Shown here piece by piece: positions 1 to 64,000 of a DNA stretch of 64,000 nucleotides. Both the position numbers and the translations under genes were made by a program. The notes beneath the pieces were generated by a model. That model was not told the DNA's origin. It did no database searches and worked only from the letters and a program-made list of their open reading frames with translations. Position 1 is the stretch's first letter, and each line of letters opens with the position of its first letter. Source of the DNA: Syntrophotalea acetylenica (lineage in GTDB: Bacteria; Desulfobacterota; Desulfuromonadia; Desulfuromonadales; Syntrophotaleaceae); NCBI RefSeq assembly GCF_001888165.1, contig NZ_CP015455.1, positions 682,001 to 746,000 of the forward strand, written 5' to 3'.

Positions 1-1
1 G

Positions 2-289
2 ATTGTGCGCATCATTACCCGCAAGGATGCCACTGTGCTGACGGAACATTTGTGGAAAGCCGGCTACGGCGTCACCAATCTGCGGGCGCGGGGTGAAACC
101 GGCCCGGTGCAGCTGATTTTCACCGTCTGCCGACGTCGCAATCTGCAGGATGTGCTGACGTTGGTCAAACGCTTCAATCCCCGCGCCTTTTACACCATCG
201 AGGATGTGCGTTTCGTGCAGGACAACCTGCCGCCCAACCCCCGCCGCCGCGGCGTCATGTCACGGCTGGCGCTGCGCAACCGGAAATGA
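2..289 (+). CDS. DUF2179 (UPF0316-type) protein, C-terminal part
   Basis: The reading frame is open at the left edge, so only the last 95 codons are here. The fragment has the look of the cytosolic DUF2179 domain that follows the membrane segments of UPF0316/YitT-type proteins: a GYGVT segment, a GETGPV turn, a CRRRNL stretch and a NPRAFYTIEDV segment. It ends in a basic tail (RRRGVMSRLALRNRK). The family function is not established. The gene converges on the nuclease gene downstream, 25 bp from its stop. Identification is by motif pattern only. Confidence 0.6.
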   Translation: MVRIITRKDATVLTEHLWKAGYGVTNLRARGETGPVQLIFTVCRRRNLQDVLTLVKRFNPRAFYTIEDVRFVQDNLPPNPRRRGVMSRLALRNRK

Positions 290-314
290 ACCTGAAGCCC
301 GGGGATCAAGGTTT

Positions 315-824
315 TTATTGCCACATGCCCCGTTTAGCCAGGCGGGCGTCTTCTTCCTTTTCGATAAAATCCCCTTTCAGAGAAAAATCGAAGCGTCGGT
401 AGACCGCGGCGAGGCCCTGTTGCAGAAGCAGTCTGTTGAGCATGTGTCCGTCGGGCAGGGTGACATAGGCGAGAAGTCGCCCGTAGGTGTCGCGCGTTGG
501 CGGCTCTGTTCGCAGGACTACGATCCGTCCGAGGCTTTTTGCACGGACATAGGCGTGGGCGCGGTGGTGGATGCGGCGCAGCCTGTCCGGCGCGATGCCT
601 CGTTGCCGCAAATAGCGATCCCGGTATGAAGCTTCCTTTTCCGGCACGTCGATGCCCAGCAGTCTGACCTTGCCGATGCCGGCAACCCGGATGGTGTCGC
701 CATCGTAGATATGTGTGACGCGACCCCGCAGGCTTGAGGCGGCGAGGGCATGCGAGGCGCAGGAGACAAGGCACAGAACCAGGGCGAATGCAACGCAAGC
801 TCCCCGAGAAAAGACCGCGATCAT
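315..824 (-). CDS. Secreted or lipid-anchored thermonuclease-like nuclease
   Basis: This 169-residue protein matches the staphylococcal nuclease (SNase/TNase) fold, which cuts DNA and RNA using calcium. The N-terminus is a signal sequence; LVSC at residues 19-22 could be a lipobox, so it may be a lipoprotein. Nuclease motifs follow in order: DGDTIRV at 41-47, LGIDVPE at 56-62, an Arg at about 105, and TYGRLLAYV at 113-121, which supply the usual Asp, Arg, Glu and Arg of the active site. The ATG overlaps the stop of the upstream membrane protein gene (ATGA), so the two are translationally coupled. A longer reading frame upstream has no membrane or nuclease features and was not used. Confidence 0.85.
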   Translation of the reverse strand: MIAVFSRGACVAFALVLCLVSCASHALAASSLRGRVTHIYDGDTIRVAGIGKVRLLGIDVPEKEASYRDRYLRQRGIAPDRLRRIHHRAHAYVRAKSLGRIVVLRTEPPTRDTYGRLLAYVTLPDGHMLNRLLLQQGLAAVYRRFDFSLKGDFIEKEEDARLAKRGMWQ

Positions 825-1249
825 CGGCTGCGGCCGTAGAAGGCGCGGGCGAAAATGCCGGTGGTAGCGCCCCAGATGAGGTTGTAGAAAAGGATGAACA
901 AGGGGGTGAGAGTGCCAAGGCCGAGGCCGAGCATGCCCGCGTCCGTGCGATTGGGAAAGACAAAAAACAACTGCCAGGCGCAAGGCAGCAGGCTGACCCA
1001 CAGCCCCTTGCGCATCCATTGGATACGACCCCGGGGAGAACTGACCGTTGTGTAATAGAACAGTCCCCACAGCCCGCCCCATACCAGGCGAGGGTGAATC
1101 CACGCGCCGCTCCAGGCGGGGACAAGCTTAACGCCGAGCCATTGGGGCAGTCCGGCGTTGCCTGCCATCCAGGCAGCTCCGCTGCTGATCAGGGCGGCGA
1201 ACACACCGGCGCAGAAACAGATGCACAACAGGCAGCGGGAATTATTCAT
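821..1249 (-). CDS. Small integral membrane protein, unknown
   Basis: A 142-residue protein with about four hydrophobic segments: near residues 8-28, a Trp/Gly-rich stretch around 55-67, around 85-97, and one near 108-128 (GMLGLGLGTLTPLFILFYNL). I do not recognise the family. The chosen ATG begins MNNSRCLL, right at the first hydrophobic segment; a 21-codon upstream extension is possible but adds a polar, unconvincing stretch. Its stop overlaps the start of the nuclease gene, suggesting a two-gene unit. Confidence 0.6.
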   Translation of the reverse strand: MNNSRCLLCICFCAGVFAALISSGAAWMAGNAGLPQWLGVKLVPAWSGAWIHPRLVWGGLWGLFYYTTVSSPRGRIQWMRKGLWVSLLPCAWQLFFVFPNRTDAGMLGLGLGTLTPLFILFYNLIWGATTGIFARAFYGRSR

Positions 1250-1343
1250 CGCATTACGTCCATCGGTTGAAATGATTTTTGTGAATACCCCCGCGAAACG
1301 AAGCGGGAACAATTCCGTGGCGGTACGATGGTGCGGAGAAAAA

Positions 1344-2177
1344 TCATCCCTCTGCCTCGGTCAGGATTTCGTTGAGGCTGCCGCTGCGGTAGCCTTCCAG
1401 ATCGAGACAGACATAGGTAAACCCGGCCTCTTTCGCCGCCCGGATAACCGCTCGCCGTGTCGGCTCCGCCAGTATTTGCGACAACAAGGGCAGCGGAATT
1501 TCAATGCGGACGCTGGCGCCATGATGCCGGGCGCGGGATCCGTCGAAACCAAGGCTGCGCAGCGCCGATTCGCATCGATCCACCTGCCGCAGTGCGTGAG
1601 CACTGATGGGCGAACCGTAAGGGATGCGCGACGCCAGGCAGGCGAAGGCCGGGCGCTTCCAGGTTGGCAGCCCGAGCCGTCGGCTCAGGTCGCGGATGTC
1701 CTGTTTGCCAAGGCCGGCCTCGGCCAGCGGGGATCGCACGCCCAGTTCCCGGGCGGCCCGGCTGCCAGGGCGGTAATCCCTGCCATCGTCGAGGTTGGTG
1801 CCGTCCAGCATCAGGGAAAATCCGGTTTGCCGCGCCATTTCGGCACAATCACCGAACAGGGCTTTTTTGCAATGATAACAGCGCAGCGGATCGTTGCGGA
1901 CCACGGCCGGCAGGGCCAGCAGATCGCATGGTACCAGCAGCTGGCGCGCGCCGATCTGATGCGCAAGATCACGGCTGTATTGTTGCTCCCAGGCAGGGAA
2001 AAACACCGAAACGGCGGTGACGGCCAGCACCTGCCGCGCACCGAGGGCGTCCAGCGCGGCGCGCAGCAGCAGGGTCGAATCCACGCCTCCGGAAAACGCC
2101 ACGGCGGCGGGTCCCAGGCTGTTCAGCAATTGCAGCAGCCGTTCGTAGCGTGCATCGGCGTCCATCGCTGACCCCAT
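1344..2177 (-). CDS. larE: LarE-type ATP-dependent sacrificial sulfur transferase
   Basis: LarE activates a pyridinium dinucleotide with ATP and donates sulfur to it in making the nickel-pincer cofactor of lactate racemase. The 277-residue protein has the PP-loop motif AFSGGVDSTLLL near residues 27-38. A CYHCKKALF motif lies near residue 100, followed by an LDGTNLDD segment and RSPLAEAGL. The ATG is preceded by GGAGG at 10-bp spacing; a second ATG four codons in has poorer spacing. It sits 15 bp after cysK, which fits a sulfur-metabolism pair. The partner genes larB and larC are 33-36 kb away in this window. No larA is present. Confidence 0.9.
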   Translation of the reverse strand: MGSAMDADARYERLLQLLNSLGPAAVAFSGGVDSTLLLRAALDALGARQVLAVTAVSVFFPAWEQQYSRDLAHQIGARQLLVPCDLLALPAVVRNDPLRCYHCKKALFGDCAEMARQTGFSLMLDGTNLDDGRDYRPGSRAARELGVRSPLAEAGLGKQDIRDLSRRLGLPTWKRPAFACLASRIPYGSPISAHALRQVDRCESALRSLGFDGSRARHHGASVRIEIPLPLLSQILAEPTRRAVIRAAKEAGFTYVCLDLEGYRSGSLNEILTEAEG

Positions 2178-2192
2178 ACAGGGAATGCCTCC

Positions 2193-3113
2193 TCAGTCGA
2201 ATACGCCAACGGACAGATAGCGCTCTCCGGTATCGCAAAGGACCGTTACCACGTTTTTCCCGGGGCCAAGGCGCTCGGCCAGGCGCAGTGCGGCGCATAC
2301 GTTGGCGCCGGCGGAGATACCGACAAACAATCCTTCCTCCCTTGCCAGCCTGCGCGCCGTGGCAAAGGCGTCCTCGTCCCTGACGGTGATGACCTCCCGG
2401 TAGATCCCGGTGTCGAGAACCTCCGGAATGAAACCGGCGCCGATGCCCTGGATTTTATGGGGTCCGGGTGATCCTCCGGATAAAATCGGTGACGCGGCCG
2501 GTTCGACAGCGACGATATCGACCTGGGGGTTGTTTTTGCGCAAAGCCCGCCCCACGCCGGTAATGGTGCCACCGGTGCCGACCCCGGCCACGAAGGCGTC
2601 GATCTGGCCATCCAGGGCGGCGATGATTTCCGGTCCCGTGGTCTGTTCGTGAATGCGGGGATTTGCCGGATTGCTGAACTGCATGGGGATGAAATAGCCG
2701 TACTGGCCGGCGAGTTCTTCCGCCCGCGCCACGGCACCGCGCATGCCCTGGGTTCCCGGTGTCAAAACCAGGTCGGCGCCGTAGGCGGCAAGCAATCTGC
2801 GGCGTTCGACACTCATGGTTTCGGGCATGGTCAGGATAAGTTTGTAACCCTTGACCGCGCACACCAGCGCCAGGCCGATGCCGGTATTGCCGCTGGTCGG
2901 TTCCACCAGGGTCGCTCCAGGCTTGATCAAGCCACGGCTTTCGGCATCTTCGACCATGGCAAGGGCGATGCGGTCCTTGACGCTGCCGCCAGGGTTGAGA
3001 TTCTCCATTTTGCCCCAGACAGCGGCGCTGTCCGGATGTGTCAGACGACTGAGCCGCACCAGGGGAGTGTGAGAAATCTGTCCAAGGGGGTTCTGGCTGA
3101 TAACGGCCGGCAT
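2193..3113 (-). CDS. cysK: Cysteine synthase A (O-acetylserine sulfhydrylase)
   Basis: CysK makes cysteine from O-acetylserine and sulfide with PLP. The protein is 306 residues, the normal size. The PLP lysine is K46 in NPGGSVKDR, followed by the substrate-binding TSGNTG loop and the [10 protein letters not shown] phosphate-binding segment. It ends with [13 protein letters not shown], typical of the family. GGAGG stands just before the chosen ATG (MPAVISQ); the 23 codons upstream in frame are Cys/Pro-rich and not family-like. It precedes larE in the same direction. Confidence 0.95.
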
Positions 3114-3313
3114 GGCATCCTCCGGTGTGGGCGTAAAACAGCAATAAGGATTGCAAGGTCTGCTGCAGGCAGCAGTCTGCAACTCATGTCAGTTCAGTAC
3201 CATAGCAGCCATTCCCACGGATGAAAAGGGTTCTTTTCCCCGGACCTCGCAATGGCGCGCGGTGTCTTGTCAAGCAGTGCCAACCTGTTTTACTTAAGGA
3301 GTCGAGCGGAGGC

Positions 3314-3700
3314 ATGATGAAGACAAAAAAAGAATTTCCGTGGCTTTTGAAGCCTCTGGCGTGGGTCGAGCTTGCCGGTGACAGGGTGCGCCTGCCGGTC
3401 ATCTGGATCGGCTGTCTGCACGACCAGCCATGCCGTCTTCTTGTCGGTCTGCGGGAGGGGGTGTCGATACCGGGTGCCGAGAGTTTTTGTGGAGACTTCG
3501 ATCTGCTCTGGATGGCCGGTTCGATAAGCCGCCCGGTATTGAGGGCGGAGGATCCGAAACCGGCGATGATGCGCCTGAAATGCTGCAACGCCGGTTTACG
3601 CAACGATTGCGGGGGATGGACCCTGGACGGAAGCCTGGCCGGGATCACTGTGGGGGGCGGACTTTTTTGCCGGGAGAACTCGACATTGCGCGGTGGCTGA
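3314..3700 (+). CDS. Small protein of uncertain reality (flavin-reductase-like fragment?)
   Basis: A 128-codon frame with AAGGAG and GGAGG before a double ATG (MMKTKKEF). Residues about 10-80 loosely recall the N-terminal part of small flavin reductases (a PLAWVEL strand, then WIGCLHDQPCRLLVGLR), but the rest is Cys/Gly-rich and unlike that family. It may be a decayed remnant. A longer frame on the opposite strand covers the same bases and looks like a shadow. I cannot assign a function, and it may not be a gene. Confidence 0.35.
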   Translation: MMKTKKEFPWLLKPLAWVELAGDRVRLPVIWIGCLHDQPCRLLVGLREGVSIPGAESFCGDFDLLWMAGSISRPVLRAEDPKPAMMRLKCCNAGLRNDCGGWTLDGSLAGITVGGGLFCRENSTLRGG

Positions 3701-3760
3701 AGCTGTCCGACAGGGCGGACGCCTGATGCCGGGCGGGCGATGCCATGGCTCATGGGGAAA

Positions 3761-4102
3761 TCAGTCACACTGTTTGCGCCGCACCTCCGGTTCGGCCAAC
3801 CGGGCCCGGTCGGCCTGACATGTTTTGAGGGTCGGCAGGTGCGCCCCAAGCAGATCAAGGATCTGCATCGCCGGCGGCGGCATTTGCGGGGCAAGGGAAT
3901 AATGTACCCAGGTGCCGCTGCGGCGGTCCATGACAAGTCCCGCATTTTTCAGTATGCCCAGATGGCGAGAAGCCGTCGATTGGGGTAACTGCAGGATTTC
4001 CATGATATGGCAGACGCAGACCTCGCCGTCTAGCAGCAGATTGAGAATGCGCAGACGGGTATCATGGGCCAGGGCTTTGAAAAGGGTGGTCGTCGTTTTC
4101 AT
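3761..4102 (-). CDS. ArsR/SmtB-family transcriptional regulator
   Basis: A 113-residue winged-helix repressor. Residues 6-30 form the usual opening helices (LFKALAHDTRLRILNLLLDGEVCVCHI), including the CVCH pair that binds As(III) or soft metals in ArsR proteins. The recognition helix region LPQSTASRHLGILKNAGLV and the wing RRSGTWVHYSL follow. Its targets are not evident: it is separated by 121 bp from selD and reads in the same direction. It could sense metal or metalloid and act in trans. Confidence 0.88.
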   Translation of the reverse strand: MKTTTTLFKALAHDTRLRILNLLLDGEVCVCHIMEILQLPQSTASRHLGILKNAGLVMDRRSGTWVHYSLAPQMPPPAMQILDLLGAHLPTLKTCQADRARLAEPEVRRKQCD

Positions 4103-4223
4103 GCAGTCAGGCTAGTCCCGTGGCGCGGATGTGTCAAGGCGCAATTTCCACGCCATGCTTGCGCCGCGGATGCCAAAAACCGGTTGTTGTTCATGTTTTG
4201 CCCCGGGACTGCCGCTGCCGGTA

Positions 4224-5291
4224 TCAGCGGATTTCCACCGCATGGTCCCTGCCTTCCAGTACCTCGCCCACGACAACGGCAAAGCAGCCGCCATCGGCCG
4301 CTCGGCGCAGAAACGCATCGGCTGCGCCGTCTTCCATGGCGATCAGCAGCCCCCCGGATGTCTGGGGATCGAAAAACGGCAGCAGATCCTCGCTTGAACC
4401 CGGCATGTCAGCATCGACCCGGTCGGGCCGGGCATCAAGGAGCATACGGGCATAATAGGCGCGGTTGCGGTAACAGCCTCCGGGCACCAACCCGTCGCGG
4501 ACCAGGTCCGCGACCCCGTTGATCACCGGTACGTTCGCCAGACGCAGTGCCAGGGTGACGCCGGCTCCACGGGCCATCTCCGAGGCGTGACCGATGAGGC
4601 CGAAGCCGGTGATGTCGGTGCAGGCATGGGCACCGCATGCGGTCATGATGGCGGCCGCCTGACCGTTGAGGGTTGCCATCCAGCGGCAGGCTTCTGCCAC
4701 GGTGGCATCGGCGACCATTTCCGCCTTGATGCCGGTGGCAACAATACCCGTGCCAATGGGTTTGGTGAGGATCAGCACATCCCCGGGGCGGGCCGTTGAA
4801 TTGCGCACCACCCGCTGCGGATGGACAACGCCGGTTACGGCCAGGCCGTATTTGAGCTCGTCATCTTCAACGGTGTGGCCGCCAACCAGGCATGCGCCGG
4901 CCTCTCGAATCTTGCGGGCACCGCCGTCCAGCAATTCCCGCAGGGCTTCGCGGGGAAGACCGCAGGGCGGAATGAAAGCGAGGTTCATGGCGGTCAGCGG
5001 ACGCCCGCCCATGGCGAAGACATCCGACAGGGCATTGGCGGCGGCGATAGCGCCGAACAAAAAGGGGTCGTCGACCAGGGGGGTGATGATGTCGGTGGTC
5101 TCGACCAGGGCGCAGTCCTCGCTGAGGCGATACACGCCCGCGTCATCGGCGGTTTCCGGTCCGACAATAAGATTCGGATCGGTCTCGGCAAACAAGCCGG
5201 TCAAAGCATCTTCCAGGCCCTCCGGGCCCAGTTTGGCAGCTCAGCCGGCCGCTTTCACCATATGCGTCAGCTTGATTTTCTCAGAGGTCAT
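4224..5291 (-). CDS. selD: Selenide, water dikinase (selenophosphate synthase), selenocysteine-containing
   Basis: SelD makes selenophosphate from selenide and ATP. A plain translation would begin late, at a TTG. Reading back in the same frame gives an ATG at 5291 and codon 17 is TGA (5243-5241), inside KAAG-U-AAKLGP, exactly where SelD has its catalytic Cys/Sec followed by the conserved Lys. I therefore annotate a 355-residue selenoprotein with Sec at position 17. Later motifs agree: [35 protein letters not shown] and GGHTVED. A compact hairpin follows the TGA (separate entry). The ATG overlaps the TAA of the upstream gene (TAATG), so translation is coupled. The product supplies selenium for its own synthesis. 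Confidence 0.93.
5216..5243 (-). promoter_or_regulatory. Bacterial SECIS-like hairpin following the selD UGA
   Basis: Immediately after the in-frame TGA the message can fold into a stem GGCCC/GGGCC (5228-5224 with 5220-5216) closing a small GGA loop; the loop begins about 17 nt after the UGA. Bacterial SECIS elements recognised by SelB lie within the coding sequence at about this distance and carry G residues in the apical loop. The fold is read from the sequence; SelB binding is inferred. Confidence 0.6.
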
Positions 5292-6160
5292 TATGATTGG
5301 CTCCAAACGCTCTGCAGTTCTTCCCAAGCCCGGGGAATCTGCTCAATGATGTCCGCCACCTGGGTTGCCGGCGTCGGCTGTGCATAATGGCCGGCCAGGC
5401 GGTTGATCCGCATGGCGGCAACCGCCGCCTCCCGGATATCCATACCGGAATCGATTAAAACGGAGACCAGCCCGGTTACTGTATCTCCTGTGCCGCCAAT
5501 CGCTTCCAGCACTTCTTCCGATGGACCGTCGACGCTGGCCATGATGCCATCGGCATCCGCCAGGTAATCCGTTGCGCCCTTGACCAGCAGATAGCGCGCG
5601 GTATTGCCGTGCTGATAGGCGCGGGCAATCAGATCGGGCACGCGATTGTCTTCATGCAACATGAATCCGCGTGTATAGAAGGGATGCGGAGCCTCTTCAT
5701 CGGCCAGAAATGCCAGTTCACCGACATCGGGGGTGAAAAGATCATAAGCGCCGGCCTCCCCGGCCATTTTCGCAAGATACATGAATCCTGCGTCGGCGAC
5801 AAGGCAGGGGCGCGCCGTCATTTTATCAATGGCGGTCAGGATGCGATTGTGCCAGTAGACAATGGGTTGCAGATAATGAAATGTCAAGGTGTTAAACGCC
5901 GAACCGGGCAAATTTTCGGTCAGGTGGCGGTACAGTTTGCGGCTGCCCTTGCCAGTGCCCGTGTCGCCCACCAGGCAGGCATGGGGCGCTGGGCGATTCA
6001 GCACCTCCGCTGCCTTCAGGGCCGCCCCCAGCAGGGCGGGCGTGCCCCGGTTGATGTCCACGCGCTGGCTGCCGATGCAAAGGTGCTGCCCCTCGCGCAT
6101 TACTTCGCCTTCCACCAGTGGGAAATCCTCCCGCGGAACCGTTCCAACTATACACAGCAT
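5291..6160 (-). CDS. Ribokinase/NAD(P)HX-dehydratase-fold protein in selenium operon
   Basis: A 289-residue protein with the ribokinase-superfamily fold of the YjeF C-terminal type: a GDTGTGKGS segment near residue 65, a TPDVGELAFL strand near 155, and IGGTGDTVTGL near 225 matching the GxGD anion-hole/catalytic motif. It is probably an ATP-dependent kinase or dehydratase; the substrate is unknown. It lies between a DUF3343 gene (13-bp overlap) and selD (TAATG overlap), so it belongs to the selenium operon. The ATG (MLCIVGTV) was chosen because AGGA precedes it; an in-frame extension of 15 codons is basic and unconvincing. Confidence 0.7.
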   Translation of the reverse strand: MLCIVGTVPREDFPLVEGEVMREGQHLCIGSQRVDINRGTPALLGAALKAAEVLNRPAPHACLVGDTGTGKGSRKLYRHLTENLPGSAFNTLTFHYLQPIVYWHNRILTAIDKMTARPCLVADAGFMYLAKMAGEAGAYDLFTPDVGELAFLADEEAPHPFYTRGFMLHEDNRVPDLIARAYQHGNTARYLLVKGATDYLADADGIMASVDGPSEEVLEAIGGTGDTVTGLVSVLIDSGMDIREAAVAAMRINRLAGHYAQPTPATQVADIIEQIPRAWEELQSVWSQS

Positions 6161-6708
6161 TGACGTCTGGTTTCCTCGTAGGCAAGTTGCAGTGCGTACC
6201 CGCAAAGGGTATGGCCTATTGCCAGCGGGCTTGGCGCCTCGGCCAGGGTTTTGCCGATCATGGAAGCGGCCAGAAAAGGCACATCGGGACAGCCACCACC
6301 CGATATATTGACAATGATGTCCGTCTCCTTGTCCAGGGTCAGCTTCATGTTGGCCGCCCGCACCATGAGATATCGGCCAAAGTCCTTGACCTGGAAGATG
6401 TCAACAGGTTGCAGCAGCGGGCCGGTGACCGGCACGGTGTTCAAGGGCGGCAGATTTTGCTCCGTTAACACCCTGGTGATGTTCAACTGCTCCATCAGGG
6501 GGAATTCGATGACCAGGTCGCAGCCCTGTCGGATTTCCGGCGGCGGGCCCATTACGCGGATTTCCCAGCCGGCTTTTTTGAGCATGGTTTCCGCTTGGAT
6601 CACTTCACTGGTATTGGCAAATACCAGCATGCCCCGTTCCATCCGGCTGCCGGGTGCGTCCGAAACCGGTGCGGTTTTTTTTTCTTCCCTGAAATTGAAG
6701 AGCGCCAC
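6148..6708 (-). CDS. DUF3343-type selenium-metabolism-associated protein with extra C-terminal domain
   Basis: A 186-residue protein that begins with GTG four bases after the upstream stop. Residues about 25-85 match DUF3343, a small domain found with YedE/YedF selenium genes: VFANTSEVIQAETMLKKAGW, then a polar GPPPEIRQGCDLVIEF strand. The remaining 100 residues are an additional domain with ISGGGCPDVPFLAA and GHTLCGYALQLAYEE; I do not recognise it. The protein ends in CCV, so two adjacent Cys lie at the C-terminus. Those and the other Cys residues could carry selenium or sulfur, which is a guess. Confidence 0.65.
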   Translation of the reverse strand: MALFNFREEKKTAPVSDAPGSRMERGMLVFANTSEVIQAETMLKKAGWEIRVMGPPPEIRQGCDLVIEFPLMEQLNITRVLTEQNLPPLNTVPVTGPLLQPVDIFQVKDFGRYLMVRAANMKLTLDKETDIIVNISGGGCPDVPFLAASMIGKTLAEAPSPLAIGHTLCGYALQLAYEETRRQCCV

Positions 6709-6712
6709 ACCC

Positions 6713-6931
6713 TTATCCTTTGTTGAGGGTAATCCGTGTTTCGTCGCCTTGGTCGCTCAGGTTTGCCACCGTCCAGCCGCGGTTGCCGGCCGCTCGGCAG
6801 ACATTTTCGCGGGAGGCTTCGTTATCTACCAGAACGATGATTTCATCCGCCTCGCCAGCCTTGATGGCAGCAAGGGTCAGCATCACAGGTTGCGGACAGG
6901 AGAGCCCGCGTGCATCGATGGTTGTTGTCAT
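6713..6931 (-). CDS. TusA/SirA-family sulfur carrier (YedF-like)
   Basis: A 72-residue TusA-fold protein. The CPxP signature is LSCPQPVM with C12 as the persulfide or perselenide carrier. GAGGAGG precedes the ATG. It follows yedE by 10 bp. Proteins of this type next to YedE occur widely in selenium-using bacteria and are thought to hand selenium to SelD. The protein lacks the extra domain of full-length YedF, whose place may be taken by the adjacent DUF3343 gene. Confidence 0.85.
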   Translation of the reverse strand: MTTTIDARGLSCPQPVMLTLAAIKAGEADEIIVLVDNEASRENVCRAAGNRGWTVANLSDQGDETRITLNKG

Positions 6932-6941
6932 TTTGCCCTCC

Positions 6942-8036
6942 TCAGGCCATTTTTTTTCGCATGCTGAAGCCAATGAAAAGGCACGCCAGTAGCCCGACCG
7001 CAACGCCCTGCATGCCGTAGGGGCCGATGCCTGCCGGGGAGCTGGCCAGCCCGAAATTGTGGCTGACCGCGGCCCCGGCCACCATGCCCAGAACAAACAC
7101 GGCCGCGTCCCCGTCACCTTCGCCGGCCAGAAACAGCTGGCGTCCCGGGCAGCCACCTGCCAGGCAGAAGGCCAGACCGGACAGCAGCATGCCGGCAAAG
7201 TTCCAGAACTGCATGGTGTGTGCTACGGGCTGCCCCTCAAAGCCGGGATGAAACTGACCGACAAGCAGGTTGACAACCAGGGCGGTGACGATGAGAGCGA
7301 TAAAGCCGCCAAGCAGGTGTGTCTGCCGGAACAGGACGAAATCGCGAATGGCGCCCATGGTGCAGAAGCGGCTCCGCTGAGCGATAAATCCGATGGCCAG
7401 CCCTGCACCCAGGGAAACCAGGAGTGGGGCATGCATGGCGCCCGGCCCTTTGACGCTGAACCAAAGCACCCCGTTTTTCGACGCGCCGGGAATCGCCGGG
7501 AAAATCATCAGCAGCGCCAGCATGCCGAGCATGAACAGGGGCATCAGCCAGCCGGCAGCGGACTGGGTGGATTGGGAGCGGCCGAGATTGTAGCCGCCCT
7601 TCAAAAACAGGGTGCCAAGCCAGATGCCGGCGACAAGGCCGAGCAGGCCAAAAATGGCACTGCCGTCGCCGCCGGCCAGGCGCAAAGCCGCCCGCCAGGG
7701 ACATCCCAAAAAAACCAGTGCGCCGATCATTGCGAAAAAACCCAGCACAAACCGGACGATGGGTGCCGAACCGAGACGTGGCCGAAATTCCCTGAAGAGA
7801 TAGGCGGCCAGCAATGACCCAAGAACGAAACCCATGACCTCGGGTCGCAGGTATTGCACGACTTCGGCCCGGTGCAGGCCGAGCGCGCCGGCGATGTCGC
7901 GCTCGAAACAGGCCACACACACCCCCATGTTGCCGGGATTGCCGAACTTCTGCAGCAGGGCCGCCAGGGCACCGATAAAGATTCCAGCGCCGATTATTCC
8001 CCATCGTCCGGCCATTATATTGCGGATTTTTGCCAT
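6942..8036 (-). CDS. yedE: YedE-family selenium/sulfur transporter
   Basis: A 364-residue membrane protein of the YeeE/YedE family with about ten hydrophobic helices. Diagnostic Cys-containing segments appear: GVCVACFERDIAG near residues 38-50, FLGCPWRAALRLAGGDG near 110, RSRFCTMGAIRDF near 230, and CLAGGCPGRQL near 300. YedE is predicted to bring selenium (or thiosulfate-type sulfur) compounds into the cell. GGAGGA precedes the chosen ATG. It is the first gene of the unit yedE, tusA-like, DUF3343, kinase-like, selD. Confidence 0.88.
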   Translation of the reverse strand: MAKIRNIMAGRWGIIGAGIFIGALAALLQKFGNPGNMGVCVACFERDIAGALGLHRAEVVQYLRPEVMGFVLGSLLAAYLFREFRPRLGSAPIVRFVLGFFAMIGALVFLGCPWRAALRLAGGDGSAIFGLLGLVAGIWLGTLFLKGGYNLGRSQSTQSAAGWLMPLFMLGMLALLMIFPAIPGASKNGVLWFSVKGPGAMHAPLLVSLGAGLAIGFIAQRSRFCTMGAIRDFVLFRQTHLLGGFIALIVTALVVNLLVGQFHPGFEGQPVAHTMQFWNFAGMLLSGLAFCLAGGCPGRQLFLAGEGDGDAAVFVLGMVAGAAVSHNFGLASSPAGIGPYGMQGVAVGLLACLFIGFSMRKKMA

Positions 8037-8201
8037 CTTCTCCTCCCTGTTTGTGCATGCCATCGAAAAAACGCCGCAACTGTTTCCCGTCCGGAAAGGC
8101 AGGCGGCGGCTGTTAATGGTCGCGGGGTCCAGCGCTCCTCGTGGTATCGCACGGGGCCTAATGCGAAAAGTGCTCGTTTCCCATATAAAAACTGCGCTGT
8201 A

Positions 8202-8235
8202 TCCATCCGGAGTTTCCGGATGGACACAAGCTAAC
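8202..8235. repeat. Dispersed hairpin repeat, copy 1
   Basis: TCCATCCGGA and TCCGGATGGA form a perfect 10-bp inverted repeat around GTT, followed by CACAAGCTAAC. The right half with its tail recurs at 22652-22675 and, less exactly, at 61630-61650, so this is a small dispersed repeat family and not a one-off hairpin. Confidence 0.6.
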
Positions 8236-8358
8236 AAATCCCGGGCGTGGAGTCTAATTGATAATATTTATATAAACGGTATTTGTTATGGAAAAAATAA
8301 ATAGTGAAGTACTTGAGGATGGTCTGGCAGCGTAAATGCGGCAGGGATGGCGGATGCC

Positions 8359-8396
8359 AAACACCCCCGGGGAATTGCCTCCGGGGGGTGTTTTTT
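8359..8396 (+). terminator. Intrinsic terminator, possibly bidirectional, downstream of dapL
   Basis: AAACACCCCCGG pairs with CCGGGGGGTGTTT (one bulged G) around a 10-nt loop and is followed on the + strand by T6 (8391-8396). It lies 36 bp beyond the dapL stop, which reads leftward into it. The T run is better for + strand transcripts, so it may end both dapL and a short + strand RNA. Confidence 0.7.
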
Positions 8397-8431
8397 AAAC
8401 GCGCTTGTCGCCGTGCGGGGATTGCGATGGT

Positions 8432-9664
8432 TCAGGCGAGGTTGTTTTTGATACGCTCGATGGCTTCAATGACATTCTGGCGGTCACCGAAGGCTGAAAG
8501 ACGGTAGAAACCCTCGCCGCTGGGGCCGAAGCCGCTGCCGGGGGTGCCGACCACGTGGCACTCGGACAGCAGTTTGTCGAAGAAATCCCAGCTGCTCATG
8601 CCGCCCGGGGTTTTCAGCCAGATGTAGGGGGCGTTGACACCGCCATACACGGTCAGGCCGGCGGCCTGAAGGCCTTCGCGGATCAGACGTGCATTTTCCA
8701 TGTAATAGTCAATCGTCTCCTTGACCTGGGCCCAGCCTTCGTCGGAATAGACAGCGGCGGCAGCTTTCTGCACCGGGTAGGAGACGCCGTTGAACTTGGT
8801 CGACTGGCGACGGTTCCAGAGCTTGTTGAGGGAGGCTTTTTCACCGCTGCCGGTATCGGCCATAAGCTCCTCGGGCACCACCGTCAGGGCGCAGCGTACG
8901 CCTGTGAAACCGGCGGTCTTGGAGAAACTGCGGAATTCTATGGCACAGCGCCGGGCGCCTTCGATTTCATAGATGGAATGGGGGATGCCCGGTTCGGTGA
9001 TGAATGCTTCGTAGGCGGCGTCGAAAAAGATCACCGCATCGTTGGCCAGGGCAAAATCGACCCATTTCTTGAGATCTTCCCGGCTTGCCACCGCGCCGGT
9101 GGGGTTGTTGGGGTAGCACAGATAGATGATATCGACCTTTTCCGAGGGGATGGCAGGGGTGAAGCCGTTTTCCTCGGTGCAGGGCAGGTAGGTGAGTCCT
9201 GAGTAATAGCCCTTTTCGTCCGCCTCGCCGGTGCGGCCAATCATGACGTTGGTGTCGTTGTAGACCGGATAGACAGGGTCGCAGATGGCGACCTTGTTGT
9301 CCAGGGCGAAGATATCGAGGATGTTGGCACAGTCACACTTGCTGCCGTCAGAGATGAAAATCTCGGAGGTTTTCAGCTCGACGCCGAGGGGTTTGTAGGA
9401 TTTTTCGATCAGGGTGTCGATGAGAAACTCGTAGCCCTGCTCGGGGCCGTAGCCCATGAAATTTTCCTTGCTGGCCAGATCCTCGACGGCATCGTGAAAG
9501 GCCTTGAGAACCGCCGGAGCCAGAGGCTGGGTGACGTCGCCGATACCCAGTCGGATGATTTTGGCGTCGGGGTTGGCCTGGCTGAAGGCCTTGACCCGGC
9601 GGCCGATCTCAGGGAACAGGTAACCGGCCTTGAGTTTCAGGTAGTTATCGTTAAGTTTTGCCAT
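8432..9664 (-). CDS. dapL: LL-diaminopimelate aminotransferase
   Basis: DapL converts tetrahydrodipicolinate to LL-diaminopimelate in one PLP step, bypassing the succinyl or acetyl branch of lysine synthesis. The 410-residue protein starts [20 protein letters not shown], as DapL does. It carries [11 protein letters not shown] near 39-49, [10 protein letters not shown] near 200, FDAAYEAFI, and the PLP lysine in [12 protein letters not shown] near 270. It is the last gene of the lysine set after dapB, from which it is separated by 184 bp. No dapD, dapC or dapE is in the window, consistent with this route. Confidence 0.95.
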
Positions 9665-9848
9665 GCGTAGTTCTCCAATATATGTTTAGGTTTTAGAATA
9701 CGTAATGCTCTCACCCCGAATAAACCGCATTAACAGGGATGAAGAGGATAAAGGGGATTTAAAACCAAGAATATTTGCCGTTGGTCTTCATCTTATACAT
9801 CCCCTTATCTTAGTTTGAGCCAGACTTTGGGGTGGATATAAACCCGAC
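9665..9848. other. dapB-dapL spacer with imperfect inverted repeat
   Basis: 184 bp with no gene. It contains purine-rich GGGATGAAGAGGATAAAGG near 9738 and a partly complementary stretch near 9790-9812 (CATCTTATACATCCCCTTAT), able to form a long imperfect hairpin. Repeats of this style are common between genes in Geobacter-type genomes. No clear promoter is seen. Confidence 0.4.
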
Positions 9849-10652
9849 TTATTTCAATCCAAGGATATCCTGCATATCGTACAGGCCGGGGGTCTTATCC
9901 GCCAGCCAGGCGGCGGCGCGCACTGCACCGCGCGCGAACATGTCGCGGCTCATGGCGCGGTGGGTGATCTCGATGCGTTCACCCATGCCGATGAAGTAGA
10001 CGGTGTGCTCGCCGACGATGTCGCCGCCACGCACCGTCTGCATGCCGATCTCTTCCTGGGTGCGGGCGCCGCACATTCCCTCGCGGTGGTAAACGGCGCA
10101 TTCGTTGTAGTCGCGGCCCAGGGCTTCGGCGACGATTTCGCCCATGCGCACCGCGGTGCCGCTGGGGGAATCCTTTTTTTTGTTGTGATGCAGTTCGACG
10201 ATTTCGACGTCGAAGCCCTCGCCGAGGATACGCGCCGCCTCTTTGAGAATCTTGAAGCAGGCGTTGACGCCGACGCTCATGTTGGGCGCCAGCACCACGG
10301 GCACGTGCCTGGCCAGGTCTTCGACCCGGGCGCGCTGCTCCGGGGTAAAGCCGGTAGAACCGATCACCAGGCTCTTGCCGAGGCGGGCGCAGGCTTCCAG
10401 ATTCCGCAGGGAAACTTCCGGAAAGGTGAAATCGATAAGGACCTCGGTGTCTTTGAGCACCTTGTCCAGATCGCTGCAGATGGTCACGCCCAGAGGTCCA
10501 CAACCGGCGGACAGGCCGGCATCCTGACCGAGCATCGGGTTTTCGGTGTGCTCGAGGGCACCGGTGAGTTGCAGCCCCCCGGTTTCCTTGATGGCGGTGA
10601 TGAGACGGCCGCCCATGCGCCCGGCGGCACCGTTGACAGCTACTTTGATCAT
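9849..10652 (-). CDS. dapB: 4-hydroxy-tetrahydrodipicolinate reductase
   Basis: DapB reduces the DapA product with NAD(P)H to tetrahydrodipicolinate. The 267-residue protein begins with the dinucleotide-binding VAVNGAAGRMGGRL. The catalytic signature ELHHNKKKDSPSGTA lies near residues 155-169 (His pair and Lys). It follows dapA by 12 bp on the same strand, and ends a tight lysA-dapA-dapB group. Confidence 0.96.
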   Translation of the reverse strand: MIKVAVNGAAGRMGGRLITAIKETGGLQLTGALEHTENPMLGQDAGLSAGCGPLGVTICSDLDKVLKDTEVLIDFTFPEVSLRNLEACARLGKSLVIGSTGFTPEQRARVEDLARHVPVVLAPNMSVGVNACFKILKEAARILGEGFDVEIVELHHNKKKDSPSGTAVRMGEIVAEALGRDYNECAVYHREGMCGARTQEEIGMQTVRGGDIVGEHTVYFIGMGERIEITHRAMSRDMFARGAVRAAAWLADKTPGLYDMQDILGLK

Positions 10653-10664
10653 GAGGACTCCTTG

Positions 10665-11546
10665 TCAGGCATCGATAAGGCCGTAACGGGTCATTATTGT
10701 TTTAAGCCGGGCCAGATTGTCAGGCAGCAGTTCGGCCAGCGGCATGCGCAGATGATCCCCGCACAGTCCCATGAGGGAAGCGGCGGTTTTTATCGGCACC
10801 GGGTTGGTTTCGATGAACATGGCCTGATGCAGTTCAAGCAGATGCAGGTGCATTTTTCTGGCATCATCATAGCGATTTTCATTGATGGCGGTCACCATGG
10901 CCTTGATTTCCCTTGGCAGGATGTTGGCGGTTACCGAAATAACCCCTCTGGCACCGCAGGCCATCATCGGCAAGGTCAGAAAATCGTCGCCGGAGACCAC
11001 ATGGATGCGATCTCCCGCCGCAGCGATAATCTGGCTGATCTGGGTCAGATCGCCGGATGCTTCCTTGATGCCGACCACGTTGGGATGGTCGGCGAGGCGG
11101 ATGGTGGTCGCGGCGGTCATGTTCATGCCGGTGCGACCCGGTACGTTGTACAGCACCTGCGGAATGGCCACGTTGTCGGCAATCGCCTTGAAGTGCCGGT
11201 AGACACCTTCCTGGGAAGGCTTGTTGTAGTAGGGGGAAATAAGCAGCACACCGTCGGCACCCATCGTCTTGGCGTTCTGGCTCAGTTCGATGGCTTCGGT
11301 GGTGGCGTTGGAACCGGTACCGGCCAGCACCGGAACCCGCTTGTCTACCTGCTCGATACAGGACTTGATCACGCGTTTATGTTCGGCGTGATCGAGTGTG
11401 GCGGATTCGCCGGTGGTGCCGCAGGGGACGATGACGTCCGTACCGTTTTCGATCTGAAATTCGATCAGCTGTCTGAAGGCCTCTTCATCAAAACGTCCAT
11501 CCTTGTCGAACGGGGTGATGATGGCGACCATGGATCCTGTAAACAT
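10665..11546 (-). CDS. dapA: 4-hydroxy-tetrahydrodipicolinate synthase
   Basis: DapA condenses pyruvate with aspartate semialdehyde. The protein has 293 residues, the usual length. GTTGESATL lies near residues 44-52. The Tyr of LYNVPGRTG and the Schiff-base Lys of VVGIKEASGD are in place. GGAGG precedes the chosen ATG (MFTGSMVAIITPF); an upstream frame extension of 24 codons is Pro/Ser-rich and unlike the family. It lies 71 bp after lysA. Confidence 0.96.
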   Translation of the reverse strand: MFTGSMVAIITPFDKDGRFDEEAFRQLIEFQIENGTDVIVPCGTTGESATLDHAEHKRVIKSCIEQVDKRVPVLAGTGSNATTEAIELSQNAKTMGADGVLLISPYYNKPSQEGVYRHFKAIADNVAIPQVLYNVPGRTGMNMTAATTIRLADHPNVVGIKEASGDLTQISQIIAAAGDRIHVVSGDDFLTLPMMACGARGVISVTANILPREIKAMVTAINENRYDDARKMHLHLLELHQAMFIETNPVPIKTAASLMGLCGDHLRMPLAELLPDNLARLKTIMTRYGLIDA

Positions 11547-11617
11547 GGGGTGTCCTCCGTAAACAATGGGAGCGGATGTGCTGCCGGGGCTCGGGGTCCC
11601 GGCGGAGCCATCGGCCA

Positions 11618-12871
11618 TTACAGCCCTTCCGGAATGGTTTCGCCCTTGATCAGGTCGTCGTAGGTTTCGCGCTGGCGGACCACCATGACCTTGTCGTTTT
11701 TGACCATGATTTCGGGAACCCGGCGACGACTGTTGTAGTTGGAGCTCATGGTGAATCCGTAGGCTCCGGCGGAGGCTACCGCTACCAGGTCACCCTGGGA
11801 AAAAGCGGGGATCTCGCGGTCCTGGGCGAGGAAGTCGCCCGATTCACAGATGGGACCGACCACGTCGGCGATGATGGTGCCGTCGATGGAGCGATCCGCG
11901 GCCTGGATGCCCTGGTAGGAACCGTACAGGGCCGGACGGGTCAGATCGTTCATGGCGGCGTCGACAATGACGAAATTTTTGGCTTCGCCCTTTTTGACGT
12001 AAAGGACCCTGGTGATTAGCATGCCGGCGTTGCCGACCATGACGCGGCCCGGTTCGAAAATCAGGGTGACACCAAGGCCCCTGGTCCCTTCAATGATGGC
12101 CCTGGCGTAATCGGCGGGGCTGGGAGGCTGTTCCGCGTCGTAGGTGATACCGAGGCCGCCTCCCAGATCCAGATACTTGATGGCAAAGCCCTCCTGCTGC
12201 AGGTTTTCCACCAGTTCGCGGATTTTAGCGATGGCGTCGACAAAAGGCGACAGCTTGGTCAACTGGCTGCCGATATGGCAGTCTACCCCGATAACTTCAA
12301 GATTCGGCAGGCTCGCAGCGCGGCGATAGTCCTCCAGGGCCTGGGAAATGTTGATGCCGAACTTGGCCTTCTTCATGCCGGTGGAGATGTACGGATGGGT
12401 CTGCGGGTCGACGTCGGGGTTGACACGGAGCGCGATGCCGGCTTTTTTGCCGAGGCGGCCCGCCACTGCATTGATGGTGTCAAGTTCCTGCGTCGACTCG
12501 ACGTTGAACATCAGGATGCCGGCCTGCAGCGCATCGGCGATCTCGGTTTCGGTCTTGCCGACGCCTGAGTAGACGATTTTGGCGGCATCGCAGCCGACCT
12601 TTTGAGCGCGGAACAGTTCGCCACCGGAGACGATGTCAAAACCGGCACCGTGGTTGACGAAGGTTTTGAGTACCGCCAGGTTGCTGTTGGCCTTGATGGA
12701 ATAGCAGATCAGGTGCGGTACCTCGGCAAAGGCGGAGGAAAAGGTCTCCAGGTGTCGGCTCAAGGTGGCGTGGGAGTATACATAGAACGGCGTGCCGACC
12801 TGGGTGGCGATATCCTTCAGGGGGACTTCTTCGCAGCAGAGATCGTTGTTGCGGTATTGAAAGTGGTTCAT
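11618..12871 (-). CDS. lysA: Diaminopimelate decarboxylase
   Basis: LysA decarboxylates meso-diaminopimelate to lysine using PLP. The 417-residue protein contains the PLP lysine in CYSIKANSNLAVL near residue 60, HIGSQLT near 198, the glycine-rich DLGGGLGITY near 233, and the cofactor-facing CESGDFLAQD near 343. A Tyr-rich C-terminal region (AGAYGFTMSSNYNSR) follows. The start MNHFQYRNN is the family form. It begins the lysA-dapA-dapB run. Confidence 0.96.
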   Translation of the reverse strand: MNHFQYRNNDLCCEEVPLKDIATQVGTPFYVYSHATLSRHLETFSSAFAEVPHLICYSIKANSNLAVLKTFVNHGAGFDIVSGGELFRAQKVGCDAAKIVYSGVGKTETEIADALQAGILMFNVESTQELDTINAVAGRLGKKAGIALRVNPDVDPQTHPYISTGMKKAKFGINISQALEDYRRAASLPNLEVIGVDCHIGSQLTKLSPFVDAIAKIRELVENLQQEGFAIKYLDLGGGLGITYDAEQPPSPADYARAIIEGTRGLGVTLIFEPGRVMVGNAGMLITRVLYVKKGEAKNFVIVDAAMNDLTRPALYGSYQGIQAADRSIDGTIIADVVGPICESGDFLAQDREIPAFSQGDLVAVASAGAYGFTMSSNYNSRRRVPEIMVKNDKVMVVRQRETYDDLIKGETIPEGL

Positions 12872-12964
12872 AAAAAACAGACTCCTGATTGAATTGGCGA
12901 GTTTAATGAAAAGAATATTTCAGATCTAAACAAGCTAAAACCGTAACATAGCTCTTTCCATATG

Positions 12965-13750
12965 TCAAAAAGGTGCCTCGGCGCCAGCCCAGGGCGTCGC
13001 CACCTCCGCTTTGGAGAGGAGACTTTCGATTTCCTGGCTGTCCTGCTTCACAATCGCCCTGACGGCGTAAAGATAGGTGCTGCCGCTTTTGAATAAGCGG
13101 TCCTCGAAACGCGGTTCCGCAAGGGGATGGGGGTTTAGCGGAGCGATGGCGAAGGGCCGCCCGGGACGTCGGCGGTAGACATTGTAGCCGACCAGTTCGA
13201 GACCGGCGGGCAGCGCAGGGGCTTGCCAGGTCAGAGTCAATACACCATCGGCGGTTTCGGCAGCGACCTGTTGCGGCGCCGGCGGCAGGAAGGTAACAAC
13301 CTGGCGAGCCTCGGCCGGCGTGCCGTCCTGGCCCCAGAGATTGTAGGGGATAACGCGATACTGATAGCCGCGGCCCTGCTGCAATCCGGTGTCCGCCATG
13401 AAAAAGCGGCCGTCCGATTGCTGAACATCACGCAGGTATGCGAGCTCGATCTGACGTAGCAGTATGGAGGTGTCGCGACAATCGGGACAGTCCTGATTCG
13501 GCTCGAATTCCATGCGCATGATCTTGAAACCCGCCAGGTCGGTAAGCTCGGTACCGTCCTGGTTGAGGCGCGGCATGCTCCAGGACAGCAGCATGCCGTC
13601 GCCCTGCTGGCGCAGTTCGAGGTGCTCCGGCGCAGCGGGCAACGGTTGCCGTTGGGGGCGCACCGGTCCTTTGCGGCCGCAGCCGGCGCCCAGGGCCATT
13701 ACCACCAGCACGGCAAGCAGCAGGCATGTTTGCAGTCGATGAGGTTTCAT
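12965..13750 (-). CDS. Lipoprotein with LptM-like N-terminus and fibronectin type III domains
   Basis: A 261-residue lipoprotein: signal peptide 1-23 with lipobox LGAGC, then CGRKGPVRPQ after the lipidated Cys. That CGxKGP motif is the mark of LptM (YifL), a small lipoprotein that helps assemble the LptD LPS translocon, and lptM commonly stands beside lysA/dapF. Here the motif is followed by about 230 residues with two fibronectin-III-like units (around 40-150 and 155-245), seen as LTWQAPALPAGLELVGYNVYR and an AYLYAVRA-type strand. It lies between argH (2 bp away) and lysA. The link to LptM is my inference from motif and context. Confidence 0.75.
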   Translation of the reverse strand: MKPHRLQTCLLLAVLVVMALGAGCGRKGPVRPQRQPLPAAPEHLELRQQGDGMLLSWSMPRLNQDGTELTDLAGFKIMRMEFEPNQDCPDCRDTSILLRQIELAYLRDVQQSDGRFFMADTGLQQGRGYQYRVIPYNLWGQDGTPAEARQVVTFLPPAPQQVAAETADGVLTLTWQAPALPAGLELVGYNVYRRRPGRPFAIAPLNPHPLAEPRFEDRLFKSGSTYLYAVRAIVKQDSQEIESLLSKAEVATPWAGAEAPF

Positions 13751-13752
13751 GG

Positions 13753-15138
13753 TTACATCCTCTGCAGGCGTTCCTGGCGGGCACGGGAGATTTCCCGGGC
13801 GACGGTTTCGCGTGCCGTGCCGCCGGTGGCCCGGCGGGAATTGACAGAAGCCTCAAGGGTGATGAAATCGTAGATATCCGCTTCGATAGCGGACGAAAAG
13901 GCTTTGAATTCCTCCAGGCTCAGTGCCTCGATCGGTTTGTCGTGCTCGATGCAGTAGCGCACCGTTTTGCCGACGATCTCGTGTGCCTCGCGAAACGGGA
14001 TACCTTTGCGCACCACATAGTCGGCCACATCGGTTGCCGTGGAAAAGCCCCGGGCGGCGGCTTCGCGCATGTTGTCGGCGCGGATGCTCATCTGGGCGAT
14101 CATGTCGGCGAAAATCTTCAGGCTGCCCTTGACCGTGTCGATGGTGTCGAACAGCGGCTCCTTGTCTTCCTGCATGTCCTTGTTGTAGGCCAGGGGCAAG
14201 GCCTTCATCACGGTCAGCAGGCTTATGAGGTTGCCATACACCCGCCCGGTTTTGCCGCGCACCAGTTCCGGCACATCCGGATTTTTCTTCTGTGGCATGA
14301 TGGAGCTGCCGGTGCAGAAGGCATCGGACAGGTCGATGAAATGGAAATCGGCGCTCGACCACAGGATCAGTTCTTCGGAAAGGCGCGACAGGTGCATCAT
14401 CGCGATGCTGGCGGCGCCGCAGAATTCGAGGGCGAAATCCCGGTCCGACACCGAATCGAGGCTGTTGCGGGTCACCCCGTCAAAACCGAGCTGTTCGGCG
14501 ACAAACTCCCGATCGATGGGGAAGGTGGTCCCGGCCAGTGCGCCGGCCCCCAAAGGGAGCTGGTTGATGCGCTTGAGAAGATCGGCCATGCGCTCGGAAT
14601 CACGCCGGAACATCTCATAGTAGGCCATCATGTGGTGCGAAAACAGAATCGGCTGCGCGGTCTGCAAGTGCGTGTAGCCGGGCATGATGACACCCAGGTT
14701 GCGTTCAGCCTGTTCCAACAGGCTTTCCTGCACCTGTTCGAGATAGGAGCGCACCTCCCGGACTTCGTCGCGCAGGTAAAGGCGGATGTCGAGGGCGACC
14801 TGGTCATTGCGGGACCTGGCGGTATGCAGCTTGCCGCCGACGGCCCCGACACGCTCGATCAGGCGTGCCTCGATGTTCATGTGGATGTCTTCCAGGGACA
14901 CGGAGAACTCGAAATCGCCTTTTTCGATATCGGTCAGGATCGATTCAAGCCCGGAGATGATGGTTTGAGCTTCGCCTGCCGTAATGATGCCCTGGCGGGC
15001 CAGCATGCGGGCGTGGGCCACGGACCCCTGGATGTCGTAACGGTAGAGGCGCTGATCGAAATCGATGGAGGCGGTGAACGCCTCGACGAAGGCATCGGTA
15101 GGCTGGGTGAATCGTCCGGCCCAGGGCTTTTTGCTCAT
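13753..15138 (-). CDS. argH: Argininosuccinate lyase
   Basis: ArgH splits argininosuccinate into arginine and fumarate. The 461-residue protein begins [19 protein letters not shown] and carries the catalytic signature [20 protein letters not shown] near residues 281-300, with [12 protein letters not shown] near 108 and a HTAQP-type [11 protein letters not shown] near 157. It follows argG after a 183-bp gap containing an inverted repeat. The next gene, a lipoprotein, starts 2 bp after its stop. Confidence 0.97.
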
Positions 15139-15171
15139 GGTTGAATCGCTCCGTTGATAAAACTGAAAGGC

Positions 15172-15303
15172 AGTGACTGGTGATTTGTGATTGGTGAAAA
15201 GCGCGATTGCCCTTATTCAGTTACCAGTCACCAGCCACTGCAAATAATGATCCGTGAGGGGTGACCGATGATTTGTGTTTAGAAAAACAAATCACCAGTC
15301 ACT
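15172..15303. repeat. Inverted repeat in the argG-argH gap
   Basis: AGTGACTGGTGATTTGT (15172-15188) has a perfect 17-bp inverted copy at 15287-15303. Between them lie further degenerate pieces of the same sequence (for example ACCAGTCACCAGCCACTG near 15222-15240 and GATGATTTGTG near 15268). It is an intergenic repeat of unknown role that could slow or attenuate read-through from argG. Confidence 0.65.
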
Positions 15304-15321
15304 ATTCACTAATTACCGACG

Positions 15322-16542
15322 TTAACCGCGTTTTTTCTGCATGGCGCTGCGGATGCGCAGGCGCAGGGCATTGAGGCGGATGAAGCCCTCGGCGTCGGCC
15401 TGATTGTAGACTTCGTCGGCTTCGAAGGTCGCCACTTCCGGATCGAAGAGGCTGTTGGTGTCGGACTTGCGGCCCACCACCCGGCAGTGTCCCTTGTACA
15501 GTTTGACGCGGGCCACGCCGTTGACGGTTTTCTGGGTTTCGTCGGTCAGCGCCTGCATCGCTTCACGCTCGGGAGCGAACCAGAAGCCGTTGTAGACCAT
15601 GGTGGCGTAGCGGGGGATCAGGGAATCGCGCAGGTTGAGCACCTCGCGGTCCATGGTGATCTGCTCGACGCCGCGATGGGCTTCCTCAAGGATGGTGCCT
15701 CCGGGGGTTTCATAGACACCGCGACTCTTCATGCCGACGAAGCGGTTTTCCATGATGTCGGCGCGGCCGATGCCGTGCTTGCCGCCCAGTTCGTTGAGGT
15801 GGGCGAGCAGTTGCGCCGGGGACAGGGCTTGTCCGTTGATGGCTACCGGATCGCCGTTGCGGAATTCGATTTCGACGTATTCCGGCTTGTCGGGAGCCTC
15901 TTCGGGGGCGACGGACAACAGATACATTTCTTCCGGCGGTTCGGCCCAGGGATTCTCAAGAATGCCGCCTTCGAAGGAGATGTGCAGCAGGTTGCGGTCG
16001 CTGCTCCAGGGGCGTTTCTTGGTCACCGGCACGGGGATGCCATGCTTGTTGGCGTAGGCGATGAGGGCTTCGCGGCTGTTGAGATCCCATTCCCGCCAGG
16101 GAGCGATGATCTTGATCTCGGGGTTGAAATGGTAGTAGGCCAGTTCAAACCGGACCTGGTCGTTGCCTTTGCCGGTGGCGCCATGGCAGACGGCATCGGC
16201 TTCCTCGGCCAGGGCGATCTCCATCTGCTTTTTGGAGATCAGCGGACGGGCGATGGAAGTGCCAAGGAAATAACGCCCCTCGTAGATGGCGTTGGCGCGG
16301 AACATGGGGAAGACGAAATCACGGACGAACTCTTCGCGCAGATCCTCAACATAGCATTTGCTGGCGCCGGTTTTACGGGCTTTTTCGGGGATGCCGTCGA
16401 GTTCCTGACCCTGGCCGAGGTCGGCGGAGAAGGCAATGACTTCACAGCCGTATTCCTCGATGAGCCAGCGTACGATGATGGAGGTGTCGAGTCCGCCCGA
16501 ATAGGCCAGGACAGCCTTTTTGACAGTGCCGTGCTTGGACAT
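15322..16542 (-). CDS. argG: Argininosuccinate synthase
   Basis: ArgG joins citrulline and aspartate using ATP. The protein has 406 residues. The PP-loop [14 protein letters not shown] lies near residues 13-26; [13 protein letters not shown] near 120 and the citrulline/aspartate-binding segments [14 protein letters not shown] follow. The chosen ATG ([17 protein letters not shown]) fits the family; a longer frame adds an arginine-rich stretch. It is preceded by an RDD-type membrane protein gene and followed by argH. Confidence 0.97.
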
Positions 16543-16644
16543 GGAAAAACTCCTTCTGACAATGTTATGGCAACGCCGGTCACGCATGTGCGGCGGCGAT
16601 GTCGATGGCAGGTTCTCGTTGTGCCGAAAACCTTATGGGATGCT

Positions 16645-17373
16645 TCATAGATGAATCACGCAGGTGTCAGCGATTTTGTCGTGCAGACCCTGTTTGTGAG
16701 CGTCGAACGCGACCATCAGGTAGCCGATGCCGAGGGTGATGCCGGAAACGAATTTGCCGAGGATTTCCCGCAGCGCGGCGCGCCCGTAAGTCATGTTTTG
16801 TCCGTCCCGGCGAACCACTTTCAATCGCAGCAGCATCTTGCCAGGCGTCTGACCGCAGGCGCCGGTGAACACCACATAGTAGGCCATGCCGACCGCGCTG
16901 CTGAAAAGCGCCAGCATTACGATGGAAGACACCGAGGTGGCTTCAATGTCGGGCGCGATCAGTTGCAGGACGGCTCCCAGAAGCAGACTCAGGGTCAGTT
17001 GCAGAATCCAGGCGGCTATCGAATCGATGGCCGCCGCCGCGGCCCGTATCCAGAAACCGGCGTATACGGCGGCAAGAGGAGCCGCCTGCGTCTGCCCGCA
17101 GGTAGGACAGCTTTTCCGGGGCTCCGCAAAAGCAGCCGGGCCTTCCTGCGTGGCCGTTTGCCCATCCGTGAGATCTCCGCTGGCTGCCGGACAGGTGATT
17201 TCAGGATTTTCAGAAACGATTTTGTCCGCGGCCTGATTCAGGCTCTTTGCCGGGGCCACGGGCAGGGCAAAACTCGCCTGACAGCGTGGACAGGTCGCTT
17301 CGGTGGCTTCGGCCGGGATGCGGTCCGGCGGGACTTGCTGGCTGAATCCGCAATATGGGCAGGTGATGGTCAT
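16645..17373 (-). CDS. RDD-family membrane protein with zinc-ribbon N-terminus
   Basis: A 242-residue protein. Residues 5-37 form a MJ0042-type zinc ribbon (CPYC and CPRC pairs), a second CPTC pair occurs near residue 88, and residues about 105-235 form an RDD domain with three hydrophobic helices, the PGKMLLRLKVVR segment, and a C-terminal GLHDKIADT motif. Function is unknown; RDD proteins are often accessory membrane proteins or transporters. It is inserted between argF (17-bp gap) and argG with the same orientation, so it is co-transcribed with arginine genes although no link is evident. GGAG sits at good spacing before the ATG. Confidence 0.78.
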   Translation of the reverse strand: MTITCPYCGFSQQVPPDRIPAEATEATCPRCQASFALPVAPAKSLNQAADKIVSENPEITCPAASGDLTDGQTATQEGPAAFAEPRKSCPTCGQTQAAPLAAVYAGFWIRAAAAAIDSIAAWILQLTLSLLLGAVLQLIAPDIEATSVSSIVMLALFSSAVGMAYYVVFTGACGQTPGKMLLRLKVVRRDGQNMTYGRAALREILGKFVSGITLGIGYLMVAFDAHKQGLHDKIADTCVIHL

Positions 17374-17390
17374 GCTCCACTCCGGCATCT

Positions 17391-18299
17391 TCAGGCCATC
17401 AAGGTCGCCATGATGGCTTTTTGAATATGCAGGCGGTTCTCGGCTTCGTCAAAAACCACCGAGTGCCGGCTTTCGATGGCTTCGTCGGTGATCTCCTCGC
17501 CGCGATGTGCCGGCAGGCAGTGCATCAGGATGCAATCGGAAGCGGCGGCGGCGATTACCTTGTCGTTGATCTGGAAGCCGTTGAAGGCGGTAACGCGTTT
17601 GGCCTGTTCCTCCTCCTGGCCCATGCTGGCCCAGACGTCGGTGTTGAGGATGTCGGCGCCCCGGGCGGCTTCCAGCGGATCGTTGGTATAGACAATGCGG
17701 GCGCCGCGCTGTCTGGCGCGTTCCACCACCACGGGGTGCGGTTCATAGCCCCTGGGGGTGGCCACGCGCAGTTCAAAACCGAACATGACGGCGGCATTGA
17801 TCCAGCTGTTGGCCATGTTGTTGCCGTCGCCAATCCAGCAGTAGATCTGCTCGCGGTAATTTTTCTTGTGCTCGATGACGGTCAGAAGATCGGCCATAAC
17901 CTGACACGGGTGGTACATGTCGGTGAGGCCGTTGATGACCGGAATGCTCGACCATCGGGCCAGTTCCTCGACCCCCTGCTGGGAAAAGGTGCGGATCATG
18001 ATGCCGTCCACGTAGCGGGACATGACGCGGGCGGTATCCTTGATCGGTTCCCCCCGTCCCATCTGGGTGGTGCCGGAGGAAAGAAACAAAGCGTGGCCGC
18101 CGAGCTGGTACATGCCGACCTCGAAGGAGATGCGGGTGCGGGTGGAGCTTTTCTCGAACACCATGCCCAGGGTCTTGCCCCCGAGCAGGTGATGTTGCTC
18201 GCCACGCTTCTGCCGGGCTTTCAGATCGGCGGCGAGGGCGAACAGGCCTTCAAGTTCCTCGATGCTCCAGTCGGTAAGGCAGAGAAAGTCTTTTTTCAC
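17391..18299 (-). CDS. argF: Ornithine carbamoyltransferase
   Basis: ArgF carbamoylates ornithine to citrulline. The 302-residue protein has the carbamoyl-phosphate loop SSTRTR at 51-56, MYHPCQVMAD near 133, and the ornithine-binding MHCLPAHRGEEI near 264. AGGAGG stands just before the ATG. It lies about 50 bp downstream of argD in the arginine run. Confidence 0.97.
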   Translation of the reverse strand: MKKDFLCLTDWSIEELEGLFALAADLKARQKRGEQHHLLGGKTLGMVFEKSSTRTRISFEVGMYQLGGHALFLSSGTTQMGRGEPIKDTARVMSRYVDGIMIRTFSQQGVEELARWSSIPVINGLTDMYHPCQVMADLLTVIEHKKNYREQIYCWIGDGNNMANSWINAAVMFGFELRVATPRGYEPHPVVVERARQRGARIVYTNDPLEAARGADILNTDVWASMGQEEEQAKRVTAFNGFQINDKVIAAAASDCILMHCLPAHRGEEITDEAIESRHSVVFDEAENRLHIQKAIMATLMA

Positions 18300-18350
18300 G
18301 ATCGATCCTCCTAAAAGGACGGGACTGCGACAGCGGCCCGTCTATTGAAA

Positions 18351-22559
<4,209 letters not shown>

Positions 22560-22588
22560 TTGACATTTCCTTGTGTCGGATATAAATA
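22560..22588 (+). promoter_or_regulatory. Promoter of the CXXX-peptide cluster
   Basis: TTGACA (22560-22565) is followed by TATAAA at 15 bp or TAAATA at 17 bp spacing. It reads toward the precursor gene with a leader of about 110-140 nt. The perfect -35 box makes this a convincing housekeeping promoter; the -10 choice is open. Confidence 0.6.
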
Positions 22589-22598
22589 CAGCTAGTGT

Positions 22599-22675
22599 CC
22601 ATCCGGAAACTGCGGAAGGGTGCAGCGTGGTTTGCATCTGGGAAACGGGCCGTTTCCGGATGGAAACCAGCTAAC
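22599..22675. repeat. Dispersed hairpin repeat, copy 2
   Basis: CCATCCGGAAAC (22599-22610) and GTTTCCGGATGG (22652-22663) are perfect 12-bp inverted arms separated by 41 bp; the right arm continues AAACCAGCTAAC. The same motif forms the hairpin at 8202-8235. It lies in the untranslated leader of the precursor gene, so it would be part of that RNA. Confidence 0.65.
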
Positions 22676-22732
22676 GGCGTTACTTTCACGAGGGAGGAAT
22701 ATTATGGAAGCAGTGAGCGGTCTTGGGGGAAG

Positions 22733-22903
22733 ATGGGGCATCTTTCGGAAAAAACCCTTCCCGGGTTTTCTTTTCTTGCCATGGGAGCCTCGCTGAGCGC
22801 TTCCACGAAACAGGTGCGGGCTGCCTCCTCCGACTGTGAAGGCGGTTGCGGGGGACAGTGCCTGTCCGGCTGCAAGGACGAATGCATCACCGTCAGCAAA
22901 TAA
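22733..22903 (+). CDS. CXXX-repeat RiPP precursor peptide
   Basis: A 56-residue peptide whose C-terminus has five cysteines exactly four residues apart (C35, C39, C43, C47, C51) in a Gly-rich setting, ending CITVSK. The first 30 residues form a leader (TLPGFSFLAMGASLSAST). This is the pattern of CXXX-repeat peptides modified by radical SAM/SPASM enzymes, and such enzymes follow directly. The start is uncertain. The ATG at 22733 has a poor GGGGGAAG before it. A far better start (GGGAGG, 6 bp, ATG at 22704) lies in another frame and would join this frame only by a -1 shift at the A6 run 22749-22754. The frame also extends upstream to 22595 through the repeat. Confidence 0.75.
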   Translation: MGHLSEKTLPGFSFLAMGASLSASTKQVRAASSDCEGGCGGQCLSGCKDECITVSK

Positions 22904-22926
22904 GAAGCATCGATCGTCTCTTTTAT

Positions 22927-22964
22927 CCCGGGGATCACATCCTTGCGTGGTCCCCGGGCTTTTA
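22927..22964 (+). terminator. Terminator/attenuator between precursor and maturase genes
   Basis: CCCGGGGATCAC pairs along 12 bp (one G-U) with GTGGTCCCCGGG around an 8-nt loop and is followed by CTTTT. Placed 23 bp after the precursor stop, it would let the peptide be made in excess over its enzymes, as in many RiPP operons. Confidence 0.7.
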
Positions 22965-23055
22965 CCGCTTACCTTACCCACATCATTCCGCCTTGCTTTT
23001 TCCGCGTTGCAGCCGTCATTGCCCGGCGCAGCCCCTTTCCTGAAGGCCGCTTCCC

Positions 23056-24219
23056 ATGGTGAATCAGAACATCGCAAAAGCGCCTTCGGTCTGGATGAAA
23101 TCCGCGGCAAAAACCGTGACCTTCATGGTGACCGAGGATTGCCAGCTGAGATGCCATTACTGTTATCTGGTCGGCAAGAACGCGCATACCAGAATGGACT
23201 TCGAGGTTGCCAGACAGGCGATCGACTATCTCGTCGAAAATCGGGATCTGTTCCCTGAACAGGCGATAGTCTGGGATTTTATCGGCGGCGAACCTCTGCT
23301 GGAAATCGGACTGATCGACCGGATCTGCGCGTATATCGAGTACAAACAGCGGCAACAGGAGCATCCCTGGGCGGAGAGTTATCGCTTTAGCCTCACCAGC
23401 AACGGCATTCTGTACGACAAGCCGGCGGTGCAGCAATTTGTCGCCAAAAACAGGGATCACCTGAGTATCGGCATCACCATCGACGGCACTCCCGAAAAGC
23501 ACGATCTGCATCGGGTTTACCCCTCAGGCAAGGGTTCTTACGCGGATACCGCCCGCAACATTCCGCTATGGCTGGCGCAGTTTCCCGGCGCCAGCACCAA
23601 GGTGACCGTCGCCAGCGACGATCTTCCCCATGTCGCCGACAGCGTGCTGCATCTGTTCGCCTTGGGCATCCGGCACGTAAGCATCAATGTGGTTTTTGAA
23701 GACGTCTGGCGGGAGGGGGACGAGCGGATTTTCGAAAAGCAGTTGCTGGAACTGGCCGACCGCATCATTGACGGGACTCTGTATGCGGAGCACACCTGTT
23801 CGTTTTTTTCGGAACACATCGGCCAACCGGTACAGGACAACCACAACTGGTGCGGCACCGGCAGAATGCTGACCGTGGATTGCCAGGGGCATTTCTATCC
23901 GTGTCATCGCTTTACCCCCTTCTCCCTGGCCCGGAAAGAGGCCATCACCATCGGCAATTGCCGGGACGGCATCGATTTCAATAAACTGCGGCCGTTTCTG
24001 TCGCTGGACAGGTTCTCGCAGAGTTCTGAAGCATGCCGCACCTGCGAGGTCGCCTCGGGATGCGCCTGGTGTCAGGGTGCCAACTACGATTACGCGGACA
24101 CCGATACGATTTTTCAGCGGGCTACCTATTTGTGCAACATGCACAAGGCGCGGGTACGCGCCAACAACTATTACTGGTACAAGCTGAAGCGAAAGCTTGC
24201 CTCTGAGCGATGCCAATGA
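23056..24219 (+). CDS. Radical SAM/SPASM peptide maturase, CXXX-repeat target type
   Basis: A 387-residue radical SAM enzyme. The 4Fe-4S/SAM motif CQLRCHYC puts Cys at 29, 33 and 36; GGEP at 77-80 helps bind SAM. The C-terminal SPASM region carries C266, C276, C283, C327, C330, C336, C339 and C360 for two further clusters (CRTCEVASGCAWCQG is diagnostic). Enzymes of this build install thioether or related links from Cys in short peptides, and the five-Cys precursor is directly upstream. It overlaps the next gene by 10 bp. The substrate assignment is from context; the chemistry is not determined by sequence. Confidence 0.88.
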   Translation: MVNQNIAKAPSVWMKSAAKTVTFMVTEDCQLRCHYCYLVGKNAHTRMDFEVARQAIDYLVENRDLFPEQAIVWDFIGGEPLLEIGLIDRICAYIEYKQRQQEHPWAESYRFSLTSNGILYDKPAVQQFVAKNRDHLSIGITIDGTPEKHDLHRVYPSGKGSYADTARNIPLWLAQFPGASTKVTVASDDLPHVADSVLHLFALGIRHVSINVVFEDVWREGDERIFEKQLLELADRIIDGTLYAEHTCSFFSEHIGQPVQDNHNWCGTGRMLTVDCQGHFYPCHRFTPFSLARKEAITIGNCRDGIDFNKLRPFLSLDRFSQSSEACRTCEVASGCAWCQGANYDYADTDTIFQRATYLCNMHKARVRANNYYWYKLKRKLASERCQ

Positions 24220-25343
24220 TCAAGTACCTGGTAGTGATCCTGGAACCTGCTGCCGCGTCGTTCTGTTATTACGACGTCAAACCGGTCCCGTCGAGCGGTC
24301 TGATGCCCCTGGAGCTGCTGCGCCGGGTCGTGGATCATGCGATTCGCAACGGGTTGCATATCAACTTCGTTCATGGCGACTCGCCCCTGCCGGAGGAATA
24401 TGTAAGACTGGTCGAGAGTGCTGACCATATCAGCATCATGCCGCCCGGGCAGAACCCCTGCGCAGGGGGAACCGTTCTTGTTATCGATGATCACCGGCTG
24501 GAGGATGCACCTGCACTGGCCGAGAATCCCTGCGCCAATATCATATTGCGCGTCGGCAGGGACCGTCTGCGGCAGCTCTCCGGGATGGTCCGGCAACTGA
24601 TGGGGAAATTCGGCAGGCTCAACATTATCCTGAAAGACCTTGCCCAATTCGAAGAACCGGAGCTTCAAATCTGCCGGGAACAGATGGTGGTTATCGGCAA
24701 GCGGGTTGCCGCCGAATACCGGAAGGGAAACTTCATCGAGATCAGCACGCTCACCGACCGGATTTTTCTGACCAACATGAATAACTGCGGCGCCGGCGTT
24801 GAGCATCTGACCGTTGCTCCCGACGGCCGCTATTATTTGTGCCCGGCGTTCTATCACGAGGGTCCGGAGCACAGTCTGGGAGCCTTCGGGGAGACACCCC
24901 GCCTTGAAAACAGCCGATTGCTGGAACTCGACTATGCGCCGATTTGCCGCAACTGCGATGCCTACCACTGCAAACGCTGCATTTACCTCAACCGGAAACT
25001 GACCGGCGAGGTCAATACCCCATCGCGGCAGCAGTGTCGCATAGCGCATCTGGAGCGTGACCAGTCCCGGCAGTTGCTGGCCGCGCTGCCGTCCGCAATC
25101 GATGGCAGCGAAAAAATTGTGCCGATTCCGGAACTCGATTATTCGGATCCCTTCGAGATGCTCACCCGTCGCGATATCGATGGGGGAGCGAAGGATCGGC
25201 ATTTTGCGTCCCTGCTCTCCAGACCCCTGGAGGCGGTGCCCGCGTCGCAACTGCTTTTGCAGATTTATCAGCTGGACCCCGGGCTGCTGGCCAAATTGAA
25301 ACAAATGACCCCCTTCGCCCTGGATCTGAAGCCCAAAAAATAG
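24210..25343 (+). CDS. SPASM-domain maturase partner without a radical SAM motif (CXXX repeat peptide maturase type)
   Basis: A 377-residue protein read from an ATG inside the end of the maturase gene. The N-terminal 180 residues look like a radical-SAM-type barrel (VVILEPAAASFCYYDV, HINFVHGDSPLPEEYV) but have no CX3CX2C motif, so no SAM cluster is expected. The C-terminal part keeps SPASM-like cysteines: C193, C211, C246, C249, C254, C257 and C276. Proteins of this paired type accompany CXXX-repeat peptide enzymes. It may bind the leader or hold the substrate during modification, which is inference. Confidence 0.78.
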   Translation: MPMIKYLVVILEPAAASFCYYDVKPVPSSGLMPLELLRRVVDHAIRNGLHINFVHGDSPLPEEYVRLVESADHISIMPPGQNPCAGGTVLVIDDHRLEDAPALAENPCANIILRVGRDRLRQLSGMVRQLMGKFGRLNIILKDLAQFEEPELQICREQMVVIGKRVAAEYRKGNFIEISTLTDRIFLTNMNNCGAGVEHLTVAPDGRYYLCPAFYHEGPEHSLGAFGETPRLENSRLLELDYAPICRNCDAYHCKRCIYLNRKLTGEVNTPSRQQCRIAHLERDQSRQLLAALPSAIDGSEKIVPIPELDYSDPFEMLTRRDIDGGAKDRHFASLLSRPLEAVPASQLLLQIYQLDPGLLAKLKQMTPFALDLKPKK

Positions 25344-25453
25344 CCGGGATGCCGCGGCAGGAAGGCTTGCAGACCTTTTTCCGCTTGGGGAGAGCTCTTC
25401 TGGCGGTTAAGAACAACGGTCGCACAGAAACATAAAGGTTACCCCGGACCCCT

Positions 25454-27268
25454 ATGCATTCGGAAAATGCTACCATCAAATCCCGCGGCACCGCAGAGTT
25501 TCTGCGCCGCACGCTGGTTTATGTCAAACCCTACAAAATCAGTGCGGTATTGAATATCCTGCTGGCGATTCTGACCATGGCCAGCTACTTCACTTTTCCC
25601 CGCATCACTCAATTCATCCTCGATGAGGTCGTGGTTGGCGCTCAGATGACCTTGTTGTTGCCGTCCATCCTGTGCCTTCTGGGGGCTTTTTTGTGCTGTG
25701 GCCTGTTCAACGCCCTGAGGATCCTGGTCAACAGCCGATTCGGGCAGAATGTTATTTTCGATATGCGCCGGGAACTTTATGCCAGGGTGCAATCGCTGCC
25801 GGTGCGGTTTTTCGATCGGCATGCCTCCGGCGATCTGCTGACGAGGATCGTTGACGATGCGGCAGCGATGCATCGCGTGCTGGTGGACGGCATCGAGCGG
25901 GCCGTGACCACGTTTTTAAGCGTTGCCGTGATTCTCTGCGTGCTGCTGGCAAAAAATGCCCTGCTCACGATGTTCGCGCTTGTACCGCTGGTCATCCTGC
26001 TTGCCGGCACACTCTGGTACACCGCGACGGCACATCGGCGCTACCGCAGGCAACGGGCGGCCATCGGCGCCATGAACGCCTTGCTGATGGACAATCTGCA
26101 GGGCATCCGTCAGATAAAATGCTTCGGTCGGCAGGCTTATGAAGTTGGCCGTTTTGCCGCGGGTGCGGATGGCGTACGCCGCAGCGTTTTGAGCGTCATG
26201 AAGGTGTGGGCGGCCTATACCCCGGCGATGACGTTTGCCGGGTCGCTCGGCATGGTGCTGGTGCTGTGGTTCGGCGGACCCATGGTCATGGATGGAACCC
26301 TGACCATCGGCGAGCTGGTCGGCTTTCTTTTCTATCTCACCCTGTTCTACGAACCTGTCGGCCGGCTGGACGGTCTGAATCAGATGCTGCAGGCTGCACG
26401 GGCCTCCTCCGAGCGCGTGTTTGATCTGCTGGATACGGCAAGCGAAGAGCATGCGCACCGCGGCGTCGTGCCGCTTAAAACGCCGGTACGGGGCGAGGTG
26501 GTGTTCGAGAATGTCGATTTCAGCTACGACGGCACCCGTCCCACCCTGCAAAATATCTGTTTGCATGCCCTGCCGGGCCAGATGGTCGCGCTGGTCGGGG
26601 CGACCGGCGCAGGAAAGTCTACCCTGGTGAATCTTCTGCCGGCGTTTTACCCGCCGACCGGCGGCCGGATTTTTATCGATTCCCAAGATATTTCAGTGCT
26701 TTCGCTGGAATCGCTGCGCTCCAGGATCGCGGTGGTCAGCCAGGACGCCTTTCTGTTCAACGGTACGGTGCGAGAAAACATTCTTTACGGAAAGCTCGAT
26801 GCGACAGAAGCGGAGATGCTGTGTGCGTCGCGAGCCGCCAATTGCCACGATTTCATAGCGGCGCTTGATGATGGTTACGATACCCGCGTCGGTGAACGTG
26901 GCGTAAAACTCAGCGGGGGGGAAAAGCAGCGGGTCGGTATTGCGCGGGCGCTTTTGAAGGATGCCCCCATCCTGATCCTGGACGAGGCGACCGCCAGCGT
27001 CGATTCGGAGACGGAACTTCTGATTCAGGACGCTTTGCAGCGGCTTATGGCCAATCGCACCTGTTTTGTCATCGCTCATCGCCTCAATACCATCCGCAAC
27101 GCCGACCAGATACTCGTCATGCACCATGGCGAGATTGTCGAACGGGGCACACACCGGGAGCTGATCGGTCGCGGCGGCATCTACGCGAGGCTTTCACTTA
27201 TGCAGAGCGTGGATATCGAAGGCGGCGGGCCGACGGAGGAAAAGACGTTGCAGTCCGTCAGTCCGTAG
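25454..27268 (+). CDS. ABC exporter (fused membrane and ATPase domains)
   Basis: A 604-residue half-size type IV exporter. Six hydrophobic helices occupy about residues 30-310; the ATPase follows with Walker A VGATGAGKSTLVN near 380, Q-loop VVSQDAFLFNGTVREN, signature KLSGGEKQRVGIARAL near 487, and Walker B ILILDEATAS near 510. There is no N-terminal C39 peptidase domain, so if it exports the modified peptide the leader must be removed by another protease. It is the last gene of the cluster, 110 bp after the second maturase, and ends before a strong terminator. Confidence 0.9.
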   Translation: MHSENATIKSRGTAEFLRRTLVYVKPYKISAVLNILLAILTMASYFTFPRITQFILDEVVVGAQMTLLLPSILCLLGAFLCCGLFNALRILVNSRFGQNVIFDMRRELYARVQSLPVRFFDRHASGDLLTRIVDDAAAMHRVLVDGIERAVTTFLSVAVILCVLLAKNALLTMFALVPLVILLAGTLWYTATAHRRYRRQRAAIGAMNALLMDNLQGIRQIKCFGRQAYEVGRFAAGADGVRRSVLSVMKVWAAYTPAMTFAGSLGMVLVLWFGGPMVMDGTLTIGELVGFLFYLTLFYEPVGRLDGLNQMLQAARASSERVFDLLDTASEEHAHRGVVPLKTPVRGEVVFENVDFSYDGTRPTLQNICLHALPGQMVALVGATGAGKSTLVNLLPAFYPPTGGRIFIDSQDISVLSLESLRSRIAVVSQDAFLFNGTVRENILYGKLDATEAEMLCASRAANCHDFIAALDDGYDTRVGERGVKLSGGEKQRVGIARALLKDAPILILDEATASVDSETELLIQDALQRLMANRTCFVIAHRLNTIRNADQILVMHHGEIVERGTHRELIGRGGIYARLSLMQSVDIEGGGPTEEKTLQSVSP

Positions 27269-27334
27269 CTGCGCCTGATATGTGCCGAGGCTTTGTCGAA
27301 CGTGGGGAGGCCAGGCCGCAACGGCAAAGTATGT

Positions 27335-27371
27335 GAAAAAACAGCCGACGATATGGCATCGTCGGCTGTTT
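27335..27371. terminator. Bidirectional terminator between ABC exporter and cupin gene
   Basis: AAACAGCCGACGAT and ATCGTCGGCTGTTT make a perfect 14-bp stem around ATGGC. On the minus strand it is followed by T6, ideal for the cupin gene; on the plus strand by TTTG. It separates two converging genes. Confidence 0.85.
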
Positions 27372-27384
27372 GAGTTCTGCGCAT

Positions 27385-27729
27385 TTATTTCAGCGGCGGG
27401 GTAAAGATGGCCAGCAGATCAACTGGCTCGTCACCGATGTTTTTCAGACTGTGGTTTGCACCCGGAGGCGCTACGACGCAACAGCCGGCGCCGAAGCGGT
27501 GTTCCACACCATTGACGGTGCAGATGGCTTCGCCGCCGAGGATGTAGAAAGTTTCCGTCTGCCCTTCATGGACGTGGGGGCGGATCTCCCCCCCCGCCTC
27601 GATACGGCCACGGTGCAGTGATAGCGCCGGATTAAGTTCGGCAGTCACCACGTCCCGCAGGAAAAAACGGTCGTGCCTGGGGTGCAGATATTCTTCCTGC
27701 TCGGCGGTACGTATAACGGTGCTTTTCAT
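27385..27729 (-). CDS. Cupin-domain protein
   Basis: A 114-residue single cupin. Motif 1 is RPHVHEGQTETFYILGGEA near residues 50-68 with metal-binding His, His, Gln/Glu; motif 2 is PPGANHSLKN near 88-97 with the last His. A small metal-dependent sensor or enzyme; the ligand is unknown. It stands alone, 23 bp downstream of alaS on the same strand. Confidence 0.85.
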   Translation of the reverse strand: MKSTVIRTAEQEEYLHPRHDRFFLRDVVTAELNPALSLHRGRIEAGGEIRPHVHEGQTETFYILGGEAICTVNGVEHRFGAGCCVVAPPGANHSLKNIGDEPVDLLAIFTPPLK

Positions 27730-27752
27730 GGATGCTCCCGGTCAGAGGCCCT

Positions 27753-30401
27753 TCAGGCGGCGTTGAGGGCCTCGGTAATTACCTGCGGTACGCTGGCGAG
27801 GGCTTCGCCGAGCAATTCGGGTTTGCTGCCGCCGGCCTGAGCCAGATCGGGACGCCCGCCACCACCGCCGCCGACCATGGCGGCCAGTTGCTTGACCAGC
27901 GCGCCGGCCTGCAGGCGCCTGGTGAGATCCTTGGTGACGGCTACCAGCAGCCCGGCCTTGCCGTCGTGAGCGCTGCCCAGGACCAGTACGCCGGAGGTCA
28001 TCCGTTCACGGACCTGGTCGGCCAGCTCCCGCAGGGCTTTGCCGTCGAGATTGTCGACCCGGCCGCAGACCACGCTGACGCCGTCGATTGCGACGGCCTG
28101 CCGTAGCAGATCGCCGGCCTGGTCGGCGTTGAGCCTGCCCTGCAGGGATTCCACTTCCCGTTCCAGCTCCTTCTGCCGCTCCAGCAGTTTGCGCAGGCGC
28201 GTTTCGAGCTGAGGGCGATCGGTTTTGATCAGGTTTGCAAGGTGATCGAGAGTGCGCTCCTGATCCTTGATCACCTCCAGGGCTTTGGTGCCGGTCACCG
28301 CTTCGATACGGCGCACGCCGGCGGCGATGCCGGTTTCCTGCAAAATCTTGAACAGGCCGATATCGCCCGAGGCCTGGGCGTGGGTGCCGCCACACAGTTC
28401 CATGCTGATGTCCCCGACCCGTACCACGCGGACCTTTTCGCCGTATTTTTCACCGAACAGGGCGGTGGCGCCAGCGCCGACAGCCTCTTCGTGGGCCATC
28501 TCCCGGGTGTCAACCCCGGCGTTCTGGCGAATGCGGCAGTTGACCAGGGTTTCGACCTTGTCCAGTTCCTGCGGGGTCATGGCCGAGAAGTGGACGAAAT
28601 CGAAGCGCAACCGCTCCGGGGTTACCAGCGAGCCGGCCTGTTTGACGTGATCGCCCAGCACCTCGATGAGGGCTGCCTGCAGCAGATGTGTGGCAGTGTG
28701 GTTGAGGGCCGTGGCCCGGCGGCGCTCAGCATCGACCTCAAGTGTCGCGGCATCGCCGGTACGCAGCGTACCGGAGGCGACCTCACCGACATGTACCAGC
28801 AGTTCCGGCAGAGGTTTTCTGGTGTCGCGGACGCTGACCCGGGCATCGGCGGTGGTGATGGTGCCATGGTCTCCGGTCTGGCCGCCCGATTCCCCGTAAA
28901 AGGGGGTGGCGGCCGTGACGATTTCGACTTTGGCCCCCTCCGGCGCACTGGCGACCGTTTGCCCATCGACTAAAATGGCGAGAATATCGCTTCGGTCCGA
29001 CAGGGTATCGTAACCGGTGAAGAAACTTTTGATCCCTTCCTCGGCAAGCTGGCGGTAGATGCCGGCGATAGCTTCCTCGCCGGAACCTTTCCAGTGTTCG
29101 CGGGCTTTCTGGCGCTGCTCTTCCATGCAGGCCTCGAAGCCTTGCTCATCAATGATGACGTTTTCACTCCGCAGGATGTCGGCGGTCAGGTCGAGGGGGA
29201 AGCCGAAGGTGTCGTAAAGCTTGAAGGCGACGCCGCCCGGCAGCGTATTGGCCCCGGCGGCCTTGAGGCGCTCGACTTCCTCGGTGAGGATACGCAGGCC
29301 GTTGTCGAGAGTCTGAATGAATCGCTCTTCTTCGAGCTTGACGATCCTGGCGACATAATCGGCGCGCTGTGCCGGCTCGGGATAGGCGTCGGCCATCGAT
29401 TGCAGCACGAAGGTGGCGGTGCGGTACAGCACCGGTTCGGCGAAGCCGAGCATTTTGGCGTGACGGGCGGCGCGGCGCATGATGCGGCGCAATACGTAAC
29501 CGCGCCCTTCGTTACTCGGCAGCACACCGTCGGCGATCAGGAATGCGGTGGCGCGGCTGTGGTCGGCGATGACCCGCATGGACATGTCGTGGGCTGCGTC
29601 GTCGCCGTAGCGTTTTCCGGACAGTTCCTCGACATAGGCGATGATGCCGCGCAGCAGGTCGCAGTCGTAGTTGCTCTGTACCCCCTGCATGACGGCGGAG
29701 ATGCGCTCCAGGCCCATGCCGGTGTCGATGGACGGCTTGGGCAGGGGGCTCATGGTGCCGTCGGCATCGCGGTTGAACTGCATGAATACCAGATTCCACA
29801 GCTCCAGGTAGCGGTCGCAGTCGCAGTCGCCGATGCCACAGTTGGCGCCGCAGGACATCGATTCGCCCTGGTCGATGAGGATTTCCGAACAAGGGCCGCA
29901 GGGACCGGTATCGCCCATCGACCAGAAGTTGTCCTTTTCGCCCATGCGGATCAGCCGCTCTTCGGGGATGCCGATCTGGTCGCGCCAGATGCCGTAGGCT
30001 TCATCATCCTCGCGGAACACAGTGACCCACAGCTTGTCCTTGGGCAGGCGCATCTCCTCGGTCAGAAACTGCCAGGCATAGGTGATGGCGTCATGCTTGA
30101 AATAGTCGCCAAAGGAGAAGTTGCCGAGCATTTCAAAAAAGGTGTGGTGACGGGCTGTTTGTCCGACATTTTCCAGGTCGTTGTGCTTGCCTCCGGCGCG
30201 GACGCATTTCTGTGCCGAGGTGGCCCGCGTGTAGTCGCGCTTTTCCCGGCCGAGGAACACGTCCTTGAACTGGTTCATGCCCGCATTGATAAACAGCAGG
30301 GTCGGGTCGTTGTGCGGGATCAACGCCGAGGAAGGGACCACCGAGTGGCCGCGCTGCTGGAAAAACTGCAGAAAACGGGTGCGGATTTCGTTGCCGGTCA
30401 T
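27753..30401 (-). CDS. alaS: Alanyl-tRNA synthetase
   Basis: AlaRS charges tRNA-Ala and edits mischarged Ser and Gly. The 882-residue protein opens [19 protein letters not shown]. Class II motifs lie in the first 250 residues ([29 protein letters not shown]-like). The editing domain has the zinc-binding HTATH and CGGTH motifs. The C-terminal Ala domain is Gly-rich ([16 protein letters not shown]). Upstream in-frame codons to 30503 were discarded because the chosen ATG matches the family start. It follows recX by 10 bp, an order common in bacteria. Confidence 0.97.
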
Positions 30402-30411
30402 GAGCTTGATG

Positions 30412-30873
30412 CTACCTCTCCTGGGTGAAATATTGAAACAGCAGCGCCGGAGCGAAGCCGCGCCGTCGCAGGTAGTTGAAGACCCTGCGGCGGGTCCGGT
30501 CATCGGCTGTTCGGTAGTCGAAATCGGGAAAACGGCGCTGGCAGAGTTCCTGGAGTATTTCTGCCTGGCTGAATTCCTCCTCCAATGCGGCGATAACCTC
30601 GCGGGCGACGGTTTCGCCGATACGTTGTTGTTTCAGGTCGATCAGCAGGGCGGGGCCGACGGCGCGTCCGGCGGACAGCAGCTGGCGGGCGCGCAGGCGC
30701 GCAAATCGTTCATCGTCGACATACCTGTATTCGCGGCAGCGCGTCAGGGTCTGCGTGATTTCCTCTTCGCCAAACCCCCTGCGCCGCAATCTCTCCTGCA
30801 ATCCTGCCTCGGAAAGCTCCCGCCGCGACAGCAGCCGCAAGGCGCAACTCCAGGCGTCAGGTTGAGCTGCCAT
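30412..30873 (-). CDS. recX: RecX, modulator of RecA
   Basis: RecX binds RecA filaments and limits their growth. The 153-residue protein shows the three-helix repeats of the family: [24 protein letters not shown], a [12 protein letters not shown] motif, and a C-terminal [19 protein letters not shown]. The ATG at 30873 overlaps the end of pilT by 17 bp. A TTG 18 codons earlier is less likely. Usually recX adjoins recA; here pilT stands between them. Confidence 0.92.
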
Positions 30874-32023
30874 GGCTGCGAATGATGTCCTGCTCGTCCT
30901 CTTGCTGCTTTTCTTCCTTTTTGTCAAAGTCGTCCCAGCTCAGGTCCGAAGCCGAGGAGATCCCGGAAGCCTTGAGCTTGAAGTCGTCAGGATTGGAACT
31001 CTGACGCACCGCTTCCTCGAAGGTGATCAGTTCATTGCGGTACAGGGACATCAGGGACTGGTCGAAGGTCTGCATGCCGTAGGCGACGAATCCCTGCTGG
31101 ATGGCGTCGCGCAGCAGCTTGGTTTTTTCCTTGTCGTCGATCAGGTCGCGGGTTCGGGCGGTGGAGATCATGACTTCCACCGCGGGCACACGTCCCTTGC
31201 CGTCGGCGCGCGGCACCAGGCGCTGGGATATGACGGCCTTGAGGATTCCCGAAAGCTGGGCCCGGATCTGGCGATGCTGGTGAGGCGGAAAGACCGACAC
31301 GATGCGGTTGATTGACTCCGGCGCGTCGATGGTGTGCAGGGTGGCCAGTACCAGGTGGCCGGTTTCCGCGGCGTGCAGGGCGGTTTCGACGGTCTCCAGG
31401 TCGCGCATTTCACCAACCAGAATGACGTCGGGATCCTGTCGCAGCGCGTGTTTGAGGGCCGCCGCAAAGCTGTCGGTATCGCTGCCGACCTCGCGCTGGT
31501 TGACGATGCACTTCTTGTCGCGATGCAGAAACTCGATGGGGTCTTCGACGGTGATGATGTGCTCGGTGCGCTGGGTGTTGATATAGTCGATCATCGCTGC
31601 CAGGGTGGTCGACTTGCCCGAACCGGTGGCGCCGGTGACCAGCACCATGCCGCGCGATTCCATGGCGATCTTCTTGATGACCGGCGGCAGATACAGGTCG
31701 TCGATAGCCGGGCAGGAGAAGGGGATGACGCGGAACACCATGCTGATGCTGCCGCGCTGGGAGAAGATGTTGACGCGGAAGCGCCCCAGCCCGGCGACAC
31801 CGTAGGCCATGTCGACTTCATGATGCTTTTCGAAGTGTTCCTGGCGGTGCTTGTTCATGATGCCGTAGGCCATGTTGCGCACGCCATCGGCATCGAGCCG
31901 GTCGGCCTTGGGCAACGGCCGCAGGGCGCCATCGATGCGGTAGATGGGAGGCAGGCCCGACTTGATGTGGATATCCGAGGCTTTGGCTTTAAGGGCGACG
32001 GCCAGTATGTTGTTCAGTTCCAT
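30857..32023 (-). CDS. pilT: PilT-type pilus retraction ATPase
   Basis: PilT is the hexameric ATPase that retracts type IV pili for twitching. The 388-residue protein starts MELNNILAVALKAKASDIHIKSGLPP. Walker A GATGSGKSTTLAAMIDYIN lies near 129-147; the Asp box ITVEDPIEFLH, Walker B VILVGEMRDLETVETAL with the retraction-specific Glu/Arg pattern, and the His box HLVLATLHT follow. The C-terminal AIRxG-like segment is modified (AIQQGFVAYGMQTFDQSL) and a Lys/Glu-rich tail is added. It is 1 bp from recA and overlaps recX, so it sits inside a recombination operon. Confidence 0.92.
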   Translation of the reverse strand: MELNNILAVALKAKASDIHIKSGLPPIYRIDGALRPLPKADRLDADGVRNMAYGIMNKHRQEHFEKHHEVDMAYGVAGLGRFRVNIFSQRGSISMVFRVIPFSCPAIDDLYLPPVIKKIAMESRGMVLVTGATGSGKSTTLAAMIDYINTQRTEHIITVEDPIEFLHRDKKCIVNQREVGSDTDSFAAALKHALRQDPDVILVGEMRDLETVETALHAAETGHLVLATLHTIDAPESINRIVSVFPPHQHRQIRAQLSGILKAVISQRLVPRADGKGRVPAVEVMISTARTRDLIDDKEKTKLLRDAIQQGFVAYGMQTFDQSLMSLYRNELITFEEAVRQSSNPDDFKLKASGISSASDLSWDDFDKKEEKQQEDEQDIIRSHGSST

Positions 32024-32024
32024 G

Positions 32025-33050
32025 TCATTGGGCCTCTTCGGCGGCGACGTCGGCCGGTTTCAGGCCGAAATGTTGCAGCAGACGTTCTTCAATGGCCTGG
32101 CAGGTTTCCGGGTGTTCACGCAGAAACTGTTTGGCATTTTCACGACCCTGTCCGATACGTTCTCCGGAAAAGGAATACCAGGCGCCGCTTTTTTCGACGA
32201 TATCGGCATCGGCGCCGAGGTCGAGGACGTCGCCTTCACGGGAAATGCCCTGACCGTACATGATATCGAACTCGGCTTCCTTGAAGGGCGGCGCGACCTT
32301 GTTCTTGACCACCTTGACCCGGGTGCGGCTGCCGATGACGTCCTGGCCCTGCTTGAGGGTGGCGATCTTGCGGATGTCCATGCGTACCGAGGAATAGAAT
32401 TTAAGCGCGTTGCCGCCGGTGGTGGTTTCGGGATTGCCGAACATGACGCCGATTTTCATGCGAATCTGATTGATGAAGATCACGCAGCAGTTGGATTTGC
32501 TGATGGTGCCGGTCAATTTGCGCAGAGCCTGGGACATGAGGCGCGCCTGCAGGCCGACGTGGGCGTCGCCCATTTCGCCTTCGATTTCGGCGCGCGGCAC
32601 CAGGGCGGCTACGGAGTCGATCACCAGCACGTCGATGGCGCCGCTGCGCACCAGCACCTCGGTGATCTCCAGCGCCTGTTCGCCGGTATCTGGCTGGGAT
32701 ACCAGCAGATCATCGGTGCGGACGCCAAGCTTGCGGGCATAGTGGATATCCAGGGCGTGCTCGGCATCGACGAAAGCGGCGATGCCGCCTTTTTTCTGTG
32801 CCTCGGCCACGATATGCAGCGCCAGGGTGGTTTTGCCCGAGGATTCCGGGCCGTAGATTTCAATAACGCGACCGCGCGGTATGCCGCCAACTCCCAGGGC
32901 GATATCGAGACTCAGGGCTCCGGTCGGAATGGTGGCGACGTCCGGCACGACGGCGTCCTCGCCGAGGCGCATGATGCTGCCCTTGCCGAACTGTTTTTCG
33001 ATCTGGCTCATGGCCAGGTCGATGGCACGTTCTCGATTGTCGGTCGTCAT
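32025..33050 (-). CDS. recA: RecA recombinase
   Basis: RecA forms filaments on single-stranded DNA, drives strand exchange and triggers LexA cleavage. The 341-residue protein has Walker [14 protein letters not shown] near 66-78, the Walker B strand [11 protein letters not shown] near 142, and loop L2 [20 protein letters not shown] near 202. The acidic C-terminus is shorter than in E. coli. [14 protein letters not shown] is preceded by GGAGG; an in-frame TTG six codons earlier overlaps that ribosome site. No clear LexA box was identified by eye in the short upstream gap. Confidence 0.97.
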
Positions 33051-33098
33051 GATCCGGATATCCTCCAAGGGTGATGTGTTTGCATTTCGCGGGCGCCT

Positions 33099-33659
33099 TC
33101 AACCCCGCAGCGGCGTTTCGCGGCGTGGCAGATGTATCGCGCCCCGTGGCGTCAGGCGGCTTTCGTACAATATCAGGCGGGTCAACCGCAGCTGGCCGCA
33201 TTGCCTGTCCAGGAAGGGAGCCAGTTGCCGGCCGATGGCCGGGTCAGGCTGACGGCAGCGTCCCAGGGTCAGGTGAGGCCTGAAGGGCTTGTCGTCCGGC
33301 GGCATCTGCAACCGGCTTAACATGCCGGTGACAGCCGTATGCAGATTGCGCAGCGCCTCGTCGCCTTGCAGTCCCAGCCAGACAACCCTGGGGCGTTTCA
33401 GATCCGGGAAAGCTCCGAGCCCGCCGATCCGCACCTCGGCAGGGGCGAAAATATCTCCTATCGATAGCATAGACGTGCCGATTTTTTCAAGCGATTCTTC
33501 GGGGATATCACCCAGAAAGGCCAGTGTGAGGTGCAGGGTTTCGGGCGACACCCAACGCACCATCGGCAGCCGGGTGGCAAGTTCCCGCTGCAGATTCACA
33601 ATCCTGTCGAAAACCGTGCCTTCCAGGGGCATGGCAATAAAGGCGCGAAGCGTTTGCAT
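33099..33659 (-). CDS. thpR: RNA 2',3'-cyclic phosphodiesterase
   Basis: A 186-residue 2H phosphoesterase. The two HxTx motifs are HLTLAFLG near 42-49 and HLTLGRC near 132-138. It starts MQTLRAFIAMPLEG, the family form. It follows cinA by 8 bp; thpR and cinA are neighbours in several relatives. It may repair or process RNA ends. Confidence 0.92.
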   Translation of the reverse strand: MQTLRAFIAMPLEGTVFDRIVNLQRELATRLPMVRWVSPETLHLTLAFLGDIPEESLEKIGTSMLSIGDIFAPAEVRIGGLGAFPDLKRPRVVWLGLQGDEALRNLHTAVTGMLSRLQMPPDDKPFRPHLTLGRCRQPDPAIGRQLAPFLDRQCGQLRLTRLILYESRLTPRGAIHLPRRETPLRG

Positions 33660-33667
33660 GCCGGATT

Positions 33668-34906
33668 TCAGCTTTCGCCGGCGAGGTAGCGCCGCAGCCA
33701 TTCCAGGGCCATACAAGCCGAGATGCGCCGGATCTGCTCGCGGTCGCCACTGAAACGGTAGCCTTGCACCCGCTCCTGATCCGCAGCGCTCAGGGCCAGG
33801 AAAACCGTGCCGACCGGTTTTTCCGGGGTGCCGCCATCGGGCCCGGCAATACCGGTAACGGCCAGTCCCAGATCGGTGCCGGCGCTGTGTCTTATGCCCC
33901 GGGCCATGGCCCGGGCGCAGGCGCGGCTGACGGCGCCGTCCTGGCGCAGAATCTCGTCCGGCACCTGCAGCCAATCCCGTTTGGCGCTGTTGGAGTAGGT
34001 CACCGCACCCCGCTCCAGAAAGCGTGACGCGCCTGGAATGTCGGTAAGCATCTGGCTGACCAGGCCGCCGGTGCAGGATTCGGCCAGGGCCAGTGTAAGG
34101 TTGGCGTCGGTCAGCATGCGCGCGACGTTGGCCGCCAGGGTTTCCTTGCCAACGGCGAATACAAAGGGTTCCAGTAATTTGCGGGCATGCAGTTCGGCCC
34201 GGTCGAGCTGTTCACCGGCTTCACTGCCACTGGCGCGCAACTTGACATGCACGAAGGGGAAGTCGACGCCGTAGGCCAGTTGTACACCCTGCGCCAGCGG
34301 GGCCTGGACGAAGAGTTCCTCGATCTTTGGCTCGGACAGGCCAAAAACCTTCAGGATGCGTTCCTGCAGGGGGGTGCTGCCGCCGCTGCGCTCCTGCAGG
34401 CGGGGCAGCACCTGCTCCTCGAGCATGGCGATCATCTCGCGGGGCACCCCGGGCAGGAAAAACAGGTCGCAGTTGCCGTGGCGCAGGTAAAAACCCGGTG
34501 CGGTGCCGAGGCGGTTGGGAAGGATGACGGATTTTTGCGGCAGCAGTGCCTGTTTTTCGTTGCGCGGATGCATCTCCCTGTTTTTCTGCTCGAAAAAACG
34601 GCGGATCTGCGCCAGGGCTTCCTCATTGAGCACCAGCCGCCGTCCGAAGGTTCGGGCGGCCACGCGCGCGGTGAGATCATCGTCGGTGGGGCCCAGACCG
34701 CCGGTGCCGATAATCACTTCGCGTCTGGCGGTCATGTCGTGCAGGGCCGCTTCGATTTCCGCCTCGTCGTCACCGACCGCGCGGGATTCCCTGACCGCGT
34801 AGCCCCAGGCTCCCAGAAGCTGGGCGATACGGGCGGTGTTGGTGTCGGACATTTCCCCATTGACCAGCTCGTCGCCGGTCGTCAGTACCGCGATATTCAG
34901 ACTCAT
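33668..34906 (-). CDS. cinA: CinA: competence/damage-inducible protein with nicotinamide-nucleotide amidase domain
   Basis: A 412-residue two-domain protein. Residues 1-170 form the MoCF-like pyrophosphatase domain (TTGDELVNGEMSDTNTARIA; GGLGPTDDDLTARV). Residues about 250-410 form the PncC amidase domain (LALAESCTGGLVSQMLTDIPGASRF; GIAGPDGGTPEKPVGTVF), which recycles NMN. CinA is placed upstream of thpR and two genes before recA, in keeping with the common cinA-recA linkage. Confidence 0.95.
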   Translation of the reverse strand: MSLNIAVLTTGDELVNGEMSDTNTARIAQLLGAWGYAVRESRAVGDDEAEIEAALHDMTARREVIIGTGGLGPTDDDLTARVAARTFGRRLVLNEEALAQIRRFFEQKNREMHPRNEKQALLPQKSVILPNRLGTAPGFYLRHGNCDLFFLPGVPREMIAMLEEQVLPRLQERSGGSTPLQERILKVFGLSEPKIEELFVQAPLAQGVQLAYGVDFPFVHVKLRASGSEAGEQLDRAELHARKLLEPFVFAVGKETLAANVARMLTDANLTLALAESCTGGLVSQMLTDIPGASRFLERGAVTYSNSAKRDWLQVPDEILRQDGAVSRACARAMARGIRHSAGTDLGLAVTGIAGPDGGTPEKPVGTVFLALSAADQERVQGYRFSGDREQIRRISACMALEWLRRYLAGES

Positions 34907-34967
34907 GACAACTGCTCCAGGGGTTGCGTGTTGGGTGTGTTAAGCGGCATTCCTTGCCGGCAAGCTT

Positions 34968-35420
34968 TCAGGGCAGCCAGTTCAAAGCCAGTCGTAGCGC
35001 CAGAGCGCCGTAGAGGCCGGCGACCACGTCATCCAGCACCACGCCGATGCCATTTTTCATGTGCCGGTCGATCTGCCGTGCCGGCGGCGGTTTGACGATA
35101 TCGAACAGGCGAAAAAAGACAAATCCGAGCAATGCGTTTCGCCAGGAGAAGGGCAGCAGGGCGACCGTCGCCAGATACCCGACGAGCTCGTCAATGACGA
35201 TGCGGCCGTCGTCTGCCTGCCCGTAAATGATACCGGCGGCGTCGCAGATCCAGAAGGACAGAAACAGCAGGGCAGCCCAGCTCATCAGGTAGATGGCGGC
35301 CGGCAGCGGAGCCAGCAGGTAGAAAACCAGGACGCCGGCCAGGGTGCCAAAGGTGCCCGATGCGACGGGAGCATAGCCGAGACCGGCATTGCTGGCGAAA
35401 AACAGGATAAAACGACGCAT
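34968..35420 (-). CDS. pgpA: Phosphatidylglycerophosphatase A
   Basis: PgpA dephosphorylates phosphatidylglycerophosphate in the inner membrane. The 150-residue protein has family motifs GLGYAPVASGTFGTLAG at 13-29, DDGRIVIDELVGY near 70-82, FFRLFDIVKPPPARQID near 102-118 and GIGVVLDDVVAGLY near 124-137, with four hydrophobic helices. It lies between larC (3-bp gap) and cinA. Confidence 0.95.
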   Translation of the reverse strand: MRRFILFFASNAGLGYAPVASGTFGTLAGVLVFYLLAPLPAAIYLMSWAALLFLSFWICDAAGIIYGQADDGRIVIDELVGYLATVALLPFSWRNALLGFVFFRLFDIVKPPPARQIDRHMKNGIGVVLDDVVAGLYGALALRLALNWLP

Positions 35421-35423
35421 GCT

Positions 35424-36608
35424 TCAGCCTTTCACGGGGAAAAGGTCCTCCGCGGACCGCTCCGCGAGGCGGTAGATCTCGGGCAGGGACCGGCCGCTGC
35501 GGTCCGCCAGATCCCGACAGCTTTCGAATTCGGGAGACAACCGCACCAGGCACTGCCCATCGTAAAACAGCTTGACCAGGACCTCGCCAAGCGGCGTGTT
35601 TACACTACGGATATCGCGGCGCAGCTTGAAACGGCGGCTTTCCAGGCAGCGGACCCCTCCAGCGGTACTCTCGCGCAGGATGTGGCGGGCAAGCATCGCG
35701 GCGCTGTGGGGTTCGGCCACCACCGTGAGGCGGACCCCGGGGCGGTTTTTTTTCATTTGCAGCGGCGCGAAGCCCACATCCAGGGCTCCGGCTTTCAGCA
35801 ACCGCTCCATGAGGGCGCCGAGCCACTCGGGGTTGGCGTCGTCCAGGTGACATTCGAGGGTTGCCACGCGGTCCGTTTCCCCTTCCCAGGGATCGTCGGC
35901 AACGCCCAGCAGGCCGCGCAGCAGGTTGGGCCGATCGCTCAACTGCCGGTCGCCGGATCCGTAGCCGACACGATCGAGGGTCATCGCCGGAAGGTCGCCG
36001 AAGCGGGCGATCTCGGCAGCGATGGCGGCGCCGGTCGGCGTGACCAGTTCCACGGTGGCTGCATCGCCCACCGTGGGCAGCCCCCGCAGGATCTCCAGGG
36101 TCGCCGGAGCGGGCAGTGGAAAACTGCCGTGGGCGCAATCCACGGTGCCGCGGGTCAGGGGCAACGGGGCACAGATGACGCGCGCCGGACTCAGGTGATG
36201 CAGGCCGATGGCGGCGCCGACGATGTCGACGATGGAATCGACGGCGCCGACTTCGTGGAAATGTACTTCTTCAAGGGGGCGGTCATGAATTTTGGCTTCG
36301 GCCTCGCCGATGCGGCGGAATATGCGGCGTGCGAGGCCGATAACGGCTGGATTTAGCGGACAGTCGGCGAGCATGGCGTCGATTTGCCGCCAGGTGCGGT
36401 GATGATGCTGTTCCGCGTGTTCAACCACGATTTTGCAGGCGCCGATGTGCTGGCGTTCGGTGCGTTCCTGACGCAACCGGTAACCTGTAACGGGGAGTTT
36501 TTCCAGTCCGGCGGTAATGACCTCCAGCGGTACGCCCAGGTCGATCAGCATGCCGAGGAACATGTCGCCGGAGATGCCGGCGAAGGTGTCGAGGAACAAT
36601 ACGCTCAT
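35424..36608 (-). CDS. larC: LarC nickel-inserting enzyme for the nickel-pincer cofactor
   Basis: LarC inserts nickel into the pincer cofactor by CTP-dependent cyclometallation. The 394-residue protein starts MSVLFLDTFAGISGDMFLGMLIDLG. A His-rich loop AEQHHHRTWRQ near 64-74 and EEVHFHEVGAVDSIVDIVG near 113-131 are likely metal-handling parts. In some lactobacilli larC needs a frameshift; here it is one continuous frame. The start overlaps the larB stop by 4 bp. Confidence 0.93.
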   Translation of the reverse strand: MSVLFLDTFAGISGDMFLGMLIDLGVPLEVITAGLEKLPVTGYRLRQERTERQHIGACKIVVEHAEQHHHRTWRQIDAMLADCPLNPAVIGLARRIFRRIGEAEAKIHDRPLEEVHFHEVGAVDSIVDIVGAAIGLHHLSPARVICAPLPLTRGTVDCAHGSFPLPAPATLEILRGLPTVGDAATVELVTPTGAAIAAEIARFGDLPAMTLDRVGYGSGDRQLSDRPNLLRGLLGVADDPWEGETDRVATLECHLDDANPEWLGALMERLLKAGALDVGFAPLQMKKNRPGVRLTVVAEPHSAAMLARHILRESTAGGVRCLESRRFKLRRDIRSVNTPLGEVLVKLFYDGQCLVRLSPEFESCRDLADRSGRSLPEIYRLAERSAEDLFPVKG

Positions 36609-37363
36609 GGCTGAGGCCTCCGGTTGATGCGGTTTGCGGCGCAGGCAGCGCCGTAACCGTTGTCGATGTTGACCACGGTGATACCTCCCGCGCAGGAATT
36701 GAGCATGCCAAGCAGCGCCGCTACACCGCCGAGGGCAGCGCCGTAGCCGACGGATGTGGGCACCGCGATGACCGGCGCGGCCACCAGCCCGCCGATCACC
36801 GAGGGCAGTGCGCCCTCCATGCCGGCCACGGCAATGATTACCGAGGCACTGCGCAGTCGGTCGAGGTGCGCCAGCAGCCGGTGCAGGCCGGCAACGCCGA
36901 CATCGACCAACTCTTCCACCGCATTGCCGAACATGCGCGCAGTGGTGGCCGCCTCCCGTGCAACCGGCAGATCGGAAGTGCCAGCGCAGACCACCAGGAC
37001 AGTGCCGAGCCCCGTGCTCTGTGGCGGATGGCGGACGATGGTCAGGGTGCGCCCCAGTGGATCGTATTCGGCGTCCGGGAAAACTTTCATCAGAGCCGAA
37101 GCCTTGTCGGCATCGAGGCGGGTTGCCAGCATATTGCTGCCAGCATTGAGAAGCCCCTCGGCAATGCGCAGGATCTGATCGGAGGTTTTCCCCTCGCCGA
37201 AAACAACCTCCGGCGCTCCCTGACGCAGCCCCCGGTGATGATCGACAAGGGCATCGCCGACATCCTCGAAGGGCAGGGTGGTCAGTCGGTCAAGGCCATC
37301 TGCGACCGACAGTTCGCCGGAGCGGATGGCCATCAGGCAGGTTTTTAGACGATCGGGATCCAT
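36605..37363 (-). CDS. larB: LarB, nicotinic acid adenine dinucleotide carboxylase/hydrolase
   Basis: LarB carboxylates and cleaves NaAD as the first step to the nickel-pincer cofactor. The 252-residue protein has a C-terminal PurE-like domain: VVCAGTSDLPVAREAATTA near 120-138, AVAGMEGALPSVIGGLVAAPVIAVPTS near 177-203 and GITVVNIDNGYGAA near 229. The ATG at 37363 gives the normal length; upstream in-frame codons are Cys-rich and unlike the family. With larC and the distant larE the set for cofactor synthesis is complete. Confidence 0.94.
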   Translation of the reverse strand: MDPDRLKTCLMAIRSGELSVADGLDRLTTLPFEDVGDALVDHHRGLRQGAPEVVFGEGKTSDQILRIAEGLLNAGSNMLATRLDADKASALMKVFPDAEYDPLGRTLTIVRHPPQSTGLGTVLVVCAGTSDLPVAREAATTARMFGNAVEELVDVGVAGLHRLLAHLDRLRSASVIIAVAGMEGALPSVIGGLVAAPVIAVPTSVGYGAALGGVAALLGMLNSCAGGITVVNIDNGYGAACAANRINRRPQP

Positions 37364-37516
37364 GGGTGTTTGTCCTTGCGCGAATGGAAGACCCAAACGA
37401 TAACAATTCAGACCGCAAAAACAAAGGATAAATGTTGTTCGGTGAGGGGTCGCGCAAGGATTTGGAAATGCATGGCCGACCATGCTGCTTCGGTGACACA
37501 GCGCCTGGAGCAGGAG

Positions 37517-38611
37517 TCAGAACAACCCATCGATCGCATCGAAATCAATGGCGGTTTCGGCGAGTTTCTGCAGCAGGCTGATTTTTTCCTTGTCCTCGGG
37601 GTGGATTTTGGCCGTGTCGTTGGCGATGGCCGAGAAGACTTCGGCGCTGCTGAGCTTTTCCACCCGCATGTAAGGGATGTTGCTGCGGTCGAGGATCTGC
37701 TGGGTGACTTTGGATATGGGATAGAGGCCGGGAATTACCAGAGCGACGATTTTGGATTGGTATTCCGGTATGTTGTAAAGGGCCGCCAGGGTGACCAGCA
37801 ATTCGTTGCGGGTGCTGGTGACAATGATCAGGGTCGATTCCTGCAGCAGGTCGGAAACGCGCTGGGTGGAGGCCGCGCCGAGATGTACATGGTGGATGAT
37901 GTGCTGGGCGGCGTCCTGGTTTCCCCTGAGGAATGCGTTCAGCAGATTGGCGATGTGTTTGACCGTCGGATTGGCGAGGATGGGCGAGTAGTTGAATCCG
38001 CCCATGATTTGAAACGGCATATCCCTGAAGGCGATATTCAGATATTTCAGGGCCGTCTCACGTTTGGGGCGAAGCAGCTTGTTGACCAGTATCAGGCGCA
38101 GGTCGGCCTGCTTTTGCAGGCAAAGGGCGTGGTTGAGATGTACGTTGTCGATGACCTTGCCGATGCCGGCATTCGTGACCATCAGCATCGGGGCGTCCAG
38201 CAGCCGCGCCATGTCCGGGTTGCTGAGTTGCGCGACGGAACCGACGCCGACATGGCCGGCGCCTTCGATCACCAGAAAGTCGCAACGCTTAGCAAGTTCC
38301 GCGGCAGCTTCGACGATTTTATCTTTCAAAGAGTCGGCGGAAATCTTGCCATCCAGCAGATGCCGGGTCGATTCGGGCTGCAGCACGACCGGCGACATCA
38401 AATCGAGATCCTCATCGAGATTGAAGATTTCCGCGATCAGGGCCGCGTCCAGATCGACCCAGCGTCCCTTGTAAATGGTAGGTTTGGGGCCCAGCGGCTT
38501 GATGAAACCGATCCGCCGGTATTTTTTACGTGCCATGTGCAGCAGGGAAATACTGGTGGTGGTTTTGCCGCATTCCTGGCCGGTGGCGGCAACGAAAATC
38601 TTTTTGGTCAC
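37517..38611 (-). CDS. BioD-like P-loop protein with DRTGG domain
   Basis: A 364-residue protein. Residues 1-200 resemble dethiobiotin-synthetase-type P-loop proteins (VAATGQECGKTTTSISLL near 7-24, FLVIEGAGHVGVGSVAQL near 111-128). The C-terminal part (about 215-330) looks like the DRTGG domain that is also found at the N-terminus of bacterial phosphate acetyltransferase. Proteins of this kind are annotated as AAA/cobyrinic-acid-synthase-like; the role is unknown but may be regulatory in acetyl-CoA metabolism. It is transcribed away from the receptor gene. Confidence 0.75.
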   Translation of the reverse strand: MTKKIFVAATGQECGKTTTSISLLHMARKKYRRIGFIKPLGPKPTIYKGRWVDLDAALIAEIFNLDEDLDLMSPVVLQPESTRHLLDGKISADSLKDKIVEAAAELAKRCDFLVIEGAGHVGVGSVAQLSNPDMARLLDAPMLMVTNAGIGKVIDNVHLNHALCLQKQADLRLILVNKLLRPKRETALKYLNIAFRDMPFQIMGGFNYSPILANPTVKHIANLLNAFLRGNQDAAQHIIHHVHLGAASTQRVSDLLQESTLIIVTSTRNELLVTLAALYNIPEYQSKIVALVIPGLYPISKVTQQILDRSNIPYMRVEKLSSAEVFSAIANDTAKIHPEDKEKISLLQKLAETAIDFDAIDGLF

Positions 38612-38792
38612 GGTGAGCTCCTGACCCTGCGGTGAATGGGTGCCATGCTGATGCTGTCATCGCGGTGACCCATTATAGGATACGGACTGGATGCTTTCAA
38701 AAACTAAAAATACGTATGTTCGGTTTTTCCCAAATAAAGCGTAACAATCTCCAAAAAACAGGTTTTTTGTCAGGAATCGTTTGGTAAACGAG
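38612..38792. other. Upstream part of the divergent region before the TonB receptor
   Basis: Together with the receptor promoter and leader this makes a 324-bp non-coding stretch. The part here is AT-rich with CAAAAAACAGG-TTTTTTGTC, a short inverted repeat near 38751-38771. The promoter of the leftward BioD/DRTGG gene should lie here but was not pinpointed. Confidence 0.4.
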
Positions 38793-38822
38793 TTGACAAC
38801 GCTGTGGAGGCTTCGCTATATT
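38793..38822 (+). promoter_or_regulatory. Promoter of the TonB-dependent receptor gene
   Basis: TTGACA (38793-38798), 18-bp spacer, TATATT (38817-38822). Transcription should begin near 38829. The -10 box is embedded in the left half of the operator described separately. Confidence 0.75.
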
Positions 38823-38837
38823 GCCGAAACGATAGCG
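38814..38837 (+). promoter_or_regulatory. ModE-like operator 1
   Basis: CGCTAT-N12-ATAGCG is a perfect 6-bp inverted repeat in a 24-bp frame. Against the E. coli modA operator halves (CGTTATATTGTC / GCCTACATAACG) I count 16 identities in 24, with the changed third base matched by a complementary change in the other half. It covers the -10 box and start point, as ModE does at modABCD. A second overlapping palindrome, CGAAACG-N4-CGTTTCG, occupies 38825-38842 and could be the true site of another regulator. Confidence 0.65.
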
Positions 38838-38935
38838 TTTCGCGAAAAAGTTCTTATTTTTATAGGGTTAATCCCTGTTTTCTGGCGAACCATGTCGGGT
38901 AGAACTCATTTAATTGGAGATGGAGGAACTCGGAA

Positions 38936-40899
38936 ATGAAGTCAATCAAAGTACGGTTGGCCGCGATGTTGGTCGGGGCCATGATGGCCGGTGGTGCGGC
39001 GAATTTACAGGCCGCGACAGCTGACGAAGAGGTGTACCGGCTCGGCGAGGTTGTCGTGTCCGGTGAGGCTTCGGTTGTCGAATCGGTGGGTGTTACGCAC
39101 AAGGTGACCGCCGAAGAAATCCAGAAGCGTGGTGTGCGCACCCTGGATGAGGCGATCAATCTGCTGCCGGGGGTGACGGTCCGTGTCGGCGGTGACGGTA
39201 CGCCGCGCATCGATATCCGCGGATTGCGCACCCGGCATGTCAAGTTGCTGCTCAACGGTACCCCCTTCAACGCCACCTCCGATGGCCAGTTTGCGCCGAA
39301 CCTGATCTCGGTGGAAAATATCGCCGAGATCGTGGTCACCACCGGCGGCGCTTCGTCCCTCTACGGCGCCGGCGGCAACGCCGGGGTTATCAATGTTATC
39401 ACCAAGAAAGGCGCCAGGGGAGCCCATGGTTCCGCCGGGGTTGAACTTGCCGAAGGCGATACGCAACTGCTGCGCGCCACCGCTGGCTACGGTGCGGACC
39501 GGTATGATGTGTTTGTCAGCGGCAGCCTCTATGAAAGGGACTACTGGGAACTTTCCGATCATTTTTCGCCGAGCAGCACCGAGGATGGCGGTGAGCGGGA
39601 AAACAGCGATTACGAGCGGGACAATCTGTTCGCCAATATCGGTTTCGCTCCCACCGACGCCACCCTGATCGGGATGACGGTAAATTATCTCAAGAGTGAT
39701 TTTGGCAAGCCTCCGGTAGCCGTGGAGGATGATTTTGCCCCCAACCTGCGCTACGAGCGTGAGGAGGACGAAGGGTTCAACGCGCAGTTGGCGCTGGATC
39801 ACGATTTCAAGGGACCCCTGAGCTTCAAGGGCTGGGCCTACTACAACAAGCTAAACACCCTTGAAAACCGCTACCTCTCGGATTACGAGACGCAGGGCGC
39901 CGGGGCGCCGGGGACCTCCCGCACCGATGCCGAAACCCAGATTTCCGGGATCAATGGCCAGCTGCGTTACGACATGCAGCGATATGGTGTCGCGACCCTG
40001 GGTGTTATGTACGAAAACAACGACTATGAAGCCCTGGGTTTTTCCGTCAACAACCGCGGCAGGCTTTCGACGGTGGATGCTTCCGGTAACTTTCAGCTGT
40101 ATGCCACGACATTCGAATACGAGGTCACTCCGCTGCCCAAACTCGGTCTGGTGCTGGGGGCGGTTACCACTGGCAGGACCGGGCGGACAAGTCCGATGGG
40201 GACTACACCTACCTTGTCGGTCTGCGCTACGACCTTTTCGACGGAACCCGCCTGAAGGCCTCCCATGCCCGCAAGATCCGCTTCCCGACCCTGCGCGATC
40301 TGTATGATCCGGAACGGGGCAATCTGGATCTGGATGCCGAGGTGACCTGGAACACCGAAGTCGGCTTCGAGCAGGACCTGCCTGCCGCCACCACGGTTTC
40401 ACTGACCGGTTTTTATATGGACATTGAGGATTTCATTGAACGGCCCGATGGCGAAGTTCAGGTGCAAAACTACGAAAAATACGAATTCTACGGCGTGGAA
40501 GTGGCGGCCGAAAACCGTTATTTCGACGAATTGTTGCTGCGTGCCAGTTATTCCTACCTGCACAGCGAGGATAAAAGTTCCGACAGCAACCGCGACCAGC
40601 TTCAGAATAGACCCGAACACAAGGTGGTGCTGGAAGCGGCCTACCAGCTGCCCTGGAACATGAGTGTTTACGGCAGCGCCATGTGGGTGGCCAACGCCTA
40701 TACCTACAACGATGATGTTACGATCAAAAAGCGCATACCGGAATACCTGGTGTTCGATTTCCGGCTCAGCAAAAAAGTGGCGAACGCGCTGGATCTGTAT
40801 TTCGGCATCCACAATGCCTTTGATGCGGATTACGTGACCAGCTATGGCATTCCCCATGCCGGCCGTGCCATGTACGGCGGGGTGACCTGGAAGTTCTGA
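38936..40899 (+). pseudogene. TonB-dependent outer-membrane receptor, frameshifted in this sequence
   Basis: The first frame (38936-40255) encodes a signal peptide, a TonB box-like segment after it (EEVYRLGEVVVSGEA), the plug domain (TLDEAINLLPGVTVRVGG, DIRGLRTRHVKLLLNG, GGASSLYGAGGNAGVINVITKK) and the first barrel strands, then runs into unrelated sequence. The continuation, with RYDLFDGTRLKASHARKIRFPTLRDLYD and the terminal GVTWKF strand, is in another frame ending at 40899. Adding one G to the G5 run at 40156-40160 joins them into a normal receptor of about 654 residues. It may be a real mutation or a sequencing error. GGAGG precedes the ATG. The substrate is unknown. Confidence 0.88.
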
Positions 40900-40935
40900 T
40901 CATCAGGAAGTTTTTGAATCCTGTATTTGTTGGTG

Positions 40936-40978
40936 ACAACAGTCGGCCGGCACCCTCGGGGTGCCGGCCGACTGTTGT
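40936..40978 (+). terminator. Strong hairpin after the receptor gene
   Basis: A perfect 20-bp stem (40936-40955 with 40959-40978) closed by TCG, containing GTCGGCCGGCACCC and its complement. It lies 37 bp after the receptor stop. There is no T run on the + strand, so it may act with Rho or as a 3' stabiliser. Confidence 0.55.
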
Positions 40979-41121
40979 CTCGGGGCGAGATGGATTTGAA
41001 ATGCCGTTTCCGGTTATGATGAAACCATGCCGGGCATAGGAGGGGCGTCTCGCGCCAGCTGTGGATACCTGATGTCCGGATGCTTGTGTTTGCGGGTAAG
41101 CGCTTGTTCGTGGGGAAGTGT
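40979..41121. other. Non-coding stretch before the ECF operon promoter
   Basis: Part of a 351-bp gap. No gene, tRNA or clear operator was seen in this part. A GGAGGGGCG run at 41039-41047 has no start codon in a useful frame behind it. Confidence 0.35.
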
Positions 41122-41150
41122 TTGACTTGCTCCTAGAGGTTCGATATAGT
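41122..41150 (+). promoter_or_regulatory. Promoter of the ECF-TonB operon
   Basis: TTGACT (41122-41127), 17-bp spacer, TATAGT (41145-41150). Transcription should begin near 41157, leaving a leader of about 95 nt. The -10 box lies 3 bp inside operator 2, the same arrangement as at the receptor gene. Confidence 0.75.
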
Positions 41151-41165
41151 CCGCCATTAATAACG
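41142..41165 (+). promoter_or_regulatory. ModE-like operator 2
   Basis: CGATAT-N12-ATAACG in a 24-bp frame; the halves pair at five of six positions. I count 15 of 24 identities with the E. coli modA operator, and the right half TAATAACG is close to its ATAACG end. It begins exactly 3 bp before the -10 box, as operator 1 does 2.3 kb upstream. Confidence 0.6.
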
Positions 41166-41250
41166 TATTGAAGATCCCCCTCCGCCCGGGCTACGGGTAG
41201 CGATGTGCCGGAAGAAACGCTTTTTGGGCTCGAAGGCGGGATCAACGAGG
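41166..41250 (+). promoter_or_regulatory. Possible structured leader of the ECF operon
   Basis: The leader RNA contains GCTAC-GG-GTAGC (41190-41203 area) and a CCCG/CGGG pair, followed by GGAAGAAACGC and T5. It is short but GC-rich and could fold as an attenuator or small riboswitch. I could not match it confidently to a known class by eye, including the Moco/Tuco motif. Confidence 0.3.
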
Positions 41251-42621
41251 ATGGTTGTGCTGTTGCAGTTGCAGAATTTTTCCTACGCTTATCCAGGCAC
41301 CGGCACAGCTGTTTTGCAGGACGTCAACCTGGAGATCGAAGCCGGGTGCTGTTATTGCCTGACCGGACCGACCGGGTCCGGTAAAACCACCGTGGCGCTG
41401 GCGCTGAAGGGACTGCTGGACAGTGTGGACTGTTCCGGGACGATCGACCGCTTCGGAACGCCCGACACTAGAGAGGTTCGCGTCGGACTGGTTCTGCAGA
41501 ATCCCGAAACCCAGCTTCTGGCAACGACCGTTGGTGCTGAAGTCGCTTTTGGTCTGGAGAATCTCTGCGTTGATCCGCAAGCTATGCCGGCGCGCGTGGA
41601 GGCCGCGCTTTCCCTGGTCGATCTGTGCAAGCCGCTCGATTATCCCGTCGCCATGCTGTCCATGGGGCAGAAATACCGTTTGCTGGTGGCCGCGTTGCTG
41701 GTCATGGAGCCGCAACTGCTGATACTCGATGAACCGGCTGCGCAACTCGATCCGCAGGGTCTGGCGGCTCTTTGCCGGGTCCTGTCCGATTTGAAGGCCC
41801 GCGGGGTTGCAGTCGTGTTGTGCGAGCACCGCCCCGGTCCGTTGCTCGAGGTGGTGGATCGTTTCTGGCAGATGGACGGCAACGGAAGGCTCTTCCCGGG
41901 GCGCTGGCAGGCGCCTGAAGCGCCGCCCGCGATTTCGGCTGGCCAGGCTGGGACGGATTTTGCCGATGCGCCGGCTCTTTTGCAGGTGCGGGATCTGTCT
42001 TTTTCGGGACATGGAACGGTACCGGTCTGGAAAGATGTCTGCTTTGATATCCACCGGGGACAGTGCGTGGTCGTCACCGGCATGAACGGCACGGGCAAGA
42101 CCACCTTGCTGCGGGTGCTGGCCGGTTTCCTCAAGCCAGGTCGTGGCAGCATACGCATCTTCGATGGCGAACCGGAACCCCGTTTGTTGCGCCGGCGACT
42201 TGGCTGCCTGTTCCAGAACCCCCAAAAACAGATTTTTGAAAATACCGTGCGCGAGGAGATTGCCTTTCCTCTCAAGCGGTTTGGCTGGCCGGCGGCGGAT
42301 CGGGCCGCCCGTATCGAGGAAACCCTGCGCTTGTGTGGCATCGAACATCTTATCGATGCTTCGCCGCATAAACTCAGTTATGGGCAGAAACACCTGGTCG
42401 CCATCGCTTCGGTTTTGGCGCCCGCTCCAGAGATGCTTTTTCTGGATGATCCCTTCGCCGGTCTCGACGGTGCCCGACAGCGGGATGTCATGGACGTTCT
42501 GGACAGCTGGAGCCGGGAACGCGGTGTTACCCTGGTGATCACCTCCCATGATCCGGAGCAGGTTCCGGGTCTGGCCGACGGGCACCTGCATATCGAGGGG
42601 GGACGCATTGGCTGGCGATAG
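41251..42621 (+). CDS. ECF transporter ATPase, two ATPase domains fused
   Basis: A 456-residue protein with two complete ABC ATPase domains, the fused form of EcfA-EcfA'. Domain 1 (about 1-215): Walker A GPTGSGKTT, signature LSMGQKYRLL, Walker B LLILDEPAAQLD. Domain 2 (about 245-455): Walker A GMNGTGKTT, signature LSYGQKHLVA, Walker B MLFLDDPFAGLD, where the catalytic Glu is replaced by Asp. So the second site may hydrolyse ATP weakly. The ATG at 41251 directly follows GAGG; a GTG at 41257 has better spacing and is an alternative. The EcfT gene starts within its last codons. Confidence 0.9.
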   Translation: MVVLLQLQNFSYAYPGTGTAVLQDVNLEIEAGCCYCLTGPTGSGKTTVALALKGLLDSVDCSGTIDRFGTPDTREVRVGLVLQNPETQLLATTVGAEVAFGLENLCVDPQAMPARVEAALSLVDLCKPLDYPVAMLSMGQKYRLLVAALLVMEPQLLILDEPAAQLDPQGLAALCRVLSDLKARGVAVVLCEHRPGPLLEVVDRFWQMDGNGRLFPGRWQAPEAPPAISAGQAGTDFADAPALLQVRDLSFSGHGTVPVWKDVCFDIHRGQCVVVTGMNGTGKTTLLRVLAGFLKPGRGSIRIFDGEPEPRLLRRRLGCLFQNPQKQIFENTVREEIAFPLKRFGWPAADRAARIEETLRLCGIEHLIDASPHKLSYGQKHLVAIASVLAPAPEMLFLDDPFAGLDGARQRDVMDVLDSWSRERGVTLVITSHDPEQVPGLADGHLHIEGGRIGWR

Positions 42622-43309
42622 TTTCTCCCGATTGCATACGGCCTTGGCCCAGGGCCATCGCCGTGATGATGGACCCGCTGAGCCTGGCAAGGGGATCTCG
42701 CTGCCGGTAGGGGTCAAGATGCTGCTGGCGTTGACCCTTTCCTGTGTAGCTTTCGTGGCGCGCAGCGGGGTTTTTCTCGGCGCTCTTACTGCCGCCAACG
42801 CCGTGGTGTTTTTACTGCTTCGCCCGCAGGGTGTGTCATGGTGGCGGCAGGGGCGCTATTTTGTCTTGCAGAGCTCTACCATCGTCATTTTGTATATTAT
42901 CCGCTTCGGATCCCTGGAGGGCATTTGGGACGGTCTATTGATCTCCTGGCAACTTTTTCTGGCCTTCTGGCCGACCATGATATTCGCCAAGACCACATCC
43001 CAGACCAAGATCGTCCGCGCCATGAACCGCGTCATGCCGGGGCATGTTTCCTTCGTGCTGGCTACCTGTCTCAAGTTCGCCCCGCATTTGCTGGAAGAGT
43101 TTCGGGATATCTACGAAGGGCAGGTGTTGCGCGGCGCCAGGATTTTGCCGCGAGACCTGCTGAAACCATGGAACTGGCCGGATCTGGTGCATTGTGTCGT
43201 GGTGCCGGCCGTTGTACAGGGGATGGCTTTGGCAGGGAATATCGCCCTGGCCGCCCGCGCCCGGGATTTCGGGCTTTACTCCCGGCGCACCTGCTGGCCC
43301 GGGGACTAG
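42608..43309 (+). CDS. ECF transporter transmembrane subunit (EcfT)
   Basis: A 233-residue membrane protein. Hydrophobic helices lie near 40-75, 85-125 and 200-215. The long cytosolic coupling helices carry RGARIL near 169 and the C-terminal AARARDFG, the Ala-Arg-Gly type motifs by which EcfT contacts the ATPases. The likely start is a TTG at 42608 with GGGGGGAC 5 bp before it, overlapping the ATPase gene by 14 bp; no good ATG exists nearby. It couples ATP hydrolysis to substrate uptake by the S component. Confidence 0.85.
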   Translation: MAGDSFSRLHTALAQGHRRDDGPAEPGKGISLPVGVKMLLALTLSCVAFVARSGVFLGALTAANAVVFLLLRPQGVSWWRQGRYFVLQSSTIVILYIIRFGSLEGIWDGLLISWQLFLAFWPTMIFAKTTSQTKIVRAMNRVMPGHVSFVLATCLKFAPHLLEEFRDIYEGQVLRGARILPRDLLKPWNWPDLVHCVVVPAVVQGMALAGNIALAARARDFGLYSRRTCWPGD

Positions 43310-43321
43310 GAGTCTTGTTGC

Positions 43322-43876
43322 ATGATGAAGCAACTTGCCGCGCGTTTGTCCAATAGCTTGCATCTGCCCCTCAAGGATGCGCTGTTCCTTGGTTTCTGTG
43401 CCGTATTCGCAGTACTGGTGCGTATGCTCCTGCGACTGCACCTGCATGTATCCGGGCATGCCATGATTACCAAGATTTTTTTCCTGATGCTGGGTCGCGG
43501 CAGCACTTCCTGTCGCTACGGGGCAAGTTTCACCGGGTTGCTGGCCGGAACCGCGGCCATGTTTCTCGGCTTCGCCAAGGTCGGTCCCTTCATTATCGTC
43601 AAGTATGTGCTGGCCGGGCTCGTGATCGATCTGGCCGCCCTGCTCCTGCCGGGACTGTTCGGCAGTTATCTGCTGTGCGCCCTGGTAGCGGCCGCCGCGG
43701 CATCCACCAAGTTTTTTACCGTGTATGCCATCAACAGGATGATCGGCATGGACCACGTGGTGAATCTGCAGCGTTCCCTCCTGGAAGCAGGGGGCGCCAT
43801 CATTTTTGGCGTGGCGGCCGGTTTGATGATTCCGATGGTCGTGCGGCGGCTCAGGGCCTACGGCGTCGTGCGTTAG
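43322..43876 (+). CDS. Membrane protein, probable ECF substrate-binding (S) component
   Basis: A 184-residue protein with about five hydrophobic helices (near 22-40, 60-78, 85-108, 112-130, 155-172). Its size, topology and position right behind EcfT (12-bp gap, AGGAG before the ATG) fit an S component. I do not recognise the substrate class. Polar or reactive residues inside the membrane region include HLHVSGHAMITK near 42-53 and SCRYGASF near 62-69, which could line a binding pocket for an anion or metal complex. Confidence 0.65.
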   Translation: MMKQLAARLSNSLHLPLKDALFLGFCAVFAVLVRMLLRLHLHVSGHAMITKIFFLMLGRGSTSCRYGASFTGLLAGTAAMFLGFAKVGPFIIVKYVLAGLVIDLAALLLPGLFGSYLLCALVAAAAASTKFFTVYAINRMIGMDHVVNLQRSLLEAGGAIIFGVAAGLMIPMVVRRLRAYGVVR

Positions 43877-43954
43877 TCCGTTGTGTGTTCCGTTGCCCGA
43901 ACGGCAACGTTTCAGAGAAGATATGGCGGCTGATAGCCGCGGGGAGTGTGAACC

Positions 43955-44701
43955 ATGAAAATTCTGGTATGTATCGATGATACCGATAACCTCGAATCGC
44001 GCGGTACCGGTGATCTGGCGACCGAACTTGCCGAAGAACTTCAGAACCGCCGATGGGGACAGAGTCTGTTCGTGACCCGGCACCAACTGCTGGTGCATCC
44101 CGATGTACCCTATACCTCGCACAACAGTTCCATGTGTTTCGAGGCGGATATCGCTCCGGAATATCTGCAGCCGCTCATCGACTACGCGAGCGACTACCTT
44201 GAGCGGGAAAGCGCGCCCGGATCCGATCCGGGATTGTGTGTCGCCGTTGTGGATCAGTTGCCGGACCAGGATGCGGTTGTGACGTTTGGCCGCAAAGCCA
44301 AGGAAGAAGTCCTGAACAAACAGATGGCCTATGAACTGGCGGGTCAGTTGGGCGTGCATCTCTCCGAACATGGCGGCACCGGACAGGGAGTGGTCGGAGC
44401 TCTTGCCGGCATCGGCCTGCGGCTCGGTGGCAACGACGGGCGACTGAAGGGGTGGCTGGATATTCGCACCCGTGAAGGATGGGCGACGGTAGGCGAGATT
44501 CTCAGTCAGGTCCCGCTACAGGGTGTTCGCACCATGGACGGGGCGATTCTGGGGCCGGAGCAAATGGTCGCGGTCGATGACAAACCCAAGGCTGTGCTGA
44601 TTGACGGTGGTACCTATCTGATGGTTTCGCCCGAACGGGAGACCTGCGCCGAAGGGGTTCGGTGGCGCACCACGCCGCGGCATCAATTGAAAAAATTCTG
44701 A
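43955..44701 (+). CDS. TiaS N-terminal-like protein (IDDTD motif) in the uptake operon
   Basis: A 248-residue soluble protein beginning MKILVCIDDTDNLESRGTGDLA. The IDDTD motif at 7-11 and the whole N-terminal part recall the kinase-like domain of archaeal TiaS (tRNA-Ile2 agmatinylcytidine synthetase), but the OB and zinc-ribbon domains needed for tRNA work are absent. Other features are HNSSMCFEAD near 59-68 and GGTGQGVVGALAGIGLRLGG near 144-163. It may be an ATP-dependent ligand-handling protein. It is preceded by hairpins in a 78-bp gap and followed by a small Cys-rich gene, all in one operon. Confidence 0.65.
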   Translation: MKILVCIDDTDNLESRGTGDLATELAEELQNRRWGQSLFVTRHQLLVHPDVPYTSHNSSMCFEADIAPEYLQPLIDYASDYLERESAPGSDPGLCVAVVDQLPDQDAVVTFGRKAKEEVLNKQMAYELAGQLGVHLSEHGGTGQGVVGALAGIGLRLGGNDGRLKGWLDIRTREGWATVGEILSQVPLQGVRTMDGAILGPEQMVAVDDKPKAVLIDGGTYLMVSPERETCAEGVRWRTTPRHQLKKF

Positions 44702-44725
44702 AAATTTCTCAGGGCAGGAGGCAGC

Positions 44726-44932
44726 ATGTGGTTGATCAACACGCAGGGTGAACGGGAATTCCGGCATGGCCATGAGGCCTACGGGCTGGCTGCCGCCACA
44801 GCGCGGGCCTGCGTCCGCTTTTGTGCCGATGTCGAGGACGAGTGGACGGCCGACGAGGAACGCTCCTGTTATAACTGCCGATTGCGGCGCTGGACGCGGG
44901 CATCCTTTTTGTGTCTTGCGCCCGCTTCCTGA
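44726..44932 (+). CDS. Small Cys-rich protein, unknown
   Basis: A 68-residue protein with GGAGG 5 bp before the ATG. Five cysteines: C29 and C33 (ACVRFC), C48 and C51 (SCYNC), and C63. The CxxC pair followed by an Arg/Trp run and a later Cys suggests a small zinc or iron-sulfur site. It lies 24 bp after the TiaS-like gene and 27 bp before the DxDxDG protein, inside the operon. I do not recognise the family. Confidence 0.65.
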   Translation: MWLINTQGEREFRHGHEAYGLAAATARACVRFCADVEDEWTADEERSCYNCRLRRWTRASFLCLAPAS

Positions 44933-44959
44933 CCGTGTCGTCAGACGCATGGGGGGGAA

Positions 44960-45775
44960 ATGAACAAAATTTTTGTGATGCTTGTCCTGTGCCTGGTTTT
45001 TGGCGGCGGCCTGGCGCGGGCCGAAGAGTGGACGCGCGAGAGCCCGGGGCAGAAGGCCTATTACGACGCCGCCGGTAACCTGAAGCGGGTGCTGCTGGAT
45101 GCCGATCGTGACGGCAGGTTCGAGGCCGAAGAGCAGTATGCCGGACGGCGCCTGTCCCGCCGTGAGGACCGCGATGGCGACGGCATTCATGAACGCCGCT
45201 ATGACTGGCAGAAGGATGGTTCCGCCCGTCTTGTGGAGGATCGGGGCAAGGGGCCGATCCAGACCACCTGGTTTGATCCGAAAGGCGTCATTGTCAAGGT
45301 TGCCAGGGACAAGGATCGCGACGGCAAGCCCGAAATCACCTGGCGCTATGAAAAGGGCGTGTTGCGGCAGGTTGAAAAAAATCGCGGGACCTGGTTTTAC
45401 CAGAACGGGAAACTGGCACGGGCCGAACTCGATACCGACAAAGACGGCCGTACCGATCGCCGGGAGTATTACCGTCAGGGACGCCTGGAGCGATCCGAGG
45501 ATCTGGGGCGTTCCGGGAAGGTGCACCGTAAATGGTTTTTCGATGAGGCCGGCAAGCCGCTTCGGCAGCAAGAGGACAGTGACGGAGACGGCCGCATGGA
45601 AAGGCTGCGTGTTTATCGCAAGGATGGCTCCGTAATCCAGACGGTGGATGCGGATCTTAATGGAAAGCCTGAAATTCGTGAGCGTTACGCGCCCGACGGG
45701 CGGATGGTCAGCCGTGAAGAAGATCTGGACGGTGACGGCGAGTTCGATCTGCGCAGCGGGCGCCTCAAGGAGTGA
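44960..45775 (+). CDS. Secreted protein with seven DxDxDG calcium-loop-like repeats
   Basis: A 271-residue protein with a signal peptide (cleavage after GGGLARA, about residue 21). The mature part is built of repeats of about 35 residues pairing a YDxxGxL-type strand with an acidic loop: DADRDG, DRDGDG, DKDRDG, DTDKDG, DSDGDG, DADLNG and DLDGDG. Such loops bind calcium in EF-hand-like and dockerin proteins. Likely periplasmic, perhaps a spacer or ligand-binding partner of the receptor/TonB system. It is followed by exbB with a 5-bp gap. Confidence 0.72.
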   Translation: MNKIFVMLVLCLVFGGGLARAEEWTRESPGQKAYYDAAGNLKRVLLDADRDGRFEAEEQYAGRRLSRREDRDGDGIHERRYDWQKDGSARLVEDRGKGPIQTTWFDPKGVIVKVARDKDRDGKPEITWRYEKGVLRQVEKNRGTWFYQNGKLARAELDTDKDGRTDRREYYRQGRLERSEDLGRSGKVHRKWFFDEAGKPLRQQEDSDGDGRMERLRVYRKDGSVIQTVDADLNGKPEIRERYAPDGRMVSREEDLDGDGEFDLRSGRLKE

Positions 45776-45780
45776 ATGTC

Positions 45781-46485
45781 ATGCAGAACTGGTTGGCTTT
45801 TCTGGAAAAAGCGGGTCCGATCGGACTCATGATCATCTTCTGTTCGGTGATCGCCCTGTTCATTATTGTCGAGAGGGCGCTGGCTTTCCGCTCGTTGCGC
45901 CTGCGGGACGGCCGCCTGTATCATCGACTGCGCAAGCGGGCCCAGGAAGGCAGTTTTGACGAGGCCGCGGCGTTGGCCAGACAGGAACGTCATCCCTGGG
46001 CAGTGGCCATGGTCGAGGTTCTTGCGCGACTGGCAGGCAAGGGCGGCGCTTCGACCCGTACCGAACTTGAGAAAACCTTCAGCCATGTGGCGGCGCGGGA
46101 AGTGCGCGGCATGGAGCGTTTTCTGCCGACCCTGTTTCTCATCGCCAGCATTTCACCCTTGCTTGGCCTGCTCGGAACCGTAACCGGCATGATCAAGGCC
46201 TTCAAGGCCATTGAAAACCTTGGCGGAAAGGTCGATGCATCGGTTCTGGCCGGCGGGATATGGGAGGCCATGCTGACCACCGCCCTGGGGTTGGGAGTCG
46301 CTATCCCTGCCATGGTCGCGCACAACTATCTGCAGGGCCGGGTGCATGCGACAGTGGCCGATATGAAGGAGGAGACGGGCATTTTCCTCGACGCTCTTGA
46401 AGATGCCGGCATTCTCGCCGCCGGGGAGAATAAGAACACCGTCCGGGTGCAATCCATCAACGGTAGCGGCAGGGAGGTCGGGTAA
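45781..46485 (+). CDS. exbB: ExbB/TolQ/MotA-family proton channel protein
   Basis: A 234-residue inner-membrane protein with three hydrophobic segments (near 15-35, 120-145 and 165-190). The hallmark LFLIASISPLLGLLGTVTGMIKAF lies near 121-144. AAGGAG stands 8 bp before the ATG; a GTG three codons earlier overlaps the preceding stop. With ExbD it turns proton flow into movement of TonB. Its stop overlaps the exbD start (TAATG). Confidence 0.92.
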   Translation: MQNWLAFLEKAGPIGLMIIFCSVIALFIIVERALAFRSLRLRDGRLYHRLRKRAQEGSFDEAAALARQERHPWAVAMVEVLARLAGKGGASTRTELEKTFSHVAAREVRGMERFLPTLFLIASISPLLGLLGTVTGMIKAFKAIENLGGKVDASVLAGGIWEAMLTTALGLGVAIPAMVAHNYLQGRVHATVADMKEETGIFLDALEDAGILAAGENKNTVRVQSINGSGREVG

Positions 46486-46886
46486 TGGAGATCCCGGTGC
46501 GCTCTCAGACGACAGGGCTGAACCTGACCCCACTGATCGACATCGTCTTTTTGCTGCTGGTTTTTTTTCTTCTGACCACCCACTTTATCGAGGAAGACGG
46601 TATCGGAGTCCGACTGCCTTCCGCGGCCAGTACCACGGTTCGCGAAAAGGATGAGGTGGCCGTGGCCATTACCCGTGACGGCCGCTATTTCATCGCCGGG
46701 CAACAACTGCCGCTGGCCAGGGTCGAGGAGACCTTGCGGGGGAGGCTCAAACCGGACACCATCGTCGTTATCCGCGGTGACCGTGATGTGCCGCTGCAGA
46801 CCGCTGTCTCGGTAATGGAGCGGGTTAAAAAGGCGGGCGCCAACCGTATCGTGGTGGCTACCCTCGAAGAGGCGGGGGCATCGTGA
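46485..46886 (+). CDS. exbD: ExbD/TolR-family protein
   Basis: A 133-residue protein with one N-terminal membrane helix, LTPLIDIVFLLLVFFLLTTHF at about 14-34. D19 is the conserved proton-carrying Asp. The rest is a periplasmic domain ending near a TonB gene that overlaps it (GTGA). Order exbB-exbD-tonB with overlaps shows one translation unit. Confidence 0.92.
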   Translation: MEIPVRSQTTGLNLTPLIDIVFLLLVFFLLTTHFIEEDGIGVRLPSAASTTVREKDEVAVAITRDGRYFIAGQQLPLARVEETLRGRLKPDTIVVIRGDRDVPLQTAVSVMERVKKAGANRIVVATLEEAGAS

Positions 46887-47653
46887 AATTCAGTCGCACA
46901 TGGGTGGCCATGATGGTCTCCGTCGGGGTGCATGTTGGCATGGTCCTGGCTCTTGCCATCGGCATGATCACCCCTGTGCGGCGGGTCAATCGTATCGAGG
47001 TTGACCTCGAGGGAGTCGCGATGCCGATCATGCCTCCGGACGTTGCCGCCCCTTTGCCTGCTGCCGGGCCGGAAATGCCCAGTCTCGCATCTATACCGAC
47101 CCCCGCTGCGGCTCCGCGCAAATTACCCAGGCCGGCTCCTGTCGTGGCCATGCCTGCTCAGGCGCCGGCTCCATCCCTTCCGGTAGCCGATGGCGATTTT
47201 CCACCAGCGGAAGTCGGCGCTTTGCCCGGCCCCCCCAGCGTCGCAATGACGACCGGAGTTGGCGGGGGCGGTGATGGCGGAGCTGGTTCGGCCTCCGGTT
47301 CCGGAGGTGGCGGTGCCGGTTTGGCCGGAGGCGGTCGGGGACGCAGGGGGGGCGGCTCCGGCTCGGCTCTGGCCGGATATCTGCAGGCCATCAGGGCCAG
47401 GGTCGACGCGGCAAAACGTTATCCGCAGATGGCGCAGCAGCGACGCCAGGAAGGCACCGCGGTTGTCTCCTTCCGGCTGACTCCTTCAGGAGAACTGGTC
47501 GCCGAACCGGTAGTCAGCCGAAGTTCGGGCTACCGGCAGTTGGACGATGCTGCGGTTCGTGCCGTTTCACGGGGCGCTCCCTATCCCCGATTCCCTCTCG
47601 ATCCGAGTGAAATGAGGGCGATTGAAATACCGGTGAAGTTTTATCTCCGGTAA
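46883..47653 (+). CDS. tonB: TonB-family energy transducer
   Basis: A 256-residue protein starting at GTG. One N-terminal helix (about 7-27) is followed by a Pro/Ala-rich span, then a Gly-rich hinge (about 125-162), and a C-terminal TonB domain (about 175-256): GTAVVSFRLTPSGELVAEPVVSRSSGY with DDAAVRAV and a YPRFP end. It links ExbBD to outer-membrane receptors such as the one at the head of this region. Confidence 0.9.
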   Translation: MKFSRTWVAMMVSVGVHVGMVLALAIGMITPVRRVNRIEVDLEGVAMPIMPPDVAAPLPAAGPEMPSLASIPTPAAAPRKLPRPAPVVAMPAQAPAPSLPVADGDFPPAEVGALPGPPSVAMTTGVGGGGDGGAGSASGSGGGGAGLAGGGRGRRGGGSGSALAGYLQAIRARVDAAKRYPQMAQQRRQEGTAVVSFRLTPSGELVAEPVVSRSSGYRQLDDAAVRAVSRGAPYPRFPLDPSEMRAIEIPVKFYLR

Positions 47654-47654
47654 T

Positions 47655-47680
47655 CGGCACCAGGGTTTGGCCTGGTGCCG
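47655..47680 (+). terminator. Hairpin after tonB
   Basis: CGGCACCAGG and CCTGGTGCCG, a perfect 10-bp stem around GTTTGG, 2 bp after the tonB stop. No T run follows closely; it probably ends or punctuates the operon. Confidence 0.55.
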
Positions 47681-47892
47681 GGCGGGTTGCATCGGGTTTT
47701 GCCGTTGCGATCGTGGCTGGAATCCCTCTGCGTGATGGCTCCGGGCAACGAATAAATTCTGCTACAGTCGTTTGCGATCGCAACCGGGACGCAAGCGACT
47801 TTTTTTCTCTTTTCGAGGCAATCCGGCCATTTTTCCCGTATGCTTGCAGCATACCGAAGGCATCCGCCAGAGGTCCAGGCAAGGGGAGGGGC

Positions 47893-49137
47893 ATGGCGAA
47901 CGAAGCAGACGCTTTTTTGCAGGGAAGGTTTTCTGTCGGACAGTTAGCGGTTGAAGACCTGCCCGACGGCCACTGGGACGTGATTGTTGTCGGAGGCGGT
48001 CCCGGCGGTAGCGTCGCCGCCATGGAACTCGCCTCCCTTGGGCATCGGGTTTTGCTTTGCGACCGGCAGTGGTTTCCCCGGGAAAAGGTCTGCGGAGACG
48101 GCTTGACACCGGCAGCGATGCGTCTTTTGCGGCGTTTCGGGATGTGCGAGGAGGTTGAAGCCGTCGGACATCGCTGCGCCAGCCTGAGTATTTTCAGCCC
48201 GTCCCGGGTGCGCATCGATATGCCTGCAGACTACCTCACGGTGCGGCGTGAAATCTATGATGCCTTGCTCGTGCGCAGAGCGGCGGCCGCAGGGGTGACT
48301 TTTGTGCGCGGTACCGTGCGGTTGTTGGGACACAGGCCCGACGGTGCCGCCGAGGTCGTGTTTCGAGAGGGGGGGCGGCGTCATGCCGCCGCTTGTTGTC
48401 TGCTGGCCACCGGCACCCGGCTGGATTTGGCGCGGCAGGCCGGGTTGGGGACGGCCGCGGCATTGACCGGCGCGGCTCTGCGCTGCTATGTGCGTTCGTC
48501 GCTGCCCCTCGATCAACTGGTGATTGCTTGCGAAGCAGCGGTTCTGCCGGGTTATGCCTGGATTTTCCCCGTGGGGCAGGGACTGTTCAATGTTGGTTGC
48601 GGCCTGTTCATGCAGGGGAGGCGCAACAAGCGCATTAATCTCAAAAGGGTATTCGCATCCTTTTTGCGGGATTTCCCTCTGACCCGGCGCCTGCTTGCGC
48701 AAGGGCAGGTTGAAACTCCATGGCAGGGGGCGCTTCTGCGCAGCGGCTGGAGACAAGTCCTGCCGATGGCCCGGGGGCCTTATCTTGGCATTGGGGAAAT
48801 GGTCGGTACGACATCACCTTATACGGGAGAAGGCATCGGCAAGGCAATGCAGAGCGGAATCCTCGCCGCGAGGCTGGCGCATCGCTGCCTGCTCAGAGGG
48901 GACGTCACCTGTTTGCAGCGTATGCCCGTTTATTTGGGCCAGCTTGCCGGTTTGCGCTACGGGGATTTTAACCGCACCCGCAGGTGGTTTCTTTCTCCTG
49001 CCCTGGTTGATTTTGTTGCCGGCCGTATCCACAACAGCCCTTATCTCTACAACGCATTGCAGGGCATTTTGCAAGAAAAAGTCGACCCCGCGCAGGTTTT
49101 TTCCTGGCGCGGGGTATGGCGATCATTCAGATTCTGA
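47893..49137 (+). CDS. FAD-dependent oxidoreductase, geranylgeranyl-reductase family
   Basis: A 414-residue flavoprotein. The dinucleotide-binding VIVVGGGPGGSVAAMELASL lies near 31-50, followed by CGDGLTPAAMRLL near 76, a substrate-domain strand, and a second FAD motif near 300 (EMVGTTSPYTGEGIGKAMQSG). Proteins of this family reduce isoprenoid chains or desaturate diverse substrates; the substrate is unknown. GGGGAGGGG stands before the ATG; the in-frame extension up to 47713 is not family-like. It is separated from tonB by 239 bp and seems monocistronic. Confidence 0.85.
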   Translation: MANEADAFLQGRFSVGQLAVEDLPDGHWDVIVVGGGPGGSVAAMELASLGHRVLLCDRQWFPREKVCGDGLTPAAMRLLRRFGMCEEVEAVGHRCASLSIFSPSRVRIDMPADYLTVRREIYDALLVRRAAAAGVTFVRGTVRLLGHRPDGAAEVVFREGGRRHAAACCLLATGTRLDLARQAGLGTAAALTGAALRCYVRSSLPLDQLVIACEAAVLPGYAWIFPVGQGLFNVGCGLFMQGRRNKRINLKRVFASFLRDFPLTRRLLAQGQVETPWQGALLRSGWRQVLPMARGPYLGIGEMVGTTSPYTGEGIGKAMQSGILAARLAHRCLLRGDVTCLQRMPVYLGQLAGLRYGDFNRTRRWFLSPALVDFVAGRIHNSPYLYNALQGILQEKVDPAQVFSWRGVWRSFRF

Positions 49138-49157
49138 GCCGACGGCCCCTGGTGTTT

Positions 49158-50288
49158 TCAGTGAAATGAGTTTCTTGCCAGCCGGAGGGGGGATTTTGCT
49201 TCCGCGTAATCGTCCAGCCAGCAGGCTTTGGGGTTGCGGGCGCAGACCAGCAGGTTGGAAAGGCTCTGTTCGGAGTCGGCAGGGCGATGAAAGCGGAAGA
49301 AGATGCGCTCTGCGGTCAATCCCGCCACTTCGATCTTGCCGGTGGCATGCGACATGGTGTAGCGGCAGCGGCGCGCCAGCCCGGAGCAGGTTTTCAGGGC
49401 TTCGGCGAAAATCTGGTAGCCCTCTTCGATTGGTACGGTATAAGCGGCGTTACCTTCGGTGGGGCGGCATTGAAAAAGGTAATACGGGGCGACGCCGAGG
49501 TAGGACAGTTCATTGAACAGTTCGCCCAGGGTCGTGGGGTCGTCATTGACACCGCGAATCATCGGGGTCTGGTGCATTATGCAGACTCCGCTTTGCTGGA
49601 CCATGTCCAGGGCACGACGTGCTTCCTCGGTCAGTTCCCGGGGATGGTTGAACTGCGCCATCAGATAAATGCGCCGATCTGGCCGGCTGTGGGTTTTGAA
49701 CATGCGCAACAGGTCGGGGTCGTCCAGAATCCGAAACGGATTAAAGGCGGGCATTTTGCTGCCGATGCGGATGATGCGCACATGGTCGATGGCACGAAGC
49801 TGCTCGACGATTTCCGTGAGGCGGCGGGTTGACAGCAGCAACGGGTCGCCGCCGGTGACGAGAACGTTGTTGATTTCCGGGTGTCGGCGTATGTAGGCCA
49901 GACCCGCGGAAACGTCTCGGGATACTTCCTGGTTGTCGTCCATGAACAGTCGCTTGCGAAAGCAGAAACGGCACAGGGCGCCGCAGACGTCACTCACGAG
50001 CAACACCGCCGTGTCGGCATACTTGTGTTCGAGTCCCGGCGCCCTGGCGTAACGGGACTCGCCGGAGGCGTCGAGTTTGCCCCAGGGCTCCAGTTCGTCG
50101 GCGCTGGGTATAACGATCCTGCGGATGGGGTCATCGGGATCTTCCCAGTCGATAAGGGATTGATAATATTCGTTGGTGCGGAACGCATAGCGTTTGACGA
50201 CCGAATTGAGCGTCTGTTTCTGTTGTTCGTTCAGGTTGTCCAGTTCGGGGATCTGGTCAATGCGGGTGATGTATTTTCTGTAACCCAT
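49158..50288 (-). CDS. KamA-family radical SAM protein (lysine 2,3-aminomutase-like)
   Basis: A 376-residue radical SAM enzyme. The cluster motif CGALCRFC puts Cys at 102, 106 and 109; the PLP-binding Lys is probably K318 in MSHATGKIEVAG. The layout is of lysine 2,3-aminomutase, but the protein lacks the long C-terminal part of the classic clostridial enzyme. It could be an aminomutase for lysine or glutamate, or an EpmB-like enzyme that prepares beta-lysine for EF-P; no EF-P or EpmA gene is nearby. The gene is alone on its strand. Confidence 0.85.
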   Translation of the reverse strand: MGYRKYITRIDQIPELDNLNEQQKQTLNSVVKRYAFRTNEYYQSLIDWEDPDDPIRRIVIPSADELEPWGKLDASGESRYARAPGLEHKYADTAVLLVSDVCGALCRFCFRKRLFMDDNQEVSRDVSAGLAYIRRHPEINNVLVTGGDPLLLSTRRLTEIVEQLRAIDHVRIIRIGSKMPAFNPFRILDDPDLLRMFKTHSRPDRRIYLMAQFNHPRELTEEARRALDMVQQSGVCIMHQTPMIRGVNDDPTTLGELFNELSYLGVAPYYLFQCRPTEGNAAYTVPIEEGYQIFAEALKTCSGLARRCRYTMSHATGKIEVAGLTAERIFFRFHRPADSEQSLSNLLVCARNPKACWLDDYAEAKSPLRLARNSFH

Positions 50289-50934
50289 GGTGTCCTCCTA
50301 TCCCGCTTTCGCCAGCGGCTGTGGGGCAAGTTTGCCCTGAGCGCGATGAGACATGAAGTTCATGCGGCTCTGTAGTCGGGTGGCTGAAAAGACGCTTGCG
50401 CCTTATTTGCAAAATCAGAGGCCTGTAAAGCAGTCCTCGATGTTGCTCGCCCAGCTTTGTTCACAGCAGGCCGGCATATGGGGGACTGCTGCTCTGCTAA
50501 AAGAGAGAAAACGAAGTATTTCTAGAGGCTTTTTACAGCCTGTGGCGGTTGGTTCGCTGTATTGTGCGTCGGAAAACATGCGGCTGAGTATCGACGGTTT
50601 TTTACACAGTATAACACGGTTTATGGATTTGGGCAATCATTATGGAAAAACTAAAAATAGAACACGATTTTAAGAAATAGATATTGATAAATCAGAATAT
50701 TTTTTCGAGCCTCTGGTTTAGCAGATATAAAGCCGTTTTATAACAAAAATTATGGGTTATTTTTAAGGCGGTTGTGTAATTTTGGAATCCTGCCGGATCG
50801 CATGGCGTTTTTCAGGAGGCAATAGCGTGGTAACCAGAGGAAGGACGGTTTGGCCGCTTAAAAAATGATGATAGTCAGGATTTATCGTTATTTCTGGTAA
50901 CTATTAGTTATTTGAATTATTTTTTTTAAAATAA
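50289..50934. other. AT-rich intergenic region, left part
   Basis: No convincing gene. From about 50500 the base composition changes sharply to AT-rich, unlike the 60% GC around it. It holds palindromic AT runs, a GGAGG at 50816-50820 followed by a 13-codon frame from a GTG, and no tRNA. It could contain regulatory sites or the remains of a foreign insertion. Confidence 0.5.
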
Positions 50935-50962
50935 TTGACCAAAAAAAACATTAAGTGATAAT
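50935..50962 (+). promoter_or_regulatory. Promoter of small RNA candidate
   Basis: TTGACC (50935-50940), 16-bp spacer, GATAAT (50957-50962), with a T8/A-rich stretch just upstream like an UP element. Transcription should begin near 50969. Confidence 0.6.
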
Positions 50963-50968
50963 ATGCAG

Positions 50969-51129
50969 CATCTGGAGTTGCCAGGCTGTGATGTGCGTTT
51001 CGTGAGCCTGTTTTCTCTTAATCCTCCCTGGCCACTTTTCGAGTGTGGCCTTTTCTCCTCCTCCTCCTGGTATCCGGTCGTTGCCTACGGCCAACTGGCC
51101 AGCGCATATTGGATGCGCTGGCTTTTTTT
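50969..51129 (+). ncRNA. Candidate small regulatory RNA, about 160 nt
   Basis: The segment runs from a good promoter to an excellent intrinsic terminator and has no plausible reading frame. It folds into at least three hairpins: CAGGCT/AGCCTG (50982-50987 with 51005-51010), GGCCAC/GTGGCC (51030-51035 with 51045-51050, followed by TTTT), and the terminator. Between them are unpaired pyrimidine runs, ATCCTCCC at 51021 and CTCCTCCTCCTCCT at 51055-51068. Such CCUCC runs can pair with Shine-Dalgarno sequences of target messages. Length is near that of 6S RNA, but I could not draw the 6S central bubble. Confidence 0.55.
51098..51129 (+). terminator. Intrinsic terminator of the small RNA candidate
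   Basis: GCCAGCGCAT and ATGCGCTGGC form a perfect 10-bp stem around ATTGG, followed directly by T7 (51123-51129). Strong and unambiguous. Confidence 0.88.
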
Positions 51130-51469
51130 ATGGCCAGTCCAACAATCCACCCTGCGGTGCTCCGGTGCTTATTCAGGATCTCATGTGTGACATGTGTGGC
51201 AAGGCCTTGAAAAATGCTGTCCATCATAGGTCGTAATTTTTGCCTGCCAATCGCGTCCGTCAGGGATGAGTTGTTCAGTAACCGGTAAGTTGCAGGTCGA
51301 ATAGCATTGTTGGTTGAGCGGGTCCTTGTTATAGTCCGGATACCGCGTGTTTCAACTGGCTTGATACGGGCGGCACGCGGCGCGATGTTCAGTAGGATGC
51401 CGGCAGGATTGCCTGGCGATGGCAGGAAAGACTTACTTCAATTAAACATTTGGAAGGAGGAAACGAGAT
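51130..51469. other. Leader region of the Mo-storage-like gene
   Basis: 340 bp with no gene. A promoter for the downstream gene should be here, but I found no strong -35/-10 pair and no copy of the ModE-like operator. TTATAGTCCGGATA at 51329-51342 is a weak near-palindrome with the wrong spacing. Confidence 0.4.
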
Positions 51470-52276
51470 ATGGCAGGTCGCCACGAAGTGTATAACAAAC
51501 TGCAGGGGGAGACGCTGGTTCGCAAGGGGCTCATGCAAAAGCATGCCGACATAAAACCGCTTCGATTGATTCCGGATCTGCAGGTGGTAAAAATTGGTGG
51601 CCACGGTACCATCGATTTCGGTCGCAAGGTGGTTATGCCTCTGCTGGAAGAGGTCGGTGAGCAGGCCAGTCATCACAAGATGCTGGTGGTGACCGGCGGC
51701 GGGGTTCGGGTACGGCACATTCTCGATGTGGGTATTGACCTGGGCATGCCTACCGGCGTACTGGCCAGGCTGGCCGGAAAAATCAGCGAACAGAATGCGG
51801 AGATGGTGGCTTTGCTGCTGTCAAAATGGGGCGGGACCCACGTGGACAGCGACGATATCCTCGATTTGCCCATGCTGCTTAAGCTCGGCTTTTTACCCGT
51901 AACCCATGGCACGCCGCCCTATGGCCTGTTCGAACATCCACCGGAGAGTGGTTTGATCCCTCCACACCGGACCGATACGGGCGCGTTTTTGATGGCGGAG
52001 GTTCTCGGTGCCAAAAGCTGCATCCTGGTTAAAAATGTCGACGGTTTGTTTACCGAGAACCCGACGGTCAATCCCGATGCTGAACTGATCGAGGATATTA
52101 CCGTCGACGAACTGCTGGCCATGGAAATGGAAGATATGGTTCTTGAAAGCAAGCTTCTCTATCTGTTGCGCGATGCCAATAGTCTCAAGGAAGTACGCAT
52201 TGTCAATGGCCACAAGCCCGGCAATGTAACCAGGGCCCTGCGCGGCGAAAAGGTCGGAACCGTCATTCGCGCCTGA
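51470..52276 (+). CDS. Molybdenum storage protein (MoSto) subunit homologue
   Basis: A 268-residue member of the amino-acid/uridylate kinase family. Against the MoSto subunits of Azotobacter it shares the order PLRLIPDLQVVKIGG near 28-43, VVTGGGVRVRHILDVGIDLGMPTGVLA near 72-98, ESGLIPPHRTDTGAFLMAEVLGA near 160-182, a VKNVDGLFTENP segment near 187-198 and the end RALRGEKVGTVIRA. MoSto packs up to about a hundred Mo or W atoms as polyoxometalate inside an ATP-using cage. Only one subunit gene is here where Azotobacter has two. GGAAGGAGG precedes the ATG. True UMP kinase (PyrH) differs at the start and in length. Confidence 0.8.
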   Translation: MAGRHEVYNKLQGETLVRKGLMQKHADIKPLRLIPDLQVVKIGGHGTIDFGRKVVMPLLEEVGEQASHHKMLVVTGGGVRVRHILDVGIDLGMPTGVLARLAGKISEQNAEMVALLLSKWGGTHVDSDDILDLPMLLKLGFLPVTHGTPPYGLFEHPPESGLIPPHRTDTGAFLMAEVLGAKSCILVKNVDGLFTENPTVNPDAELIEDITVDELLAMEMEDMVLESKLLYLLRDANSLKEVRIVNGHKPGNVTRALRGEKVGTVIRA

Positions 52277-52381
52277 AAAACGGATGCTGGCTATTGCTGT
52301 CTGCCTGCAATTTATGGTAGCAATGAACTATCATGTATCTACCGCTATCGGAGTGCGGTATACCAACGAAGGGAGACAGTT

Positions 52382-52591
52382 ATGAGTGGCAAGATTTTTT
52401 ATCGTGAGCGTCGCAAGGTCGTCGATGGTGCCAAGCAACCCCGCTATGTGCTGGTGGCTGTGGCGGATCTCAACCTCAAGGTGTTCGGCAAGCATCTGCG
52501 CATGAGTGAGATGAAAGCCATTGCGGAAGCTACCGGCGCGGAGCTGGTGGCGCTGCCCCGTGGCAGCAAGCACACGGATGAAGATGAATGA
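52382..52591 (+). CDS. Small protein next to the Mo-storage gene, unknown
   Basis: A 69-residue soluble protein with GGGAG before the ATG. It begins with a basic strand (KIFYRERRKVVDGAKQPRY), has a compact alpha-beta middle (VLVAVADLNLKVFGKHL, SEMKAIAEATGAELVAL) and an acidic tail. It follows the MoSto homologue by 105 bp and precedes a terminator that serves both. It might be an accessory or nucleation factor of the storage protein, which is speculation from position. Confidence 0.65.
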   Translation: MSGKIFYRERRKVVDGAKQPRYVLVAVADLNLKVFGKHLRMSEMKAIAEATGAELVALPRGSKHTDEDE

Positions 52592-52612
52592 TCCCGAAAT
52601 AGAATGCTTATG

Positions 52613-52648
52613 AAAAAAGCTCCTGTCCGCAAGGCCAGGAGCTTTTTT
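52613..52648. terminator. Bidirectional terminator
   Basis: AAAAAAGCTCCTG and CAGGAGCTTTTTT, a perfect 13-bp stem around a 10-nt loop, with T6/A6 on both sides. It lies between the small gene (+) and the acetyl-CoA hydrolase gene (-), which converge here. Confidence 0.9.
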
Positions 52649-52679
52649 CATTCCGCTTGATCACAAAATCGGCAAGGGA

Positions 52680-54239
52680 TCAGTCCCAGGAGCCGATTTT
52701 CATGCTGCCGTGGGTCGCAAGATGCTGCTGCATGCGGAATACCCGGTCGAGCAGGTGCGGTTCGTGGCCGGCGCCGCGGGCGAGGCATTCATGGGTGGCC
52801 CGGTCGAGATACTCCTGCAGCAGGGGGCGATAGGCCGGATGTGAGCATTTGTTGATGATGAGCTGTGCGCGATCGCGGGGGCAGAGGCCGCGCAGATCGG
52901 CCAGCCCTTGTTCGGTTACCAGCACATCGAGATCGTGTTCGGTATGATCGACGTGGGGTACCATCGGCACCACGCAGGTAATGCCCGTGGGGTCGCTTTT
53001 GGTCGGGCGTACGGAGGGAGAGTGCATGATCGACAAAAAGGCGTTGCGTAAAAAGTCGCCGGAACCGCCGATGCCGTTGATCATGCGCGTGCCACCGACC
53101 AGGGTCGAGTTGGCGTGGGCGTAGATATCGAACTCGACGGGGGTGTTCATGGCGATGACGCCCAAACGCCGGATCATCTCGGGGTTGTTGGCGATCTGCT
53201 GGGGTCGCAGCACGATCCTGCGGGTGTAGTCGTCCCATTTTTTGTAAAACCGCTCAAATCCCTCCGCCGAGAAGGACAGGGATGTTGCCGAAGCATACTC
53301 CAGTTTGCCCGAGTCGAAAAAGTCGAGCATGGTATCCTGCAGGACTTCGGTATAGACCGAAAGGTTGCAGAAGGGTCCATTGACCAGTCCGCCAACCACG
53401 GCGTTGGCGATGTTGCCGACTCCCGATTGCAGCGGCAAAAGGTTGATGGGCAGCCGTCCTGCCTTGACTTCCGCCTGGAAGAAATCGAGGATATGTCCGG
53501 CGATACGTTCGGAAATCTCGTCGGTGGCGCCCAGCGCGCGGCCTTTGTCGGGTTCCCGCGATTCCACGATGGCGAGAATCTTGTCGGTGTCGCAGGGGAC
53601 GTAGGTGGTGCCGATACGGTCGTTGACCTTGCAGATCATGTGCGGTCGGCGGTGGGGCGGCGGTTCGGGCAGGACGATGTCGTGCAGGCCCTCATAGGAG
53701 GGGATGGTGGTGTTCAGCTCGATAATCAGGTGCTTTGCGGTATGGATGATCTCCCCGGCGATGCCGACCGAGCCGGCCAGAATGATGCTGCCGTCTTCCT
53801 TGATGGCGCTTGCTTCGACAATTCCCAGGTCAAGGCTGCCACCGAAATCCTTGGTGTAAAAACCGTAGAGCAGATCCTGCGCGAACATGGACAGGTGTTT
53901 GTCCTGCATGCGGATGCGGCCGGAGTTGATCCCTTTCTGGATGTTTTTGCCGCTCTGGTAGGGCCAGCGTCTGGCGATCATGTCCAAAGAAGCCCAGCGG
54001 TCCTCGGTTTCGGTGCCGACGGATGCTCCGATAAGCAGGTTGAAACGCATTTTTCCCTGCAGGCCGTTTTTTTCGACATGGTCCGCCAGCGCCTTGGGAA
54101 TGGCCTTGGGGTAGCCCACGGGGGTGAACCCGGACCAGCCGAGGGTCATGCCATCTTTGAAGTACGGCAGGACTTCCCGGGTGGTTTTGATGCGCTCGCG
54201 CAGATGCGGGCAAGCGATGCGATCATCCAGAATGGACAT
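52680..54239 (-). CDS. Acetyl-CoA hydrolase/transferase (succinyl-CoA:acetate CoA-transferase type)
   Basis: A 519-residue class I CoA-transferase-like protein. It starts MSILDDRIACPHLRERIK and has TLGWSGFTPVGYPKAIP near 32-48. The segment PLQSGVGNIANAVVGGL near 264-280 and the family signature INGIGGSGDFLRNAF near 373-387 follow. In acetate-using Geobacter relatives such enzymes move CoA between succinate and acetate to run the TCA cycle; in fermenters they form acetate. GAAGGAG precedes the chosen ATG. Monocistronic. Confidence 0.9.
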   Translation of the reverse strand: MSILDDRIACPHLRERIKTTREVLPYFKDGMTLGWSGFTPVGYPKAIPKALADHVEKNGLQGKMRFNLLIGASVGTETEDRWASLDMIARRWPYQSGKNIQKGINSGRIRMQDKHLSMFAQDLLYGFYTKDFGGSLDLGIVEASAIKEDGSIILAGSVGIAGEIIHTAKHLIIELNTTIPSYEGLHDIVLPEPPPHRRPHMICKVNDRIGTTYVPCDTDKILAIVESREPDKGRALGATDEISERIAGHILDFFQAEVKAGRLPINLLPLQSGVGNIANAVVGGLVNGPFCNLSVYTEVLQDTMLDFFDSGKLEYASATSLSFSAEGFERFYKKWDDYTRRIVLRPQQIANNPEMIRRLGVIAMNTPVEFDIYAHANSTLVGGTRMINGIGGSGDFLRNAFLSIMHSPSVRPTKSDPTGITCVVPMVPHVDHTEHDLDVLVTEQGLADLRGLCPRDRAQLIINKCSHPAYRPLLQEYLDRATHECLARGAGHEPHLLDRVFRMQQHLATHGSMKIGSWD

Positions 54240-54420
54240 GGTTGGCTCCTTCATAAAAGGCCTTTGCCGGCGTGTCGGCGCAGGCCCACGCTGCAACGGA
54301 CCGGCAATGCTGGCCGGCCCGTTGGGTTGGTCATGGTGGAAGCTTCAATGCCGGCGGGATTTGCCCTGTTCCGGTAGCCTTGGCCGCGGCGTTGGCCTGA
54401 TGGACAGCGGGCGGCGGTTC

Positions 54421-55158
54421 TCAGAATTTTTCGCGCAAAATGGCTTTCGCCTTCACAGCCAGGGGGCTGCGCGGAAATTCGGCGATAAGCTGTTCGAAAG
54501 TCGTGACGGCAAGGTTGGGGTGGCCGTTTTTCAGAAAAGTGCTCCCCAGGTAGTAGTAGACCTGGTCCTTGTCCGGGCTGTCGGGGAAGGTGTCCAGCGT
54601 CTGGCTGAATCTGCCGATGGCGGCCCGGTGCTCGTCGGTCTTGTAGTAAAACAGGCCGATATACAGCTGGTTGGCCGCCAGGTGATTGCGACAGGCCTTG
54701 ATCCGTTCGGGAGCGGTAGCGCTTTCGGGAGCCGTCGGGTATAGCTTGATAAGGCTTTCAAAGGTTATCAATGCGTTGCGTGTGGCCGTCTGGTCGCGGT
54801 CGATGGCCAGAATCTGGTTGAAGTAGGATTCTCCAAGCTGGAACATGACACGGGCCGATTGCTCTGTTCCGGGGTGGCGCTTCAGATAATTTTCGTATCC
54901 GGCCGACGCCTCGACATAGTCCTTGCTGGCGAAGTGGGCATCGGCTATGCGTAGTTCGGCGCGCCGGTTCAGTTCTGCTGTTTCGTAAATTTCCATGGCC
55001 TTTTGATAGGCCTCGATGGCAGCCGTATATTCCTTGCCGGCAAAAGCCTGCTCTCCGCGAAGGAAATATTCTTCGGCGGTCTGCGGTTCGGGCAGCTTGG
55101 CCGTCGAGCAGGCTGCCAGCAGGCACAGGGCGGACAGGGAGAAGATAAGCGACTTCAT
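54421..55158 (-). CDS. bamD: BamD, outer-membrane protein assembly lipoprotein
   Basis: A 245-residue lipoprotein: signal peptide with lipobox LLAACS (Cys about 17), then five tetratricopeptide-type repeats, seen as AEEYFLRGEQAFAGKEYTAAIEAYQKAMEIY, FQLGESYFNQI, AIGRFSQTLDTFPDSP and FLKNGHPNLAVTTFEQLIAEFP. BamD forms the essential core of the BAM complex with BamA. The long upstream frame extension to 55305 was dropped because the lipoprotein signal begins at MKSLIFSLS. Confidence 0.85.
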   Translation of the reverse strand: MKSLIFSLSALCLLAACSTAKLPEPQTAEEYFLRGEQAFAGKEYTAAIEAYQKAMEIYETAELNRRAELRIADAHFASKDYVEASAGYENYLKRHPGTEQSARVMFQLGESYFNQILAIDRDQTATRNALITFESLIKLYPTAPESATAPERIKACRNHLAANQLYIGLFYYKTDEHRAAIGRFSQTLDTFPDSPDKDQVYYYLGSTFLKNGHPNLAVTTFEQLIAEFPRSPLAVKAKAILREKF

Positions 55159-55384
55159 GGGTGTTGTCCTCCGCCTTAAGGGCTGTCGGGGGATAGAATG
55201 CGCGACACGACAGGGATACGGGGTGGATATGCAAGCGTTAAAAATCGGGACGCCGTATCCCTGGCATGGCCCGCGTGATGCCTGATGTTTCTGACAGGCT
55301 ATCAAACCCGCTAAAGGTAAGGGATTTGCCCGTATTTGTCAATCGTGCAGCAGGGCAAGCCAGACTGCCGGGCTACCATTGCCT

Positions 55385-56245
55385 TCACTCGGTCTGCAGA
55401 CATTGGGCGGTTGCCGTCAAGGCTTTGCGGATTTTTTCGAGGGCATTTTTTTCCAGTTGCCGGACTCTCTCGCGGCTGATGCCGTAGTCGTCCGCCAGTG
55501 CCTGCAGGGTGCTTGGTTCATCCTTGAGGATACGCTCCTTCACGATGCGCCGTTCCCTTTCGTTCAACAGTTCCATGGCGTTATGTACCCGGGACTTTGC
55601 GAGGCGGTTTTCCTGATATCTGATGAGCTGTTCCTCCTGGTTTTCCCGATCGTCCGCCAGGGCGTCGAGCAGGCTGAAATCTTCGCCCTCCACCAGGTTG
55701 ACATCCAGGGAGGTGTCGCGGCCGGCCATGCGGCGGCCCATCTCCTCGACCTCCTCATCGCGGACGTTGAGCTGTTCGGCAATGGTTTGAGTGTCCTCAT
55801 TGCCGGTCAGGCGTCGTATGGCGCTGCGCGCCTGGTTGAGCTTGAAGAACAGCTTCTTCTGTGCCTGGGTGGTGCCGATTTTGACCAGCGACCAGTTGCG
55901 GATGATGAAGTTGTGGATGTAGGCTCTGATCCACCAGACAGCATAGGTGATAAAGCGCAGGCCGCGTTCCGGTTCATATTTCTTCAGGGCTTTCATCAGG
56001 CCGATATTGCCTTCCTGGATGAGGTCCAGCAGCTTCAGTCCGTAGCCGCGATATTCGTGGGCGATTTTGACCACGAAACGCAGATTGGCGCAAATCAGGC
56101 GCTGGGCGGCTTGGATGTCCTCATTCTTGCGATAGGCGCAGGCCAGACGGAACTCCTCGTCCCGGGACAGCAGATCGAACTGGCGGATCTGGGCGATATA
56201 GAGAGACAGGTTGTCTGAAGGGATCGGCAGCGACAAATTACTCAT
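55385..56245 (-). CDS. rpoH: Heat-shock sigma factor RpoH (sigma-32)
   Basis: A 286-residue alternative sigma factor. Region 2 contains ANLRFVVKIAHEYRGYGLKLLDLIQEGNIGLMKAL near 49-82 and the -10-recognising RFITYAVWWIRAYIHNFIIRNWSLVKIGTT; the RpoH box is near 120-135 (QKKLFFKLNQAR). Region 4.2 ends with TLQALADDYGISRERVRQLEKNALEKIRKAL. GGAG precedes MSNLSLPI. A perfect CIRCE operator lies 33 bp upstream of the start, so HrcA should repress this gene, placing the RpoH regulon under HrcA. Confidence 0.93.
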   Translation of the reverse strand: MSNLSLPIPSDNLSLYIAQIRQFDLLSRDEEFRLACAYRKNEDIQAAQRLICANLRFVVKIAHEYRGYGLKLLDLIQEGNIGLMKALKKYEPERGLRFITYAVWWIRAYIHNFIIRNWSLVKIGTTQAQKKLFFKLNQARSAIRRLTGNEDTQTIAEQLNVRDEEVEEMGRRMAGRDTSLDVNLVEGEDFSLLDALADDRENQEEQLIRYQENRLAKSRVHNAMELLNERERRIVKERILKDEPSTLQALADDYGISRERVRQLEKNALEKIRKALTATAQCLQTE

Positions 56246-56277
56246 GCTATCCATCTCCTGAAAGGCAGGAACAATTG

Positions 56278-56304
56278 TTAGCACTCCAAGGTTGTGAGTG
56301 CTAA
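56278..56304 (-). promoter_or_regulatory. CIRCE operator (HrcA site) of rpoH
   Basis: TTAGCACTC-N9-GAGTGCTAA, a perfect match to the CIRCE consensus, between the divergent rpoH and methylase genes. HrcA binds this element and releases it on heat shock. It could also affect the rightward methylase gene. Confidence 0.93.
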
Positions 56305-56455
56305 TTTTATAACAGATTCCGGCTTCGGGTTCAAGCCCGGTGTGCGGGAAGTCCTGCCGAAAAAGCCGTCGGGGCCGAGCGAGTTGACAGGGAGGGGGCG
56401 CCGCCCCATAATGGCCCCTGTCTGGTTGCCAGGGAAACGTGAAAAGGCGAAAAGC

Positions 56456-57082
56456 ATGGAATCCGCTTTAAAACAATTTACGGAAATGACCCGCTGGGCA
56501 CGGCTGCTGCTGCAGCCCGCGCTGGTTGCGGGCGGGTTGGCCGTTGATCTTACCGCCGGCAATGGACACGACACCCTGTATCTCTGGCAAAAAGTGGGCC
56601 CCGGGGGAACGGTCGTGGCATTCGACCTGCAAAAGCGGGCGCTGGAAAATACCGCCAGGCGGTTACGTAGCGCGGGGGCGTTTGTGGCCTGTCAGACCCC
56701 TGCCACGCTTGTTGAAAGGGCATCGGCCGGTGTGTTTCTGGTGGAAGGCTGCCACTCGCGCCTGTCCTCGGTATTGCGGGAAGAACCGCTGGCCGTGGTT
56801 GCCAATCTCGGCTATTTGCCGGGCGGAGACCACGCTTTGGTGACCCGCCGGGAAACCACCTTGGCGGCCCTGCAAGCGGCGGCAGCATGCCTGGCGGCCG
56901 GCGGGCGCCTGGTCGTGACCGCTTATCCGGGTCATGGTGGCGGCGAGGAGGAAAGCCGGGCCGTACAGGATTTTTTCGCCGGCCTCGATCCCCATCGGTG
57001 GGTGGGGCTGAATCTTCGCAACATCAACCGTTGCCATGCCCCCTTTTTGCTGGTGGCTGAAAAAAGAACCGGCGGCGCCTGA
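56456..57082 (+). CDS. rRNA methylase-like class I methyltransferase (YtqB type)
   Basis: A 208-residue SAM-dependent methyltransferase. Motif [20 protein letters not shown] lies near 29-47, an acidic [14 protein letters not shown] near 54, and the motif IV-like [20 protein letters not shown] near 120-139, which is the pattern of YtqB/MraW-like small rRNA methylases. The [11 protein letters not shown] is the family start; the upstream frame continues over the CIRCE region and was rejected. recQ starts 82 bp downstream on the same strand. Confidence 0.85.
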
Positions 57083-57164
57083 TGCCGTAGCGCCTGCATT
57101 GGACGACGAGCGGCCGGCCTGCTCACTGCACAAAGGAACTTACTTCATAAATCAAAGGTTTGCC

Positions 57165-58955
57165 ATGTACCCCGATCCGCTGGATATTTTGAGGCGCGTT
57201 TTCGGTTTTCAGTCCTTTCGCCCCCTGCAGGAAGAGATCATCCGCCGGCTCGTTGCCGGTCGGGATGCCTTTGTGCTGATGCCGACCGGCGGAGGGAAGT
57301 CTCTCTGCTACCAGCTGCCGGCGTTGATGCGCAAGGGGGTCGCCATTGTCGTGTCGCCGCTGATATCCCTGATGAAAGATCAGGTCGATGCGTTGCGCGT
57401 TAATGGTGTCCGCGCCGCCTACTACAACTCCTCCCTTGCCTCCGCGGAGGCCCGCCGGGTGCTGGCCGATCTGCACGGGGGGCGCCTCGAACTGTTGTAT
57501 ATCGCCCCGGAGCGCCTGATGGGGTCCGGTTTTCTGGAGAGACTGGCGGATATCGATGTCGCGCTGTTCGCCGTCGACGAGGCGCATTGCATTTCCCAGT
57601 GGGGGCACGATTTCAGGCCGGAGTATATTCAACTGGGCCAGCTGCGCCGGCATTTTCCCGAGGTTCCTCTCGTCGCCCTGACCGCGACTGCCGATGCACA
57701 GACCCGCCAGGATATCCTGGCGGGTCTCGGGCTGTCCCGTGAGGATAGCTTCATCACCAGCTTCGATCGTCCCAACATTCGATATACGGTGCTGGAAAAG
57801 CACCAGCCGGCCCGGCAACTGGCGACCTTTCTTGCCGCGCACGGCGGTGAGGCCGGAATTGTCTACGCGCTGAGCCGCAAGCGGGTGGAGGAAGTGGCCA
57901 CCCGTTTATGCGATGCGGGGATCTCGGCAGCGCCATATCATGCCGGCCTGGCGGATGGCGAAAGAAACCGTGTGCAGGAGCTGTTCCTGCGGGACGAACT
58001 GCAGGTTGTGGTGGCAACGGTGGCGTTTGGCATGGGTATCGACAAATCGAATGTTCGCTTCGTGGTGCATTACGACATGCCCAAGAATATCGAAGGCTAT
58101 TATCAGGAAACCGGGCGCGCCGGGCGCGATGGCCTGCCGGCGGAGGCTCTGCTGTTGTTTGGTTACGGGGATGTGGCATTGTGCCGGGGCCTGATCGAAA
58201 AAGGCGGCAACGAGGAACAGAACCGCATCGAACTGCACAAGCTCAACGCCATGGCGGCGTTCGCCGAAGCGCTTACCTGCCGGCGCCGCGTGCTGCTGGG
58301 GTATTTCGGGGAGCAGACGACGGAAGATTGCGGCAACTGTGATATTTGTCTTCAGCCCCCGGAATCCTACGACGCCACCGAGGACGCGCGCAAAGCCCTG
58401 TCCTGTGTGTACCGCGTCGGGCAGCGTTTTGGTGCCGGGCATGTTATCGACGTGCTGCGCGGTGCCGACAGCGATCGTATCAAGCGACTTGGGCACGACC
58501 GGCTGTCGACCTACGGCATCGGCGCCGATGTCAGCCGGGACGTTTGGGGCAGCCTGCTGCGGCAGTTGGTGCATCACGGTTACCTGTATCAGGACGTAGG
58601 CAATTACTCCATATTGCGTTTGACTGAAAAAGCACGGCCGTTGCTGCGCGGAGAGACCTCGCTGCGGTTGGCCAGGCCGCGAATCAGGGTGCGTGCGGTC
58701 CGCAGTGCCGCACCGCGCAATGCCGCGGGCTGGTCCTACGATGAAGGCTTGTTTGAAGCCTTGCGCACATTGCGCAAGCGGCTGGCCGATCGTGAGCAGG
58801 TGCCCCCTTTCGTCGTGTTTTCGGATGCCACGCTTGCGGAAATGGCCGCCAGACGGCCGCGGGATGCGGCAGGGTTGCTGAGCGTCAACGGTGTCGGTCA
58901 ACGCAAGCTGGAGCGCTATGGCGAGGATTTTCTGGCGTTGCTCATCGATTATTGA
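57165..58955 (+). CDS. recQ: ATP-dependent DNA helicase RecQ
   Basis: A 596-residue 3'-5' helicase. Order of parts: helicase motif 0 [14 protein letters not shown], Walker [17 protein letters not shown] near 41-56, the RecQ box [19 protein letters not shown] near 134-152, motif VI near 330 ([17 protein letters not shown]), the zinc-binding Cys cluster (CRRRVLL..., DCGNCDIC) near 362-392, the RQC winged helix, and a C-terminal HRDC domain (about 515-596). Full length. xthA follows 65 bp later, a small repair group. Confidence 0.96.
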
Positions 58956-59020
58956 GGCATGCCGCCGGACAAGGCGGATTCCGCGTTGGGAGAAGGCAGG
59001 CGCTTGAAGGGATATGAAAA

Positions 59021-59848
59021 ATGAAAATTGTTTCGTTCAATGTCAACGGAATTCGCGCCCGCCTTCACCAGTTGCAGGCCGTGATCGAAAAACATGCGCC
59101 CGATATTATCGGCCTGCAGGAAACCAAGGTGCCGGACGGGGATTTCCCCGTCGAGGCCATCCGCGAAATGGGTTATCACGTAACATATCATGGGCAGAAG
59201 AGCCATTACGGCGTTGCCCTGATGTCCCGTCAGGTTCCGGTCGAAGTAGTCAAGGGTTTGCCGGGCGATGCCGCTGACAGCCAGCGACGCCTTGTCGGTG
59301 CCGCCTATGACACGGGTGGCGGTGCTCCGGTGTGGGTGTTCAGCGCCTATTTTCCCCAGGGAGAGTCGCGCCACAACGCTGTCAAGTTCACTGCCAAGCA
59401 GCGATTCTATCTTGAGCTGTACCAGTATCTGCACGACAGGTTTGAAGCGCGCGATGCGCTGATTCTCATGGGAGACGCCAATGTTGCGCCGGCGGATGCT
59501 GATGTGGGCATCGGCGAGGATAACGTCCGGCGCTGGCTGCGCACCGGTAAATGCAGCTTCCTGCCTGAAGAGCGGGATTGGTTGCAGCGCCTGCTCGACC
59601 TTGGGCTGGCTGATACCTTTCGCAGCTGTCATGGCTCGCTGACGGATTGTTTCAGCTGGTTCGATTACCGCAGCCGCGGTTTTGAAAGAGATCCGCGACG
59701 GGGGTTACGCATCGATCTGGTTCTCGCCGGTGGCGGTTTGATCGAGAAATGCAGTGCCGCCGGCATCGATTACGAGATCCGCGCCATGGACAAACCGTCC
59801 GATCATTGCCCCGTGTGGGCCGATATCGATATCAGCCTTGCGGGGTGA
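59021..59848 (+). CDS. xthA: Exodeoxyribonuclease III (AP endonuclease)
   Basis: A 275-residue EEP-family nuclease that cuts at abasic sites and trims 3' ends. Residues in order: SFNVNGIRARL at 4-14, GLQETKVPDGDFP with catalytic Glu near 35, FSAYFPQGES with Tyr near 108, GDANVAPADADVG near 150 (Asp, Asn), and SDHCPVWADI near 259 with catalytic Asp-His. It starts at MKIVSFNVNG, an exact family start. Confidence 0.95.
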   Translation: MKIVSFNVNGIRARLHQLQAVIEKHAPDIIGLQETKVPDGDFPVEAIREMGYHVTYHGQKSHYGVALMSRQVPVEVVKGLPGDAADSQRRLVGAAYDTGGGAPVWVFSAYFPQGESRHNAVKFTAKQRFYLELYQYLHDRFEARDALILMGDANVAPADADVGIGEDNVRRWLRTGKCSFLPEERDWLQRLLDLGLADTFRSCHGSLTDCFSWFDYRSRGFERDPRRGLRIDLVLAGGGLIEKCSAAGIDYEIRAMDKPSDHCPVWADIDISLAG

Positions 59849-59939
59849 ACCGTCCGGTTCCTGTTGTTTGTCGCAAATGCTGGGTGCCCAGAGCCGGGCA
59901 GGCCATACCTGGCGAGTGCATGTAACCCGAAGGGTCGAA

Positions 59940-61223
59940 TTACTTTTTGGTCGTTGCGTAAACGCTCAGCTCGACCCGCCGGTTGCGTTGTCGTCCCCTG
60001 GCGGTGGCGTTGTCGGCGACAGGAAGGCTTTCACCGAAGCCCCTGGCAACGAGGCGAGAGGGCTGGACACTGAACTTTTCAATCAGGTATTTGCGTACGC
60101 TGTCGGCGCGGCGCTGCGACAGGGTGAGATTGTAGGCCGCCGAGGCGCGCGAATCCGTGTGCCCGGCGATGAGGATGCGCGCACCGGGGTGCTTGCGGAT
60201 AAATGCGGCGCCGCGTTTGAGTTCGGCATGGTAACGGGGCGCGATGTCGGCTTTGCCGGTTTCGAACTCGATGGCCAGCGTCATGGAGGCGGCGCAGCCG
60301 TGTTTGTCGACCATCAGGCCAGTCGTGGTGCCGGGGCATCTATCGTTGGCATCGGCGATGCCATCGCCGTCGCTGTCGGCGCTGCATCCTTTTTCATCGA
60401 CGGGCAATCCCTGCGGCGTTCCGGGGCATCTGTCGAGGGAATCGGGCACGCCGTCGCCATCTTTGTCCGATGGGCAGCCCTGCCGGTTGACGCTGGCCGA
60501 TCTTGGGGTCCTGGGGCATTTGTCGCGGTAATCGGGGACCCCGTCAGCGTCGCCGTCCAGGGGGCAGCCGAGCCTGTCGACCGGCACCCCCAGGGGGGTG
60601 TCGGGGCAGGCGTCATTGGCATCGATGACGCCGTCTTTGTCGCTGTCCTTGGGCGTGGTTCTCACCGGGGGCTTCTGCTGATTGCCGAACAGGTAGGTAA
60701 GTCCGGCTGAATAGATGAAGTTGTTTTCCGGGTCGCCAAAGGCGAACACATGGCGCAGGTCGCCCCGTAGCGCCAGGCTGTCGGTAAAGAAATATTTCAG
60801 GCCGATGCCGTAGTTGAGCAGAAAATCGGTTTCGCTGCCGCCGTGGTCCGGATTGAGAGTCGTGCCGCCAAGGCCTCCGGCAAGATAAGGCACGAGGCTG
60901 CTTTCCGGCATGAAATGGTACAGAGCGTCGAGGCGATATGCCAGCCCGTCGGCATTGCCGCTTTGATCATGGCCGAGGTCGGCGTTAAAATAGTTGAGCA
61001 CAAACTCGGTGCTCCAGCTGTTCGTCAGGTTGTAGCCCAAGCCGAGGCTGTAGGTCAGCGCATCGTCATAAGGCTGGTCGCCTTCGAATATATACCCTCC
61101 AAGCATGGGACTGACGGTAAAGGTTTTTCTGGCGCGGGCAGCCGCGAGGCCGGACAGGGGCGGCAAGCAGAGCAGGGCCGCGCACAGAAGGCCCGAAAGA
61201 GTGTAGAGAAACGTTTTTTTCAT
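59940..61223 (-). CDS. OmpA-family outer-membrane protein with thrombospondin type 3 repeats
   Basis: A 427-residue protein. Signal peptide 1-28, an eight-strand-type beta barrel (about 32-195), four calcium-binding thrombospondin type 3 repeats (DSDKDGVIDANDACPDTP and three similar, about 208-325) and a C-terminal peptidoglycan-binding OmpA domain (IEFETGKADI to GHTDSRASAAYNLTLSQRRA). It anchors the outer membrane to the cell wall. GGGAGG precedes the ATG. Monocistronic. Confidence 0.93.
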   Translation of the reverse strand: MKKTFLYTLSGLLCAALLCLPPLSGLAAARARKTFTVSPMLGGYIFEGDQPYDDALTYSLGLGYNLTNSWSTEFVLNYFNADLGHDQSGNADGLAYRLDALYHFMPESSLVPYLAGGLGGTTLNPDHGGSETDFLLNYGIGLKYFFTDSLALRGDLRHVFAFGDPENNFIYSAGLTYLFGNQQKPPVRTTPKDSDKDGVIDANDACPDTPLGVPVDRLGCPLDGDADGVPDYRDKCPRTPRSASVNRQGCPSDKDGDGVPDSLDRCPGTPQGLPVDEKGCSADSDGDGIADANDRCPGTTTGLMVDKHGCAASMTLAIEFETGKADIAPRYHAELKRGAAFIRKHPGARILIAGHTDSRASAAYNLTLSQRRADSVRKYLIEKFSVQPSRLVARGFGESLPVADNATARGRQRNRRVELSVYATTKK

Positions 61224-61608
61224 AGAAGCCCTCCCGATGTCAGGCAACGGGAAAGTAATCCGCGAAACGATGAATGGAATGATTTCAACATATTAACATT
61301 TCGTGCTTTTAATTCAAGGATGAAACTCGGTGAAAATCCAAGCACCTTCAATGGGAAACTGCCGTCAGGCTCCCCCGGATGACAAAATCCCTGCAGTGCG
61401 GATGGTCCGACGCGGCACAAGCGCAAGTAAACCGCACTCAGGATATCATCAAAGCCATGCGTCCGGAAAGTGAAATGTTCATCCGTTCAGGTTTCGTTGT
61501 GCGTTTCGGTGGAGTACACAACAAGGGGTTTCCTGGTGTGGTTGCGCCAGGATTGCCATGCCTTCTATCTCTTGACCGCAGCCTGGGGCTGCATTAAATT
61601 GATCGCCA
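61224..61608. other. Intergenic region between the OmpA protein and DUF6178 genes
   Basis: 385 bp without a gene. No riboswitch class, tRNA or IS could be recognised. The promoter of the leftward OmpA-type gene presumably lies near 61270-61320 in the AT-richer part. Confidence 0.4.
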
Positions 61609-61653
61609 TTTCCGGATGAATTCAGTGCTGTTTCCGGATGAAAACCAGGTTAC
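61609..61653. repeat. Dispersed repeat, copy 3 (direct tandem)
   Basis: TTTCCGGATGAA occurs twice, at 61609-61620 and 61631-61642; the second continues AACCAGGTTAC. This is a variant of the sequence at 8212-8235 and 22652-22675. It stops just before the ribosome site of the next gene. Confidence 0.5.
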
Positions 61654-61664
61654 AAGGAGTTTTT

Positions 61665-63362
61665 ATGACCATAAAACACCCCCCCGCCGGTGGGAAAAAG
61701 GATCTGGCACCGGGCGAGTCTTCCGCGTTGCATTTGCATGGGCAGGCTTTTCATGCGTTGTCGCTTGAGCAGCAGCGGGAACAACTGCGCCTTGCCGACG
61801 CTTCCATGCGTTATCGCATGATTCTCGATGCGGCGGATGGTCGCGACCTGACACATTCGCTGGCGTCACAGGATCTGTTTTTGACCATCAAGGAGTTGGG
61901 GCGCGACGAGGTTCCCGAGCTTGTGGCCATGTCATCCGGAGAACAGCTGACGGCGTTTATCGATCTCGACTGCTGGAAAGGCGATCGCATCGACGCTCCC
62001 GAGGCCTTGCAATGGCTGGCGCTTGCCATGACCGAAGGCGAGGAAGCCGTACTGACGGCCGCTGCTGCAATCGATTTTGAATTGCTGGTACTGATTATGG
62101 CAAAATTCGTGCGTGTGCTGCGAGGGCCGGAAGCATTTCACGATGAAGACAATCCGCCGGACCTGTCCAAATGTGTCGGTAGCTACGAAGTGGACTTCCT
62201 GCAGCAGAAGTACGCGCGCCTGGTGTCCAGCATTCTTGATTGTCTTTATCGACTCGACTCGGCCTTTTACATGCATCTGATGGAGGCCCTGCGCTGGGAG
62301 CTGCTTTCCAGTCTGGAGGAAAATGCTTACCAGGGGCGCTGTGAGCGTCTGCAGGATCTCGGCTTTCCCGACGCGCTGCAGGCGGCCGAAATTTACGCTC
62401 CCCTTGATCCGGCTACCTTCGAGGCGGCCAGTTATCGCCGCCATGCAACCGTGGACGGGACAGCTCCGGCGCCAGGGTTTGCTTTAAGTATAGTGCGGCG
62501 CGGGGATTTGCTGGGCCGGGTTTTGTCCATGGGGATCGGCGCGGCAACCGGTTGGGATCTTGTCTATCTGGCCAACAAGATGATGGTGGCCGACAGAATT
62601 GATTGCGGTGATCGGGATGCCTTGAAAACGGCCATGGACAAGGTTTACGGCTATCTCAACCTGGCGCTTGAACACCTCTGCCACAACGATGCGGAGCGGG
62701 CGGCCCAACTTCTCGAAAATTCTTATCTGCAGCCGCTTTTTCAGCTGGGTTACAGCCTCACGCTGTCCTTGCAGCAGCGGGCCCGCCGTTTGCGCTCATC
62801 CTCCCTCGGCCCCTGGCTGGATGGTGTATGGGCAATGCTGTCGGAGGCTCTTTCAGCGGTGCGTCCCCTCTACCCTCTGGCACTCGATACTCCTGGCGCG
62901 GGAGGGACACGATCTTTCCGCGATCTGTCCGATGTGGAGCGTGTGGCAGAGACTCTGGCCAGCATCGAAGCGGCGCGCCGTCTGTTCGAGGAGCATTTTC
63001 CTTTCCGCTTGCCTGCGCCTGATGACCTCGACCTTTGTGGCTGCCAGCCGGATCAGTTTCAGGGGGTCGGTTTACGGCACTTCTTCCTTACCGCCGTGGC
63101 CAATCGGTTGTCGGGACGGCCCTTTGACATAACGCCGCTTCCCGCCAGGGAACTCGCTGGCCTGCACTATCAGGTGTGCAAGGACAAGACTTTGAACAAT
63201 GTTTTGCGGGAGGAGATCCGAACCTGGATCGGCAAAATGGAGCCGGATGCATGGCCTTTCGTGGAAGCCTGTCTGCATTGCTGGAACGATACTCTTTGCC
63301 CGTTGCTGCCCGAAAGGCTGGATGCGCGGTTTCTCGACGGCTTGCTGGTGCGCCTGTCCTGA
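61665..63362 (+). CDS. DUF6178-family protein
   Basis: A 565-residue soluble, helix-rich protein with no signal peptide. The N-terminal part (about 40-110) carries the family-style stretch RMILDAADGRDLTHSLASQDLFLTIKELG followed by FIDLDCWKGDRIDAPEALQWL. The family is found in deltaproteobacteria of the Geobacter type and has no known function. AAGGAG lies 5 bp before the ATG. It is followed after 211 bp by a cold-shock gene. Confidence 0.75.
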   Translation: MTIKHPPAGGKKDLAPGESSALHLHGQAFHALSLEQQREQLRLADASMRYRMILDAADGRDLTHSLASQDLFLTIKELGRDEVPELVAMSSGEQLTAFIDLDCWKGDRIDAPEALQWLALAMTEGEEAVLTAAAAIDFELLVLIMAKFVRVLRGPEAFHDEDNPPDLSKCVGSYEVDFLQQKYARLVSSILDCLYRLDSAFYMHLMEALRWELLSSLEENAYQGRCERLQDLGFPDALQAAEIYAPLDPATFEAASYRRHATVDGTAPAPGFALSIVRRGDLLGRVLSMGIGAATGWDLVYLANKMMVADRIDCGDRDALKTAMDKVYGYLNLALEHLCHNDAERAAQLLENSYLQPLFQLGYSLTLSLQQRARRLRSSSLGPWLDGVWAMLSEALSAVRPLYPLALDTPGAGGTRSFRDLSDVERVAETLASIEAARRLFEEHFPFRLPAPDDLDLCGCQPDQFQGVGLRHFFLTAVANRLSGRPFDITPLPARELAGLHYQVCKDKTLNNVLREEIRTWIGKMEPDAWPFVEACLHCWNDTLCPLLPERLDARFLDGLLVRLS

Positions 63363-63573
63363 GGTGCCCGCGGTATTTTCGGCGGCCCCGCCTGCGGGTA
63401 AAAGGGAGCTTGATTTTGCGCAGGGGTTATGTTAGTGAAGTCGTATTAATAAAATTCAGGTCATGCTGCCCATTGCGTGAGGTTGGCCTGGCGGCAGGCA
63501 TGACGGTTCCGTGGCGATGCCGGCGGAATCTGGCGAGAGACTGCGCAAGCGCTAGATCAAAGGAGAGACGACA
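63363..63573. other. Leader region of the cold-shock gene
   Basis: 211 bp without a gene. A GC-rich imperfect hairpin at about 63367-63398 may end the DUF6178 transcript. The rest is probably the long 5' untranslated leader usual for cspA-type genes. Confidence 0.4.
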
Positions 63574-63774
63574 ATGGCTCAAGGTGTGGTGAAGTGGTTC
63601 AATGATGCCAAGGGATTCGGCTTTATCGAACAGAAAAACGGTCCGGATGTTTTCGTGCATTTTTCCGTTATTCAGGCCGAAGGCTTTAAAAGCCTCTCCC
63701 AGGGTCAGCAGGTCCAGTTTGATGTTGTCGAAAGCCAGAAAGGCCCCCAGGCCAGCAATGTGATCAAGCTGTAA
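63574..63774 (+). CDS. Cold-shock protein (CspA family)
   Basis: A 66-residue OB-fold RNA/DNA-binding protein. Both nucleic-acid-binding motifs are intact: KGFGFIEQ (RNP1, 13-20) and DVFVHFSVI (RNP2, 25-33). AAAGGAGAG precedes the ATG. A strong terminator follows. Confidence 0.96.
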
Positions 63775-63807
63775 CGGCTTTTTTGCTTTTAACCTTTTTT
63801 GCTTTTA

Positions 63808-63865
63808 AAAAGGGCCAAAGGGCTCCGCCGGCAATGCACGGAGCCTTTTGGCCCTTTTATTTTTG
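63808..63865 (+). terminator. Terminator of the cold-shock gene
   Basis: A 20-bp stem (63808-63827 with 63839-63858; one G-U pair) containing AAAAGGGCC and its complement, followed by TATTTTT. It overlaps the stop codon of the converging methyltransferase gene and probably serves both strands. Confidence 0.88.
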
Positions 63866-64000
63866 TGAATGGCCCCCGCGGCTCAGGCGGACCACGGTTT
63901 CGATATGCGCGGTCTGGGGAAACATGTCGACGGGCTGTACCGCGTCACAGCGGTAACCAAGCCGTATCAGCTCGGCAAGGTCCCGGGCGAGGGTCTCCGG
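63857..64000 (-). CDS. 23S rRNA (uracil-C5)-methyltransferase, C-terminal part (RlmD/RumA type)
   Basis: Only the last 47 codons are in the window; the frame is open at the right edge. It reads [16 protein letters not shown], then [19 protein letters not shown], which is the C-terminal end of TrmA/RumA-family RNA m5U methyltransferases (the DMFPQTxHIE segment holds the general-base Glu). RlmD versus the RlmC or TrmA branch cannot be decided from this piece. Confidence 0.88.

Follow-up and report, generated by a model that had tools for sequence, protein, structure and literature searches.

A TonB receptor joined to an ECF importer in Syntrophotalea acetylenica: a probable uptake route for tungsten, possibly molybdenum

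Introduction

TonB receptors classically carry chelates across the outer membrane. ECF importers are, to our knowledge, known for vitamins, nickel and cobalt only; their S components mostly bind vitamins and are often paired with kinases. Which substrate, then, is served by a gene run of Syntrophotalea acetylenica that encodes a TonB-dependent receptor, an ECF importer and a private ExbB-ExbD-TonB set behind a ModE-like site? The run lies in the window, a stretch of 64,000 nucleotides of contig NZ_CP015455.1, and an earlier note made from its letters had proposed the uptake of molybdenum or tungsten (Mo/W). That reading is supported: it survives the refutation tests that were run, and the ModE-type site is common to wtpABC. 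We conclude that the genes probably constitute a dedicated two-membrane TonB-ECF importer for tungsten, possibly also for molybdenum. The computation covers gene content, conservation, the operator common to wtpABC, the riboswitch and the gene neighbours.

Results

Gene content and conservation

All genes that had been named between 38936 and 47653 were found, all of them on the plus strand. Every import layer is encoded (receptor, double ECF ATPase, EcfT and ExbB-ExbD-TonB by Pfam and NCBIfam, and a protein in the S position), and the three soluble or secreted partners that had been announced are a TiaS-like protein, a 68-aa cysteine protein and a repeat protein with a signal-peptide-like start. 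The features, including two linked accessory genes, are as follows.

38814–38837, no strand assigned: ModE-like operator CGCTATA-N10-GATAGCG (CGCTATATTGCCGAAACGATAGCG), one mismatch to CGYTATA-N10-TATARCG
38936–40899, plus: TonB-dependent receptor (Plug 2.4e-21, barrel 1.8e-20), in two ORFs, 38936–40255 and 40342–40899
41203–42621, plus: EcfAA, a fusion of two ECF-type ATPase domains (ECF ATPase models match in two stretches)
42548–43309, plus: EcfT transmembrane component (CbiQ family PF02361, E 4.3e-10)
43322–43876, plus: EcfS, putative S component by position (without Pfam, NCBIfam or PDB match)
43955–44701, plus: TiaS-like ATP-binding (TCKD-type) protein (profile E 1.8e-6, fold E 1.6e-9)
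44726–44932, plus: 68-aa Cys-rich protein (CYNCRLRRWT), homologues in relatives
44960–45775, plus: secreted-type protein with seven DxDxDGxxE-like (EF-hand-type) repeats and a signal-peptide-like start
45772–46485, plus: ExbB/TolQ-type proton channel (PF01618, E 1.2e-29)
46485–46886, plus: ExbD/TolR-type protein (PF02472, E 5.8e-30)
46883–47653, plus: TonB (PF03544, E 3.3e-16)
51470–52276, plus: molybdenum-storage-protein (MoSto) homologue, linked accessory gene (MoSto beta, E 1.7e-62)
52382–52591, plus: 69-aa protein, companion of the MoSto homologue by co-occurrence

The receptor, with Plug and barrel, as well as ExbB, ExbD and TonB each score above their Pfam cut-offs and make up a TonB system. 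The receptor does not, however, form a single open frame, the reading frame being broken once at about 40156–40159. Some related receptors are intact, including a second one in the same genome (locus L124) that is 57.7% and 65.7% identical to the two parts of the broken one.

EcfAA (472 aa; an in-frame ATG near 41251, noted by eye, is a possible true start) matches ECF ATPase models in two stretches, both below the equivalog cut-offs and above the cbiO subfamily cut-off, and it provides the two ATPases (A and A') of an ECF transporter. EcfT reaches 40 bits with PF02361 (cut-off 25) and qualifies as the transmembrane component. The hydrophobic protein of 184 aa in the S position gave no match in Pfam or NCBIfam, hence none to CbiM/NikM or to a vitamin S family, and no vitamin or Ni/Co class could be assigned to it; nor did a sequence search with it against solved S components give a match. 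When 16 members of the family were compared with Pfam at E values up to 10, just three matches appeared, weak and unrelated. By sequence, EcfS thus falls outside the known vitamin classes, membership of which had been named as a refutation, and it is a candidate substrate-binding S component from a new sequence family. R38, G45 and M48 are kept in all 33 aligned sequences, H46 and R59 in 32 of them. A structural model shows six long helices and a short N-terminal helix, and with a pLDDT of 47.6 from an alignment of three rows it is too poor to use.

The TiaS-like protein shares with TiaS, the tRNA-Ile2 agmatidine synthetase, the N-terminal ATP-binding TCKD-type domain and its DDTD motif. It differs in that the likeness is confined to about residues 1–158, in that the NCBIfam TiaS model gives 35.7 bits against a cut-off of 600, far short of a full-length TiaS, and in the metal genes that its genes accompany. 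Long open frames in L149 and L150 had raised the suspicion of a TiaS-S fusion; translation revealed none. The 68-aa cysteine protein gave no match in NCBIfam or Pfam and has homologues after the TiaS-like gene in L019, L023, L024 and L029 and in some loci of other families. The repeat protein, with a weak MORN_2 match under the cut-off, has a homologue in seven of the 16 loci of the order.

The S gene was found in 16 of 121 genomes from the source organism's order and in 42 of 248 from its class. Within 10 kb, every one of the 16 loci of the order has a receptor of the same family, the double ATPase, EcfT, S and the TiaS-like gene, the last adjoining the ECF genes; the arrangement recurs throughout and is beyond chance, although in L022–L024 three genes on the opposite strand separate the receptor from the ECF genes. 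Genes were called with a simple ORF caller. It overlooked TonB in the window, EcfT in L033, S in L032, L129, L130 and L136, and the TiaS-like gene in L149, L150 and L156, all of which other searches recovered.

Operator and riboswitch

The ModE-like site that had been suggested upstream of the receptor is present and, judged by eye, overlaps the -10 hexamer (TATATT) of a sigma-70-like promoter, TTGACA/TATATT. The 3.2-Mb genome holds the motif CGYTATA-N10-TATARCG with at most one mismatch in four places (reversed-pattern control: one): at wtpABC as a perfect copy, at this receptor, and in two regions with MoeA-like, Mo-hydroxylase-like or unassigned genes. The receptor therefore carries a predicted operator in common with the Mo/W transporter wtpABC and belongs, as far as the motif tells, to the ModE regulon. 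The genome has one ModE gene, which scores just above its cut-off. Upstream of the receptor, nine of the 16 order loci have the site at no more than one mismatch and five more at two mismatches. Seven relatives of the same family contain 22 such sites in all (reversed control: two), which stand before wtpABC in five genomes and before the receptor and/or EcfAA in six; in the seventh relative a site lies between the MoSto companion and a tupA-like gene. No labelled Mo/W gene stands beside the motif sites in L115, L119 and L123.

The Moco/Tuco riboswitch RF01055 is absent from the window itself. Of 28 S loci, 13 have it, 11 of them before the TiaS-like gene on the same strand, and it precedes the TiaS-ECF genes in 11 of the 16 loci L125–L140 from two other families, so that the relatives place homologous operons in this regulon. 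By genome, 41 of the 42 members of the class with S have it, as do 111 of the other 206, a comparison that is confounded by ancestry. The five RF01055 alignments that were inspected, three of them from RNAs before TiaS-ECF genes, all miss P3; the absence of P3 rests on these five, since a text check gave a clear answer for 11 of 19 RNAs and was left unused. P3-less Moco RNAs have been linked to the tungsten cofactor in one study (PMC2408646). A vitamin riboswitch over homologous operons, another proposed refutation, was found neither in the window nor in the 28 loci, 13 of which have the Moco/Tuco RNA instead.

Neighbouring and other Mo/W genes

The nearby Mo-storage homologue is confirmed: it matches MoSto beta over residues 21–268 and is predicted to be a full-length member. 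Such a homologue lies within 10 kb in eight of 33 S loci, in L002 directly after TonB, and MoSto-like genes occur in eight of 17 further TiaS loci. The 69-aa companion, which gave no match in Pfam, accompanies it in the same eight S loci and in six of the eight MoSto-bearing TiaS loci. Of the 33 S loci, 18 have Mo/W genes of any labelled kind within 10 kb, against none of 20 control stretches, whose positions were picked by hand as round numbers; the count is partly circular because the reference set was chosen from genes seen in those loci, chiefly L026, L033 and the organism's own wtp region. Such genes also stand in ten of the 17 further TiaS loci (of which four have S as well). Fifteen S loci lack a labelled Mo/W gene in this range. 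Among them, L022, L029, L030 and L031 have a ModE-type site at no more than one mismatch and L127–L130 a Moco/Tuco riboswitch. For L027, L028, L032, L125, L134, L135 and L141 neither was noted; L125, L134, L135 and L141 lay outside the motif scan and L032 outside the Rfam run, and L028 and L032 have the motif at two mismatches.

The genome also encodes ModA-, WtpA- and TupA-like proteins (WtpA 457.5 bits against a cut-off of 355; TupA-like matches below the strict cut-off). The idea that the system replaces modABC, tup or wtp, or is explained by their loss, had therefore to be abandoned for this genome. Co-occurrence with AOR was likewise discarded as support for tungsten: AFOR, present in 182 of 206 genomes without S and in 41 of the 42 with it (p 0.09), does not discriminate.

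Discussion

Proposed pathway

In the following model the direction of import, the order of the steps and the preference for tungsten are inferred, as are what S and the TiaS-like protein do and whether metal raises or lowers expression. The TonB receptor would bind a scarce extracellular species of tungsten (or molybdenum) and draw energy from its own ExbB-ExbD-TonB. As the core contains no periplasmic binding protein, S would take the substrate from the periplasm and pass it on by way of EcfAA-EcfT, which would spend ATP. In the cytoplasm the TiaS-like ATP-binding protein may act on the arriving substrate, and the MoSto-type protein would store the metal. Plentiful metal would lower expression, here via ModE at the site over the -10 box, in relatives via the P3-less Moco (putative Tuco) riboswitch. 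Several observations weigh against the model: the broken receptor frame of this genome, the 15 S loci lacking labelled Mo/W neighbours, the motif sites of relatives that stand apart from such genes, and the Mod-, Wtp- and Tup-like binding proteins that the organism already has. To a more specific proposal we give about even chances, namely that the new S class binds a tungsten species (oxyanion, polyoxotungstate or TonB-delivered tungsten chelate), as the first ECF importer of a group-6 metal, and that the TiaS-like protein processes tungsten at the cost of ATP, as an enzyme of a new kind that serves ECF, Tup/Wtp and FecCD-type importers.

Alternative substrates

The metal might also enter as a chelate of tungsten or molybdenum, with a catecholate-type metallophore or in an organic complex, and be freed by the TiaS-like or another partner. 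This variant is conceivable, if somewhat doubtful. It would suit the classical cargo of TonB receptors, and the family models that fit the present receptor best, though all score far under their cut-offs, describe heme-type, siderophore and B12 receptors. FecCD-type permeases near the TiaS-like gene (L143, L144, L147) and Peripla_BP_2 binding proteins (L144, L147) belong to the class used for chelates; the near-invariant arginine and histidine residues of S, however, suit an oxyanion too, and genes for making a metallophore did not catch the eye in the loci. In Azotobacter vinelandii, according to a review (PMC13036778), siderophores serve to obtain molybdenum and vanadium and to keep out tungsten.

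That the system is tuned to molybdenum, with tungsten incidental, seems unlikely. ModE senses either anion, molybdate or tungstate, the storage protein is named after molybdenum, and ModE-type sites of this genome are also found some 2 kb away from a Mo-hydroxylase-type region. Against this, the five inspected riboswitch alignments are P3-less, of the putative tungsten-cofactor type, the perfect operator copy stands at wtpABC, a W-type transporter, and AOR-type genes are present in L026, L033, L131 and L132, though the L026 gene scores just 84.5 bits where the strict cut-off is 868. The Mo/W class assigned earlier thus stands, but not its order: tungsten is the better guess because the inspected riboswitches lack P3.

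We consider it rather improbable that the ECF module salvages pterins, i.e. imports dephosphorylated molybdopterin or a breakdown product of Moco/Tuco, with the TiaS-like protein as salvage kinase. The vitamin-binding, kinase-paired habit of S components and the supported TiaS-type ATP fold would fit, but control of the ModE type answers to the metal anion. The company of TiaS-like genes points to metal as well: MoSto-like genes in the eight TiaS loci mentioned, and in L153, L156 and L158 MoSto together with Tup or Wtp genes and no labelled ECF gene. The riboswitch, for its part, is held to sense the finished cofactor (PMC2408646), which would favour salvage.

An ordinary vitamin, Ni/Co or iron-complex ECF system with Mo/W genes near by chance is very improbable, for although most described ECF systems carry such substrates and EcfT and the ATPases resemble CbiQ/CbiO, S matches no known family, no vitamin riboswitch was found in the loci run, the operator is common to wtpABC, and the Moco/Tuco riboswitch and Mo/W neighbours recur in separate lineages.

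Relation to known systems

The probable tungsten importer resembles the dedicated group I systems CbiMNQO and NikMNQO in its two ATPase domains, CbiQ-family EcfT and adjacent small hydrophobic S-like protein, and differs in the S family, the ModE-type or Moco/Tuco control and the linked TonB receptor. With BtuCDF and FecBCD (for B12 and siderophores) it shares a receptor and ExbB-ExbD-TonB that feed an ATP-driven inner-membrane importer, which here is of the ECF type with a core devoid of a periplasmic binding protein and under Mo/W-type control. TupABC, WtpABC and ModABC have a ModE-type site or Moco RNA in common with it and in some genomes the neighbourhood; those are binding-protein-dependent ABC importers for which we know of no dedicated outer-membrane step. 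MolBCA is a type II Mo/W importer of BtuCD type, and FecCD-type genes stand near TiaS-like genes in L143, L144 and L147; the present system, by contrast, uses ECF.

In the literature searched we found no ECF or TonB system for tungsten or molybdenum like this one, a weak result as few subscription papers were covered, and, with the same thin coverage, nothing on TunR and tungbindin. The parts available of two papers treat CbiMNQO and trace-element effects (PMC13119186) and describe mod, tup and modE genes of Geobacter bemidjiensis, there with no mention of TonB (PMC2996986).

If true, a TonB-ECF line for tungsten would add a new substrate class to the ECF importers and would explain how anaerobes that depend on tungsten enzymes bring this very scarce metal through the outer membrane. 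It would provide a testable outer-membrane step for tungsten and molybdenum, and it would give a function to TiaS-like proteins, an unassigned family whose genes keep turning up with W/Mo genes within the phylum.

Gene content and conservation of the system

The earlier note had described a TonB receptor, a double ECF ATPase, EcfT, a candidate S component, an ExbB-ExbD-TonB motor and soluble or secreted partners, with a molybdenum storage homologue nearby, and all of these are present in this 3.2 Mb genome of Desulfuromonadales type:

38936-47653, + strand: full gene run from receptor to TonB, comprising the following
First gene of the run, +: TonB receptor, split by one frame change near 40156-40159
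Within the run, +: double ECF ATPase (EcfAA), 472 aa
Within the run, +: EcfT
Within the run (43322-43876), +: hydrophobic S-like protein, 184 aa
Within the run (43955-44701), +: TiaS-like protein
Within the run, +: Cys protein, 68 aa
Within the run, +: repeat protein of secreted type
Last genes of the run, +: ExbB, ExbD and TonB
51470-52591, downstream of the run: homologue of the molybdenum storage protein (MoSto) with a 69-aa companion

Both parts of the receptor on either side of the frame break align along intact receptors. An intact receptor of the same family is found at a second locus of the own genome (G000:C1 ~2225700-2231600; L124 6683-12560), together with a second TiaS-like gene, a BtuF/FecB-type binding protein and, by eye, a Fe-S/heterodisulfide-reductase-like protein and a nearby glycyl-radical-type enzyme; no ModE-like site is present there at ≤1 mismatch. 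Upstream of the window's system and divergent from it (35424-37483) are two genes that by eye resemble those for LarC and LarB, of the nickel-pincer cofactor type; both are retained next to it in L019 and L022-L024.

S was detected in 16/121 genomes of the order and, with a 16-row profile, in 42/248 of the class. All 16 order loci hold the double ATPase, EcfT, the TiaS-like gene and a same-family receptor inside 10 kb, with three opposite-strand genes separating the receptor from the ECF genes in L022-L024. ExbB plus ExbD (8/16) and the repeat protein (7/16) are confined to the window's own family. Loci were retrieved for 16 of the 26 further S-bearing genomes of the class; 14 of these loci have the receptor (the remaining two, L135 and L138, lie close to contig ends) and 13 have the TiaS-like gene. 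R38, G45 and M48 are invariant in an alignment of 33 S sequences, and H46 and R59 are conserved in 32. The earlier note would have given up its reading if S grouped with a known vitamin class; judged from its sequence, S does not appear to do so, having no match in Pfam, NCBIfam or the PDB. The TiaS-like protein resembles TiaS by Foldseek (E 1.6e-9; model pLDDT 63.3, residues 162-248 unreliable) and by profile (E 1.8e-6), the resemblance covering approximately the first 158 residues only. A lead comes from Pyrococcus furiosus, which is known for its tungsten enzymes: its structure 3u02 (252 aa) is TiaS-like.

Among other features of these loci, the receptor of L003 occurs in two tandem copies (1809-7540), separated by an ORF that by eye resembles a reverse transcriptase/maturase of the group II intron type. 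In L127, L132, L133, L137 and L139 the receptor is flanked by lipoprotein-like proteins in which fibronectin-type repeats were recognised by eye. At some loci, small proteins of ~118-138 aa recur next to genes for S, EcfAA or a TupA-like protein.

Riboswitches

Control of homologous operons by a vitamin riboswitch would likewise have spoken against the proposal. An Rfam search covering the window together with 28 S loci (L021, L029, L031 and L032 not included) yielded no vitamin riboswitch; the Moco/Tuco riboswitch RF01055 was found in 13 of the 28 (L026, L033, L126-L132, L136-L139). Eleven of these belong to the 16 further class loci (L125-L140, all run), where the RNA lies just upstream of the TiaS-like gene on the same strand (position taken from coordinates in L128, L130 and L138). 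In L126, L128 and L131 the called TiaS ORF starts inside the RNA, so that its start was called too early. A second copy precedes EcfAA in L136, L138 and L139, and L140 has Moco-II instead. In L026 and L033, RF01055 lies upstream of an AOR-type gene, itself upstream on the receptor-ECF strand. RF01055 is absent from the window and the own-family loci run (L019, L020, L022-L025); the sole other riboswitches were c-di-GMP types in L020 and L134. At genome level, RF01055 occurs in 41/42 S-bearing vs 111/206 other genomes (Fisher p 4e-9), a comparison confounded by ancestry.

The P3 stem is absent in all five RF01055 alignments inspected, three of them upstream of TiaS-ECF genes (L129, L131, L137), one of an AOR-type gene and one of the tup genes of L131; the lengths of the 19 listed RNAs (117-122 nt) are consistent with this absence. 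Regulski et al. 2008 (PMC2408646), who discuss Pelobacter carbinolicus, report tungsten-cofactor genes in 17 of the 19 organisms that carry P3-less RNAs, and propose that RNAs of this form sense the tungsten cofactor.

ModE-type sites

The motif CGYTATA-N10-TATARCG, derived from promoters, was scanned at ≤1 mismatch with the reversed motif as control. It occurs at four places in the own genome (control: one) and 2-4 times in each of seven relatives of the family (22 in total; control: two). A perfect copy lies ~85 bases upstream of wtpA (WtpA 457.5 bits, cut-off 355), and a second copy, upstream of the window receptor and overlapping its -10 box, bears out the putative ModE-like site that had been suspected there. 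The third is near a 435-aa protein without Pfam family and a DUF364-like gene (our label), the fourth ~2 kb upstream of MoeA-like and molybdenum-hydroxylase-like genes. The own genome encodes one ModE, barely above cut-off (98.8 vs 98.5 bits).

Among the relatives, the motif precedes wtpABC in G103, G106, G107, G109 and G110, and the receptor and/or EcfAA in these five and G104. It further lies between the MoSto-companion gene and a tupA-like gene (G100), ~0.5 kb from the MoSto companion (G104, computed from coordinates), in a region that contains a MoeA-like gene (L116) and near a 442-aa protein related to the 435-aa one (L114); sites in L115, L119 and L123 have no labelled Mo/W gene. Across the 16 order loci, nine carry a site upstream of the receptor at ≤1 mismatch, five (L020, L025, L028, L032, L033) at two mismatches, and L026 and L027 none. 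The 435-442-aa proteins (L039 7182-8489, L114 3125-4453) have the site at the gene's 3' side in two genomes. The motif also lies upstream of a different TonB receptor (L112 592-2553, G103; 28% identical), perhaps a second metal receptor.

Neighbouring molybdenum and tungsten genes

With tupA/B-like, WtpA, MoSto and companion, ModE, AOR-type, moa/moe and similar genes as reference labels, a Mo/W gene lies inside 10 kb in 18/33 S loci vs 0/20 control stretches of the same genomes (Fisher p 1.7e-5; partly circular). The same holds for 10 of 17 further loci picked by the TiaS profile, four of which also carry S (18 retrieved of 31 matching non-own genomes, one tallied with the S loci). L026 reads AOR-type, MoaD-like, MoeB/ThiF-like, ModE, receptor, ECF, TiaS-like, then TupABC-like (TupA 224 bits, strict cut-off 400) and MoeA; L131 and L132 read AOR-type, ThiF-like, TiaS-like, ECF, receptor, TupABC-like; L137 and L140 hold MoSto, companion and tupA-like genes. 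AFOR genes do not discriminate (41/42 S-bearing vs 182/206 other genomes, p 0.09).

TiaS-like genes also stand alongside MoSto and Wtp or Tup genes with no labelled ECF gene (L153, L156, L158) and near FecCD-type permeases (L143, L144, L147), in L147 additionally with receptor, MoSto and companion. The TiaS-like protein, perhaps also the receptor, may therefore serve inner-membrane importers of more than one kind.

Proposed working of the system

Most likely, the receptor would bind a scarce W or Mo species, ExbBD-TonB would pull it in towards S, and the ECF motor would import it from S; the TiaS-like ATP-binding protein would then handle the metal and a MoSto-type protein store it. The operator over the -10 box is consistent with repression by metal-loaded ModE, and the riboswitch with feedback from the completed cofactor. 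Import of a chelate and a preference for molybdenum are variants of this scheme, and their odds overlap with its own. P3-less RNAs, the company of wtp and tup genes and AOR-type neighbours favour W over Mo, with no single result separating the two metals. The expectation that the system accompanies loss of modABC, tup or wtp fails in the own genome, which also encodes ModA-, WtpA- and TupA-like proteins; the TonB-ECF system would therefore be an additional W/Mo route, probably for low supply.

A literature search of partial coverage returned no ECF or TonB system of this kind for W or Mo. What is new is an ECF importer whose putative S component represents a new class, coupled to a TonB receptor; if our reading holds, it would add a new kind of substrate for ECF importers.
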